From Echinarachnius parma (Eukaryota; Echinodermata; Echinoidea; Clypeasteroida; Echinarachniidae), in contig JBAMJV010005509.1 in the NCBI GenBank assembly GCA_037951105.1, positions 62,001-126,000 of the forward strand: a DNA stretch of 64,000 nt. Reading direction: 5' to 3'. The translations under genes and the position numbers were made by a program. Shown here piece after piece: positions 1 through 64,000 of this stretch (positions are counted from its first letter, which is position 1; every line of letters starts with the position of its first letter). The notes beneath the pieces are model-generated. The model saw only the letters and a list, made by a program, of their open reading frames with translations, searched no databases and had not been told where the DNA came from.

Positions 1-356
1 TATTTCATAATTGAAAACGAATAGCTATCATTGAACCATGCTTGATTGTCAAAACTAAACCTTAACGTCTTTAAAGGAGATATTATCAGATCTGTTTATC
101 AAAATCCATTTGGGAATATTTTCAGAATTTAGAGCTTTTTATGAACAGTGAAATTGACATCTAAGACAACGTGTGCGGCTGTTATTCAAATAACTTAATT
201 TGTGGATAACTTATGTCAATCGTTTTTAACGGTTTTTGAACAATCAAACGTCATTTTTGTTTTAAACGCATGTGATTTCACTATTCATACAGCGAGTTTT
301 GCCGGCATTACCTTACTGACTACAATTTTGAAGCGCCCTCTAAACCAAAAATTAAC
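1..356 (-). other. Presumed intron of the MIB2-like gene at the window edge
   Basis: This stretch follows the last recognised ankyrin exon. The frame stays open to about 285 but loses ankyrin character after the GVFKGM segment, so the donor is probably near 356. No other element is recognised here. Confidence 0.4.
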
Positions 357-608
357 CATCCCCTTGAAAACGCCAGATTGATTGAGCTTCGCACAAACCT
401 TCTTGAGTAGATTTGAGTCTTCGATCGTATGTCCCTGTCGGTGTTTCATCACGGCCAGGTGAAGGCACGCATCCCCGTCGCCATCGGCCGAATTGACGTC
501 GGCTCCGTGGTCGATCAGGTCTTCGACGATGAGGGTGTAACCACGCGCGATGGCCAGGACCAGTGGAGTTACATGCTGCTCGTTATACATGTCGATGGCA
601 CACTTCCC
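357..608 (-). CDS. MIB2: MIB2-like exon 14 (ankyrin repeats)
   Basis: Codons 651-734. Reads GKCAIDMYNEQ, then ankyrin consensus TPLVLAIARGY and GADVNSADGDGDACLHLAV. The acceptor is tgtag at 609 upstream in phase 0, as the preceding exon requires. The 3' boundary is the weakest in the gene: the best GT is at 356-355 (atg|gttaat), a poor donor, so the exon may end a few codons elsewhere. Confidence 0.8.
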
Positions 609-3600
609 CTACATACATGTAACAAGCACAATTAACCCGTAACTTTCGAGATTCAGTCATCCCCTTAGACTTTGTCCATAGCCCCAATATATTCCCGAAT
701 GCAAGAGGTTAACCCGTTACCTTGTAGATTCCGACTTCCCCATGAACTGTGTACATATTTCCTGTATGCAAGGGGTTGTATTAAAGCTCTCTATAAAGAC
801 CAGCCTTTTAATATAGAAATGTAGTCTGATTAATAAGATTTGTTTATAAATAATATTCATAATATATACTCCGCAAAAAAAGAAACTGGACACTTGTATA
901 AGTTGAAATATTTCATATTAATGTACGATAAAGTGTACATGATCATATATCAAATTAAAGGGAATTTAGTCCTCTACATGCAGGGTATAACTTAAAGGTG
1001 TAATCGTTCATGCATGAAATGCCATGGTCAATTAACACTAGCAAGGTCTGTTTTCAAAAATAGCAAAACAATGGAGGACCACACCATTCGACTGAAATGA
1101 TAGTAAGCGTTTCACTTAAAACAAGATGAGCGGGGCAAGTAAATTATGACATTATTCAATTTTATTGTTATGAACAAACTCTGGAAATACAAATTTGTCA
1201 ATAAAACAGGGCCAGGTTATGAGAGCATTATTATACTGGTCTGTATTACAGGCATGAAGCTTGTCTATGTCATGTGTCCCCTGCAATTTTAACCATAATT
1301 ACCTAGATAAATGTCATGTTACTGCCCAAATGACTGCCCAAATGTTTGACCAAGGGTGACTTCAGGTTTTGAAGATCTTTGGACTACGGTATAATTCTTG
1401 AGAAGAATTTATACCATTTTCATGCTGAAATAAGGGCACAAACTGTGGTTTTGACTAATAAAGCTTTGCCATGGAATTCCCCATTTTGTTACTTTTGAAT
1501 GAAAATAACACCTATAACGTTCACAATTTGTCTTCATTTATACTCTTTATTGAGATGAAGATAGAAAAGGTCACATTTGTAATGAAAAATTATGCCATCT
1601 CATGAATATAGCGTTTTAGATTATGCTTATCAACATTTATATGGTTGAGTGGATGTTCCATTTTTGCTATTTTTGAAAACAGACCTTGGTGTGGTTAATT
1701 GACCGTGACAAGTCATGCATGAATGATTTCATCTGGATTTTATGCGAATATTGAAGAGGGTAATTTTATCTTTAATTTGATATACAATATCATATATTTT
1801 ATCGTTAATGAATACGAAATATTTGGTCTCATACAAGTGTCCAGTTTCTTTTTTTGCGGAGTATATATATTAATTCTATGACCACCAGGATGAGATATTT
1901 CTTGTTTGGCATGGTTTCATGGTTTATTCCATTTATAATTAAGGAATGTATGATAAAAAAGCTGTGTCAATCCATCTAATCTTTAACAGTTCTTTGGTCA
2001 ATATAGCACTCATTACAATTACTAAATATTTGATACTTCAATTCTTAGTATTACACGTAGTTCATGAATAGTTTGTAAAATGTGTACCTCTGTAGCGAGT
2101 ATCTGGGCGATATTCCTGTGGTTGGTTTGGACAGCAATATGCAGGGCTGTGTAACCGTCATCCTTCCGGATGTCGACCAGGGAGCGTTGCTTTTTCACCA
2201 ACACACGGGTTGCACTGACGGGAACACAAAAAGGCGAGGAGAGCATGACCACAGTCCCTGCAGTTAATCTGCAGAGCATCTTACCTGAACTTGTCTTATC
2301 AATTTGGGATATATTATTTTATTCTGATAATACAACACTTTTCGATTTTTCTTGCTGAAAATTGTTAATGATAATGATATCAGTGTCTCTGAGTGTTCCA
2401 TTTTTCAAAGAATATATTGATAACTTAAAATAAAGTCTATCATCAGCCCTAGAATTGCTCCTGCAGATTTCTGCATATTACCGCATGATGATATGTCGTT
2501 CTTTTCTCCCTGTTAGCCACAATATGCGTTGTGTTTCGTGGTTGCAATTACCTGGCCGTGAAAGTCTCTGAAATATATTATGTAGTTCTTTTCAATACAA
2601 ACGTGCAGCCCTGGTATAAACTCACTGTGGGTTATCGCAGAGTGCCGAATAATGTAGAGGGTTGAATCCTCGTTTGTTCCCGACTTTCAAATCTATCTTC
2701 ACATCGTTCACGAGAACTTCAATGATTTCGCTGTGCTTCTTCCTGATTGCGTCGTGCAGTGGTGTATCTCCAATCTTATCCTTCAGTGTCAATTCAAAAA
2801 TGATAAAACAAATAAGTTATAAGATTATGCGCAACTGGAAGATTGGCCTCATACCATATCCCAGTTCACACTTCCCAAATCACCCAAAATTTAAAAAAAT
2901 ACAGAATATGCAACCTCCACTAATAAATGGTGCGCTCCTATAATCACCAATGCCACACCAATCATACATACATGTACATGGATGTGCATATATATCATCA
3001 GCAAATGTAAATTTCCCCATATGGGCAATTCCAGCGTCACAGACATTACAAATCAGAGAATTTTCATGACTTCCCAATGCCACTTCTAATTCATGCCTCT
3101 AGCTAATGTCTGAATTTTGATTACAAAGCAATATCCTGGCTAAGTATGCAAACAAAGTTTCAGAACATTTATCCAATTCGTTACCGAGTAATTATGCAAA
3201 ATGTGTGCCGTCACGGACATTACATTTTTTGGACATGACTTTTTGCATCCATAAACATCTTTGCAAAAGTCTGTGAGCTTTGAGACCTCACAAAAGTGAT
3301 TTAGGTTGTAAGTTATAGACAAGGCAATGATAAATTGAATTCAAGTTAAATTTTGCGAAACGGGCCAGACATATGTGATCTAGACAACAAAATGTTGCGT
3401 CACGGACACTACACTTTTGTCCACTTTCTCTATACCCAGAAATAACCCAAAAAACTGTTCCATCGTTCATGAAACTTTTTTTAATCAAATAGTTCTGAGA
3501 AAAAAAATCTAATTCCAAAATATATAGTAATTAGCATAAAATTATATAAATGATTTGCATTTACAAATTAGCAAATATTGAATTTTTCAAAAAAAATGTG

Positions 3601-6600
3601 TTTTAAACCACTGTTTAACTATTTAAAACAATATCGTATTTTTTTGATGAGGTAAAATGCTGTTTTGTCCCCTAAAAATGGGGGAAAAGGGAAACAAAAT
3701 GAAAAATATGGTAAACGTCACGGACATTACATGGAAAATCATGCACTAAGAGTACAATTTTTGTAATTTGATCACACTTTATTAAGTTTAAACTTCTTTT
3801 TTTTCTACCAGTAAGTTCTAGTTAAATCTTTATTGATTATTGAGACATGCATGTTCAAATTGAGCAATGAATTGAGTTTTACAAATAGTAGAGACTAGAG
3901 ACTTGAAGTTCACTATCTGATAACCGGTAAAATCGAATAAAACTTGAACCAAGAAGTTATTAGTCCCTCTGTGTATCGGGATTATTTATTTATCGGTTAA
4001 AGTAGGACATTTAAAAGAAGACTTTATTGACGAATTTTAAAAATAATATTTTAAAAAATATATTATATGTTCTTCTTTCGTATCCTACATCTACACTACT
4101 CTACACTACGCTACACTACTAGTCTAGAATATTAAATATTTGGCCATGACTTTGCACATCGCAGGGCTGTCTCATTCGCAACCACCAGATCTTCTTGACT
4201 ACACTGTTCCTCAAGGTTAGGACACTGAAGGAGGTGTTGCATGGTTTGTGATGTGCCACAGTCGCAGTTAATGTTGTCATCATCTGTGTATCCCCACTTT
4301 TTCATGTTGACTTTGCATCGACCCATCCCTATGCGAAGTCGGTTGAGGGACTTCCATGTCTTCCAGTCTTGCTTGTGTCCTGGGGGTAACTGCTCCTTAG
4401 TAGGGAGAGGTAGCTTGTCATAGTGGCGGTTACTGCTGCGCCTCTCCTCCCAAAGCCTACGTCTGGCCACCTGTTGGTATTCGGTCAGCGGTTGGACAGA
4501 GTGTAGGAAGTTTTTCCTCGATTTGAGCCGTTTCTGGGATGGTTGGATGTCATAACAAGGATGGCGGCTATCCTGACTTTGTCTTAGACGCTCCACGCTA
4601 CTGGCTACTGACCGGCGTATATGGGGTGGAGCAATGCCGGACATGACATATAGGCTGATTACATTTGTCGGCTTTAGGCAACCAGAGATTGCTCTGAAGA
4701 TATCGATGAGATTTTGTCAGTTTCCGGAGGAGGTTGTTCCTGGTCCTCACTTTCCCCCTCACCTTTCCGATATGCTGCTTGAATGAAAGTGTTCGATCCA
4801 GGGTAACGCCAAGGTACACTGGATGATCGCAGTGGTCGAGGGGGGTACCATTCCATGTGAGTGATAGTTTCTTCCCAGCCTCGCGGTTGCGTAGATGGAA
4901 TAAGCAGACCTGGGTCTTGGTAGGGTTTGCTTTCAGCTGGTTGTCTCTGTAGTATACTGTCAGGTTGTCTAGGGCTGATGTTAGGGTGCTCTCTATCTCA
5001 TTGATATCGCTGTTCTGGGTGGCAATGCCGAGATCGTCAGCATAGATGAAGCTCCTTGTGCCTGGAGAGACAGGTTGGTCATTCGTGAAAGTAGACCCAA
5101 CTCCTCATGCCTCATATTTGATTAAAGAAGACGAACACCGTGCTATTGCCCATATTGGTATACGAACGATTGTGCATGTCAGAAATTCACTTACACATGT
5201 TTAGTAGCGATTGATCTATTATAAGACGTCCGAGGGCATCAATATACGCTGATTTATCTCTGGGACACAAACCCCCTGAAAAAGGGATTAATCATTCTGA
5301 CACAAAGCTCCCAACATGCCTCCTGTGAATAGAACAATAGAGACTGGCGGGTCAGGAATATGGGAAGAAAGGTCATCTGGCGACCGACTTTCATTCACCT
5401 TCCAAGCTTCTTTGTTGTATCTGGACTTTAGTGGCATCAAACAACCGAAGACGCCATTATTCCTGAAGAGACCAAGCCATGCACTTTAACTAAGTACTCT
5501 GTTTAACAACATGTCACCCGTATCGCGATGTTTGTTTCCTTCCCTGTTTGAAGATTCAATCTCCTTCCAATAATGAAGATTGCAGAACAAAAGCTGTATG
5601 CTTTTTGACGAATGTCCTATCTGACGAAAAGGGTATGAACCCCGACCTCCACAGTCTCCTTGGAGAGATACTATCATGTTTGCTGGTCGTCGGTATTGAA
5701 TAGGCATTTGGACTAAATAAATTCACAACCCGATATAGCATTCAATACCCATGATGCACCATCATGTGCATCGAAAATTGAGCCTCCCCTCCTGTGCACG
5801 GGAATGTACATGTTAGGGGAGGGGCTGGTTTTGGCTAAACGGAAACCGACCCAACACGCAAGCCGAGATACCGGGGGTGGGGGTACCGATTGAGGCTTTC
5901 CCGGCGCCTCATGCCCAGCTGGCAACTGGCTTAGTCAAACCACCCAAGGCCAACCGTCGACATTTGTCGACATGCATCTACCCCCTTACCCGTCGGGCGC
6001 CTTGACCGGATTAAAAATATCCGCAATGCATATACAACATGACACATGTATATAGCCTGGAGGCCATTCGTCGACACCTGTATGCACCCTTTTCCTGGAG
6101 CCTATGCCTATTTGCATTTAGGCGTTGCTCGCCCGGCAACCGATGGAAGATAGCCCCGAATCCCTGGCCCACTTGAGGGGCACGGGTGGCCACGGCATTA
6201 GAGATCGATAAATATACATTACTCGTGTAACCTTCTCGATTGCGTCCTTCTTGGTGGTAGGCTGCCCGCTTGGGTTATAGTCTTCCCACCAAGCATTATT
6301 ACGGGACAAGACACGGTTTCTGATTCCTCGAAGATGGCGTCAAAGTCCTCTTACCCCATACAACTGGGGGAAAATCCACCTACCCTATACAACTGGGGCA
6401 GATATCACTTACCCCATACAACTAGGGTACATTCCACTTACCCCATACAACTGTGGTAGATTCCACTTAACCCATACAACTGGGTTAGTTACCACTTACC
6501 CCATACAACTGGGGTAGATTCCACTTACCCCATACAACTGTGGTAGATTCCACTTAACCCATACAACTGGGTTAGTTACCACTTACCCCATACAACTGGG

Positions 6601-9600
6601 GTAGATTCCACTTACCCCATACAACTGTGGTAGATTCCACTTAACCCATACAACTGGGTTAGTTACCACTTACCCCATACAAGTGGGGTATAATCGAACG
6701 TTGCAAGTGGGTCATACGACTGACCCGTTGTTTTCCCTTAATTATATAAATTAATAGAAAACAACAAGTTAGAAATTCTTCTCCTAGGCGCATCATACAT
6801 GATACTGTACAGCATGCTATTACCCTGTATAGCCGAGCTGCCTGCAAGCAGGCGCATCAAGCATATCAAGAAATGGGTTCTAAAACTCCTTCTGCCTGCC
6901 CACCATAACCATAACGTTAAGCAAATCGTCGTCGATGTGGATGAAAAGAGTGGTCTACTACGGCCACCCTGCTGACCAACCAAGGCCATCCTGCTGGCCA
7001 GCCGAGCGGGTCGCTTCCTCCTATACGGCCGCCTCAGCTCAGGCTTGGCCGCTTGGCCCGGGCAGGCAAAATTCTCCTCCTAGCGCTTCAGCTCCAATTC
7101 CTCTATAATCTCGTCACTCGACATAGTTGCACTGTCGTCACACTATTGAGAACGTGCCCCTTTATAGGCGCAATAGCGAACTCCAGTCGTTGGAATTTTA
7201 ACTACTTTGAATACCTTTTGTGATAATGCACTGTCCGAGACACTCGGAAATGCTAACCCTCTGAATGCTTGTACGAGTGTTATGTAATAGAATTGCGAAG
7301 TAAACGAGGTAAATTACTTTCTCTCACGTTTTGTGTCTGTTTATGTAGTGCGTGTGGTCCATAAACGGGGGTCTATGAGGGCACGTGCGGAGTTACCAAT
7401 TTTGTCGTAATTTGCTAAAGATTGTATCAAAGTATACCACCACATTACGGGTAATGTTATTGTTGATATTGCGGATATTATTTGTAATGTTCTTGTCTAT
7501 TTTTGTAGTGAGCAAATAGGAAGAAAATAATGAATTAATATATTTATATTTCATGTATGGTTTTACTTATTAAATTTGCCTACCATGATTTTCACGAGAA
7601 ACGTATAGTATGGCATCCGTGACGTATTGGATTTTGAGGATCGTTCCATTACTCGTTGATTATTTATGTTTTTTAAAAATCAAATATGGGAAAAGTTAAA
7701 GGTTTCAAATTATTTATTTGTATGGAATGGTTTTTTTCTAAAATCATGATTTGAATTATCAAAGTAGTGCATTTCGCCAATAAAGTCTTCTTTTAAATAA
7801 GGGAAATATGCATGAAAAATTTTACACTCTGATTTGTGATACTTATCACTATGTATGTAATGTCCGTGACGCCATTTCTGGACAAACCATAAAATATTTT
7901 TGTTAATGCTCTTGATCTATTATATGATATTACATTCTAGCTTTGAAAATTAATTTTGAACTAAATTGAATTCAAACTCATGCTTGTACAAACAAATTTA
8001 TATCTAAAACGTCACGGACATTACGCATCAATGTTGTAAGAATCAAGATTTTTAAAATGAAATAACAGTTTTCAAAAAGGAGATTTTCACACAATTTCCT
8101 CTTGTATAGTATTAAAACAAAGCCTAAACTATACCCAGGAAGTAAAATTATTGTTGTGAAGTGATCCATATTTTTTTTTTTTTTTTTTTTTACAAACAAT
8201 GCATGCAATTTTTATCATTTTGGGGGGGTCAATGCATACAAATTTTGTCCAACTTCAATGGCCGAACAAAAAAATATTCTGCATTGAATCTCAAACTTTC
8301 TTCATTTAGTCATCAAAATATGGTCCTTCCTTATTACTATCCAGTAGTTAACAAGGCTGTTACATGAATTTCATTTTTTCACCCTTGGGTAACATTTTTC
8401 GTGGAATTGCCCATAAAATGGTTTTCTAATGGACATTCAGTTAGTGTTTTGTACAAGGAATTTCATTCAAGATTAAATTAATATTTTAATTTACCTGAAT
8501 ATTCGGATTGCTTCCCTTCAGCAACGCCTTGACACAATCGACGTGGTTCTTAGATGCAGCCATGTGCAGTGGGCTCCTGCTGCCTTCGTGTCTGGTAGTG
8601 TTTGGATCTGCACCCTTCGACATCAAGTACTGGATCAATTTGGGTTTGTTCCTCGGGGATACAAGATAAGAGAATATTGAGTTATTATCGAAATAACATG
8701 CTTAGAGTTAACTCAGAGTTTGAAATGCCTTCTAGGCGTAATAATAATGATATTTTATTTTACAAACTTTCTCATTACGGTGTGCGTGGTAAGGCCTTGG
8801 AGTGGTTCAGGAATTACCTCTCAAATAGACAGCAATATGTATTTGTAAATAATCATAGTTCAGAGTTATGTAATATATCTTGTGGCGTCCCACAAGGAAG
8901 TATCTTAGGCCCACTCTTATTTATTTTATATATTAATGATTTTAGTAGGTCATCTGATGTTCTATCGTTTGTTCTTTTCGCCGATGACACTAACTTATTT
9001 TTTTCTCACGATAATCCACACACTCTTGCAGAAACAATCAATGTTGAATTAGGCAAGGTATTAAAGTGGATTAGAGCCAATAAATCATCATTAAATTTGC
9101 AGAAAACTAAATATATGCTTTTTAGTAAATCTATACATTCGTTACCCATAGATATTGCTTTTGAAGATTTTATATTGGAAAACGTTTCTAATATTACATT
9201 TTTAGGGGTTACCGTAGATTTCATGGACATTTCATATAAATAATATTTGTAAAGTTATTTCTCCCCTTAGCATCCTTACTTATGTTGTATTCATCCTTGA
9301 TATTATACCATACTTAAATTATGGTATTTTGACTTGGGGTAACACCCACGTAACATTATTAGATAAGTTGTTGTTATTGCAAAGGATAGTACTTCGTATT
9401 ATTTTTAATATGGCCCCACGCTCTCACACAGACTTTTTTTTATTTTTTGTATAATAATATATTAAAAGTTAAGGACCTATATTTATAATTAGTTCATAAG
9501 TACCCAACTAGACACTCGGAAATTTTCCATTTGCCCTTATTGAGCGCGTTATTAGCTCAAAATACATTTATTTATATTGGTCCCAAATTTTGGAATACTC

Positions 9601-12600
9601 TCAATGATAATATTTAAAATGCAACTTCATTTAATTTGTTTAAAAAAAAGATTAATATATTATTATTGCAATCTTATGAAACTCATTAAATTGAGAAGTA
9701 TGGTTGTCTCCCTATGTACTCTTTCATTTTTATTGATTATATTTTGTCAATAAAAGGTCATCATCTATATGTAAGTGTTTTAGTATATTGTAATTGCCTT
9801 CCAACTTTTTTTGTTGCTTGTATTGCGTGCTCTTTTATCGCTTATACCCGTATGCGTCAGCAGTTCTGTCTCTGTCCACATCCAACCATCATTTCTCTTC
9901 ATGTTACCATCACGTATGTTGCTTTTTCATCTTTTCATTCATTCTTAATCTTATATATTTGACATCCCGTGCTTTCCTGTGCTATGCACGTTGTTTTGTG
10001 TTGTGTCGTATTAGTTTGTTCTGCTCGTCGAAGACACTGTCGGCTGACCTTATATGTTTTTAGTAACCTTTACTGGAATCCATTCCAACTCAAATGTATA
10101 ATTTATAGTTGTTGTTTGTTTAAGTACGATTGTAAAGTATTATTCGACTTGTTTATTAATTATGATACAATTGCTTTATTATTACTCGAGGTGTCCACAA
10201 TCTACAAGCATTGCTTTACAGTGGATCCCTCCATTTCCAAACATATTATTTATTGTAAATGATTCTAATGTTCAGTGTACATCTGTTTAATTTTACATAA
10301 TGTAACCTTTGTTTTGTTTTGTATAATGCTATGTATTTTAATTTTTGTTGGAAATGAAATAAACTAAACTGAAACTGAATAATAAAAAACTACTATCGTA
10401 TATAAAGCGATATACACATTATATTTATTTTGTGAATGTTTGTTTGTATGTATACAATGGCATTTATGAATTAAACTTGGTGGTAGTAGTGTTTTTTGTA
10501 AACATAAGTCTTTAGAATTTTTAGAAAATATAATGAATTTAGAAAAAGGTTCATAATTATTTTTAAGCAAAACTCATTTTATGATTTTTGGTAACAATTC
10601 AAATTCCGTGATTAATATACGAATTAATAATAATAACATAGACAAAGTAAATTCAAATAAACTTCTGGGTGTCACTACTGATGAAGATTTTAAATGGAAG
10701 AATCATGTTAAAAATATTTTGTGTATAATCTCTAGAAGTATTGGTATTATGAATAGAATACAGGACTTTCTCCTGGAATATGTATTAATATTGTTGTATA
10801 ATTCATTGATATTCCCACTTTTAAATTATTGTAATATAAATTGGTGTTCATGCAACAAATATTTGTTAGATAAAATACATAAATGCCAAAACAAGTTTTA
10901 GAATCATTACAAAATCCTCATTGTCAGCTCATTCTAGGCCTCTTTTTTTTTAAACGTAAAATACTACGTATTTTTTAATTGTATAAATATAATTTGGGTA
11001 TTTTCATGTACTCCATAAAAAAATGCTATCTGTTAATGTTAGTGCACTTTTTAGTCAAAATATTGATGTTCACTCCCCGTTCACTCATATGATACAAGGA
11101 CTAAATTTAATTATCGCTCAAACTATGGCCTTTCAATATTTTCAAGAATGAATATCATTTATACTGGACCAACATTACGGAAATCTTTACCATCAATTTC
11201 AATTTCAATTTCAATTTATTCTTGCTTCCAACAAAACATTACCTGATTACAAATGAATTATAATAATTTACCAAAATTAGAGATATACATATTGGAAACA
11301 AGAGGGGTCCACTAAAAAGCAACGCTTTTACAATTGTGGACCCCGCAAACAATAGTTAGAAATATTGTATATTTAAATGAACACATTCTAGACTACAAAA
11401 AAAGAACTATAGATAGGGGAAAAAGGGATGCCAACAGAGACCAAAATGGGACAAGAGAGAACTTTACATGACAAAGATAGGAGAAGAAGGACACAATACA
11501 AAACTTAGATACTGCCAAAAGAGAAGTGAGAGATCGGGGGTACAAATTTGAACAATGGTACAAAGAGATGAGCTGCATGTGGGGTTCAGGAGAAAATGAG
11601 GAAGAAGAGTTGCGCTTAGAAAGGAGCTATGCATGAGAGGGCACAATATATCATATCAGATTACATTTTGAGTCCGCGAGTAAAAAAGACCTTCATCTTT
11701 CATTTCATTTATTTCAACCAAATATCAAAATCCATAAAATACAAGAAAATCAACAAATGGTAGTCTAGAATGTGTTAATTTAAATATACAATATTCCTAA
11801 CTATTATTTTAGGGGTCCACAAATGGTTGTTTAGGATGACATAAGGACGGGAAAAGAATAAATGGGCGATATAATTCAATGATGTTCATAAGACATTGGT
11901 CTTCTTCACTGCACAAGACGGAGTAACATGTATGTTTTTGTTTATTTATGTTTTGCCCTGGATAGTATGTATGATAATAATAATATTGACTGGCTTGTTC
12001 TTTCGTGATATATCAGAAATATTGCATTCGCTAGGATCATATTGCACTCGTCTTCGACTCGTACAATATGAACCTAGCGAATGCAATATTTCTGATATAC
12101 CACTCAAGGCCAGTCAATATTATATAAATAATGAATTCAAAGGAAGACATGTCTTTACTTTATTAATAATACCAATGTTTCGAGAAATAATTTTACAAAT
12201 ATTATCAATATGATATCTCCAAGAAAGGTTATTATCAACCGTTACACCAACAAATTTAATGAATAAAACACACTCCAATGGGGGTGTTTTCAAAAAATAT
12301 GTTAGCTGGTAACGAATCTATAGATTTACTAAACAACATATATTATATTTCGTTTTCTGGAGATTCAATGATAATTTGTTCGATATTTTGTTCGCTCTAT
12401 TAAAGAAAGCACATCTCTTAACACTTTTAAATTTAAACTCAAAGATTATTATTTTGTTGAAGTCTCTGTAGATTCTTGTACATGTATAATAGCATTTCGA
12501 TAGGTTATGTGTTGTCGTAATTTGTAGTAGATGTTTTCGATTAGTATTAAAATATTTGTTTGTAAGCCACGACTAGACCAGTCGTCTTGGTCGGGTTGTT

Positions 12601-15600
12601 TTTTCAAAACTTTTGATTTCCTCCATTCATTCATTTTGATGGTTGTGTGTTTTATGATTATTTACTATGTTAATTTATGATGTTATTCTGTATATTTTGC
12701 CAATTGTCATACTTTGTTTTTTAAATGAATTGTGGGAAAAAATAAAATAAAATAAAATACAATCAAATCAAATAATATATTTTGGCTGCCTCATAAACAA
12801 ACATTTTATTGCCAGGTCCCGAGTAAGCAAACATTCATGAATAAATAAAAGCGTCGCAATTTAGACTCTACTTACAAAGTGAAGCAAGGGACTTTACATC
12901 GTGATATAGCCCTATAAAAACGGGTAGACTATGTGGCATAGCTACGATGGGGCTAGCCTATCCGATAGGCGTCTGAGCTTTCTGGCAAGTACTAATCGCG
13001 TTAATATGGAGACGGAAAACCGGTGATCTCGAACCCGATGCGCGGAGCGCATCCGCCTATCATCAGTCATTTACTCATCATTATTCATATATGTTTATTG
13101 TATGTATGACGTTACCATGAGGTAACAGAGTCGCTTGTACCGACCTCAATTTATGGCCTAAACTGAGGTCTTTAACCCACTCCCTTCATGATTCTGAAAT
13201 CGCCATAAACTTTGCACTCAGACCAACCAGTTCCCGTAGTCAGAAATAAATTGTGTGAGAGAGAGAAAGAGGAAGAGAGAGAGACGTCGCATAGCGCATG
13301 GCGCACTGTGCTGTGTGAGATTGTGTGTGACTGTGTGTGACTGCCCGAGTTCTCTGGCCACTGCATGCACTGCATGCACTACAGAGTTCATATGACGTTA
13401 CAGCCTCATCGCTCATTGGCCTATTTTGGTCCATGTCACATAAATATTCATGAAATAGCTTTGCAGGGGGTTCATAGAAATCCTACGAAGAATCAATGTA
13501 AATCAATGCAAATAAAGTAAATAAAAACTTTTCACGTTCATGACTGACGATAGGCTTCGCGCTGCACGCTCAAACTAAGCATATCGCGGTTAGTACACTG
13601 CCGGTAGAACCTGCCAGACAGCACGATGCCTATCGGATAGGCTACGATGGGGCACTTACGTGCCCCTCTCAAACCTGCCCCAATAATTAGACAAAAGCAA
13701 TAAAAAAACATTGGGATAAAATAAAAATATATATATACTGTACCACCATAACTCAGGTGCACCCCAAAGGCGTACCCGGGGGGGGGGGGGGGGGGGGGGG
13801 TTCAAACCCCACTCCCCCCTTTGACCCCAAAATGACCGTTTTTACATGACCCCTTTACCACTTGTAACTGGTCTCGAGACCACTTTTTAGAGGTCTCGAC
13901 CATCATTACCAATGGTCTTGGCCTTGAAAATTTTCTCTTTGACCAACACCACCCCCCCCCCCCCCCCCTGAGAATTGTTGATGGACAACCCCCCCTAGAA
14001 AATTCTTCACAGACACCCCCCTCAAACAAAATTGACCGACACCCCCCCCCCGAAAATAATTTTGGTAGACCAAATAACCCTCCCCCCTCCCTCCCCCCCC
14101 CTTGAAAAAAAATCCTGGGTTCGCCAGCGAGCTCAACTACTCACTGGTAAGTAGCCAATGCTATGGGCGTGTCTCCGTCCTCGTCCTTCGCGTTCAGGTT
14201 AGCTCCAGCCTTGCACAGGATCTCTACTATTTCCAGGTTGCCATAATAACATGCAAAATGTAAAGCTGTCACCTGCTCGACAGTGAAAGTCACCTGTGAA
14301 TGAAAGTAATTTACATATTTATGTATTAACCTCTAATATAATTGCGCTCTAAAAACAGTCGGATAATTATCACTGCCTGCAGTCCTACATTGGTCCAGTG
14401 GCTTCGGAGGGGTTAACCATTGTATTTGGTATACGAGGCGGGAGGGCCCAAATGTAAAGCTGTCACCTGCTCGACAGTGAAAGTCACCTGTGAATGAAAG
14501 TAATTTACACTATTTATGTATTAACCTCTAATATAATTGCGCTCTAAAAACAGTCGGATAATTATCACTGCCTGCAGTCCTACATTGGTCCAGTGGCTTC
14601 GGAGGGGTTAACCATTGTATTTGGTATACGAGGCGGGAGGGCCCAAGGTTAAAGCCCCCCCCCCCCCCCCCCCAGCCCCTATCACCTCCGCCATTAACTT
14701 TGATTATACCCCAAAATGAAAACATTATTTAAATACGATTGTGTGTGTAAGTATATTGGGTATACTTGTACAATCATTTCTCCTTTTTATTTAGAGTTTA
14801 ACTTACAAGGTTCTTGTCCTTATTCAAGGCTTCCTTCACTTTAGCGACATCTCCCTCTTCGACTGCTTTGAGGAACTCTTTTGGGTCTGCAGTTTTCTCT
14901 GATGCTAGTGCCTGCCGGATATCTCCTGAATTCACCACACCTAGTCCCAGCGGGTCCAGGAGGTGCTTCATCAGTTGGATGACTAACTCTGCACGAAATA
15001 TCGTTTCATTTAATTCATAACTTTATTTAAGAGCTAAATCTACAATACATAATTGTACAAATATTAAGGCAATATCACGTAATCGCCATAACTGTTAAAT
15101 TCATTCATCACTCCAGTTTACAAACAATTATGATAATTGTGAACAACTATGTGGAGGAGGAGGATGAAGAATACGAAGAAGATGAAGTGAGTGAAGAGAA
15201 GATAATAACCATCAATAGGGGCAGAAACATTTCCATCAATTAAAGTTATGATTGTAATGTATGAACAAGTGCCTGGTGACTGTTATCTCTACGGGCATTG
15301 ACTACCTAGAAGGAACTACATCTACTAACTGTATACACAGTATTACCTACCTTCTCTGTCCTGTTCAAAGACCCCCTCTGTCCCACTGTCTTGCTCCAGC
15401 AGCGTGAGGGAGTCAGGGTTGAACGTCAAGAAGTGGCCCTCTACGTTCACCTTCACATCACCGTCTGCGTCCACCAGAAGGACACGCCCTTCCTTCCCGA
15501 GAGCCTTTGCGATACAATGGACATTGGTTTTATTGAGAGAAACAATTCACCCAACAGTCTCAGGTTTCATACAGTTCATACTGTCCCAAATCATTTTGTA

Positions 15601-18600
15601 TCATGTGATTATGTTGAAAATCAAGTGAATCAGAATAAAATCAAATACACCTATTGCAGGTAATCAAATGATTCTACCCATATGCCCGACCCCTCCCACC
15701 CCCCCCCCCCCCCCCAAACAAACAAATAAACAATCACAATAACATAAACAAATTAATACACAGAACTTTAATGAATATTTCATTTCATTTAATTTAATTT
15801 ATTTATGTCAATACTAGACGCTAAAACCTATGTAAAAGCAAACATTGTTCTATTAAATGAATTACATACTAGGCAAATAATTTTGTCTGATCTACCCCAT
15901 AGATCATAATTCAAAATTACATTTACGAAAAGGTCCATTTTCGCCTACTTTAGTTCGGTGCCTATGTAACGTAATGTTAGTGACTTGGGAAATCATCCGC
16001 GATAGTTATCCACAAATGTCACACGGTGTATCTACCTTGTCCATCTTAGAATTCCATTCTCCGTGGTTCATTTGAAGCTTCTTGGCCTTCTCCAAATCTG
16101 AGATGATCTTCACTGTGTCTCCTGCTTTGAATGTTGGCAGCTGTGTGAATGGGAGAGGATATATAGCAAGTTAGGAATTAGACTTGTTACAAAATGCAAA
16201 ACAATTCATTTCGGAAAAAGTTCCTGCATACGCGCACGATATAGGAAGGGGGGCGCAGTTTAAAAACAACATTTGGCAAATTGTTTATCAATCGTACAGC
16301 ATGAATCATTACGTTGTAGAGATTAACATAATTTAAATATACATGTTTGATATGTTTTAAGATTGATGTTAAACAAAATTAAATCACAAGTCATAGAATA
16401 ATTTGTATATTCACATTACACATGTAGGCTACATCATGCATTATCATACCACAGTAACTGCCGCATGGTTAAATATAAATGTTTTTCCATCTGGATACTT
16501 GATCTTGACGTCACCAGTTCCAAGAACTCTTTCCAGTGTGCCGACCTTTCCAATGTACTGATACAAAAAAAAGATAAAAATTAAAGATATAAATTAATCA
16601 GTCTTCCTTTTGAAAGAGTATGATATTATTATGGTTATATAACTCAAAGAAAATGTGATTTGGGTCAATGACAATATAAGTGTAATTCAAACAGAATAAT
16701 TTGGTTATTAAAACAAGAAGGCAAGGCTCGAAGTCGGTATAGCCACAATCAATTCAGGGTGCAACTTTTTTTCTATGAGTGTTACGCATCTCTCCTGGAA
16801 AATCCAAGTGATGGAATCAAATGTCTTATGGCCTGAAATGTTGGACCCAATGAGTTCTTCTCTAGGCAGCAACTTTTGTTTGAATTTCAAGTGTATTGGC
16901 TGTGTGAGAATGGAAAACGAGGGCTGTTACGCATTTGCACTTTGAAAAAATGCATTTTTTTCAACTGTTATAACACAGTAATAACTTAAGATATACCACA
17001 TCTGTTCATGCCATCTCATAGCCTGTTTTATCTTCTGTCAGTCACTTTTTATGGCTTGAGAATTGACCTTAAGATGGTGAAATAGTGGTCGTTCCGTGAA
17101 AAGGCACAATTGTTACACTTTTTAGAAAAAAACATCTATGGCATCATTTTACCACTATAATTTTTATATTTCAGTGTTGTATTCATTGGTGATTGGTTTT
17201 ATTTTATAAGTAACATATTGTCTTATCATCAGAAACAAAACATCAAACATAGATACAAACATTAGAAAAATATGTGCCCCCATTGTGATCATAAATTTTG
17301 TCCGGAAATTTCTGTAGTGTCCGTAATTTACTGCTATGTGAAAATGTTTCCAAAGTTCTTATATCCCTTGCATTATGTAACTACCCCCGGGGACTAGCTG
17401 TGGTAAATAAATGTTCAACTTAGCTTAAAAGTTTTTTTTTAGGAATTTAATAAATGGCATTTGTAGTGTCCGTAACATGTATAGTGTTCGTAACACAAGT
17501 GTGTGATGTATACAAATACTTTTTGATAAATAAATACTTCTATTTCTAATTTAAATTTGATTTGTTACAGTTGCACTTCTCAGCAGGAGAACTTAACCGA
17601 TATTGACCAATATTGACATTGCTTGACTCTGCACAACTAGGTTCGCCAATGAAGGCCAACTCACTGAAGTCGGCGGTGGGTACACATTCTTTTGGAAAGG
17701 GCCCGAAGGCCTCACCGAAGACCAGCCCCGCAATCAAGACTTCCATCTTAGGCACTCTTGCAGAACTACCACAAGGCCACAGTGCCCGCCTGATGTCATG
17801 CCGAATCCCCTTGAACAACAACCAACACATGACTATCATCGTTGCATATGCTCCAACTCTTCCTAGTTCAGATGAGGATATAAGGAAGCATTTTACAGCG
17901 ATCCGAATGACCTGCTAGAGACTGTCCCCTGCACTGACAAACTCAACGTTTACAATATGTGACGTCAATGCACGAGTTGGATCCGAAGCAGAGCAGTGGC
18001 CTGGCACTCCTGGCAAAAATGGCGTAGGAAAAATGAACTCCAATGGGCTCCTCCTACTACAGCTCTGTGTCGATCACCAGCTCTGTATCACCAACACCAT
18101 GTTCAGACTATCTACTAAGTACAAAACATCATGGCAGCATCCAAGATCGAAACATTGTCATCTCATTGACTATGTCATTACTAGACAACGGGAACAAGAT
18201 GACACTCTCATTACAAGAGCGAGGCGAGGCGCCTGCTGCTGGACACACCATAACCTCATCAGATCCAAGCTGCGGCTGAATGTAATTAGCACCCCGTCAC
18301 AAGGCCAAGAACGCTGGAGTGCGCAAACTCGAAACCAGCAAGCTACGGAATAAAGTCATAGCTGAGAACCTCACCACAAACATCACTGTAACACTCTCTA
18401 CACATCCAGAAACCACCAATCAGAATATATCTGAGGACGGGGACCTCCTAAAGAACTCTTCTCGAAGTCACTGAGAGCACCATCGGCCAATGTAAAAAAA
18501 AAAAAAAAAACACCAGGACTGGTTCGATGACAATGATGAGTTGATTTACTCCCACATTGAGGAAAATATGAAGGCACACATCCAACTGTTAGCCTGCCCC

Positions 18601-21600
18601 ACATCTGCAGAGAGAAAAGACAACTTCTCACAAATCAAGGCAAACATGCAACAGCATCCGTACCATGAAGGATACATGGTGGAAAGCGAAGGCTGCTTAA
18701 ATCCAAGCAGCAGCGGACATAAATGATTCAAGAGCCTTTTTTGAAGCTATCAAATCTGTTTACCGTCCACCACACAGCAAAACATGTCCACTAACGAATG
18801 ATGATGGCTCCCTAATCACCTCACGATCAGGTATACGAGAAAGATGGGCAAACCAATTCAAGGACCTACTAAATCAAGAAACTGAGGTCGATATGGAAAT
18901 CATCAACCAGATTCCCGAACACACCATCTTGGAATCCTTAGACCTACCGCCATCCATTCTTGAAGTCGAGACTGCCATTAAAAAAATCAAGAACGGCAAG
19001 TCACCAGGACCTGATGGCATTCCTGGATACATATTCAAGCACGGTGTCCCCCTACTTTGCCAAGATATTCATGCACTCCTAAGCAAAGCATGCATGGGAG
19101 AAGGAGACTATCCCACCGGAATGGATAGATGCAGACATAGTTACCATCTTCAAAAAAGGAGACAGAGCAGACTGCGGTAATTACCGAGGCATTTCATTAT
19201 TGGAAACTATCGGCAAGATCTTCGCCCGTGTTCTACTCCGCCTAGTGCAAAAAGTACCTGTGGCTATCTTACCTGAGACGCAATGCGGTTTCCGACCGAA
19301 TCGAGGCACATCAGACATGATCTTTGCAGCCCGTCAGATCCAGGAAAATGCCGTGAACAGAACAAGGGCCTGTACCTCATATTATTCGACCTTACAATGG
19401 CCTTTGACACGAACAACAGGGAGGCACTCTGGAAGTTGTTTTTTTTTATTAAGTACGGCTGTCCTACCAAGTTCACCAACCTCATCCGGCTACTGCATGA
19501 TGGCATGCAAAGAAGGGTGAAATCAGACAACACACTATCAGACTCATTCAACATCACCAATGGAGTGAAGCAAGGCTGTGTGCTGGCAACAACGCTATTT
19601 GGCATATATACCTTACAGCAGTCATTCGTGAAGCATTTGGCAATAGCCAAGGAAGTTGGTATCAACATAGGTTTATTTTACAAAAGTTTGGTAATATAAC
19701 ATGTATAGCCTGACACTTTGAAATGTTATCTGTTTGAAGTTTGTTTTATTGGAATTTTAGCCTTTTGTACCCCAAATTGCAGGAATTATATAAATTGCTC
19801 TTAAGAAATATCTCTTCAAGTTTTTTTATGTCAGGAATAGACCAAATGCTGCTCATAAACTTAAGTTGACAAAATACAAACACATGGGTAACATATTATA
19901 CTGTATACATAATATATATGCCAGTCCTAAAGTGAGCTGTAGTGTCCATAACAAGCTAAAGTCAATTGTAAAGTACTTATCTTGACATCATGTACCTTGG
20001 AATATGTACTAACACTCTTTTTGTTATATTGACATGGTCTTGTACAGAAGTTTTATTAGTATTAGTCAACACTATCAAGTTCCAACCTTTTGAAGATGTA
20101 TTTTAATTAATTTGTTCAGCTTTTTGTATCCCAAACAGCAAAATTACAATGAACAGATTTGAAAAGATACTGTCTTTAGGGTTTAATTCATAATTGGACC
20201 TCAAAGTATGCAATAACAACATGTAATATTGCATTAATGAATATTATGTATTCTATGTATAATATGTAGTGTCCGTAACACCCCACAAGATACTGTACAT
20301 GAGTTATTTTGGACATTCTATCACAGAAGTATCATCAAATATGAAACTCAACAATCTAATAACTTGTATATGCCAAATTTTATCTATGAATTTTCACGTT
20401 CAACTATTACTTATGCTGAACCTAAAATGAATTATCAAATGAAGTAAAACAATGCCCATCACTTGCAACTTTTAAACGGAAATGTAAAGATTATTTGTTA
20501 AACTCCCAGAATTTCTAAGGACATTAATATAGTGTTTCAATTGCCTTATGTGTTTTGTTTCATTGTAGTAGTATAGCCATGTCCTGTTTTTGTTTTCTTT
20601 TATGTGCTTTGTACATTGATATTGAAGCATATTTATTGAAATGTATTATTCCTGGAAAAAACCTTTCATAGGTCTAATGGCCATTGTTTTTTCCCCCACT
20701 TTTTAATCTTGTAAACTGCTTCATCTTCTTCTTATTTTCTCAAATGTATATATTTGTATTGTATGTTTTACATTGTACTCTGTATTTACACTGTTTTTTT
20801 ATTCAGATGTGGAAGTAAACTTGAAACTTAAAACTTGATATGGAACTAGCATTGCTAGCAATTTAAATTTGTTTTATATAAACAGATGGGACCAACGTTT
20901 GGAATTAGTCTCATTTACCAGTGTTTAGTTGGCTTTTGAAAAGGTTGCATGTTTTGAAATAAATGGCATTTATCAGGTTTTACCTTGTGTTGCCTGTGAT
21001 GTGTAAACTGTGTATGTTTTATAGACTGAAGTAAGTGCCTTTTGGTTCTATTTTTCAAAAATGACCAAGAAATTACATAATAAGTGCAAAATGTTTGTCT
21101 ATTAAGGTAAATAAAGCTGGAAATTTTCATTTGAAAAGATTTGCGTAGTGTCCGTAACACCCACAACGCCCCTTTGTATTGCTGTTCACAAAATGATAAC
21201 CAAGATAGTTTCCTTCAGCATATTGCAGAGTATTAACCCTGGGGTATGGATAAACCATTTAGGGTTGATGAAAATATTCTAAGTCATACTTCATTTTTGG
21301 ACCCAAGTGCAAATGTTTTTGCCCTCTGATTGTGGCTATACCGAGTACATAATGTGGTCAAGAGGGCGCCGAAAGAAATAGTTTCTTTGTAATGTCATAC
21401 AAAACTAAGTGTTTATTATTTGATCAATATGTTATATCATCGGTTTAGAAACAAGTAAAATATTCATGAAGAATTCCAATTAGAATATAAATAAGTCCCA
21501 CATTTATTTGATAATTTAAGCCTTACGGAAATATTATTAAAGCTAAAGGCTAAACACTTTTTGAAATATACCAATTTTTGAAATATCAATCTCTCTATTG

Positions 21601-24600
21601 AACCATTCTCGATTTTTAATGGAAAACTGAAGGGCTTCCTCTTCCGTTAACGACTGGTATTTGAGTGAAAGTAGCCTTCTTTGTCATGAAAGGGCAATAT
21701 TTTAAAATAGTTACCTTCTCCATGCCATCGACCCAGCCTCCGTGGTTCTTCTGCATTGGTTCTAGGATGCGTTTCTCTAACATCACAGCAACACGGTCCC
21801 CAACCTCCACCGTGCTTTGCTCACCTGTGTATAGTCATACATAACTGACATGTTATGGGGTTCCCTTTAATATACAGGGTGGCCCCCCAAAACGGAACGG
21901 GATACTAGCCACAATAAAGAATCATGATGACTAGGTTCATGTGATAGGGCATCTTTTTACAAAGAACAATGATACCAAGAACAATAATTTTGGACAAGTA
22001 GTTTTTTTGTTTACCGAGTCGGTGCCTGATAAATCGCACTTCCTGCCCGTCATAGCATCGAACAACTTAGTACGAAAAATCAGCCAATATTCCGACCCTT
22101 TCTCTACAGAGTCTGAACTCGTTGCTATTCGTTTGTATGCTGGAGCAATGTTCGCCTCGACCACCATTGCGATAGCTACGGCGCTAGCTAGCGCTATCTA
22201 GCGAACGCGTACCATGCCTTGTGTTATCAAGGATCTTACACGCGCGGTCACTAAACTGTACAAGGATTTATGCCATGGAGGCGGTACGTTCCCGATATAT
22301 TACTTATCAATTGTGTATTCGTATAGTTTCCGTATAGTAAAGCCCAATGCCCACTATGCGATCTGGGCTTAGCGATCTATAGCGATCTTGCCCGAATAGG
22401 AGCGATCCCCTGAGATATGTGGTTAAGTCGCAAAGTGGGCACCAGTGGCCGCACCAGATCGCTGTAACTCGCGTCCGCAAGGGTGGTGTCGGTTGCGGTC
22501 GCCGGGGTTTTGACATGTTCAAAAATCTGGCGACCAGATCGGTCTCGATCGCATTCGCGGCGATCTGCTGCGGGCATTGGTGCCCACTTTGCGACTTAAC
22601 ACAGATCTCAGGGGATCGATCCTATTCGGGCAAGATCGCATAGGGGCTAGCGACCTTGGAATCACATCAGTTCGCAGTGAGTCAGCCAGATTCCATTGTG
22701 CACTCGATCTATTCAGTGTGACTTCTTCGGGGTCATGCCTTGGCCCCATTTCCACGTATTGTCGAGGAATACAATAGCCAGGAATTAATGCTCGTTTGAT
22801 TTGAATTTGTTGGAATGGGTAGAATATGTGAGCATGGCCAGGCATGGCTAGCCGTTTTAACATGTATTTCCTTTTCTTGATATCAAGAATTACCATTGCT
22901 TAACAACAACAAATAATTTCTTGATATCAAGAATTAATTTCTTGATATCAAGAATTAATTTCTTGATATCAAGAATTCATTTCTTGATATCAAGAATTCA
23001 TTTCTTGATATCAAGAAAATAATTCTTGATTCTCGCAGGGCGCCTTTGTAAAGCAGTTTCGCATAACTGAACATCGAATTATTGATATAAAGAAATAATT
23101 TTCTGTTGTTAACCAATGCAATGGTAATTCTTGATTTCAAGAATTCAATTCTTGATATCAAGAAATCGAATTCTTGATATCAAGAAATCGAATTCTGGAT
23201 ATCAAGAAATCGAATTCTGGATATCATGAATTTATTTCTTGATATCAAGAATTTAATTATTGATATATAAAAACAGAATTCTTTTATATCAAGGATTGAA
23301 TTCTTGTTATCAGGAAATATGAATAATTGTTCAAACGGCTTGCCATTTGTGCGATCCCGCCCGACATGCGATCGAGAACGAAATTTATGAACATGTCCAA
23401 AACCTGGCGACCGCAACCGACACCACCCTTGCGGACGCGAGTAACAGCGATCTGGTGCGGCCATTGGTGCCCACTTTGCGACTTAACCACAGATCTCAGG
23501 GGATCACACCTTTTCGGGCAAGATCGCTCTAGATCGCTAGGCGCAGATCGCAAAGTGGGCACTGGGTTTATAAACAAAACTCGCAAAGCTGATTATGATG
23601 TCTAGACAAGCAAGAGCGAACAATACCTGGCTATAATCATCAACCATGCACGCATGCGTGGAAATAGGGACAATGCATTTCTCAGGGGAAGTCGCCGTGA
23701 GATCGCATAGTGGGCACCGAAAAGATCGCGTACGCAATGAGATCGGGCTGACTCGCGGCGAACTGGTGCGATTCACACCGAACTGAGATCGCTAGCAACT
23801 CGGGCTAGATCGCAAGCGCAGATCGTATAGTGGGCACTAGGCTTTATACTTATATGTATAGTATCTATGTTAGTTTCCGGTCCCACACTAGTAATGGTGC
23901 CGTCAGACTGCAGCTACGCTTCTCCTGCGCTCTAGACAATAGCTGGTCACAAGCTCTGGAATGTATCTGCAAAATGTCTTTTGTCCAATGAGGATCTGAA
24001 CGGGAAGATTATCTCACATGTGTCAATAGATATCCTTCCATGAATGCACAGACAATATCTCGCTGAACAAAAGATTAGGTCGCCGTAGTTCTGCGTTTGC
24101 TTTGGACATGTCGAAAACAAGCGTAGCTCTTCCACGACCTCACATCTGCTCATCTTTTGTTCAGGGAGCCATTGTATGTCCATGCATGAGAGGCTAACCT
24201 TTCACCTATGTGCCATAATCCTCCCATTCATTCGTCATTTAACAAAATACATTTTATAAAAGGCAACTCTAGCTACTCGTTCTTACAATGCTTCACCTCG
24301 CACTTCCAAATGTATGAATGGGGATTAGAAGCGCAGGGAACCTAACATGGTGTCACTCACAGCGCCCTATAACAAAAACTACACAAACATTATGACTGTT
24401 CTTGGTATCGTTTTTCATTGGAAAAGACACCCTATCTGATGTATATAATCATTTTGTTACTTTATTTTGGTATTCACCCTGTATATGACATCATACTACA
24501 TACCACATAGACGGTGTATAGTGGAACCATATGCCGTGGTACAAGCCTCGGTACATAGACTAATTTGTTGGTCTAAACTGAATAATATACAGATGTTAAC

Positions 24601-27600
24601 TGGTGGTGGAGGGAATATCACAGAATGTTCTGATCTCCGAGGGATTTGAAATGCTATGGAGGGAAGGTTATAAGTCATGAGACGTAGTCGAGGGACTTTC
24701 TTCACGAAATGGCACTTCACTGAATCCCGCGGGAACATTGCATGATTTTCCCGACAACAAAGTCAACATCTGTCATTATTACATGACAAAAGTAACACAT
24801 CTGTACACTTTAAGTCTGTCTGAGCTCAATCACAAAATGTGGCTTTTCAAAGTGATAATGTTGACGTATTGTGACGTCATAATATAATCCCCTCTCTCGA
24901 TTCCATTGTGACGTCATAATACAATCTCTCTTGCAGCGTGCGCCATGTAATATAACACCTGCCGTGGACTATTATACTGTTGTTAACTGGCGGTGGAGGG
25001 AATAGCACGGAATATTACATCCCGAGGAATTTTAAATGCTATTGAGGGAAGAGTAAATAAGTCCCGAGACGAAGTCGAGGGACTTATTTTCTTCACGAAA
25101 TAGCATTTGGAATCCCGAGGGTAGGAATATTCCGTGATTTTCCCGACAACAAAGTTAACAACTGTTTTATCATCTGACTGTCAAATTGAAATCATAATCC
25201 GTTTCACTCGCTCACAGAAACACCCGCTTCACATCACATTCACACAACACGCACAACGCAGAGTTCAACGGCATTCATGTGCACAATAAAGTCGATCGGC
25301 GTACTTAGAATTGCCTTTCTCAGCACTAATATCTCAACATATTCAGATCACTGCATTTCTATCAGAACTATTTGTCGATTGTTTCCTTCGATTATATTTA
25401 CCAGGTCACTTTCTGATCCAATTGTACTGAAAATCGCTGATTTTCGTTTTTTTTCTTTTCTTTCGTTCGCTGCCCGCGAGATAAATGGTTTTACACGTGT
25501 CACATGCATGTACAAGTAACACGGTACGATACGCCGGTATGTACACGTTTAATACGGTATGTGTACATTTTGTATCGTAAACAATTGCCCCTTGACTTGC
25601 AGGGGTGTAATATTGCCATGTACTATCCAAAAATATAACACGGCAGCGGCATGTACTGTATTTACTAAATCAGGTGATAAAACAAACTATTATATCATCT
25701 GACTTAGTAAAATACGCGTCGTCGATTGGCTAAACACGGTCACATGATTGGAATTTGGGGTGTCATTTTGGCATGACACCATGGTCAGAGAGTTATGACA
25801 CCCGCATGGCGCGCGCTGCAAAATAGATTGTATTATGACGTCACAATGAGAACCATGTATGGTACACGTACCATACTAGTTTTTGACTGATTTCAGTTTC
25901 AATGCATGAATGCCCCGGATTTAGCCAGATGATATAACAGTTGTTAACTTTGTTGTCGGGGGGGGGGGGGGGGGGGGAAATGCTATTTCGTGAAGAAAAT
26001 AAGTCCCTCGACTACGTCTCGGGACTGATTTACTCTTCCCTCAATAGCATTTAAAATCCCTCGGATGGAACATTCCGTGATGTTCCCTCCACCACCAGTT
26101 AACAACTGTATAATGGCAATCACGTGACTGTGTTGAGCCAATCAATGACTCGTATTTTACTAAATCATGTAATATAACATTTTGTATTATTATCAGCCAA
26201 AATTCCCAAACACAGGATACAAACATGTCATTACTTTAACTTCATGTATTTAATCCATTGGTTAAAGGGCAATGAACCCAAGCAAAATGTTGCTTTCATA
26301 GTCTTGAAGAGATTAAGAAGAATAATCTCTGAAAGTTAGAGCATAATCGGGTAAGAAACAAGAAAACTACGGCTCTTTGAAGATGTCCATTTATTCCTAT
26401 GGGGAACTCAAATTGGCAATGCACTCTGATAAGTGTGTGGACAACTCCACATATGTAATGTACACAAATGTTCCCATTTTTACAGTTTTCTTCATAGTCA
26501 CATTTTTCCATTCCCCCAACTCATGATATGTTATGTATAAAAGCATTCTACAAAACATATGTTGAACTCGAACGAAGGGTAAACATAAATTTTGAGAAAA
26601 TTGAACAAAACTGAAATTTTGTGTACAAAATGTATGGGGAGTTGTCCACAACTTTGCCAGAGTGCGTTGCCATTTGAGTCACTCAAAGAAATACATGACT
26701 CTTTTCAAAGAGCCATAGTTTTCTTATTTCTTGACCGATTGTGCTCAAATTTTCAGAGACTATTCATTATATGTAGTGTCTTATAGTGCATACAACAATT
26801 TGTCTGGATTTCATTGTCCTTTAATGTTTAAAACAAATTATGTACTAAGACAGGTTTGACTGTAGAGTCAAACCTTAGTGGCCACCTGTCTATAGCAACC
26901 AACCTGCCTATAGTGGCCAGAAAAAGTAATCCCCTGCAGAAAAACACTGTTATGGAACCTGTCTATAGTGGTCACCTGGCTGTAGTGGCCACTATTATTG
27001 ACTCCTTTGGGTGGTCACTATAACCATATTTGACTGTATAGTGTATCAAATTAACTGATGGACTATATTTATATTGGGTTAAATGTGTCTTTTGGCCATT
27101 AAATCAAGTAATGAAAATGAATATTTTACACATTAGATTATGGGATAGCTAATATATGTACTATAATCACAATGTTCAATTTAGGATCCAGAATTATGAT
27201 ATTCGTGCTGAAACACATAAGTGTATGTTACAACGTATGTTACAAAATATAAATAACTCAAAGTAAATATGACACAGATCAATAAATTTGCAGCAAAATA
27301 AGACAGTGGTCGAATTAAATAACATGTATGCTTACAAGTAAAGCAATACAACAATATTGACTGGGGGCTGCAGAAAGTAATCTGATGTTGTTCCAAACTA
27401 AAATTAAACCCACAGTGTAACATGTGTTGGTCCTATTCCCAGCCTTACCAAATCTCGGCAGATGATCCTTGTAGTACGCACTCCCATTAGCAGCCTTGAT
27501 GCACTTGACATCTACCTTCCCATCATGCCCCACGCGATACTCATAGGCCCCTCCCTTGTTCCAGCGCACTGCCACGGCGCTGCGGAGGGTATTGGCCCAA

Positions 27601-30502
27601 GTTGCCTGATGCACCATTTCACCTGTACTGCCAGATCCACCTGTTATAAAAGTAAGACATCCTACATATTAACATCTCATTTATCAAACAGTGGAACCCC
27701 GTTATAGAGTGGTGAGGTGTGATGTCATCTATGACGTCATAAACACCTATTTTTAGAATTTTAAATTTGAACTTCATTTTCAGAAAGAGCATACAAAATA
27801 AAGTCTAAATACAGAAAAACAATGGAATATGCGAAGCATCGGCTGTGATATGCCCATCCGAATGATTTTTTTTTTCCAATAGGCAATCAGTGTTATACAG
27901 GGTGGCCCAGAAAGAACGCAACACCTACGATCGTTAATTTCATTAACATCATCGACCAAATGTCATTGGTTTTGGTTTCATAGGGTAGAACATTCTTTTT
28001 TTAACAAAATGATACCATGAGCATTGATTTTGGGTAAGGCGTTTGGATCCTAGGGCCATTTTTCTGAGGCAATGTCGTTTCCTAAATTTGCTACTTTTTC
28101 GTCTCCAGCGATCCTCGGAACACTGAGACATTCTCGCCCCACGGCCTGCCATAGAATTAGCTATACAGAAGTACCACATGACTGCTCTCCCTTTGATAAG
28201 GAAGACAATGCCTTTTCCCCACCAAGCACCGTTAATGACAATAAACCACCTTCTTCCCCCCCCCCCCCCCCCCCCCCCATCCATACCACTGTTGAACAGC
28301 GCGATGTTGCGTAATGGATTACCCCGTACGGGAGAGCAGTCATGCGGTTCTTCAGTACAGCTAATTATACGGCAGAAAAATTACCCTAGGATCAAAACGC
28401 CTTACCCCAAATCAATGATCGTGGTATAATTTTGTTGGAAAAAGAATGTTCTACCCAATGAAACAAAAACAATGACATTTGGTCGATGATGTTGATGAAA
28501 TTAACGATCGTAGGTGTTGCGTTCTTTCTGGGCCACCCTGTAGTGCACTGGTTCATAACTTTATGAACCAGTGCACTATAACACTGATTGCCCATTAAAG
28601 TAAAATTAATTTGGATGGGCATATCTCAGCCAATACTTAACATATTCAAGTAATTTTCGGTATTTAGACATTATTTTTCAGGCTCTTTATGAAAATGAAG
28701 TTCAAATTTGAAAATTATAACAAAATATTTGTATGACGTCATGGCTTCTGTACTCTATATCATGTATATATAACGAACTCTGATATCAAAAAAATCCTCT
28801 TATAACAAAACAATTCTACAGGTTTTATCTATTTAAATAATATTATTTCGTTGACCCTGACATAACTTGATACAACAAGTTAATTCACAAGGACCTGGTT
28901 ATAACAAGGTTCCACTCTATTACGGTATGGACCCAAGAGCGAGTGGTCATTATTTTAATTGGAAGCAGTTTATATTAATCCATGAGAATCAGTGGTATAG
29001 CGTGGCCGTTGCGATGAGCGATGTTAACAGATGAAATTAATGGGGAAACATTATTATGTATTCTTTAATTTGTTGTAAATTATTTTCCCCTTTTGTATTG
29101 TTTTTATTCAATTAATGGGGGTATGAGCCCCCATGCCCACTGTGGCTACGCCACTCATGATATTCCTTAAAACATTACCATCTTGGTCCTCCCATCTCCA
29201 GTCCCGACCACGGCACACATTGGCTCCAGAAAACAGCCCCTTCGGCTGCACCTGCTTGCTTCCAGATCTCGGCGGCATCAGTTTTCTGAATCACAATCAT
29301 AGAACTGTCGCGTTTATTTCTTCAACCGATTATGAAAGCAGGATCGTTGCCTAAAAGAGGCATACCGTTAATTGTTCACCTTTTTCATTTAGTTGTTTTC
29401 TTTCATTTCATATTTTACACTGCTGAAATGAGGTGTAACACACGTAACTTTACGTACTTATACTTACCTAATTTTAATTAACTTCTTTCATTACCAAATT
29501 TCCGGAAATGTCCATTTCTACTTCATAATCATAAATACAACGTGACATAATCCGATTGTATTATGCCTGTTTTCGTTGAGACTCTTTAAACATAATCAAC
29601 GCCATCATGTGAGTCGCATTTCGAAGGTTTATATTCCCGACACGTTTTCCCCAATTTTCCTGACAACCTTCATTTTCCCCCATATCTTACCCCACCGAAC
29701 TACGTGTCAGGATCCTGAGGAATGCATGTGAGGTGTCGTGCTTGTTGCCCATGTAGCATCTAGAACACAGGTCATAGTTGAAGCACAAGCTACACTTCCA
29801 GCGCAGTCCAGAGATGTCGTCCTCTTCACACTCATCGCACTGTACTCTTTCATGTTTCACTCCTGGAGAATAACATCAATATTTTGTTTTTATTTTGTTA
29901 TGTAAAAACATTTCAAACCTTAAACCATTAAAACATTTCTCGAATAATTGAGCTTAAATTGTCCAGAAGGCCCAGTACTTTTTGAAATAAAACAGAAAAT
30001 CAACATGGTAAAACGAAATTTAAGATTTTAGCATTTGAATATCACATTGCATAGTTTTATAAACCAAAGCAAGTTGTTTTGGTATTCTTGTTTTTTTGTA
30101 ATATTTTGTACAGCCTTAACAGATATTACCAGTTTGCTCAATAGCATGTTTTTTAAGTATTTGTTCATTGTTAGATGTTTTTGTAAAGGTTTGTCACTGA
30201 TCGCCATGAGTATATATTTATATTTATAGTAGCTGCGCTATATAAATGTTCATATTATTATTATTATTACCTGATGGTGCGTTGTCGTAGACCAGGAGGT
30301 CGTACTTGTCATCGAAGCCCACGCGGTAGTTAGCCCTGGCTCCCATGTCCCACAACACCTCCACTGTATTCTCCAGTACAGGGTTCGATACCCCTAGCGT
30401 ACCGATGGCGACCACGGTACCCACGTGATCCTCCCCACCGTCCTGGTCCTTCCAGTCCCAGTCAGGACCCCGCACCACTCTGGTTCCAACCTTCAGGGGC
30501 AT
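357..30502 (-). CDS. MIB2: Mind bomb 2-like E3 ubiquitin-protein ligase (spliced, 3' end outside window)
   Basis: Fourteen minus-strand exons (30502-30271, 29862-29691, 29285-29179, 27640-27449, 21824-21715, 16557-16450, 16140-16036, 15504-15351, 14988-14807, 14293-14145, 8651-8495, 2780-2626, 2214-2088, 608-357) join in phase without a stop into 734 codons. Domain order is MIB/HERC2 (about 5-70), ZZ zinc finger (about 80-130), MIB/HERC2 (about 150-235), mib-repeat region (about 236-390), linker and ankyrin repeats (about 455-734). Known Mind bomb proteins ubiquitinate Notch ligands such as Delta and promote their endocytosis; that role here is inferred from family. The N-terminus (YDLLVYDNAPSG) and the second MIB domain (YRVGHDGKVDVKC) resemble MIB2 more than MIB1, while some ankyrin segments (DTPLHDAI) look MIB1-like, so a lineage-specific MIB paralogue is possible. 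Vertebrate MIB2 is near 950-1000 residues, so the RING-bearing end should lie left of base 1. Introns are heavily loaded with transposons. Confidence 0.9.
869..1861. mobile_element. Mariner-like non-autonomous element with long inverted repeats
   Basis: Ends are inverted copies beginning ctccgcaaaaaaagaaac, flanked by TA on both sides, the target-site signature of Tc1/mariner. Homology between the arms runs inward for roughly 200 bp, for example around 'ggtctgttttcaaaaatag' at 1044 and its complement near 1665-1690. No transposase frame is present. It lies in the intron between exons 14 and 13. Confidence 0.8.
2088..2214 (-). CDS. MIB2: MIB2-like exon 13 (ankyrin repeat)
   Basis: Codons 608-650, including VDIRKDDGYTALHIAVQTNH, a close match in layout to the corresponding ankyrin repeat of MIB1 and MIB2. 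Acceptor cgtcag, donor gag|gtaca; starts in phase 2 and ends in phase 0, fitting both neighbours. Confidence 0.88.
2626..2780 (-). CDS. MIB2: MIB2-like exon 12 (ankyrin repeats)
   Basis: Codons 557-608: DKIGDTPLHDAIRKKHSEII then NKRGFNPLHYSALCDNP, two ankyrin helices pairs. Acceptor ctgaag in phase 0, donor ca|gtgagt in phase 2. Confidence 0.88.
3100..3924. repeat. Repeat family R1, copy 1, left part
   Basis: Resembles 37560-38600 and 44000-44760, including 'catgcactaagagtacaat' near 3740 and 'aacatgcatgttcaaattg' near 3845. It holds three copies of the GTARTGTCCGTRAC motif in reverse (3210-3223, 3399-3412, 3717-3730). The copy breaks near 3924 and resumes at 7876, so about 3.95 kb was inserted into it. 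Confidence 0.65.
4132..5095 (-). mobile_element. LINE fragment, C-terminal half of a reverse transcriptase
   Basis: Minus-strand reading gives a catalytic segment RSFIYADDLGIAT near 5065-5030, then PVYLGVTLDRTLSFKQHI near 4825-4770, and after a frameshift near 4690 a C-terminal part with NRLRIGMGRCKVNMKKWGY and a Cys/His cluster CDCGTSQTMQHLLQCP, ending with a stop at 4132. This is the usual end of Jockey/CR1-type non-LTR ORF2. It is 5'-truncated and frameshifted, hence inactive. Confidence 0.85.
5096..6345. other. Unclassified sequence inside the R1 interruption
   Basis: GC-richer than its surroundings between about 5750 and 6340. Short open stretches exist on the minus strand (6118-6309 and 6011-6193), but none matches a family I recognise. 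It may be the remains of a further mobile element. Confidence 0.3.
6350..6694. repeat. 29-bp minisatellite with an 87-bp higher-order period
   Basis: About twelve tandem units of the form taccccatacaactggggt plus agattccact. Three variants alternate in fixed order: ggggtag, gtggtag and gggttag. That order gives an 87-bp period repeated about three times. Each unit contains an imperfect palindrome around the centre atacaact. Confidence 0.92.
7122..7170 (-). promoter_or_regulatory. Candidate TATA-box promoter before a short broken frame
   Basis: On the minus strand a TATAAA box at 7166-7161 in a GC-rich setting is followed about 40 bases later by ATG at 7124. The frame (MSSDEIIEELELKR) meets a stop after 14 codons. 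It looks like the start of a decayed transposon gene. Family unknown. Confidence 0.3.
7171..7875. other. AT-rich filler in the R1 interruption
   Basis: No frame or inverted repeat recognised. A plus-strand copy of the gtaatgtccgtgac motif lies at 7857-7870, next to the point where R1 resumes. Confidence 0.3.
7876..8413. repeat. Repeat family R1, copy 1, right part
   Basis: Continues R1 from 'ctggacaaac' and matches 38603-39124 and 49592-50090, with the shared end 'gtaacatttttcgtggaatt'. The motif in reverse is at 8011-8024. A poly-T run (8170-8190) and an ggggggg run (8222-8228) differ from the other copies. Confidence 0.7.
8495..8651 (-). CDS. MIB2: MIB2-like exon 11 (ankyrin repeat)
   Basis: Codons 504-556: NKPKLIQYLMSKGADPN then SRSPLHMAASKNHVDCVKAL, classic ankyrin pattern. 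The acceptor is tatccccgag; the first base completes a Gln codon with exon 10. Donor cag|gtaaat. A LINE reverse-transcriptase remnant begins within about 100 bp of the acceptor. Confidence 0.88.
8735..10378 (+). mobile_element. CR1/Jockey-like LINE fragment (LINE-1)
   Basis: Reverse-transcriptase reading DILFYKLSHYGVRGKALEWF, SCGVPQGSILGPLLFILYIN and catalytic FVLFADDTNLFF run open to about 9243. After a deletion the frame resumes near 9250 as IPYLNYGILTWGNTHVTLLD. The 3' UTR ends near 10378 with 'aaactaaactgaaactgaa', a typical LINE tail. The element is 5'-truncated and inactive. It is opposite in direction to the host gene. Confidence 0.8.
10563..11190 (+). mobile_element. CR1/Jockey-like LINE fragment (LINE-2)
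   Basis: Frame from 10581 reads SNKLLGVTTDEDFKWKNHV and NSLIFPLLNYCNINWC, the post-catalytic part of the same reverse-transcriptase type as LINE-1, with stops after 10901. The end meets LINE-3 tail to tail near 11195. Confidence 0.75.
11195..12410 (-). mobile_element. CR1/Jockey-like LINE fragment (LINE-3), reverse orientation
   Basis: Begins at 11195 with a (TTTCAA)n run, the complement of a LINE tail. On the minus strand the frame near 12390-12300 reads FSKSIDSLPANIFFENTPIG, and after a shift near 12265-12140 GVTVDNNLSWRYHIDNICK. Both segments align with LINE-1, so it is the same family. A hairpin element at 11981-12122 is inserted in it. Confidence 0.75.
11981..12122. mobile_element. Hairpin element FB-B, copy 1
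   Basis: Near-perfect inverted repeat from taatattgactggc to its complement. The stem includes 'atatcagaaatattgcattc' and complement. The apex actcgtcttcgactcgt is at 12046-12062. The element has no coding capacity and interrupts LINE-3. Confidence 0.85.
12411..12775 (+). mobile_element. 3' end of a LINE in plus orientation
   Basis: Reads LNTFKFKLKDYYFVE, the usual end of CR1-like ORF2, and finishes in an A-rich (aaaat)n tail at 12740-12775. Confidence 0.55.
12940..13660. repeat. Foldback segment with 'cctatccgataggc' in its arms
   Basis: The arm at about 12950-13000 (gatggggctagcctatccga) is repeated inverted at about 13600-13655. Between them lie CA/GA-rich low-complexity runs (13255-13345). 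No gene is seen. Confidence 0.55.
13661..14140. repeat. Homopolymer G and C tracts
   Basis: A run of about 22 G ends at 13800. Runs of C lie at 13951-13968, 14042-14050 and 14089-14101. The context 'caaaggcgtacc' before the first G run recurs before a G run at 51006. Reading frames across these runs are artefacts. Confidence 0.7.
14145..14293 (-). CDS. MIB2: MIB2-like exon 10 (first ankyrin repeat)
   Basis: Codons 455-503: VTALHFACYYGNLEIVEILC then GANLNAKDEDGDTPIALATY, a clear ankyrin repeat. Acceptor ttcacag, donor ca|gtgag. Its first 38 bases are part of a tandem duplication extending into the upstream intron. Confidence 0.9.
14256..14644. repeat. Tandem duplication of about 194 bp across the exon 10 acceptor
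   Basis: Copies 14256-14449 and 14450-14644 differ by a single inserted base near 14509. Each contains the splice acceptor and the first 38 coding bases of exon 10. The distal copy (acceptor near 14488) leads into intron sequence, so it cannot make a full exon. A run of about 18 C follows at 14657-14674. Confidence 0.9.
14807..14988 (-). CDS. MIB2: MIB2-like exon 9 (linker before ankyrins)
   Basis: Codons 394-454. Contains LVIQLMKHLLDPLGLGVV and FLKAVEEGDVAKVKEALNK; the GDVAKV segment matches the entry into the ankyrin array of Mind bomb proteins. Acceptor gtgcag in phase 1, donor ctt|gtaag in phase 0. Confidence 0.85.
15351..15504 (-). CDS. MIB2: MIB2-like exon 8 (mib repeat, second half)
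   Basis: Codons 343-393: ALGKEGRVLLVDADGDVKV then GHFLTFNPDSLTLLEQDS. The ALG.GRV and TFNP pattern is that of the Mind bomb repeat. The acceptor tatcgcaaag has a weak pyrimidine tract; the donor is g|gtaggt. Confidence 0.85.
15505..16035. other. Intron with poly-C run and LINE-tail-like repeat
   Basis: Holds a run of about 17 C at 15699-15715 and 'catttaatttaatttattta' near 15785, which resembles an antisense LINE tail. Nothing else recognised. Confidence 0.4.
16036..16140 (-). CDS. MIB2: MIB2-like exon 7 (mib repeat, first half)
   Basis: Codons 308-342: LPTFKAGDTVKIISDLEKAK and QMNHGEWNSKMDK. The HGEW motif is diagnostic of the Mind bomb repeat. Acceptor acacag, donor aag|gtaga, both phase 0. 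Confidence 0.9.
16450..16557 (-). CDS. MIB2: MIB2-like exon 6 (mib repeat)
   Basis: Codons 272-307: YIGKVGTLERVLGTGDVKIK then DGKTFIFNHAAVTV, the second half of the first mib repeat. Acceptor tatcag, donor gtg|gtatga. Confidence 0.9.
17575..19670 (+). mobile_element. RTE-like LINE ORF2 remnant (endonuclease plus reverse transcriptase)
   Basis: Endonuclease traces come first: MTIIVAYAPTLPSSDEDIRK near 17830 and LIDYVITRQ near 18160. Reverse-transcriptase segments follow: KIKNGKSPGPDGIPGYIF near 18985, ETQCGFRPNRGTSDMIFAAR near 19275, LFDLTMAFDTNNREALWKLF near 19385, and TNGVKQGCVLATTLFGIY near 19557. Frame changes repeatedly and stops intervene, including a poly-A run at 18497. It is a dead copy truncated after the GVKQGCVL motif. 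Confidence 0.85.
20430..20845 (+). mobile_element. LINE 3' end
   Basis: Reads SLATFKRKCKDYLLNSQNF, a typical end of CR1-like ORF2, followed by a UTR and an imperfect tail 'cttgaaacttaaaacttg' at about 20819-20838. Confidence 0.6.
21715..21824 (-). CDS. MIB2: MIB2-like exon 5 (start of mib-repeat region)
   Basis: Codons 235-271: STVEVGDRVAVMLEKRIL then MQKNHGGWVDGMEK. The HGGW motif matches the mib repeat of MIB1 and MIB2. Acceptor acacag in phase 1, donor aag|gtaac in phase 0. Confidence 0.9.
22338..23846. mobile_element. Foldback element FB-E, copy 1
   Basis: Outer ends (aaagcccaatgcccactatg and its inverted near-match at 23818-23846) and numerous inner copies of gcgatc/gatcgc and 'tagtgggcac' fold on each other. 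Long frames here, such as 22519-22896 on the minus strand, follow the repeat and are not genes. A second member lies at 52370-52800. Confidence 0.7.
22870..23310. repeat. Array of TTCTTGATATCAAGAA palindromes
   Basis: More than ten imperfect copies of a 16-bp perfect palindrome, spaced about 22-30 bp apart, fill the centre of FB-E. Either strand can form many local hairpins or one long cruciform. Confidence 0.9.
24591..24773. mobile_element. Hairpin element FB-D, copy 1
   Basis: Inverted arms agatgttaactggtggtgga and its complement ending at 24773. The apex gagacgtagtcgaggga is at about 24679-24695. Confidence 0.75.
24977..25165. mobile_element. Hairpin element FB-D, copy 2
   Basis: Arms begin tgttgttaactggcggtgg and fold to the complement near 25165. 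The apex cccgagacgaagtcgaggg lies at 25063-25081, inside a larger palindrome 'aagtccc...gggactt'. Confidence 0.8.
25166..25936. other. Spacer between FB-D copies
   Basis: No gene recognised. A piece near 25700-25745 (tagtaaaatacgcgtcgtcg) recurs inverted near 26115-26165, so FB-D copies 2 and 3 may be parts of a larger foldback structure. Confidence 0.4.
25937..26109. mobile_element. Hairpin element FB-D, copy 3 (inverted)
   Basis: Same element in the opposite orientation, with the apex ccctcgactacgtctcggg at 26005-26023. A run of about 19 G replaces part of one arm at 25959-25977. Confidence 0.8.
26264..26826. mobile_element. Foldback MITE with 'ttaaagggcaatgaa' ends
   Basis: Left end ttaaagggcaatgaaccc and right end ggatttcattgtcctttaa are inverted. 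Homology continues inward, for example 'gaaaactacggctctttgaa' near 26363 with its complement near 26700. Non-coding. Confidence 0.7.
26851..27045. repeat. Short repeats of 'ctgtctatagtggcc'
   Basis: Four or five imperfect copies of a roughly 20-bp unit (gtggccacctgtctatag) between two copies of tttgactgta. Probably the end of an unclassified transposon. Confidence 0.55.
27449..27640 (-). CDS. MIB2: MIB2-like exon 4 (second MIB/HERC2 domain, main part)
   Basis: Codons 171-234: GSGSTGEMVHQATWANTLRS, AVAVRWNKGGAYEYRVGHDG and ANGSAYYKDHLPRF. The YRVGHDGKVDVKC stretch is MIB2-like. Acceptor ataacag in phase 1, donor g|gtaagg. Part of it is duplicated upstream of the start codon at 32592-32692. 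Confidence 0.92.
27707..28755. mobile_element. Foldback MITE FB-A, copy 1, with nested element
   Basis: Ends gagtggtgaggtgtgatgtc and atggcttctgtactc, flanked by tata on both sides. The arms fold around the centre 'ctggttcataactttatgaaccag'-type palindrome at 28548-28572. Without the nested element it is about 404 bp, as in the second copy at 40009-40408. The duplicated flank at 32755-32758 shows the empty site. Confidence 0.88.
27898..28540. mobile_element. Mariner-type MITE nested in FB-A
   Basis: Perfect inverted ends cagggtggcccagaaagaac, with TA duplicated at 27896-27897 and 28541-28542. Arms of about 200 bp flank a centre with a run of about 20 C at 28258-28277. The minus-strand frame 27949-28284 belongs to the element and is not a gene. 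Confidence 0.9.
28990..29156. mobile_element. Short hAT-like MITE
   Basis: Starts cagtggtatagcgtgg and ends ggctacgccact, the 'cagtggcgtagc' end type also seen at 59370 and 63254. Flanks catgagaat and catgatatt resemble a degenerate target duplication. It abuts exon 3. Confidence 0.55.
29179..29285 (-). CDS. MIB2: MIB2-like exon 3 (start of second MIB/HERC2 domain)
   Basis: Codons 135-170: KLMPPRSGSKQVQPKGLF then SGANVCRGRDWRWEDQDG. The RGRDW.WEDQDGG core is that of the MIB/HERC2 domain, split by the intron at its Gly-Gly. Acceptor ttcag, donor g|gtaatg. Confidence 0.9.
29286..29690. other. Intron without recognised features
   Basis: AT-rich intron between exons 3 and 2. No repeat or frame stands out. 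Confidence 0.4.
29691..29862 (-). CDS. MIB2: MIB2-like exon 2 (ZZ zinc finger)
   Basis: Codons 78-134. Zinc ligands follow the ZZ pattern: C-x2-C (QCDECEE), C-x2-C (WKCSLC), C-x2-C (YDLCSRCY) and two His (KHDTSH). In Mind bomb proteins this finger sits between the two MIB/HERC2 domains, as here. Acceptor ctccag in phase 1, donor gg|gtaaga in phase 2. Confidence 0.93.
30040..30270 (+). mobile_element. SINE or LINE 3' tail abutting exon 1
   Basis: Ends in 'tgcgctatataaatgttcat' and (ATT)n at 30259-30270, the same tail type as the SINE at 62890. The tail finishes exactly at the splice donor of exon 1 on the other strand. Confidence 0.6.
30271..30502 (-). CDS. MIB2: MIB2-like exon 1 (start codon, first MIB/HERC2 domain)
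   Basis: Codons 1-77. Begins MPLKVGTRVVRGPDWDWKDQ and continues EVLWDMGARANYRVGFDDKY. The RVVRGPDW.W..QDGG core is the family signature. The ATG at 30502-30500 is chosen because homology to MIB2 starts a few residues later. An upstream 'ttgttacag' at about 30515-30523 could be the acceptor of a 5' UTR exon. Donor g|gtaata lies in a transposon tail. Confidence 0.92.
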
Positions 30503-30573
30503 GGCAGATCACTACTGTAACAATACATGATTTGATAGAGAATTGAAAAATAATTACATCTACTTAAGAACCT

Positions 30574-30875
30574 GGGGGTGTTTCACAAAGATCCTAAGTT
30601 GAACTTAAATCTAAGTTGGACTTAGAAACTATAGAAAGCCATTAGTTTCCTTTAAATAATTTTGTACAAATTATTTTAAAAGGCATACAATTTTGATTCC
30701 CATCTATGATATTTTCTATTATCAAGGTAAGATCATGTTTTGATGTAAAGCTTATGAAAAGTTTAAAATACTTGCATTTTTGCATTTTGAATGTATTTTA
30801 TTCCAAGGCTTTCAATAATTTGTAAGTCCAACTTAAAGTTAAGTTCAACTTAGGATCTTTGTGAAACACCCCCTG
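30574..30875. mobile_element. MITE with 'gggggtgtttcacaaagatc' ends
   Basis: About 300 bp with inverted ends of at least 34 bp starting gggggtgtttcacaaagatc. Non-coding. It lies just upstream of the MIB2-like start codon, so it may fall within the promoter or first intron. Confidence 0.85.
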
Positions 30876-31005
30876 ATGGTCTTATTACGCATCCTGCAAT
30901 TTGTATTAGCATCATAAGTATGTTACTAGATTCATAGCGAGTCACATTTATATTACTCTGATGCAAATAATAATAAATATGAGTAAAGAGTAACTATCCA
31001 GCTTT

Positions 31006-32238
31006 AAAGGGGTAGTACAGTTTTGGTAAGGCTGAACTTTAGTAACCAAAACCTGCACAGTACATTACAAACTAATAGTTATAACTCCACTATGCTCGAA
31101 AGGTATACAAAATTACAAACGACTAAGTAAAAAGCCTGTTATCATTCAACAAGAGCCATTAAAACACAAGAGGGCGCTCTCTCAAAAGACATTGGTTTCA
31201 ACCGTTTTTCATACCAAATTATGCATGTGACGTTTTGTTGAAATGGTGATTAAATAGAAAGATCACCAACAACTATTTAAAGGTATGGTGAAATCCCGGC
31301 TTTGATTCAGGTTTATAGCTTTAAATATGTGCCTATATTGATATACCACACTCTTTTTTTTCAAAGAAATCCTGAAGTTGGGCAAGAAAGGTAAATTTCA
31401 TGCAACTTTTTTGCTTGTTTTCGCATCGGCGTTCCATACTGCTAAAAAAGTAATTTATAGCGGAGCGGGAATGTGCGCACGTGCAACCCGGATCATGACA
31501 TCACAAGCAGACCGCAACACGGAGTAATGTGCATGGTTTACATGCAGAGCCTATGATTTGCTTGTAAAACAAACTCGTTTTTGCTAAATGAGTTATAGCA
31601 GCTTGTAGCAGCACATCTGAGTGTAGATCGTCCATGATCGTCCATGATATAAACTTTAACAAATGTTTGCAAATATTGAAAAAAATCGAAATAATATCTC
31701 TCTGTCAACGTGAGTACTGCACTCAGCGTGTACGTCTATGACCGAGCTATACTGCGATTGCCTGCATGTGACGTCACAAAGATGACGTCATTTTTCTTCG
31801 CCCGGACTCAATTTTTTTTACGGGGATTACTAAAGTGAATTTAAATGTTGATTTTTTTATTTTACTGGGTTTTCCGACGCGGAAAATATGTTTTTATTAG
31901 TAATCTTCATGACAATCTACCTTAGATACAGTAAAACACAATTTTAAGGTAGTTTTCTTGTCAGCCAACCTTTAAAAACAGCTTTTTAATATTTGTGAAA
32001 AAGTGTTAGCATTTTTTTATTTTTTTTAAATCATCGAATAAATTGAGAACCCAAATTTATTACGATCTGATATATTTATTGATATTTCAGCCATTTCTGA
32101 ACAGATTTAGACCAAATAAAGTTTATTCTGCCATTAAAATTGCATGTTCTTTCAAAATTCGCCACTCAGTTTTTCATTACCTCACAAAAAATTGTGTTGT
32201 GCAGCGCCTTCTGTACCAAAACTGAACTACCCCATTAA
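31006..32238. mobile_element. FB-F element copy 1 with internal insertion
   Basis: Ends aaaggggtagtacagttttg and accaaaactgaactacccc are inverted. Other members lie at 32885-33168, 59718-59957 and 63491 to the edge. A further stretch at about 31280-31976, bounded by tttaaaggt and its complement, is absent from the edge copy and is probably a nested insertion. Confidence 0.75.
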
Positions 32239-32402
32239 TTTGATACCTTTCCTGAATCAGTAATGTCACGCATCGTTGATTTCTTTGTTGTTGAAGGTGA
32301 CAAGTGCAAAACCCACTTTTGGCAAGTTTTTGCTAATTGATGAAAGCTTGAAAGTAAAATTAGGGTGCCACACTATAAAGGGGTAGATCAGTTTTGTTAC
32401 CT

Positions 32403-32591
32403 TAGTTGGAGGAACACATTATGCCACAGGTGCGAGGAGTATTAAGACAGATACAAGACTGCGCCCAAGCCATCGCCTTGTCGGTAACAGAGATAGTTTT
32501 TAACCAATGATAGGGGAACTCTGCGGGGAAAGGATAATTGCAATCAATCATGAGATGGAATGACCACCGAGGTCCCTAAAACTGTCTGATG
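32403..32591. repeat. Unclassified repeat P, copy 1
   Basis: Matches 33440-33628 closely from 'gttggaggaacacattatgc' to 'aggtccctaaaactgt'. This copy carries a short deletion in the region of 32478 and others that break the frame. Family unknown. Confidence 0.7.
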
Positions 32592-32758
32592 CTCATAGGC
32601 CCCTCCCTTATCCCAGAGCACCGCCACGGCACTGCGGAGGGTGTTGGCCCAAGTCGCCTGACGCACCACTTCACCTGTACTGCCAGATCCACCTGTTATA
32701 AAAGTTAGACATCCTACATATTTACATCTCATTTATCAAACAGTGGAACCCCGTTATA
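32592..32758 (-). pseudogene. Partial duplicate of MIB2-like exon 4 with intron flank
   Basis: 167 bp matching 27540-27706 base for base in length, with scattered substitutions. It includes the acceptor and the first 33 codons (TGEVVRQATWANTLRSAV) but stops before the YRVGHDG part, so it cannot encode the domain. It lies 5' of the gene's start codon. Its flank retains the uninterrupted target of the FB-A insertion. Confidence 0.9.
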
Positions 32759-32762
32759 TCAT

Positions 32763-32880
32763 GTACACTCAGCAAAAAAAGAAAGTAAACACTTTTTCAA
32801 GTTCATATTTTTCATATAAGATTGTATAAAAAAAACACAATAAATCATATATCAAAATAAAGTATATTTAATTTTTTTTC
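32763..32880. mobile_element. Left end of a mariner-like element
   Basis: 'actcagcaaaaaaagaaagt' resembles the end of the element at 869 (ctccgcaaaaaaagaaac). The other end was not found. Confidence 0.4.
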
Positions 32881-32884
32881 AAGC

Positions 32885-33168
32885 TTGTTTTTTCAACAAA
32901 ATTGTTCAAAAGCGGTTTTGAAATATTTAGTTGTTGACGATCTCTCTATTTAATCATTATTTCAACAAAACATCACATGCATACTTTTGTATGAAAAATG
33001 GTTGAAACCAATAGCGCCCTATTATGTTTTAATGGCTCTTTCTGAATGATAACAGGCTTTTCAGACCTTTCGAGCATGGTGGAGTTATAACTATTAGTTT
33101 GTGATGTTACTGTGCAGGTTTTGGTTACTTAAGTTCAGCCTTACCAAAACTGTACTACCCCTTTAATG
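32885..33168. mobile_element. FB-F element copy 2, reverse and partial
   Basis: Reverse complement of 31006-31281, ending 'aaactgtactacccctttaa' at about 33148-33165. A stray piece of the other end (aaaggggtagatcagttttg) lies at 32378-32397. Confidence 0.7.
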
Positions 33169-33437
33169 AACATATCAAGTTGAACCATTTGTGTTAGTTT
33201 GCGAATTACTGAATTGTTAGCTGAATACATTCAATGATATCATGCATGATTGAGTATATTTTAATTAAAAATTAATATGCGCCGGCCTGCCATCCACGAT
33301 AATTCAATTCTGATGATCAGGTTTTTTATCAGGTTTTAAAAATGGTCAGTTTGGATTAGGAACTTTGAGGAGGGTCAAGTGATTGGGCCATTTTTCTTCG
33401 AAACGAATTAACATTAACTGGGAACATGCACCTTCAG

Positions 33438-33628
33438 ATACCTCAGTTGGAGGAACACATTATGCCACAGGTGCGAGGAGTATTAAGACAGATACAAGAC
33501 TGCGCCCAAGCCAGCATCGCCTTGTCGGAAACAGAGATAGTTTTTAACCAAGTGACAGGGGAACTCTGCGGGGAAAGGATTATTGCGATCAATCATGAGA
33601 TGGAATGACCACCGAGGTCCCTAAAACT
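33438..33628 (+). repeat. Unclassified repeat P, copy 2, open for 60 codons
   Basis: The more complete copy is open on the plus strand from 33426 to 33608 (QVRGVLRQIQDCAQASIALS). I do not recognise a family. A neighbouring segment 33760-33885 recurs inverted at 32235-32360. Confidence 0.45.
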
Positions 33629-33894
33629 GTTTGACTATTCCTTCGGGGAAATTTCAAGAACACGGTGTGTGCATGTTTTCAGGGCCACAATCAACTTGAG
33701 CTTATAGTGTTTTAGCCACAAAACATCAACAAATTCCCAAAATTTAAGCGTGGCACCATTAATTTCAAGAATCCATTCATTAACCAAAACTTGCAAAAAG
33801 TGGGTTTTGCACTTGTCACCTTCAACAACTAAGAACTCAGCGATGCGTGACATTACTGATTTAGGAAAGGTATCAAATTAAAGCTGAATAATTA

Positions 33895-34655
33895 CTCTTT
33901 ACATCAACATCTGATTGAAATTATGAGAATCTATCATTTTGAAATTACTGACCTTTGAATTTCGAGTACCTTTTTTTGATACACTCTGTATAGACGATTT
34001 AAAATTCAATCTTAAATTTCTCCATAATAAGGAACACATTTGAACAATTATTAACCCATTTCATTCTTCTGTTACCATATAAGCCAAACAACAAGGTACA
34101 AGATAAATGTGAAAGTCCACGTGATTTCGGTTTATTTTAAAAAGTTAATGGATCAATTTAAGCTCTCTCGATCTGACTCTCAAGGGTGAGAAGCCAAGGT
34201 ACAAGTTACAAGGGTAGGGCGAATTAGTCACGTATATAGTGGTCCGACTGATGGTGCGGGGAGGGGACGGGGGACGGGGGGGGGGGGGGGGCACACATTA
34301 TGCTTTTGTTTCATATCGTTAACATGGTTAAAGATTCCATCCTTATATATATCGTATTGTTTCGTTAAATTATCGGGGGTGGGGACATGCTTCTCGAAGC
34401 TAAGCCCCTAACATGCATAACAGTGGTGCCTTCATCATTCTCTCTCTCTCTCTCTTCTATTTTCCCAACACCCTAGCCCTTTCCCCCTACCATAGTCATA
34501 GAACCTTGTTCTTTCTCTGATTTTCTCTGTTTGTTGTTTTGCTTGTTCCATTTTGCTCTTTCCCTCTCCATCCTTTTGAATATATTTCCTCCTTCTCTCC
34601 TTTTCAAAATATCAAGCTATCCCTTTTGTAAATCTTTTTTCCCACGTTTAATAAT
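33895..34655. other. Spacer with simple repeats
   Basis: Contains a run of about 17 G at 34277-34293 and (TC)n at 34439-34455. No gene seen. Confidence 0.4.
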
Positions 34656-34659
34656 TTTT

Positions 34660-34945
34660 AGTCTTATAAGGTAGTTTTACTCATTAAAATGATTCAAAGT
34701 AATTAAAACATTAATGTTTTATATTTTCTTTGGGGACCTTGCTCTAACAAGCCCAGCTTCTTTAAGGTCTCCCCTTTCTTTCATGACTTGTGTAGAAGAA
34801 CACGTTTGTGTTGTATATTGACTAAATGTTGCACTTTAAACTATGCTTTATGCTGGTAATCTGTTCTTCCTGTTACTTATTCTATGTATAGTACAAATGT
34901 TTTGTGAAAGAAGGAAATAAATTAACCTTGAACCTAGAACCTTGA
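34660..34945 (+). mobile_element. LINE-like 3' tail
   Basis: T-rich UTR ending 'gaaataaattaaccttgaac' and a degenerate repeat 'ccttgaacctagaaccttga', typical of CR1-like tails. Confidence 0.5.
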
Positions 34946-34986
34946 ATACAATGTACATTATATATCACTTTCTGCCTAAATGTATA

Positions 34987-35802
34987 CACTGTAAAAAAAA
35001 AATTAAAAAAAAAGTATTTTTACAGTAGAAAAAATACAGATCGAACAAGCAAAGTACAAATACAGCGGATCATAAGTAAATTTAATTTGGCTGTAGTAAA
35101 AATACAGCAAAATGTGTTGTACATATGATATACAAATGAAATCTGTATTTCTAAAGCAGTTAATGAGTATACAAACATCAAAATGTCATTAAACTACACA
35201 CTGTGTGTAATTTTACTCTTCAGGTTGTTTAACAACGTTAATTTTACATCTTGTTGTTTTCTTGCGGAACACCCATGTAACAAAAATGGGGACATTGATT
35301 TTACAGACATTTTGCATTGATATTCAGTCATTCCTTTTCACAGTTACCTTAATATACCATTGCATTGCTGAAGCCTAACAACTGATATAATGTAATCAGA
35401 ACAAATTGGGAAAATGTTACAGTTGTGATTTAAATCATTGTAACTTAATTGTGAGTTATTTCACTGTTTAACCATAACAGAGTATTAAACACAAGTATAT
35501 ATAACAAGTATCCATAAGTCACATAGCATAATTGCCACAGCAAGTGTAAACATTACCCCTGTCATAGTGGTACTGACGTTTGACTGACGATCCTTTTGGC
35601 GAGGATTCGAATCTCGGCTAGGGTGAATTTTTTTCTTTTTTGTTTACTCTCGTGTAATTATAATCAACATGCAATTTGTAACAACAAATACATGAACTGT
35701 TTGTAGGAGAAAATAACAACCCACCTGTATGTTTACATCACTTTATTGCGACTCTGCTGACAGCAGATTTGCTGTAAAATTACAGAGATTTTTTTTACAG
35801 TG
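34987..35802. mobile_element. CACTG-type non-autonomous element with tRNA-like module
   Basis: Ends cactgtaaaaaaaa and ttttttttacagtg. The CACTG terminus resembles CACTA/EnSpm or Chapaev groups; the class is not settled. A tRNA-like stretch lies inside at 35562-35625. No protein frame. Confidence 0.65.
35562..35625 (+). ncRNA. tRNA-like sequence inside the CACTG element
   Basis: Has an A-box-like tagtggtactg and a B-box-like gaggattcgaatctc, with ends ccct and aggg that could pair. Stems are imperfect, so it is a tRNA-derived remnant at best, not a working tRNA. Confidence 0.35.
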
Positions 35803-36540
35803 TAAGATAATATAAAGTGCTTCAAAAATAGTATTAACAAATCGCATAAAACACAACTAAACATTAAGCCCGCCATCAAACATATTCCATATGAAGTTAG
35901 AATATAATTTGTGTCCATATTCATTTACATGCTACCCCTAATACGGAAGTAGTATTTTTTTATTTAAAAAATTGTTAAAACCGAACTAAAAAGACCATGC
36001 TCCCTAACAATAGAACTATCACGTTATGGTGTAAAAGTATTACAGTGGATAAGCCTTATTGTACTTCTCTCAAACAATGTAATATTCACTGAACGGGACG
36101 ATTGCAGAGTTGCTGAATACATTTTACAACACACAGAGTCGACAATGAGCAGAACTAATACAAGAAGTGATGGGCTGCGACGAATCAAAAAAACATTACT
36201 ATGATAATATTGCTTATGGTGTTATGGTCCACAATACAGTTGCCATGCATGTATAGAAATGTATACAAAGATTTTAAGAATTTATGCCAGAATAGTTCCG
36301 TAATACGTTTTTACGTTGTAGGCATTATGGGAACCAAATTAGAAAACGAAACGTCGTTCTAACAATACAAGCCCTATTTATGGAAAGCTTTCTGGGGAAA
36401 GGCTGTGAAATCGGGGGATTTTGACGATGATCAGAAAGGGGATTTTCTTAATGTGAAGAGACAATATTGAATGAATGATGATATGCCCTCAATGGAACGT
36501 CTCTTCCTTCTACATACTATTATACTAATATTACTCATCC
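35803..36540. other. Spacer without recognised features
   Basis: AT-rich. No convincing frame, inverted repeat or tandem repeat seen. Confidence 0.35.
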
Positions 36541-37045
<505 letters not shown>

Positions 37046-37811
37046 ACTAATATATAACAACTATAACAATGCCATCTGCACCGTACCCTCACTCAATAGT
37101 ATTATCAACATCACATGCATCTTCATCATTCCCCCTTCTGTTGTTGTTTCTTTTTCTTCTGCCTCTTTTTCATCACTACCGTCACTCTCCATTTTCACCA
37201 TCGCAACTACCACCCTGACCACCACCACCACCACCATCATCACCCGTCATTTTCATCATCAGCAGCAGCAGTTGCAGCATAATCAATAGCATCAGCAATA
37301 ACAATACATTATGAACATATCAATATCATTTGGCTGATGGGACTCATTATTGATTTAATTTGTTTCGATTTGATTGATATTATTTCCATACTTTTGTTCA
37401 ATATACAAAGTATACTGAAACTGTCTCCGGCGCCAGGACTCGAAGAGTCAGACCTGGGTGTAAGACCTAACTCTCTATCCTTGATGTAAATATGAAGAGT
37501 TTGGTTTCGAAATTACATTTCTCTATGTTGGTCAACTTGAAATAAATGTGTTGTAAACCATATGTTTCGATATTATATAGTTTTCATGAGGTAAGATGCT
37601 GTTTGGAAAAGATGAGAGGAAAAACAAATTATGGTTTATGTTCTTAAAAGAAGTTTACTCACGCATGCAGATAAATGATTATCTCTCTAAAGAAGGAAAA
37701 CAGACACTGCATAATTTACCAAATGCTTTAAAAATGTACTTCTAGTTTGTAACCAATCATAAAAGGTATATGACTTGTAAATTTATATGAAATGTGCAGT
37801 AATGAATAAAT
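37046..37811. other. Spacer before the duplicated unit
   Basis: No gene seen. The part after about 37550 resembles R1 copy 1 near 3600-3660 (gaggtaagatgctgttt), so R1 may extend left of the duplicated unit. Confidence 0.4.
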
Positions 37812-37965
37812 GCCGAGAAGGGGAAAGAAAAAAAAAAAAATGCTGTTTTGAGATTTAAAAATTGAACAAATTGAAAAAATTGTAAACATCACGGACATTA
37901 CATATGGAAAATAATGCACTAAGAGTACAATTTAATCAGTTTGATCGCACTTTATGATATTTATA

Positions 37966-38104
37966 TAATATTGACTGGCCTTGAGGGGGATACGACATAA
38001 TATTGCCTGAACTAGATTCATATTGCCCGAGTCGAAGACGAGGGCAATATGGATCCTAGTGAAGGCAATATATGTCGTATCCCCCGAAAGAGCCAGTCAA
38101 TATC
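37966..38104. mobile_element. Hairpin element FB-B, copy 2
   Basis: Arms taatattgactggcc and complement fold over 'gggggatacgac' and 'atattgcc' blocks. The apex cccgagtcgaagacgaggg is at 38026-38044. Absent from R1 copy 1. Confidence 0.85.
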
Positions 38105-38108
38105 ATTA

Positions 38109-38466
38109 TTATTACCCATATCAGACATATTGAGCAGTAACGGAAATTAGTAAAATGTGATACCAAAACCAAGTCTCTGCTTGATAATTGTCACAAGTAC
38201 GGCTGCGGCTTGTTTCGTGTACACACCAATGACAAATCACTATCGCGAGATTTTTCCCGCGGGCCAGTTCACTTTGTAAAATTTCGACTACGAATCGAGA
38301 AGTGACCGGATGTCATATTCCCCTCTTTTTTAACACGTAAATCCCATAGGCTTTTGTGAAAGAGGGGAATATGGGAAATATTCCCCTATTTCACCTGCTG
38401 GCACTTGAAACGAGGGGAATATGATTTTGTAAAACCACAGCTCAGATGTCTGATATGGGTAATAAT
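38109..38466. mobile_element. Foldback element FB-G
   Basis: Inverted ends ttattacccatatcagacat and atgtctgatatgggtaataa. The interior contains inverted 'cccctctt/aagaggggaatatg' blocks. It directly follows FB-B; both are repeated in U2. Confidence 0.75.
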
Positions 38467-39137
38467 TAACTATCTCCTTCTTCTCCAAGTAAGTTCTAGT
38501 TAAATCTGTATTGATTATTGAAACATGCATGTTCAAATTGAGCGAGGAATTGAGTTTTACAAATAATTCAGAGTACAGACTTAAAGTTCACTATCTGATA
38601 ACTGGACAAACTATCAAATATTTTTGGTCATGCCCTTGATATATTATATGATATCACATTCTAGCTTTAAAAATGAATTTTGAACTAAACTGAATAAAAA
38701 CGCATGCTTCTACAAAAACTTGTATATCTAGAGAACGTCACGGACATTAATTACACATCAATGTTGTAAGAATCGAGATTTTATCAAATAACAGTTGAAA
38801 AGTAGAGACTTTCACACAATTTTCTTTTTTTTCCTGTATAGATACTAGTATAGTATTTAAAAGAAACCCTATATACTAGACCCTATGAGTAGAATTATTG
38901 TTACGAAGTGATTAATATTTTTAATTTTAATTTTTACAAACAATGCATGCAAATATCATCATTTTTGGTGGTAATACATACAAATTTTGCCCAACTTCAA
39001 TGGCGAAAACAATAAAAAATTCTGCATTCAATTTCAAAATGTCTTCATTATGTCATTAACAGTATGGTCCTTCCTCAATTTTGTCACCTTATCATGCCTA
39101 GGGTAACATTTTTCGTGGAATTGCCCAAATGACTTAC

Positions 39138-39193
39138 CTTAGTTCGCGAGTTGAAGAGGCTGGTCCGTCTATTCGGTTTGAACTCTAGAGTAG
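39138..39193 (-). CDS. Exon-like 56-nt sequence in U1
   Basis: On the minus strand it is bounded by the acceptor ctgctttacag and the strong donor aag|gtaagt. One frame is open through all 18 codons (TLEFKPNRRTSLFNSRTK). The copy in U2 differs by a single base, which is silent in that frame. It could be an upstream exon of the MIB2-like gene or of an unseen gene. Function unknown. Confidence 0.4.
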
Positions 39194-40008
39194 CTGTAAA
39201 GCAGTTTCGATAAATCATTAGGAAAGAAGAGAATACAATATCGTTTGAACAATATCATATCATGCAAAAATCATGCAGATAACATTATACTGTGTTCAAG
39301 AGCAGACTGCATGCAGTATGAAAGGCGTTTGTTCCAAAATCGACTTGAACTTGACGCTTATTATTGCTTATATAGAATTTGACGCACGAAACGAGCAGTA
39401 TCCCAATATTTTGGGTGGCTAGGAATGTCCAAGTATGTGTTTGCGTTTATGGGGCTCCATTGGGGCCTTGCATTTTGTGACCGAAACCAATGCATGTGTT
39501 GAGCAACGGGGGAGATTTGTGATTGGGGTGGGGTGAGGGTGGGGAGGGGGGATGGCACATATATTTCCTTTGGGGTGCATGCTTCGCCCTTGTTTGTAAT
39601 ACTACATTTGCCCCGGCGCCAAATGCTAAATAGGGCAAATGTTAATGGTTTTACTAGGGGTTTTGTTTATGAAAAATGGCCTAGTGAATTTGCAACGGGG
39701 ACAAATACCATGCCACGACACGTTTAGCGTGATAGTAGCAGGTGGAAGGGGGGGGGGGGGGGGGCAGAGGGTTGATTGCCCCCTACGCAGTAGTAATCAT
39801 TGTTCACATGATGCCCCATTCCCTTTCCTCGATCGTATCGTCAGGTTCGCGTCGATTTTGACACACATCGCCGCTCATACTCACACAAGCAATAGTTCTG
39901 TCATTGGGGGTTTTGGGAAGCGGAGGGAAAACCCGGACAGGTAGCCTATTCATTGCGCATGGGCGTTCTTTTGTGTACTGGCAGCCGAGAAAAAATAAGT
40001 CCTCTATA

Positions 40009-40408
40009 CAGTACAGAAGCCATGACGTCATAAAAACACCTTTTTTATTTTCAAATTTGGACTTCATTTTTAGAAAGAGCATCACAAATAATGTCAAAAT
40101 ACCGAAAATCAAAGGAATAGGTTACGTATTGGCTGATATATGCCCATCCGAATGAATTTTACTTCAATGGGCAATCAGTGTTATAAAGCACTGGTTCCTA
40201 AATTTATGAACCAGTGCACTATAACACTGATTGCCTATTGACAAAAAAATAATTCGGATGGGCATATCTCAGCCTATACGTAACATATTCCTTTGAATTT
40301 CGGTATTTGGACATTATTTGTTATGCTCTTTCTGAAAATGAATTCCAAATTTGAAAATTCAAAAAAAAATGTTTATGACATCATTTATGACATCACACTT
40401 CACCACTC
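40009..40408. mobile_element. Foldback MITE FB-A, copy 2
   Basis: 400 bp, inverted relative to copy 1, ends cagtacagaagccatgacgt and acacttcaccactc, with tata on both sides (40005-40008, 40409-40412). U2 has the uninterrupted site near 50975-50985. Centre palindrome at about 40185-40210. Confidence 0.9.
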
Positions 40409-40440
40409 TATAATAATCGATGGGTTTACAATACCATAGC

Positions 40441-40686
40441 TGTGCTGATAGTATTAAGGTCTGATATTATAGACTAGTAAGATATCGGACATCGTCGATA
40501 TCGATGTCCGTATACTCGATATTGCGTGTGTACTGTAAGCACTGCATTCCATGGCAGAAGACATGTGACTTCATTATGGCTGACTGCGATCAGTAGCGAC
40601 GTCGTGTTTATCATGAATAAAGATTCACACCTGAAATGACTTTGTACTCGACCATTATTGATTAGCATACATCAAATAACATTGCA
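40441..40686 (+). repeat. 5' LTR of the gypsy-type element
   Basis: Starts tgtgctgata and ends aacattgca. Holds a 9-bp inverted repeat cggacatcg/cgatgtccg (40486-40494, 40502-40510) and AATAAA at 40616-40621. No clear TATA box was identified. Confidence 0.95.
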
Positions 40687-41028
40687 TGGTGTCAGAGTTG
40701 AGGATCCGCTTTGGAAAATGACGTTTCTGAGGGGAGAAAGTGAAGTTTGAACCCGAAAATAAGGTGAAGACGTTTCAGTTTTTTCGCATGCAATACTCGT
40801 AACACGTAGGGAACGAAGCCACTACGTACAATCAATACACTAAACCTTGTACACACGGTTGTCTATGGCAATACAGTATACATAACATGACTGATTCAGC
40901 GTGGAATGTCGTTGTGCGTAAGACATACTAACCTCCATGAAATTGCTTGTATCGTTATTTTGACTGGGTTTTAAAGTACCGCAGCAGTAAAATAAGTTAT
41001 TAAAGAATTGTTCTGAGAGGGTGAAAGA

Positions 41029-43191
41029 GTGAGATTGATTATGGCGACTAGTCTTAGCCAACCAGATTCATTGGATTTGAGTGGAAATCTAGCAGAGAAT
41101 TGGAAGCGTTTCAAGCAGAGGTTTGATTTGTTCAATGTTGCTAGTGGAATGTCGCAGAAAGATGATAAATGCCAGACTTCTATGTTTCTTCATGTCGTTG
41201 GGGATGGCGCCCTAGACATATACAATACGTTTGTGTTCGCCGAAGAGGGTGATGAGATGAAACTTGAGAAAGTCATTGAGCAGTTTGAGAAATATTGCAT
41301 GCCAAAACGCAATGTGACGTATGAAAGACATAGATTCTTCACGAGGTCACAGTGTGAAAGTGAAACGATTGATCAGTATGCTACAGAGTTGAGACATCGC
41401 GCACAGTCGTGTGAGTTCGGAGATTTGACAAACAGTTTGATTCAGGATAGAATTATCTGTGGAATGCTGGATAATGGGGTCCGTGAACGTCTATTGAGGC
41501 ACGATGCGTTGACACTCGATAAGACATTGCAGCTATGTCGTGCTGCTGAAACTACTCGAGCTCAAGCCAATGAGTTGAGTTCAAAGGATGAGGTCTTCGT
41601 CGATGCTCTAGGAAGTAAGAAAAGGTTCTCTTCCAGGTCTCAGCAGAGTTTCAGGCAAGGTGAAGTTCATAGGCCACGTCAGGGTCAGGATTCAAGGCCG
41701 AAACAGAATTCAAGGAGTACATGTGGTAGATGTGGAAATTTCCATGGTTCGATTGGATGTCCGGCTCAAGGTCAAGTTTGCAGGAAATGTGGTAGGAATA
41801 ATCACTTCGCAAAGTGTTGTAGAACACCGGTTGACAGAGTAATCAATGAGTTGCAGAATCTGGAGGTCGAAGATGATTTCTATGTTGATGTCGTAGAGGC
41901 AGAGAAATCAAGTGACGAGTGGAAGGTCAATGTGATTGTCAATGATAAACCAGTAGAATTCAAGTTGGATACTGGCGCTCAGACAAATCTAGTTCCGGAA
42001 TCAGTGTATCAGAGTTTGAAACCTAAACCAAAGTTGCATCCGGCGCGTGTGAGGTTGACAGGGTACAGCGGAGTAACCATCCCGGTCAAGGGACGTTGTT
42101 TTGTACAGGTTCAGTACAAAGGTTCAACTCACACCATGGACTTTCTAGTGACTCCAGGAGAAAGACAACCGTTGCTAGGACTACAAGCATGTGATGCGCT
42201 ACAGCTTGTAAAAAGAGTCTTGAATGTCAAGACAGAATCGCGACATGTGGTCGACGATTACCAAGACGTGTTTCAAGGGCAAGGATGTGTGCCAGGCAAG
42301 CATCACATCACACTAAACAAGGATGAAAGACCCATTGAACACGCATGTAGGAAAGTGTCATCCAACAGACGGAAACAGTTTGTTGAAGAAACAAAGAAAG
42401 ACAAGACACTACAGCAGCTGTTAGGAGTCATCAAAGATGGCTGGCCTGAATCAAAACAGCAGTGTCCAGTAGCTATCAGAGAGTACTGGAACATCAGAGG
42501 TGAGCTATCTGAAGCTCAAGGCTTGATACTCAAAGGCAACAAGATTGTTGTACCAGCATCGATGAGGCATCAGATGCTGAGTCAGATCCATGAGGGTCAC
42601 CAGGGCATTGAAAAGTGCAAGAGACGTGCAAGAGTTGTCTTGTATTGGCCCAGAATCAATCAAGATGTTGCGAAAATGGTACAAAATTGCCATTCGTGCC
42701 TGAGGTACAAGCCAAAACAGCAGAACCTGCCCATGTGGGACAATGATTCCACGCACGTCGATCCTCAAACGGTGAGGAAAAGGAAGGAAGGGCAGAAAGC
42801 AAAACAAAAGAGACACTATGACCAACACGCTCGAGACCTACCAGAGTTCAGCGTAGGAGATCATGTCAGACTGCAAGACATGCAGAACAATCGTTGGTCA
42901 CAACACGGGGTCATCAGGACCAGGCTGCCAAATCGTTCATATTTGGTACAGCTCGACAACGGCGAGATTCGACGACGAAATCGACGTCATATTCGACCGG
43001 CGCCACAACGCAGAGATGAGGGAATCATCGCAGCGCAGACGGACAGCGAATCCGAGGACGTCGCAGTCAACGATGACGACAACCACGCACGACGAGGTGA
43101 TCGACCAGCGTCGCCAGGACCACCAGCGTCATCATACAGGACCACCAGGAGTGGACGACCTGTCAAGCCCCCAGAGCGCTTGGATCTTTAA
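41029..43191 (+). CDS. Fused Gag-protease-integrase-end polyprotein of the gypsy-type element
   Basis: 720 codons; the second Met at 41041 is an equally likely start. Gag occupies about 5-230. Two zinc knuckles follow: CGRCGNFHGSIGC (C232, CX2CX3HX4C) and CRKCGRNNHFAKC (C251, CX2CX4HX4C). The aspartic protease motif is LDTGA with D314. Family order then expects reverse transcriptase and RNase H, but after residue 444 the frame passes straight to a pre-integrase segment and the integrase zinc domain (H521, H524, C554, C557; VLYWPRINQDV). It then jumps to an integrase C-terminal segment (VGDHVRLQDMQNNRWSQHG) and an acidic/basic tail. The DDE core is missing. The frame is intact despite both losses, so the deleted form seems to be maintained or very young. 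Confidence 0.92.
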   Translation: MRLIMATSLSQPDSLDLSGNLAENWKRFKQRFDLFNVASGMSQKDDKCQTSMFLHVVGDGALDIYNTFVFAEEGDEMKLEKVIEQFEKYCMPKRNVTYERHRFFTRSQCESETIDQYATELRHRAQSCEFGDLTNSLIQDRIICGMLDNGVRERLLRHDALTLDKTLQLCRAAETTRAQANELSSKDEVFVDALGSKKRFSSRSQQSFRQGEVHRPRQGQDSRPKQNSRSTCGRCGNFHGSIGCPAQGQVCRKCGRNNHFAKCCRTPVDRVINELQNLEVEDDFYVDVVEAEKSSDEWKVNVIVNDKPVEFKLDTGAQTNLVPESVYQSLKPKPKLHPARVRLTGYSGVTIPVKGRCFVQVQYKGSTHTMDFLVTPGERQPLLGLQACDALQLVKRVLNVKTESRHVVDDYQDVFQGQGCVPGKHHITLNKDERPIEHACRKVSSNRRKQFVEETKKDKTLQQLLGVIKDGWPESKQQCPVAIREYWNIRGELSEAQGLILKGNKIVVPASMRHQMLSQIHEGHQGIEKCKRRARVVLYWPRINQDVAKMVQNCHSCLRYKPKQQNLPMWDNDSTHVDPQTVRKRKEGQKAKQKRHYDQHARDLPEFSVGDHVRLQDMQNNRWSQHGVIRTRLPNRSYLVQLDNGEIRRRNRRHIRPAPQRRDEGIIAAQTDSESEDVAVNDDDNHARRGDRPASPGPPASSYRTTRSGRPVKPPERLDL

Positions 43192-43553
43192 GATTTAGGA
43201 TAAACAGAACTTAAAGAACATAGACATTACAAAAAAGATGCATGTTCCATGTTTGGATTTTAAAGAGAAACATGGGCAAGAGTTTAAAAGGACTATTGAA
43301 ATAGCACTTATGAAATTTATAATGGTTATGTTTAACAATGTTGTTCTGTTCTCTCCACAGATGTCTGGATGAAGACTTTAAGATGGACTGAGTTATAGAG
43401 TTCACAAGATTGGAGTCAAATAAGTCATATGATTTGTATTTGTAAATGTTTAAACAAATATGCATTGAATGAATAGGTTTTTAAAGATAAGTAAATTGAA
43501 ACATATAGAAACTCACACAATTATAAAGATATTGGATTGTTTAATATGCTTAA

Positions 43554-43649
43554 AGTTTAAAGGTGATAAAGAAACAAAAAATGATTCAGTAAAATGCATG
43601 TAGTTTAAAGGTGATAAAGAAACAAAAAATGATTCAGTAAAATGCATGT
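43554..43649. repeat. Two tandem 48-bp units in the element's 3' UTR
   Basis: 'agtttaaaggtgataaagaa' starts at 43554 and again at 43602; the two 48-bp units look identical. Confidence 0.9.
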
Positions 43650-43697
43650 ATTATAATTGTGTAAAAAGAAAGGAAACCTTCTTTAAAGAAAGGGAGG

Positions 43698-43943
43698 TGT
43701 GCTGATAGTATTAAGGTCTGATATTATAGACTAGTAAGATATCGGACATCGTCGATATCGATGTCCGTATACTCGATATTGCGTGTGTACTGTAAGCACT
43801 GCATTCCATGGCAGAAGACATGTGACTTCATTATGGCTGACTGCGATCAGTAGCGACGTCGTGTTTATCATGAATAAAGATTCACACCTGAAATGACTTT
43901 GTACTCGACCATTATTGATTAGCATACATCAAATAACATTGCA
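43698..43943 (+). repeat. 3' LTR of the gypsy-type element
   Basis: Identical by eye to the 5' LTR over all 246 bases. Its AATAAA would serve as the polyadenylation signal. Confidence 0.95.
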
Positions 43944-44782
43944 ATAGCATAGGCGAGAAGGGGAAAGAAAAAAAAAAGATGCTGTTTTGAGATTTAAAAT
44001 TTGAAACAAATTGAAAAAATTGTAAACATCACGGACATTACATATGGAAAATAATGCACTAAGAGTACAATTTAATCAGTTTGATCGCACTTTATGATAT
44101 TTATATAATATTGACTGGCCTTGAGGGGGATACGACATAATATTGCCTGAACTAGATTCATATTGCCCGAGTAGAAGACGAGGGCAATATGGATCCTAGT
44201 GAAGGCAATATATGTCGTATCCCCCGAAAGAGCCAGTCAATATCATTATTATTACCCATATCAGACATATTGAGCAGTAACGGAAATTAGTAAAATGTGA
44301 TACCAAAACCAAGTCTCTGCTTGATAATTGTCACAAGTACGGCTGCGGCTTGTTTCGTGTACACACCAATGACAAATCACTATCGCGAGATTTTTCCCGC
44401 GGGCCAGTTCACTTTGTAAAATTTCGACTACGAATCGTGAAGTGCCCGGATGTCATATTCCCCTCTTTTTTAACACGTAAATCCCATAGGCTTTTGTGAA
44501 AGAGAGGAATATGGGAAATATTCCCCTATTTCACCTGCTGGCACTTGAAACGAGGGGAATATGATTTTGTAAAACCACAGCTCAGATGTCTGATATGGGT
44601 AATAATTAAGTATCTCCTTCTTCTCCAAGTAAGTTCTAGTTAAATCTGTATTGATTATTGAAACATGCATGTTCAAATTGAGCGAGGAATTGAGTTTTAC
44701 AAATAATTCAGAGTACAGACTTAAAGTTCACCATCTGATAACTGGACAAACTATCAGATATTTTTGGTCATGCCCTTGATAT

Positions 44783-45712
44783 TGTTACGAATTTTCATGA
44801 TCGTATTTGCAAAGTATTGGACAATTATACCTGACCTGTAGTAAATGAATGTATAAATGTGTTTCGTCGTTGATTCATGTTTAGTCAGACCTCCACTATC
44901 TCGCTTCCCCTCTCTCTTTTTCCTTTGATTCCCATCCCTCAGTTTCTCGCCCTCCCGCGTGGGTCGTATTACTCTCGCTTATCGTCTTGTTTTGGAATCA
45001 GAACAAGTGGCCCTCTCTGTCCTACCAGATACCACTTTCCTTTCCTAAATGTTGACATTCTCTTGCTCATGCTCTGAATTCCAGAAATTCCCCCATTCCA
45101 TAATATTTTGGTGTTTTATCTTATTCTTTGTTTTAGAAAGAATGCTATGTTTTATATGAAGTTGAAGTATGTGTAAAACAAAGCAATGTTTCTTATGATG
45201 TTGAGATATTTGAAATACCTTACATATTTGTCGAAGACTTCAACATATCTCTACTTTCTTGTAAAGTGTATAAATACTTGACTTTTCCTAAATGAGGTGG
45301 TGAGTTGTACGATAGTTAGTTGTACAGGGGAGTTCGTTAGTTGTACCAGAGAGCCCGTAGTCAGTGTGGATTGGAGTTAGCTATAACCATGGGTTAGGGC
45401 GAGTTTAGTTACGTTTTTGAGCTAGTTCTGATCTGCGTTCTCCGCAGCCTACATGTATTAATCCCACATTCATGTCAACCCCTATGTGGTATGTACTTGT
45501 GAATAAACTCAAGCAGTTATATTTCAGAACTTGAATCCTCATTTATTATTATCTCCTTGCGTTGGATTATCTGAGGCACGCTACCGTGATTGATTGCGAA
45601 CCTGTGTGATTGCTAAGTGAAATGAACGTATTAATTTAAAGACACACAATACCTCATCATTATCTTCATCATCTTCATCCCAAACATTTGTCATCACCCG
45701 ACATTTGTAACA
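44783..45712 (+). repeat. 5' LTR of the 4.8-kb element
   Basis: TATA box tataaata at 45269-45276 and AATAAA at 45502-45507, so U3, R and U5 can be placed. The frame 44877-45077 is shared by both LTRs and is not coding by any recognised family. Confidence 0.93.
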
Positions 45713-48661
45713 CTGGTGTGCAGCGGTGGGATACAGACTTTAACACGTGCCTGACATAGCGACAACATCCTTCATTTCAGTTCACACTGGTGAAAATGGA
45801 ATATGAACCTGCTCGTGCAACCTCTGTACCTCGGTTTTCTGGAGAAATGGCTCCAGCCAGAAACTAACTTGGATATTTATTCTTACACCATAATGTCGGC
45901 AAGAGGAGTACATGCTCTGTGATTAAGATCATGGACACGATTTGGATTTGTTGTCGCCAGTTCATACAATTCACATTTGTATGAAGATCGCCATGTTTGT
46001 AGATGGACATGCTCACGGAGGAAGAGTTTACGAGTGATCCTGACATGATGGAGGCCAGTATGACTAAGCTTGGCGTGTGGTCAGGGTGGTGGATGTTGGT
46101 GGTCATTTTGGCGAGTTCGAGGAGAAGCTTCTGGCCTGGCGTGTATGGAGCTGGAGCGGCCCTCTCGACGACCCCGTGTCATCGCCGTCCGCATGCCGTA
46201 GTTCATCGTCAGCGGCCGCGGGAATCAGCACACAGGACGTCATGTGCGGCGTCGTTCCTTCTTGTGTGCTGGAACGGCTGGGAGTTCGAGTGGTACACGG
46301 ACGGAATTACCTAGAACCTGACCTATCGGCATGTAAAATATTCTGTAATTCGACGGCATCGAGGGAAGCGTTTAGACGTCATTAATCAGCTAGCACATAT
46401 CTGGGAAAATAATATTTGAGATTTATGGATATGGATCGTAAATTATGCAGAGCTGTTTAGCTGTATTGTAATGAAACGTGAACAAAGAGGTTTGTTTGCG
46501 ACACAGCTTTTAATTGATATTTGTGAGAAAAGAGTTATTTAGTTTTTTTTATTAGTGTGATAAATTATCGTCTTCGATATGGAGGAGCCTTGGGGTCATC
46601 GTTGCTGTAGTGGATTATGAAGTGAGGTGCGATATATGTAGTTTAGGTTAATTTGTATGTTAAGTCGCGTTGTGATACAGCCAGTATGTGTTGGATCATA
46701 CTGGGTATCTGTAAAAGTGGTCGCGCCGAAATCAGAGCTGAGGGGCCGTTGCCATGGTTCCGTTGGAACGAGCCCGGTAATTTATATAGTGTAGATTTAG
46801 ATATCGCGACCATCACGCGGTCGAAGTACGAAACGACAACCTGCCCTGCGTCTCCAACACAGACGCCTTAGCCGGAATCTCCGGGCCGTAGGAAGCCGTC
46901 TTTCAACAAATCGTCCGCGAACGTTTTATAAACCAAGAAGCAGAAGATGACCACGACAGCGACATGGAAGCGATTACATCGAAATGTACTATTCCCGTAT
47001 CCAGATAGTATATGTGTATGACGAACACGACCGTGGGCATCGATCACGGCGGGCCTTGGCCGGACTCGGATTGTTGCAGTGGTGATCATCGTCAGAATTT
47101 CGATTATTTATGAAGGAATAATGTTATAATAATTAAACCTAGAAACTGAGACAATGGACTATATAGACCTTCCCTTGATGTTCGTGAAGAAAAGGAACTG
47201 TACTCCTTGCATGTCGAAATAAACGTATTAACTCTTGGACAAAAATGAACTCAGTATGACCAAGGTTACGTTTTGACTTTTATCGTTTTATTTTCGTTCG
47301 ATAACATTGTGACATGTTTAAAATGTTTGTTCTGTATGCCCTGTGGACATTAATAAAATTTCCATTAAGTTATTATGCATGATTGATTTAAAGAAAAAAA
47401 AGAAACGTAAACAAATTGAAGACAAAAAGAAAGAGAATGAACGTTAAGTAAACATAAGAGTTGTTGTGGTAAACGAACGTGTGTTTTGTTTTAAGAAGTT
47501 ATTGGTAGTTAATGTTCCTTGTAAGTTGTATATAGGAATTTGATGTGTCGGTTATTGTGCAGCGTTCAATTTTATGTTTGGATGTTCTCTTTCTATAAGT
47601 ACTTGAATTTCGATCGTTTCTTGTTTCTCCTTTTCATGCATGTAAATAGTTTACTCCGTATTTTTGATTCGCATATATTTTATACAGGGGTTGTATAGGG
47701 CGAGCGTATATTTTGTTGATGCATGTTGTGTTCCGAGCAGTTAGAGTCTGCATAACACATGTCTTCAGTTCTTCTTTCTACCCCCTCTCTCCCTCTCTCC
47801 TTATCACTCACTCTGTAATTCCTGTACTGGGATGTGTTTGTTAATCATGTTCATGCACATTATGCAACCTGTTTTTTTGTGTATTGTGCGGATGTCGATT
47901 TTTAAATACTGTATGGCAGTTGAATTGGTTCCGATTTATCATAACATTGGATTTCTTGCTGATTGTCGTTGAAATTATAGGTGGCAAAATGTGTTGATCG
48001 AAGTTAGGAACGGTGTAAAATGACAGCACATACAAGTACATGATATACAGGTTGTGATTCACATGTTATGTTGCAATGTCGACAAGTTTCGTTTCGTTGG
48101 TGTTTTAACTTTGCCATCTTATTTGGTTTTGCAGGAAATCACGATATGCGTGTTATCTCTTTTAGACCAATCACTTTCTTCTCTTCTCCCTCTCAACCCA
48201 TATTTCTCTCCTCCTCTATCTATCCACTATAACTCGTCCCTATCGCATTGACTCTCTCTCCCCTTTCGACCTTTCTCACCTGTTACGCCTGAATCTGTTC
48301 TTATTCTCTCACTTGTTTTGACACCTATTGCGCGTGTTTATGTTGTACGTTGTAAATACACGTGATGTGTTATGATAATACATGTACCACATTTTTTGTG
48401 GCCAGACATAGTTTCGCAAGAAAGGAACGATTGGTCGACTTTGTTTTTATTATGTACTTGTTTAAACTTGATTTAACCATGAACTTTGATTGAATTGAGA
48501 ACGCTGTTACTTTGCATCAGCTTATAGTCTGTATATGATTTGTTTTCGTTTTACATTATTGTAATGATAATGAGTTATTTGAAAATTGTTGATGAGCATT
48601 TGAATGTCCTCTTACTTTAATCATGTCGATGAGGGCATCGACTTATGAGGAGGGGGGATAG
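45713..48661 (+). other. Interior of the 4.8-kb LTR element
   Basis: Starts with ctggtgtgcagcggtggg, a possible primer-binding site. A first ATG at 45796 reads 23 codons (VPRFSGEMAPARN at its end) and stops, which resembles a truncated Gag start. Frames of about 100 codons at 46003-46314 and 46077-46385 overlap in different frames. They have no recognised domain. The rest is AT-rich. Confidence 0.6.
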
Positions 48662-49591
48662 TGTTACGAATTTTCATGATCGTATTTGCAAAGTATTGGA
48701 CAATTATACCTGACCTGTAGTAAATGAATGTATAAATGTGTTTCGTCGTTGATTCATGTTTAGTCAGACCTCCACTATCTCGCTTCCCCTCTCTCTTTTT
48801 CCTTTGATTCCCATCCCTCAGTTTCTCGCCCTCCCGCGTGGGTCGTATTACTCTCGCTTATCGTCTTGTTTTGGAATCAGAACAAGTGGCCCTCTCTGTC
48901 CTACCAGATACCACTTTCCTTTCCTAAATGTTGACATTCTCTTGCTCATGCTCTGAATTCCAGAAATTCCCCCATTCCATAATATTTTGGTGTTTTATCT
49001 TATTCTTTGTTTTAGAAAGAATGCTATGTTTTATATGAAGTTGAAGTATGTGTAAAACTATGCAATGTTTCTTATGATGTTGAGATATTTGAAATACCTT
49101 ACATATTTGTCGAAGACTTCAACATATCTCTACTTTCTTGTAAAGTGTATAAATACTTGACTTTTCCTAAATGAGGTGGTGAGTTGTACGATAGTTAGTT
49201 GTACAGGGGAGTTCGTTAGTTGTACCAGAGAGCCCGTAGTCAGTGTGGATTGGAGTTAGCTATAACCATGGGTTAGGGCGAGTTTAGTTATGTTTTTGAG
49301 CTAGTTCTGATCTGCGTTCTCCGCAGCCTACATGTATTAATCCCACATTCATGTCAACCCCTATGTGGTATGTACTTGTGAATAAACTCAAGCAGTTATA
49401 TTTCAGAACTTGAATCCTCATTTATTATTATCTCCTTGCGTTGGATTATCTGAGGCACGCTACCGTGATTGATTGCGAACCTGTGTGATTGCTAAGTGAA
49501 ATGAACGTATTAATTTAAAGACACACAATACCTCATCATTATCTTCATCATCTTCATCCCAAACATTTGTCATCACCCGACATTTGTAACA
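48662..49591 (+). repeat. 3' LTR of the 4.8-kb element
   Basis: Differs from the 5' LTR at 'aaactatgc' for 'aaacaaagc' near 49057 and at 'gttatg' for 'gttacg' near 49290. TATA at 49148-49155. Confidence 0.93.
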
Positions 49592-50104
49592 ATATATTAT
49601 ATGATATCACATTCTAGCTTTAAAAATGAATTTTGAACTAAACTGAATAAAAACTCATGCTTCTACAAAAACTTGTATATCTAGAGAACGTCACGGACAT
49701 TAATTACACATCAATGTTGTAAGAATCGAGATTTTATCAAATAACAGTTGAAAAGTAGAGACTTTCACACAATTTCCTTTTTTTTCCTGTTTAGATACTA
49801 GTATAGTATTTAAAAGAAACCCTATATACTAGACCCTATAAGTAGAATTATTGTTACGAAGTGTTTAATATTTTTAATTTTAATTTTTACAAACAATGCA
49901 TGCAAATATCATCATTTTTGGTGGTAATACATACAAATTTTGCCCAACTTCAATGGCGAAAAAAAAAAAAATTCTGCATTCAATTTCAAAATGTCTTCAT
50001 TATGTCATTAACAGTATGGTCCTTCCTCAATACTATATCCAGTAGTTAACAAGGCTATCACATGAATTTCATTTTGTCACCTTATCATTGCCCAAATGAC
50101 TTAC

Positions 50105-50160
50105 CTTAGTTCGCGAATTGAAGAGGCTGGTCCGTCTATTCGGTTTGAACTCTAGAGTAG
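50105..50160 (-). CDS. Exon-like 56-nt sequence in U2
   Basis: Same bounds, splice sites and frame as 39138-39193; Asn is AAT here and AAC there. Transcript evidence would be needed to call it an exon. Confidence 0.4.
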
Positions 50161-50725
50161 CTGTAAAGCAGTTTCGATAAATCATTAGGAAAGAAGAGAA
50201 TACAATATCGTTTGAACAATATCATATCATGCAAAAATCATGCAGAGAACATTATACTGTGTTCAAGAGCAGACTGCATGCAGTATGAAAGGCGTTTGTT
50301 CCAAAATCGACTTGAACTTGACGCTTATTATTGCTTATATAGAATTTGACGCACGAAACGAGCAGTATCCCAATATTTTGGGTGGCTAGGAATGTCCAAG
50401 TATGTGTTTGCGTTTATGGGGCTCCATTGGGGCCTTGCATTTTGTGACCGAAACCAATGCATGTTTTGAGCAACGGGGGAGATTTGTGATTGGGGTGGGG
50501 TGAGGGAGGGGAGGGGGATGGCACATATATTTCCTTTGGGGTGCATGCTTCGCCCTTGTTTGATATACTACATTTGCCCCGGCGCCAAATGCTAAATAGG
50601 GCAAATGTTAATGGTTTTACTAGGGGTTTTGTTTATGAAAAATGGCCTAGTGAATTTGCAAAGGGGACAAATACCATGCCACGACACGTTTAGCGTGATA
50701 GTAGCCGGGTGGGCAGGTGGAAGTG

Positions 50726-51047
50726 GGGGGGGGGGGGGGGGCAGAGGGTTGCTTGCCCCCTACGCCGTAGTAATCATTGTTCACATGATGCCCCATTCTC
50801 TTTCCTCGTATCGTCAAGTTCGCGTCGATTTTGACACTCATCGCCACTCATACCCGCACAAGCAATTATTGGGGGTTTTGGGAAGCGGTGGGAAAACCAG
50901 GATAGGTAGCCTACTTTATTCATTGCCCATGGGCGTTCTTTTGTGTACTGGCGGCCGAGAAAAAATAAGACCTCTATAATAATCGATGGGTGTACCATAC
51001 CATAGCAAAGGCGTACCAAGGGGGGAGGGGGGGGGGGGGGGGGGTTG
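50726..51047. repeat. Poly-G tracts at the end of U2
   Basis: Runs of G at about 50726-50741 and 51017-51044. U1 carries a comparable run at 39749-39764 of different length, showing how fast these tracts change. Confidence 0.8.
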
Positions 51048-51113
51048 CACTGTCAAAACGCTGCGTAAACAAATTCAACAGCTTGTTGAACATTTTCTAC
51101 AACCGCTATTTAA

Positions 51114-51931
51114 CCCTAAAAAGACTATTTAAAAAAGGCTATTTTGAACATTTAAAAAACTGTGGGGGGGGGGGGGGCTAAAAGGCCCCCCCCCCCCCTA
51201 AAATCTCGGCAACCGAAACTCCGATCGACTCCAAATTTGGCATGGTGATAGATGTCCATAAGATTTACAACATTACATAGTTGGAAAAAAAAATTAGAAT
51301 ATGCTAATTAGAGCTAATTCATTATGCAAAAATTGTATTTTTGGGGCATTTTATTGTATTTTTCTTTATATAGGTGATTTTTATAAAACAAAACTGTGTT
51401 CCTGGTACAATATACATGCTAAGATTGTATACATTTACACAATCCCTGATAAAACAACAGGATAATCATGAAAATTGATTTAGTTTTAACGTTTTCTATG
51501 TTTTCTTTGTTTTTATATTTGTCTTTGTTTTCCTTTGTTTTTGTTTGTATTATTCTTTATGTATTGTATTGTTTTATGCAAATAAGAATGCAATAAGTTC
51601 TATTAACCATGCCAAATTGGAATACTAACAGTACATGTGAAAAGATGGGCATAAAACTGCAATATAAAAGGTGCATCTAAAAACTCTGTATGTTATACAT
51701 GTATATGGGAAAATTAAAACAAAAATGAATTTTCAGTGACACGCGATCGCAAAATGTTACATAACACCCGGATCGTTGACCCGGTGTGCGCAAATTTTGT
51801 ATCAAAAGTTGCGCAAGACTTTAAGGGAAAAAGTCATGAAGTGGCACCGTAAAATATTTACGCATTGCGAAGTAATCGCGAAAATAGAGGAGGGGGGGGG
51901 GGGGCTAAATCAGCCCCCAGTCTTTTTAGGG
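51114..51931. mobile_element. piggyBac-type MITE
   Basis: Inverted ends ccctaaaaagact, with TTAA at 51110-51113 and 51932-51935, the piggyBac target signature. G and C runs (51164-51177, 51187-51198, 51892-51903) lie just inside the ends. No transposase. Confidence 0.85.
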
Positions 51932-52099
51932 TTAACTTAATTATGAACCATCCAACTCTTGTTGAAAACATTCAAGAACCCCAGTTGTGTAAAGTTTACA
52001 CAACTGTTGTTTTATTTTTTTCTACAACCGTTGTTTAGAATAAATTTTAAACAACCCTGTTGTTGAAATAGCAAATATACAAATTATTGTCCTATAAAA

Positions 52100-52165
52100 C
52101 GGCAAAGTCGGAATCGAAGCGGGGACCTTTGGGTTATAAGACTGACACGCTATCTCATCGCTATC
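52100..52165 (-). ncRNA. tRNA-like module (Met/Ile-like) inside the CACTG element
   Basis: Minus strand reads 'gatagcgtgtcagtctta' then 'cccaaaggtcc' and 'gcttcgattccgac', resembling elongator tRNA-Met around the D stem, anticodon loop and B box. Stem pairing is partly lost, so it is likely tRNA-derived rather than functional. Confidence 0.45.
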
Positions 52166-52369
52166 TCGTTTCGCTTGGTTTGCAGTGGGACAAAAAGGGT
52201 TTTGTCGCGATGATTTCGCGGTCGAAACTATCACGTGATTTAACACGTTTAATCAACGCTTGAACAATTGCCGCTTTACACAACCCTTCTTTCTACAACT
52301 AATCATGCTACACCTAAGGTAGTATAAAATCATTCAACAACCATTTTTACATTGCGTTTTAACAGTGTG

Positions 52370-52800
52370 GGGAGCGATCCCCTGAGCTCCGTGGAACAGT
52401 CGCGTAGTGGGCACCCAGCGGTCGCACCTGATCGCCGTAACTCGCGTCCGCAGGGGTGGTGTCGGTAGCGGTCGCTGGGTTTTTCGACATATTCAAAAAT
52501 TTGGCGACTCCGGCTTCGGTCGGGCAAACTCGCAAGCAGAATCGCATAGTGAGCACGCCGAGATTGGCCTCGATTCGCGGCGAACTGGTGCGATTCACAC
52601 ATATCCGAGGTCGCTATCAGTTCGCGCTAATTTGCAGGCGCAAATCGCATAGTGGGCATTGGGCTAGCGACCTCGAAATCGCACCAGTTCGCCGCGAGTC
52701 AGTCCGATTTCATTGCGCGCGCGATCTTTTCAGTGTCCACTATGCGATCTCACGGCGACTTCCCTTGGGAAATGCCTTGGCCCCATTTCCACGCATGCGT
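52370..52800. mobile_element. Foldback element FB-E, copy 2
   Basis: Shares 'gagcgatcccctgag', 'aactcgcgtccgcaggggtg' and 'cgcatagtgggca' with 22338-23846. Lacks the central TTGATATCAA array. The 141-codon plus-strand frame across it is repeat-derived. Confidence 0.7.
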
Positions 52801-52923
52801 GCATGGTCGAGGAATACAGGCTCAATGTATATTTTATCTGTATTTCTTTTCAAAAAGTTAAGACAAATTAATGCTAAATAATTTCAAATAATGATATAGA
52901 TAAAGACTGCAACAGGTATTATA

Positions 52924-53653
52924 GGGCCGTATGCATAAAACGTAGCAATTGCTTATAAGCAATTGCTTCAAGCACAAGCAAGAGCTTGTCAAGCAAAATA
53001 TCAAGTTCAAGCAATTGCTTGATTTCGTATGCATAAGCTTTTGCTTGTGCTGAAACCTTTTGCTTACACTGCCTAAGCAATTGCTTACGTGTTGAACAAA
53101 GCATCGTTACGGTTGTGCGAACATCGCACTGCATGACAACAAAGGGGATTCGTAGTGTATGCAAACGTCGTGTAGTCCCTTGCATAGCAGCTGTCCCTGG
53201 TCGTGCCCGACCTGGCAACAGTATTTTTCTTACGCAAATATTTTCAAATCATGAACAAAATTGCCTACATGGATATAAATGTCTTAAATAACAGCCATTT
53301 GATTAAATATGTAATCACAACATAACCTCTGGAACCAGGAATTCTAAATCATCCTGAAACGGTATGAAAACTTGATTCTAAAACGCGAATGTCCTTAGTA
53401 AGCAAGAGCTCAAGCTGGTCTGGAGGTGCTTGAAAAAACACAAGCAATTGCTTATCAAGACAAGTAAAAGGTTTGTTTTATGCATACGGTTTTAAGCAAT
53501 TGCTTGTTTGGTTAGCAATTGCTTACGAGCAGTAAGCAATTGCTTGTGCTTGTAAGCAAAAGCATTTGCTTGCAAGCAATTGCTTGTTTGTGTGCATACC
53601 GATTCAAGCAAAAGGCTAGCACAAGCAATTGCTTGTTTTTATGCATACGGCCC
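52924..53653. mobile_element. MITE packed with AAGCAATTGCTT palindromes
   Basis: Ends gggccgtatgcataaaa and ttttatgcatacggccc, with target duplication attata (52918-52923, 53654-53659). More than ten copies of the palindrome aagcaattgctt or half-sites lie in the two arms. Non-coding. Confidence 0.9.
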
Positions 53654-53659
53654 ATTATA

Positions 53660-54321
53660 ATATATTATTTTCAATCGCATTATTTCGCTGCAGCGTCGTT
53701 TGAGACGCTTTTGTAACAACAACAACAAAGAGGGGGCAAATTGAAACTCAAGTCTTGCACGTTTTTATTCAACAGTTCGCTTTCAGTAAGATATATCTTG
53801 AAATGCTTCAAAACAGTGAATAAAATTATTAGATGTTTATGGTGAATGACCCGGCAAAATATTGCGTAACATGTTAATCATGTTAATAGCCTACATCAAA
53901 GTGCCGCCTTTCGCATTTAAACAATTACACGAATTTCAGTACAACGTCTTTACTCGTATCAAAAGAAGTTTTAGTTTTTTTGGTTTCGTGTGAAAAATTA
54001 ATTGATGGTTTAATGGTTAGTCATCCTGATATGTAGTTTGATATTAAAATGATGTATGGTCTATATATAACACATATCAAAACAATGGAGTACCTTGTTA
54101 GCTTTTTAAAAGGTATGCCGACTAGATCGAGTATAAATCTTGGTTGACAAGGATTCACTTACAGTTGTGATTTAGTCAATTAAATATGAGTCGTCAAGTT
54201 GTGATGTATATAGTATGTGTCAGCAATCTTTAATCGGAATGAAATAGTTGAGGTAACTATACTTTTGTCTGTTTTATCTTATTTCATATTGAAAACATTT
54301 GTTTATTTATCAAAAGAGTCG
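53660..54321. other. Spacer without recognised features
   Basis: AT-rich. No frame, repeat or inverted end identified. Confidence 0.35.
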
Positions 54322-54329
54322 CCTTGTAG

Positions 54330-55393
54330 CAGGGGTGTCGATCCGTTTTTGCGATTGGGGGGGGGGGGGGGCGAAATTTGAACTTTTTTCCAGAGTGACC
54401 ACTGAGAGAGCTAAAAGCCCCACATTGGCATGCCCGGAAGTTTTATTATGCGCTCATTGAAAGTGTCTTGATGGCTCGAAGACCTGACTTTGGGGGGCAC
54501 CCACATTTGGGGACAATAATGGGGGTCCAGGGGGCGGAGCCCCCGGAAGCTTTTAGATTTCAGACATTTGCTCCTAGCATGGGTGTTCAAATTGTATAAA
54601 ATAGTGAACCTACTCATAACGTATTTTTAAAGGGCATAGCGAGGAAAAGACTGAGCCTTGCATGAGATGGATCCACGTGATCATGTATACTATAGAGCCA
54701 TCAATATAGTCTAGGGCATTGGGCTCCCATGAAACTAAGCAAGGGCGTCAACAATTTCTCAAAAGTGTAGGGGAGACATTGCGAGGAAGCGAAGCGACCG
54801 AGCGAGGGAGGGTGTGGGAGGGGGTGTCCCCCTCCCACAGTAGGGAGCTTTTGTATTTTGGGGCGTGAAATTGTGCGATTTGGTGCACACCTGAGATGGA
54901 AGGGAGGGGGACAATCTGTGGGGGGACAAATGTGGGGGGACATGATATTCCAATTTGATTTGCGTTCAGCACATATGTACAGATATTATTTTATTTTCTG
55001 TGACGGTGTGCTATCTATAGATGAGGGTTTAATAAACTTCGTTTGAGGTGTGCGTTTGAGAAATTACGCTGCCCAACACATTTCAAAGGGTGAGTTCCTG
55101 CAACCCAAATGAAAATTGCAATATGAGAAACTGTATGCGCGCGAAGCGCGCGGCAAAAAAGAGATTTACAGTCCTTTTCAAACTAAAAAACGGCTATTTT
55201 GAAGATTAATTATTGATAAATGTGTCTTTCCCATCTTTGGCATTATATCACTCGATTTTTGTCTTCCTCATTTTCGGAATTATTGGGGAGGGGGCGAAAT
55301 GATTTGTTCGCCCCCCCAATATTTTCATTGGGGGGGGGGGGGGGGGGCGACCGCCCCCCCCCCCCCCCTGCCCCCCAAGGATCGACACCCCTA
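54330..55393. mobile_element. hAT-like non-autonomous element
   Basis: Ends caggggtgtcgatcc and ggatcgacaccccta, with the 8-bp duplication ccttgtag at 54322-54329 and 55394-55401. Both features are typical of hAT. Contains G runs at 54358-54371 and 55332-55346 and a C run at 55353-55369. No transposase remains. Confidence 0.9.
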
Positions 55394-55401
55394 CCTTGTA
55401 G

Positions 55402-55914
55402 TATCATTGGATCGGAAATCTTAATCTCAGTAAATGAATTAGCAATCAGAATAAAAAGTTTGCCTGTTTACGGTAAATATAATGTATATGTGAGCGTTAT
55501 TTTCTTTTCTACTTTTCCACATAACACGTTGTAATCATATGTATATATTCCTAAAAACGGCATTAATTACATTTCAATAGTTCGTTAGGTTTCTTGTGCA
55601 TCATATATTCAAACCATTTACTGATTTTCAAAATTTTATTTTCAGGGCGTATCGGATCAGCCATTCCTTATGATCTGATGATACCAATTATAGATTACGA
55701 ATCGATGATATACATACCGTATATCGCTAGCTGCGTTTCTATTATATTTCATTTTCCATAATACAAAGAGACATTATTATTGAAGCATTTTATATTTGCA
55801 GATTCCTTCAAAGTGCTTTGCCCATGCATGGGTTGTGTTAACATCATGTATATACATGGGCGTACTGGTATATTTTTTTAAGGGGGTGTGGTCCTTTACC
55901 TGAAGAATAATTCT
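55402..55914. other. Spacer without recognised features
   Basis: AT-rich sequence. Nothing identified on either strand. Confidence 0.35.
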
Positions 55915-55921
55915 TCACGAC

Positions 55922-56036
55922 TTTAACAAAACGAGCTGCTTTTGCCACAAAATGAGCTGCTTTTGCCACAAAATGAGCTGCTTTTGCCGCAAAATGAGCT
56001 GATTTTGCCACAAAATGAGCTGATTTGCCCGGAATT
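55922..56036. repeat. 21-bp minisatellite 'aaaatgagctgcttttgccac'-type
   Basis: Five tandem units of about 21 bp. On the minus strand the unit reads as a seven-residue repeat (AHFVAKA), which comes from the repeat and not from a known gene. A run of G follows at 56112-56127. Confidence 0.85.
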
Positions 56037-56429
56037 GAGATGACTTCCTTTTCAAAATGCGATTGTTTGCACGTAACGAATATAATTACATATGTTTTCA
56101 AAACTATTGGTGGGGGGGGGGGGGGGCAGCAGCCCCTATTCTCCGCCTCACATCCCTATGTGTGTATGTGTGCATAAGCGAGCTATCCTTGGGGATACTA
56201 GGATAAACTACTGTGGATATACGGTAAATATGAATAATGAAAGTACATTTGTATGTGCGATCATGTAGCTCACTATAGAATAGACATGCTATAGATAGGT
56301 AAATATTATATGGTATACATCAGTATTTGAATTGTTCCGAATAACACACCATATCATGACATATTGTAAGAAATATTGACATAAGACAGTGAATACTAGT
56401 TTCGGCGTTTCGACAACTGTATACAATCC

Positions 56430-56660
56430 AGGCTCGGATCTACGGGGGGTTTAGGGGGTTTAACCCCCCCCCCCCCCCCCCCCCCCTTGGGCTGCCAAGT
56501 GAAAATGTATCAGTGAAAAAAGTGGAAAAAATCACTTACGGGGGTTCAAAATAGCAAAAAAAATCCGCAGCTTCGCGGCTAATGGACGATGCTCCGCATC
56601 GTCATTGGGTCAACCCCACCCCCCCCCCCCCCTTAGCAAAAAGCTAGATCCACCCCTGCA
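56430..56660. mobile_element. Short hAT-like MITE with poly-C centre
   Basis: Ends caggctcggatcta and tagatccacccctg are inverted near-matches. Runs of C at 56466-56486 and 56616-56632. The flanks share only caatc. Confidence 0.55.
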
Positions 56661-58109
56661 ATCAGACCCTAAGTCAACGATTATCAAAAAAGCTCAGACA
56701 AATTTTACTCTTCGTAATTGCGGACCCAACGACTTCTGAATTCGAGAGCTCTGCATGCATGGTATTGCTACTAAATTGGCGTGAAAACGTTTACCATACT
56801 CCAAAATTGTCACTGCTTTACACTTTTGCTTCGCTGTTTCGTGATGTCTCTGCTGGATAAAAACCCGACAACGCGGACTTTTTTTTTTTATTGTGATGGT
56901 TAGTTTATTTCTTTCGTTATAATTATCATGTTCCAGGCGAGGACGGTTGGGGCTGCGCGTTTAAGTTCAATTATTGTGTTGATAGCTCTCCATAATTTTA
57001 TCATAAATGCATGTTCATGTTTTTTGTTCTAATTGTTAGCATGCAGTTGATTATTAATAAGCGTCTAGTCATGGTAGATAGTAGATACCATGTTTAATCT
57101 GTATCATAATGATTCATTTGTATTTGTTTTAGAGAGGAGTGGTTTTACGTATACTAACTGCCCCTTTATCAGTGTTAATTTTCACTAGGCAAAGGTCAAA
57201 AGACACTTCAGATTCTTGACTTGTGGCCAATTATAATAAGCACGAATGAAAATCATACTAATTTCGATTTACATTCACGGCCACGATTATAATAAACATG
57301 ACATGCACAAATCAAAATTATATTAAGCGCTTTACACTATTTCGTAGTGGTGTCCTGGACCAGTCATTGGAGCTTCACAATATTATTCACGCCATTTTAA
57401 TTCCACTGCAGCGTGTTAAACCCATAGAAGATGATAATATTGTTTTATAACACGCATCCACCAAAGACCCTAGCCAGAGCAAATTTTGCAGGACCAATTC
57501 TGAATGGATTACATATCAACGAGTCTGATTTTCAAGCTCTTTGAAAAATTCGCGAATGCATCATGCACACTTGGCTGCATCTGTATATTTAAATTTAAAA
57601 ATGACACGATTTCGCTTTAAATCTGTGTTTTCATACTCAAAACTTATCAAACTGATTTGAACTGCTCCTTTCGGCGATTTGTATTTGTTTGTTTGTTCGT
57701 TTGTTTGAAGAATAGACTGCAGTAATTACCCTGGGATTGCATGTGTGGCTTGCACTGTATCGGCACTGCTTTACTTACCCGAATAACCTATGTTATGTAT
57801 TTTGATGTCTATCGATAATCAGCAACAACAACAATAACGAGGACCAACGTAACAAGAGAAGAATAAAAATCTACATTATTTTGACAATATTCGTGTATTT
57901 GAATGCATTGTGGACAACTGCATGCACGCCCGTGGATGGAGATCTCTTTTTATATTTAGGAATGGAATGAACTTATTGCTAACATTAATTTTATATTTTG
58001 TGATCGTTATATGACCGACAACAAATTACAGCAACTATAAGGAACCAGTAACGAGGGCCAAAGTAACATTAATTATAGAGGGATAAACAGCTACAACGAC
58101 AACAGCAAG
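56661..58109. other. Upstream region of the choline transporter gene
   Basis: No repeat of note. The promoter should lie here, but no TATA box can be tied to a start site. 'attacag' about 80 bases before the ATG could be an acceptor for a 5' UTR exon. Confidence 0.4.
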
Positions 58110-58272
58110 ATGGCGATCAACTGGGGTGGGGTGGCGGGGATGATCGTCTTCTATCTCGTCATCCTCATCATCGGCCTCCTCGCGTCGAGGAAGAAGAAGA
58201 CGGCGAACACGGACTCGAACCTGGTGGCCAATCACCAGTTCGGATGGGTGGTCGGAGTTTCCACATTAACGG
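58110..58272 (+). CDS. SLC5A7: SLC5A7-like exon 1
   Basis: Starts at ATG after a purine-rich acaacagcaag. Codons 1-54 cover membrane segment 1, a basic cluster SRKKKTAN and the lead-in to segment 2 (FGWVVGVSTLT). Donor g|gtaagt. Confidence 0.93.
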
Positions 58273-61200
58273 GTAAGTACAAATTGACTTATCAATTTAA
58301 TTTGTAAATGCATGATTCGTTTAAATGTGCTTTTCACGCTCGCAACAAAAAACACTTTACATTATCATATATATCATTCGATTGTGATGCCTTTCACGAA
58401 ATAACATGCAATATAATTATTTGGATGTTAAGTAATATGTTCCAGTATTCTATTATTCTATCATGGTGCATACTTATTTTTTTTTCTTAAAGACTGATAT
58501 TTCATTAGTGTAACGTTTGTCTGTGTTTGTTTATTTGATACAATCAGGTATTGTGTGGTAGAGTGTGATTCGGGTTTCGTATTATATACTGTTCTTCGTA
58601 AAAATGTGTATAGCATGTCGGATACAAACACATGAACTTACAAACTGGCATAAATTTGATAATAATGATTATTTAAATGCAATATATCTCTGCATGTTGA
58701 ACCAGCTTATATGTAATTGTTTTCATCATCACAATACTGTGATATCCTTCACTAAGTGCTTTATTATTTCTATCCAACATAATCAAATAATTTCATTGTA
58801 ATTTTGATTTAATTCATAATGTTATTTTAACGATCGTTTAATGTTCATTATACACTTACACATAATCGAATAATTACTTTAATAAATGCTTTATCATTGG
58901 TATTATCAACAGTGTTATCATATTATACAAATAAAAGAAAATACAACTATTACTATAGTGTTATGTAAACGCCCCTCTTTTACCTCGTGTGAGTTGTATA
59001 ACATGCGGGCTATTATCTCCCTAAAATCCTTGAACCTTGTATTGTTGACCAATTGTATTTGAAGAAAGATAAAGTGCGCACACCATTGATATGCAACTTG
59101 TCAATCACTCTAGACCGTTCAATAGACCGCTTCTGTAATGTATGCAAATAATATGCGCATGACGTCAGACTCCCCGTCGTCAAGCTTAACAATAGTAACT
59201 AAGTCCGGCAAGCTAGCTTGCCGGGCATGGTTACTTTTGTTAAGCTTGACGACGGGGAGTCTGACTTCATACGCATATTAGTTGCATACATTACCGAAGC
59301 GGTCTATTGCATGAGCAAGGGCAGTCACACTTTTCCCAGGGGCCGTTCGGGGGCTAGTGGCGTGGCGTCAGTGGCGTAGCGACAGGGGGGGGGGGGGGGG
59401 GGGGCATGGGGGCACGTGCCCCCAATAATTTGAAGAAGAAAAAACAAACAATATGGAAACATAAGGGGAATAAAACAAAGAAATACATAAGGTGTGCCCA
59501 CACCCCCTCCCAATCAGTCCGACCACGCCAATTATTGTATTCCTTTGTTTTATTACAGTTCTTCTCTTATTTTTTGTATTGTTTTTGTCTAATAATTGGT
59601 AGGGGGCGCACAGGCCCTCACCGTAGCTAATCCTCTGGGACTTACGGTCTTTTTCCCGAATAATATATCATTCAATCTTCTCCATTGATAGCCTTCTGAG
59701 AATGTAATGAGAAACTTAAAGGGATGGTACAGTTTTGGTCAAACTAAATCATCGAATAAATCTGGGATCCCAAGTTTATTCCGATCGGATACATTTATTG
59801 ATATTTCTGCTGTTTCTAAACCAATGTTGATCAAATAAAGTTAATTCTGTCATGAAAATTGTATGCTCTTTCAAACTTGAAACTCATTTATTTTATATTA
59901 CCTCACACAAATATTTCTTGAAGCGCCCTCTCTACCAGCACTGAACTACCCCTTTAATTGTTTCCCAATATTACCCGAATATGAAATTATTGGGTTTTTT
60001 TAATGGTTAATTGAGACGCATTTTGCCCTAAACTTTGTCGTTTTCAAAACTCTCGTGGGGATAACCCCCCCCCCCCCTACACCGCTTCCTAGTATAATGT
60101 GTCGTTTGTTATTTGTTTTGGCTCAATGTACGGACCTTTTTGGTACGGACGGCCTGGGAGGGTCCTGGGGGGGGGGGGGGGGGGAATCAAATGTACGACT
60201 GAACCCTCTTGCTTGTTATGCCTTGTATAGTTTAGAGATAATCTTATGATTATTATACCTTCGTTATTTTAAGTCATCGTAGTTCCACTATGATGTGGCA
60301 CATTATTATCAATATTGTTAATAATTATTTTGTTTACGATTGCTCTATATATAGGTAAAGTTCACAGCAGTTTTATACAGTATAGTTCAACTTCAGTGAA
60401 TCATTTTTTTTTAACAATACAAATACGGCGCATCACCGAAAATGAGTATGTCTATCACTTGAAATTATCAGCCTAGTGACTCTTGATAAATTCTTTTATC
60501 TGAAATTACAAATATGATATCTGTATGTAACTATATGACTATGATGAAGTAGGTAATGATACTGAATGTATACTCATTGGTTACCATTGACAATGTAAAC
60601 CCATGCAATCTCCCCCCCCCCCCCCCCCCCCTCCTGTATATACCTCTCTCTATCGCTGTCTTTAATCTCCTACTTTCTATTGTCTTACTATCTGAACAAT
60701 GCTTCCGATAACTCATTTATAAAATATATCATCATATCTTATAATATATCATTATAAGATATATTTAGATGGAATTCTTATTTCTTTAGTTTGCATAATT
60801 TATTTAGATGTTTTCTCTACTAAATAAATAAGATAACTCGTGTGCAATGAGGATCTGTATGACTTTCATTTCATTTCATATATCAATAACTGGGTGGAAT
60901 TTAAATAAATGTGTATGAAACGCTTATTACTATAATAAAGAACTAATCCATAATCATCTATCTTTCAATTTTCAATCAGCTACATGGGTTGGTGGCGGCC
61001 TACTCAACGGCACGGCTGAGGTAGTCTTCACTCCAGGCTTTGGCCTTGTTTGGGCGCAGGCACCTTACCTTCTGGCCCTCGGCTGCGTGCTAAGTAAGAT
61101 TAGTTTTTATTTTGAGAAAAACAAATATTTGCATGACAGTTTGTAGAGCTGGTGTTTTAGTTGTTTTAATGTACCCCCAAACAGGAAAACAAATATTATG

Positions 61201-62852
61201 AATTTAAAAGAATATACATGCCTGCACTTTATGAATAATTGAGTTCTCTACTATTATGATGAGACTATAATTTGTGTTTGTGAAAAGAATGTTAAAATTG
61301 AATGAAACAACATTTTGTCTTGCATTCCTCACGTTCCTTCTTAATTATAAGCGATTGTTTTATTCGGAATAAAGTTATCGTAATTATAGAGGAGCATAAT
61401 CAAACCATATTTTTAGGAATCCTTGTATAAATGTATAACTATTGTTCAGAAGAAGAATCTGGTTTAAAGGGTGAAACCCAGTCATCTCGATCAGAGATTT
61501 TTAAAATGTATTTTTCTTAAAAGGAATCATCTGCTCGTACAAGATGCGAAGGCGAACTATACAAGTCATCACCATGATCAACCCGTTCTCTGACAAGTAC
61601 GGGCCGAGGATGGGCGGGCGTTTTATCTTCAACGATTACAGGAAACTAAACTTTTCAATAAGCATAATCAAAAAGGAGAATACGATTTAAAAGATGAAAT
61701 AATGTGTTTTCCTTGTTTATTTGTTCTTAGATGGAATCATCTTCTCGTACAAGATGCGGAAGGCGAATTACATCACGATGATAGACCCGTTCTCCGACAA
61801 GTACGGGACTAGGCTGAGCAGTCTGATCGTCTTCGTGTTTCCTCACGCATGATGCTATATAAAAAGATGAAACTTGTATCTCATATCTATTACAAAGTGT
61901 GTTTTGCTTTGTTTATTTATTCTTAGATGGAATTATCTTCGCGTACAAGATGCGGAAGGCGAACTACGTCACGATGATAGACCCGTTCTCCGACAAGTAC
62001 GGAACCAGGATGGGCGGTCTCATCTTCCTCGTGTGTGTCATGGGAGAAACGCTCTACGCCTCCGCCATTCTCACCGCTCTAGGTAGGCAACACTCCCTGT
62101 ACTGTCGGAAAGAACACACTCATCCACAATGTGAACACACTGTGAACACACTGTGAACCATACTGTGAACACACTGTGAACCATAATGTAAATTCGAGCG
62201 TTTTCACAGTGTGAAAGCCAACTCACACTGGGGACACACTGTGAACACTCTGTGAAATTGCTGAGATGCATAGTGTGAGCGCACCTTTTTACACATATAA
62301 TTATGACTTCCCAGTTTTTTTACACACTGTGAACGCAGTCAATTTCACACTGTGGCGATAGTTCCCTCACAGTATGTTCACAGTGTGATCTGGTTTGACT
62401 TTACACAGCATTCTGATCCTCATACTCCCTTTTTCCTGTCTCCTCTCCTCCTTCTGTAAGGCCGGTATCACTTCAAGCTCTGCTTATACGATATCGGTAT
62501 TCTGCATTCAACCCTTTCTTTTCTTTTCAAATTCGTTATGAAAGATGTTTGCTAATCTTTATTTCGATTACGTATATTATCTTACGTATCATTGTATTCA
62601 TTGTAATTTTTGTTATTGTCAATAATGGAAAAAAGCAGAAATGAATATTGAAACTGAAACTGAAAACTGATACATTGCTCTTAAATAATTAAATCATCTT
62701 CAGGTTCGTCGATCAGCGTCATCCTGAACATCGACCAGGTCCTGTCCGTGGTCATCTCGTCCTGCATCGCCGCCTTCTACACGCTGTTCGGCGGCATTTG
62801 GTCCGTCGCCTACACCGACATCGCCCAGCTGGGTCTAGTCGTGGGTGGACTG
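58110..62852 (+). CDS. SLC5A7: High-affinity choline transporter, SLC5A7/CHT family (spliced, 3' end outside window)
   Basis: Exons 58110-58272, 60980-61093, 61927-62082 and 62704-62852 join in phase into 194 codons with no stop. CHT proteins are Na+/Cl--dependent choline carriers of the SLC5 family with 13 membrane segments, loading choline into cholinergic nerve endings. Seen here: the first membrane segment (VAGMIVFYLVILIIGLLA) and a short cytoplasmic loop. These are followed by the CHT signature TATWVGGGLLNGTAEVVF, MIDPFSDKYGTRMGGLIF, ETLYASAILTALG and FYTLFGGIWSVAYTDIAQLG. Human CHT1 has about 580 residues, so one third is present. SLC5A7 relatives are often multiplied in invertebrates; whether this is the neuronal orthologue cannot be decided. 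Intron 2 holds two decayed copies of exon 3. Confidence 0.92.
59120..59309. mobile_element. Hairpin element FB-C
   Basis: Nearly perfect 190-bp palindrome centred on agctagct at 59210-59217, with arms including 'ttaagcttgacgacgggga' and its complement. Non-coding; in intron 1 of the transporter gene. Confidence 0.9.
59368..59625. mobile_element. hAT-like remnant with 'cagtggcgtagc' end
   Basis: Starts cagtggcgtagcgacag followed by a run of about 20 G, then 'cacgtgcccccaataattt'. A related stretch, with 'cccaatcagtccgaccacgc' in common, lies at 63254-63412. Confidence 0.55.
59718..59957. mobile_element. FB-F element copy 3, internally deleted
   Basis: Ends aaagggatggtacagttttg and ctgaactacccctttaa. 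At 240 bp it keeps only the right arm of the family plus both termini. Confidence 0.8.
60066..60625. other. Intron 1 with G and C tracts
   Basis: Runs of C at 60066-60078 and 60611-60630, and of G at 60168-60183. No gene seen. Confidence 0.5.
60980..61093 (+). CDS. SLC5A7: SLC5A7-like exon 2
   Basis: Codons 55-92: ATWVGGGLLNGTAEVVFTPG then LVWAQAPYLLALGCVL. The WVGGG..NGTAE..Y/F block is the strongest CHT signature. Acceptor caatcag in phase 1, donor a|gtaaga. Confidence 0.95.
61523..61625 (+). pseudogene. Decayed copy A of SLC5A7-like exon 3
   Basis: Matches exon 3 from 'ggaatcatctgctcgtacaa' to 'aggatgggcggg'. A one-base loss in atgcgaagg shifts the frame, a short insertion follows, and the second half is missing. 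The acceptor reads ttaaaag without the normal ttcttag. Confidence 0.92.
61731..61852 (+). pseudogene. Truncated copy B of SLC5A7-like exon 3
   Basis: Has an intact acceptor (ttgttcttag) and stays in frame for 40 codons (YITMIDPFSDKYGTR), then ends in TGA at 61850-61852. It lacks the second half and the donor of exon 3. If used, it would truncate the protein after the third membrane region. Confidence 0.92.
61927..62082 (+). CDS. SLC5A7: SLC5A7-like exon 3
   Basis: Codons 93-144: GIIFAYKMRKANYVTMIDPF then YGTRMGGLIFLVCVMGETLY. Acceptor attcttag in phase 1, donor g|gtaggc. Complete in contrast to the two copies before it. Confidence 0.95.
62105..62400. repeat. Cluster of CACACTGTGAAC palindromic repeats
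   Basis: About fifteen copies of cactgtgaa or its complement ttcacagtg within 300 bp just after the exon 3 donor. The first part is mostly in one orientation, the later part mixed. Origin unknown. Confidence 0.85.
62401..62672 (+). mobile_element. LINE-like 3' tail in intron 3
   Basis: T-rich UTR ending 'aatattgaaactgaaactga', similar to the tail of LINE-1 at 10360-10380. Confidence 0.5.
62704..62852 (+). CDS. SLC5A7: SLC5A7-like exon 4
   Basis: Codons 145-194: SSISVILNIDQVLSVVISSC then FYTLFGGIWSVAYTDIAQLG, covering membrane segments 4-5 of the SLC5 fold. Acceptor cttcag, donor ctg|gtaggc in phase 0. Confidence 0.95.
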
Positions 62853-62889
62853 GTAGGCAAATAACTAATAGTAATACTAATAATGAATA

Positions 62890-63235
62890 TGATAGATCGT
62901 ATATATCGTATTTGTATAGCGCCTAATGCAGAACAGCCTCTAAGCGCTTATCATCCCTAGTCATTTGGTACAGTTCAAACCCGCACGGTTATCTTGCACA
63001 CAGTATCAGCTACTCGGGGAGCATACTAGCCACGGGCAACCATATAGGTTGACCAAGCTAATTCCACAAGACCAGGTACCCATTTATACACCTGGTTAGA
63101 GAGCAGCAATGTGGATTAAATGCCTTGCCGAAGGGCACATGCACGCGATGTGGGCTGTGTTCGAACTCGGGATCTCGCGATTAGAAAGCATGCGCTCTAC
63201 CAATCTTGCCACAATCTTGCCACACCAAATCCTCC
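62890..63235 (-). mobile_element. tRNA-derived SINE
   Basis: On the minus strand it opens with a tRNA-like head: A box tggtagagcgcatg (63200-63187) and B box gagttcgaac (63169-63160), with a TCT-type anticodon loop. The body follows ('cttcggcaaggcatttaatc', 'aaatgggtacctgg') and a tail 'ggcgctatacaaatac' near 62920. Antisense in intron 4 of the transporter gene. Confidence 0.85.
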
Positions 63236-63253
63236 TCAACCTTTGACAATTTG

Positions 63254-63412
63254 GGCAGTGGCGTAGGCCTAGTGCCAGGGGCATGTGTCCTCCAATACTT
63301 TTTGATAAAACCAATGAAAAACATATGGGGGAATTCTTTACAACATAAAGAAATACGTAGAGTGTGACCCCAATAGTTATATATTATGCCCCCAATCAGT
63401 CCGACCACGCCA
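63254..63412. mobile_element. hAT-like remnant with 'cagtggcgtag' end
   Basis: Begins cagtggcgtaggcctag and ends 'cagtccgaccacgccacgcc'; related to 59368-59625 but without the G run. Confidence 0.6.
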
Positions 63413-63490
63413 CGCCAACGATGGGCACATTTTGAGTTCATTAGTAACCGCAATCGTAACCATGCGGTTCGTTCGTGTCTCCTTAATGTT

Positions 63491-64000
63491 AAAGGGGTAG
63501 TTTAGTTTTGGTAAGGCTGAACTTTAGTAGCCAAAACCTGCACAGTAACATTATAAACTAATAGTTATAACTCCACCATGCTCAAAACGTATACAAAATG
63601 ACAAACGACTGAGTAAAAACGCCTGTAATCATTCAAAAAGAGCCATTAAAACACAAGAGGGCGCTTTTTAAAAAGGCATTGGTTTCAACCATTTTTCATA
63701 CAAAATTATGCATGTGATGTTTTATTGATATAATGATTAAATAGAGGGATCATCAACAACTATTTAAAAACCGCTTTTGAAAATTTTTGAAAAAGTCCAA
63801 GCATTTTTTAAAAAAATTCTAAAAATCATCTAATTATTTGGGCCCCAAATAATTATAAGATCATATATATTTATTGATATTTCAGCCGTTTCTGGTTCGA
63901 TTTTGACCAAATAAAGTTTATTCTGCCATTAAAATTGCATGTTCTCTCAAATTCGACTCTCAGTTTTTCATTATCTCACAAAAAAATTGTGATGTGCAGC
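63491..64000. mobile_element. FB-F element copy 4, runs off the window
   Basis: Matches 31006 onward from 'aaaggggtagtttagttttg', lacking the 31280-31976 insertion, and continues through 'tgttctctcaaattcgactc' to the last base. Confidence 0.8.

What the first reader, a model, noticed from the sequence alone, without database searches (positions are those of the whole stretch)
40441..43943. Young gypsy-type element whose single frame skips reverse transcriptase and the integrase core
Seen: two 246-bp LTRs without a difference by eye, the 5-bp duplication atagc, and one open frame of 720 codons. The order is Gag, two zinc knuckles, protease LDTGA, integrase HHCC zinc domain, then the integrase C-terminal segment. 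RT, RNase H and the DDE core are missing, yet the frame was kept across both gaps. Known non-autonomous LTR elements usually keep only Gag or no protein at all. Keeping Gag, protease and both integrase ends suggests these parts may help package or integrate the element while a full relative supplies RT.
Basis: partly seen in the sequence, partly recalled or inferred. Interest (0 to 1): 0.85.

Follow-up and report, generated by a model that had tools for sequence, protein, structure and literature searches.

The report
Shortened mobile element using a helper
This is one of about three dozen genome copies of a shortened virus-like mobile element that lost its copying enzyme and the core of its insertion enzyme, probably spreads by borrowing both from an intact sister element in the same genome, and still keeps its shell-forming and cutting proteins under selection.

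Summary
Observation confirmed. The element at 40441-43943 has identical 246-bp LTRs, a 5-bp target duplication and one 716-codon frame: Gag, protease, integrase zinc domain, integrase C-terminal segment. RT/RNase H (1311 nt) and the integrase core (474 nt) are missing, each a whole number of codons.

Junction 1 is spanned in 40 of 40 scored places, junction 2 in 36 of 40. Copies have different target duplications and mostly identical LTRs. Intact 5.3-kb relatives with 1321-codon open frames share the LTR start and polypurine tract, but not the primer site. Junction 1 is a 6-nt direct repeat and neither gap fits GT-AG, so template switching is the likely origin, not splicing. One copy (L016) carries a helper-derived patch with the integrase core, which suggests co-packaging.

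Variants shared by three or more copies are poor in amino-acid changes (omega 0.30, p<0.0001); private ones are near neutral (0.89). Constraint shows in Gag-protease. None is demonstrable in the integrase remnant, and a form with a stop at codon 615 was mobilised. So it is a semi-autonomous Gag-protease element: a known kind (wheat GAG-Pro elements, mouse IAP 1-delta-1) in a new variant, probably from an echinoderm.

The parts
40436..40440 (.). 5' copy of the target duplication ATAGC
   Evidence: empty site with one copy at 50972-51013
40441..40686 (+). 5' LTR, 246 bp, TG...CA
   Evidence: identical to the 3' LTR
40687..40703 (+). primer-site-like sequence; its tRNA was not identified
   Evidence: position directly after the LTR; same in 16 of 19 elements read there counting the window, 1 base different in L012, L021 and L022
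41041..43191 (+). fused frame, 716 codons: Gag, two zinc knuckles, protease, integrase zinc domain, integrase C-terminal segment
41722..41820 (+). two zinc knuckles of Gag (read by eye, no Pfam match)
   Evidence: translation
41926..42183 (+). aspartic protease (LDTGA)
   Evidence: Pfam PF13650, E 1.7e-08
42351..42356 (+). junction 1: one copy of a 6-nt repeat left by a 1311-nt loss of RT-RNase H
   Evidence: 6-nt repeat in 10 of 10 autonomous copies compared; spanned in 40 of 40 scored places
42550..42717 (+). integrase H2C2 zinc domain
   Evidence: Pfam PF17921, E 1.8e-16
42723..42724 (+). junction 2: 2-nt overlap left by a 474-nt loss of the integrase core
   Evidence: spanned in 36 of 40 scored places
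42725..43191 (+). integrase C-terminal segment and tail
   Evidence: alignment with full-length relatives
43685..43697 (+). polypurine tract
   Evidence: same in the autonomous copies L030 and L036
43698..43943 (+). 3' LTR, 246 bp
43944..43948 (.). 3' copy of the target duplication ATAGC
50972..51013 (+). paralogous empty site with one ATAGC, at the end of the second unit of the tandem duplication

Best explanation
The window holds one copy of a recently active, semi-autonomous Ty3/gypsy family. An autonomous 5.3-kb element lost RT-RNase H by template switching between two 6-nt repeats; a descendant then lost the integrase core; both losses kept the frame. The short RNA is most likely packaged together with the RNA and proteins of the autonomous sister, copied by the sister's RT and inserted by its integrase, which would recognise the shared LTR start. 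The element's own Gag-protease product is still selected, most simply because Gag is needed in quantity and acts by preference on the RNA that encodes it. Shown by sequence: the junctions, the copy number, young independent insertions, intact resident relatives, one patch from relative to element, and constraint on Gag-protease. Inferred: co-packaging, supply of RT and integrase in trans, and preference in cis. The integrase remnant is most likely carried along rather than needed.
For: Junction 1 spanned in 40 of 40 scored places of 95 candidates; junction 2 in 36 of 40 scored of 67. 15 of 18 copies have exact, mutually different target duplications, and 16 of 18 LTR pairs have no mismatch. 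Autonomous relatives: 26 match rows in 24 places at 91% or more to P0023, five with a 1321-codon open frame and no stop in the match; pieces of L030 hold RT, RNase H, H2C2 and rve; L030 and L036 have identical LTR pairs. Direct repeat at gap 1 in 10 of 10 copies, no GT-AG. L016: helper-identical core (544 of 545 bases) inside a family copy. Selection: variants in 3 or more copies N21 S28, omega 0.30, p<0.0001, against private variants N148 S67, omega 0.89.
Against: The primer sites of the two families differ, and no tRNA gene was found by the one pattern that was answered. LTRs are only about 77-80% alike where aligned whole. Leaving out sites where helpers carry both states, the signal weakens: N15 S15, omega 0.40, p=0.011, Fisher against private 0.061; with variants in 2 or more copies N29 S18, omega 0.65, p=0.098. 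Variants in exactly two copies show no constraint (N22 S5 in the 30-copy set). No expression, particle or mobilisation data.
Confidence: 0.78

Rival explanations
1. Pure passenger: the short element is mobilised entirely in trans and needs only its LTRs, primer site and packaging signal; the open frame is a relic of youth and the selection signal comes from recombination with helpers or chance.
For: L021 and L022 were mobilised with a stop at codon 615. The signal weakens when helper-polymorphic sites are left out, and two-copy variants show none. Recombination with helpers occurs.
Against: The 3-or-more class stays below neutral without helper-polymorphic sites (0.40, p=0.011) and without CpG sites (0.34, p=0.001); the stop at 615 leaves Gag and protease whole; private variants in the same copies are near neutral.
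Confidence: 0.15
2. Interfering parasite: the Gag-protease product is kept because it jams or captures helper particles, as defective interfering genomes do, rather than helping its own RNA.
For: The same sequence evidence (shared Gag, shared ends, constraint) fits; short copies (about 36 with junction 2) are at least as many as the 24 autonomous places found.
Against: Selection on one copy for harm to a helper it depends on is hard to sustain; no data on helper activity.
Confidence: 0.05
3. Spliced RNA copied back: the gaps are introns removed from the element's RNA before reverse transcription.
For: Both gaps keep the frame, and spliced subgenomic retroelement RNAs are known (BARE, PMC3735527, abstract start in the listing).
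Against: No placement of either gap gives GT-AG; gap 1 has a 6-nt direct repeat; the gaps arose at different times, since L073 has gap 1 only.
Confidence: 0.01
4. Assembly collapse of a full element.
For: The assembly is in 14,790 contigs.
Against: The same breakpoints recur on many contigs beside full-length loci assembled without loss: 0 of 23 autonomous loci span either junction.
Confidence: 0.01

Closest known systems
RLG_Sabrina_SA and RLG_WHAM, semi-autonomous GAG-protease Ty3/gypsy elements of wheat (PMC9744471, passages)
   Same: Ty3/gypsy; Gag and protease coded, RT and integrase function missing; proposed to be mobilised by an autonomous partner.
   Different: Here an animal genome, about 36 copies, a remnant of the integrase ends fused in the same frame, both breakpoints readable against a close resident relative, and a selection test on transmitted variants.
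Mouse IAP 1-delta-1 (PMC6466679 and PMC7411935, passages)
   Same: Internal deletion giving an in-frame Gag-Pol fusion; non-autonomous; young and mobile; there the fusion protein is reported to act in cis.
   Different: A vertebrate retrovirus-like element with a single 1.9-kb deletion of part of gag and pol; here two separate deletions that leave Gag and protease whole.
RLG_Cereba and RLG_Quinta of einkorn wheat (PMC11302176, passages)
   Same: Autonomous and non-autonomous pair; the partner keeps Gag; recombination between lineages.
   Different: [quoted passage not shown] that pair shares the primer site, here it differs.
Sea-urchin K02A2.6-like Gypsy proteins (P0001, P0002)
   Same: Nearest named protein relatives, 56-59% over the Gag-protease side.
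   Different: They carry RT. P0001 also lacks the integrase core, at a nearby but different place; real deletion or gene-model intron is unknown.

Membership tests
Ty3/gypsy LTR retrotransposon | LTR pair TG...CA, 4-6 bp target duplication, primer site, polypurine tract | tested here: met
Ty3/gypsy LTR retrotransposon | domain order Gag, protease, RT, RNase H, integrase | tested here: inconclusive
   order of the remaining parts fits, RT, RNase H and integrase core absent; met in pieces of the resident relative L030
Semi-autonomous GAG-protease element | codes Gag and protease, lacks RT and a working integrase | tested here: met
   protease by Pfam, Gag by alignment
Semi-autonomous GAG-protease element | multi-copy and mobile form | tested here: met
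Semi-autonomous GAG-protease element | autonomous partner sharing LTR ends, primer site and polypurine tract | tested here: inconclusive
   LTR start and polypurine tract shared, primer site different
Semi-autonomous GAG-protease element | mobilised in trans by that partner | not testable with these tools
   only indirect: the L016 patch
IAP 1-delta-1 | in-frame fusion that acts in cis with gag and pol supplied in trans | not testable with these tools
   in-frame fusion present; function untested; it is a Ty3/gypsy element, so it works like an IAP 1-delta-1 at most and is not one
TR-GAG (plant; definition recalled, listing only) | Gag is the only coding domain | tested here: not met
   protease and integrase zinc domain present
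LARD or TRIM (definition recalled) | no coding capacity | tested here: not met
   716-codon frame, constrained in Gag-protease

The most novel reading that the evidence does not exclude
The fused Gag-protease-integrase-ends product is itself a selected cis-acting partner: a truncated polyprotein that builds mixed particles with the helper's enzymes and steers them to its own RNA, so that the pair is a two-component replicator in an animal genome, with the core-less integrase module adding multimerisation or tethering.
Probability: 0.2. Interest if true: 0.75.

Novelty: new variant of a known kind. Interest (0 to 1): 0.5.

Why it matters
It gives an animal Ty3/gypsy case in which intact relatives, exact breakpoints, an old RT-less copy that still has the integrase core, the amplified short form and a helper-patched copy all survive in one genome. 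That makes an open question testable by sequence and RNA counts: does a non-autonomous LTR element keep its own Gag because the protein favours the RNA that encodes it?

Tried and rejected
Splicing as origin: rejected, no GT-AG placement at either gap. L016 as the ancestral intermediate: my first thought, dropped when its integrase core proved 544 of 545 identical to a helper and its flanks nearest to the junction-2 copy L019; the old copy L073 fills that role better. Frame intactness alone as proof of selection: not used, copies are too young. IMG/VR and GTDB genome scans: no relatives. Protein database: no other protein seen with both gaps in two searches of 101 and 83 hits, the first of which scored only part of its candidates. 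Deviation of the frame from columns conserved in seven aligned proteins: no region stood out clearly. tRNA gene for the primer site: one pattern answered, 0 matches; the pattern for the autonomous family did not complete. Dropped before counts: L063 and L064 (misaligned ends); L016; L065 (no difference to L062 in the frame); L013, L014 and L028 (split or cut copies) from the frame set; L061 reads N over its last 339 bases.

Full report
OBSERVATION. The element runs from 40441 to 43943: identical 246-bp LTRs, ATAGC on both sides, a primer-site-like sequence directly after the 5' LTR and a purine tract before the 3' LTR. Its one frame has 716 codons from ATG 41041 (720 from GTG 41029). Pfam reads a protease and the integrase H2C2 zinc domain, with no RT, RNase H or rve core. 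The element stands at the boundary of a tandem duplication (37814-40440, and 43949-51013 with a second LTR element inside); the end of the second unit is an empty site with one ATAGC, 39/42 identical to the joined flanks.

RELATIVES OUTSIDE. The nearest named proteins are sea-urchin K02A2.6-like Gypsy proteins. A metagenome protein, P0023, is 87% identical over 26% of the query around the protease and continues into RT. Alignment shows the gaps at RT-RNase H and at the integrase core. In two searches (101 and 83 hits; 174 proteins in all) I saw no other protein with both gaps; 2 of 66 proteins with both integrase ends lacked the core (P0001, P0128), and 7 with protease and zinc domain lacked RT. 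Some of these may be gene-model effects.

THE FAMILY IN THE GENOME. The host assembly has 1.2 Gb in 14,790 contigs. The LTR search scored 40 of 203 candidates and gave many LTR pairs about 3.3 kb apart. DNA across junction 1 matched through the junction in 40 of 40 scored places, of 95 candidates. DNA across junction 2 matched through it in 36 of 40 scored places, of 67 candidates; the last four were half-matches, among them autonomous loci, so about 36 is probably near the total. Besides the window I read 36 short-type stretches, two of them halves of one copy. Of these 36, 34 cover junction 1 (L013 and L028 do not reach it) and 28 span junction 2 at the threshold used; L063 and L071 carry 6 nt more there (by sequence for L063, by the size of the match for L071), L018 has a 78-nt deletion there, and L016, L073 and L074 lack junction 2. 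None of 23 autonomous loci spans either junction.

AGE. Of 18 copies with two LTRs aligned (window included), 16 pairs have no mismatch, L011 has one and L027 four; L010 has a 6-nt length difference, and L019, L025, L026 and L027 were compared over 216 to 230 nt. Fifteen of the 18 have exact 5-bp target duplications, all different; L010, L025 and L027 were not resolved. Leaving out L061 (tail reads N) and L016, and counting L063 and L064 as broken, 16 of 30 copies have the intact 716-codon frame.

THE AUTONOMOUS SISTER. P0023 gives 26 match rows in 24 places at 91% identity or more; five have a 1321-codon open frame with no stop inside the match (85 of 2030 candidates scored). Pieces of one, L030, hold protease, RT, RNase H, H2C2 and rve. 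L030 and L036 are 5317 and 5335 nt long with LTR matches of 239 and 240 bases at 100%; read from the printed flanks, their target duplications are TACAT and TACAG. Aligned pieces of 23 autonomous loci are mostly 89-97% identical to the window's coding sequence, while whole LTRs are about 77-80%. LTR start and purine tract agree; the primer sites differ. The tRNA was not identified. This difference is the main point against a simple partnership.

HOW THE GAPS AROSE. In 9 of 10 autonomous copies compared, gap 1 is 1311 nt (437 codons), 1310 in L048; in 10 of 10 it is bounded by the same 6 nt on both sides, one copy of which is kept. Gap 2 was read in 9 copies: 474 nt (158 codons) in 8 and 475 in L033, with a 2-nt overlap. 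Neither can be placed to give GT-AG. Deletion between short repeats is the usual mark of reverse-transcriptase template switching (established knowledge, recalled). L073, an old broken copy at about 93%, has junction 1 with one base changed but still has the integrase core region; L074 has a similar junction 1 with a few bases more lost, and a different, frame-breaking loss in the core. A maximum-likelihood tree of Gag-protease DNA (48 sequences, rooted at the midpoint) puts the 16 autonomous copies in one clade (support 100) and the 30 short copies, L016 among them, in another (74), with L074 (98) and L073 (46) outside it. So RT loss probably came first, on modest support.

A PATCH FROM THE HELPER. 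L016 shares junction 1 but has the core and an 876-codon frame. It differs from its nearest neighbour L019 at two sites before 42698, then carries the autonomous state at 42698 and 42704 (at 42700 it agrees with 2 of 18 autonomous copies), has a core region 544 of 545 identical to L036, and shows the family state again at 42751. Two template switches in a mixed particle explain this best; gene conversion in the germ line is possible.

SELECTION. The transition-transversion parameter was set at 3.5, estimated at 3.53 from leader and frame variants. With 28 copies (L016 and L065 removed), private variants are N148 S67 with 6 stops: omega 0.89, p=0.23. Variants in three or more copies are N21 S28 with 1 stop: 0.30, p<0.0001, Fisher against private 0.0009. 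Without CpG sites the two values are 1.10 and 0.34 (p=0.001). Without sites where helpers carry both states the shared class is N15 S15: 0.40, p=0.011, Fisher 0.061. Variants in two or more copies: N39 S32, 0.49, p=0.0023; without helper-polymorphic sites N29 S18, 0.65, p=0.098. Gag to linker (codons 1-437), three or more: N14 S22, 0.25, p<0.0001. Integrase remnant (438-716): N7 S6 with 1 stop, 0.47, p=0.14; without helper-polymorphic sites N4 S2, 0.81 (all). Variants in exactly two copies were N22 S5 in the 30-copy set, ten of them in the pairs L062/L065 and L027/L070 when L016 is left out. In the set of intact frames alone the contrast between private and shared was not significant.

DISPENSABLE END. 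L021 and L022 have different target duplications, differ by 4 mismatches and 2 gaps in 3614 aligned bases, and share a stop at codon 615. The more diverged copy L066 has the same stop. So Gag-protease appears constrained while the far C-terminus can be lost.

COMPARISON. Semi-autonomous GAG-protease elements are known in wheat (PMC9744471, passages); RLG_Quinta keeps Gag beside autonomous RLG_Cereba (PMC11302176, passages); mouse IAP 1-delta-1 is a non-autonomous, highly mobile in-frame gag-pol fusion reported to act in cis (PMC6466679 and PMC7411935, passages; the original 2008 paper is not held). Passages of a mosquito survey (PMC3286476) describe non-autonomous elements without coding capacity. 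The paper searches listed no animal Ty3/gypsy element with Gag, protease and fused integrase ends, by titles and abstract starts only, and the library holds only openly licensed papers. I rate it a new variant of a known kind.

Noticed in passing
44783-49591: A second, nested LTR element with about 930-bp LTRs (99.6% alike over 935 aligned bases), target duplication ATAT and no frame above 103 codons in the listing: a LARD-like non-autonomous element.
   Followed up: partly
37814-40440 and 43949-51013: Tandem duplication whose boundary holds the element; parts are 98.7% and 93.9% alike.
   Followed up: partly
40041-40364: Palindrome with 162-nt arms, 88% complementary, present only in the first unit of the duplication; relatives at about 27536-28760.
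   Followed up: no
L013:1320-6001 and L014:1-3461: An insertion of about 8.1 kb splits one copy of the family inside its frame; it holds a long open stretch with two zinc knuckles, a weak PNMA-like Gag match and a weak protease match; no RT match to three query proteins.
   Followed up: partly
43554-43650: Perfect 48-bp tandem duplication in the 3' untranslated part of the element.
   Followed up: no
36558-37049: About 165 copies of a TAC repeat, 91% matches.
   Followed up: no
P0001 (Strongylocentrotus purpuratus): A sea-urchin relative with RT but without the integrase core, at a nearby but different place, in a cluster of 15 member sequences; real deletion or gene-model intron unknown.
   Followed up: partly
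L074 (C7732:131060-133460): RT-less relative with its own, different 283-nt loss in the integrase core, so core loss happened more than once.
   Followed up: partly
8602-9243: 213-codon frame that looks like a non-LTR reverse transcriptase fragment by eye.
   Followed up: no
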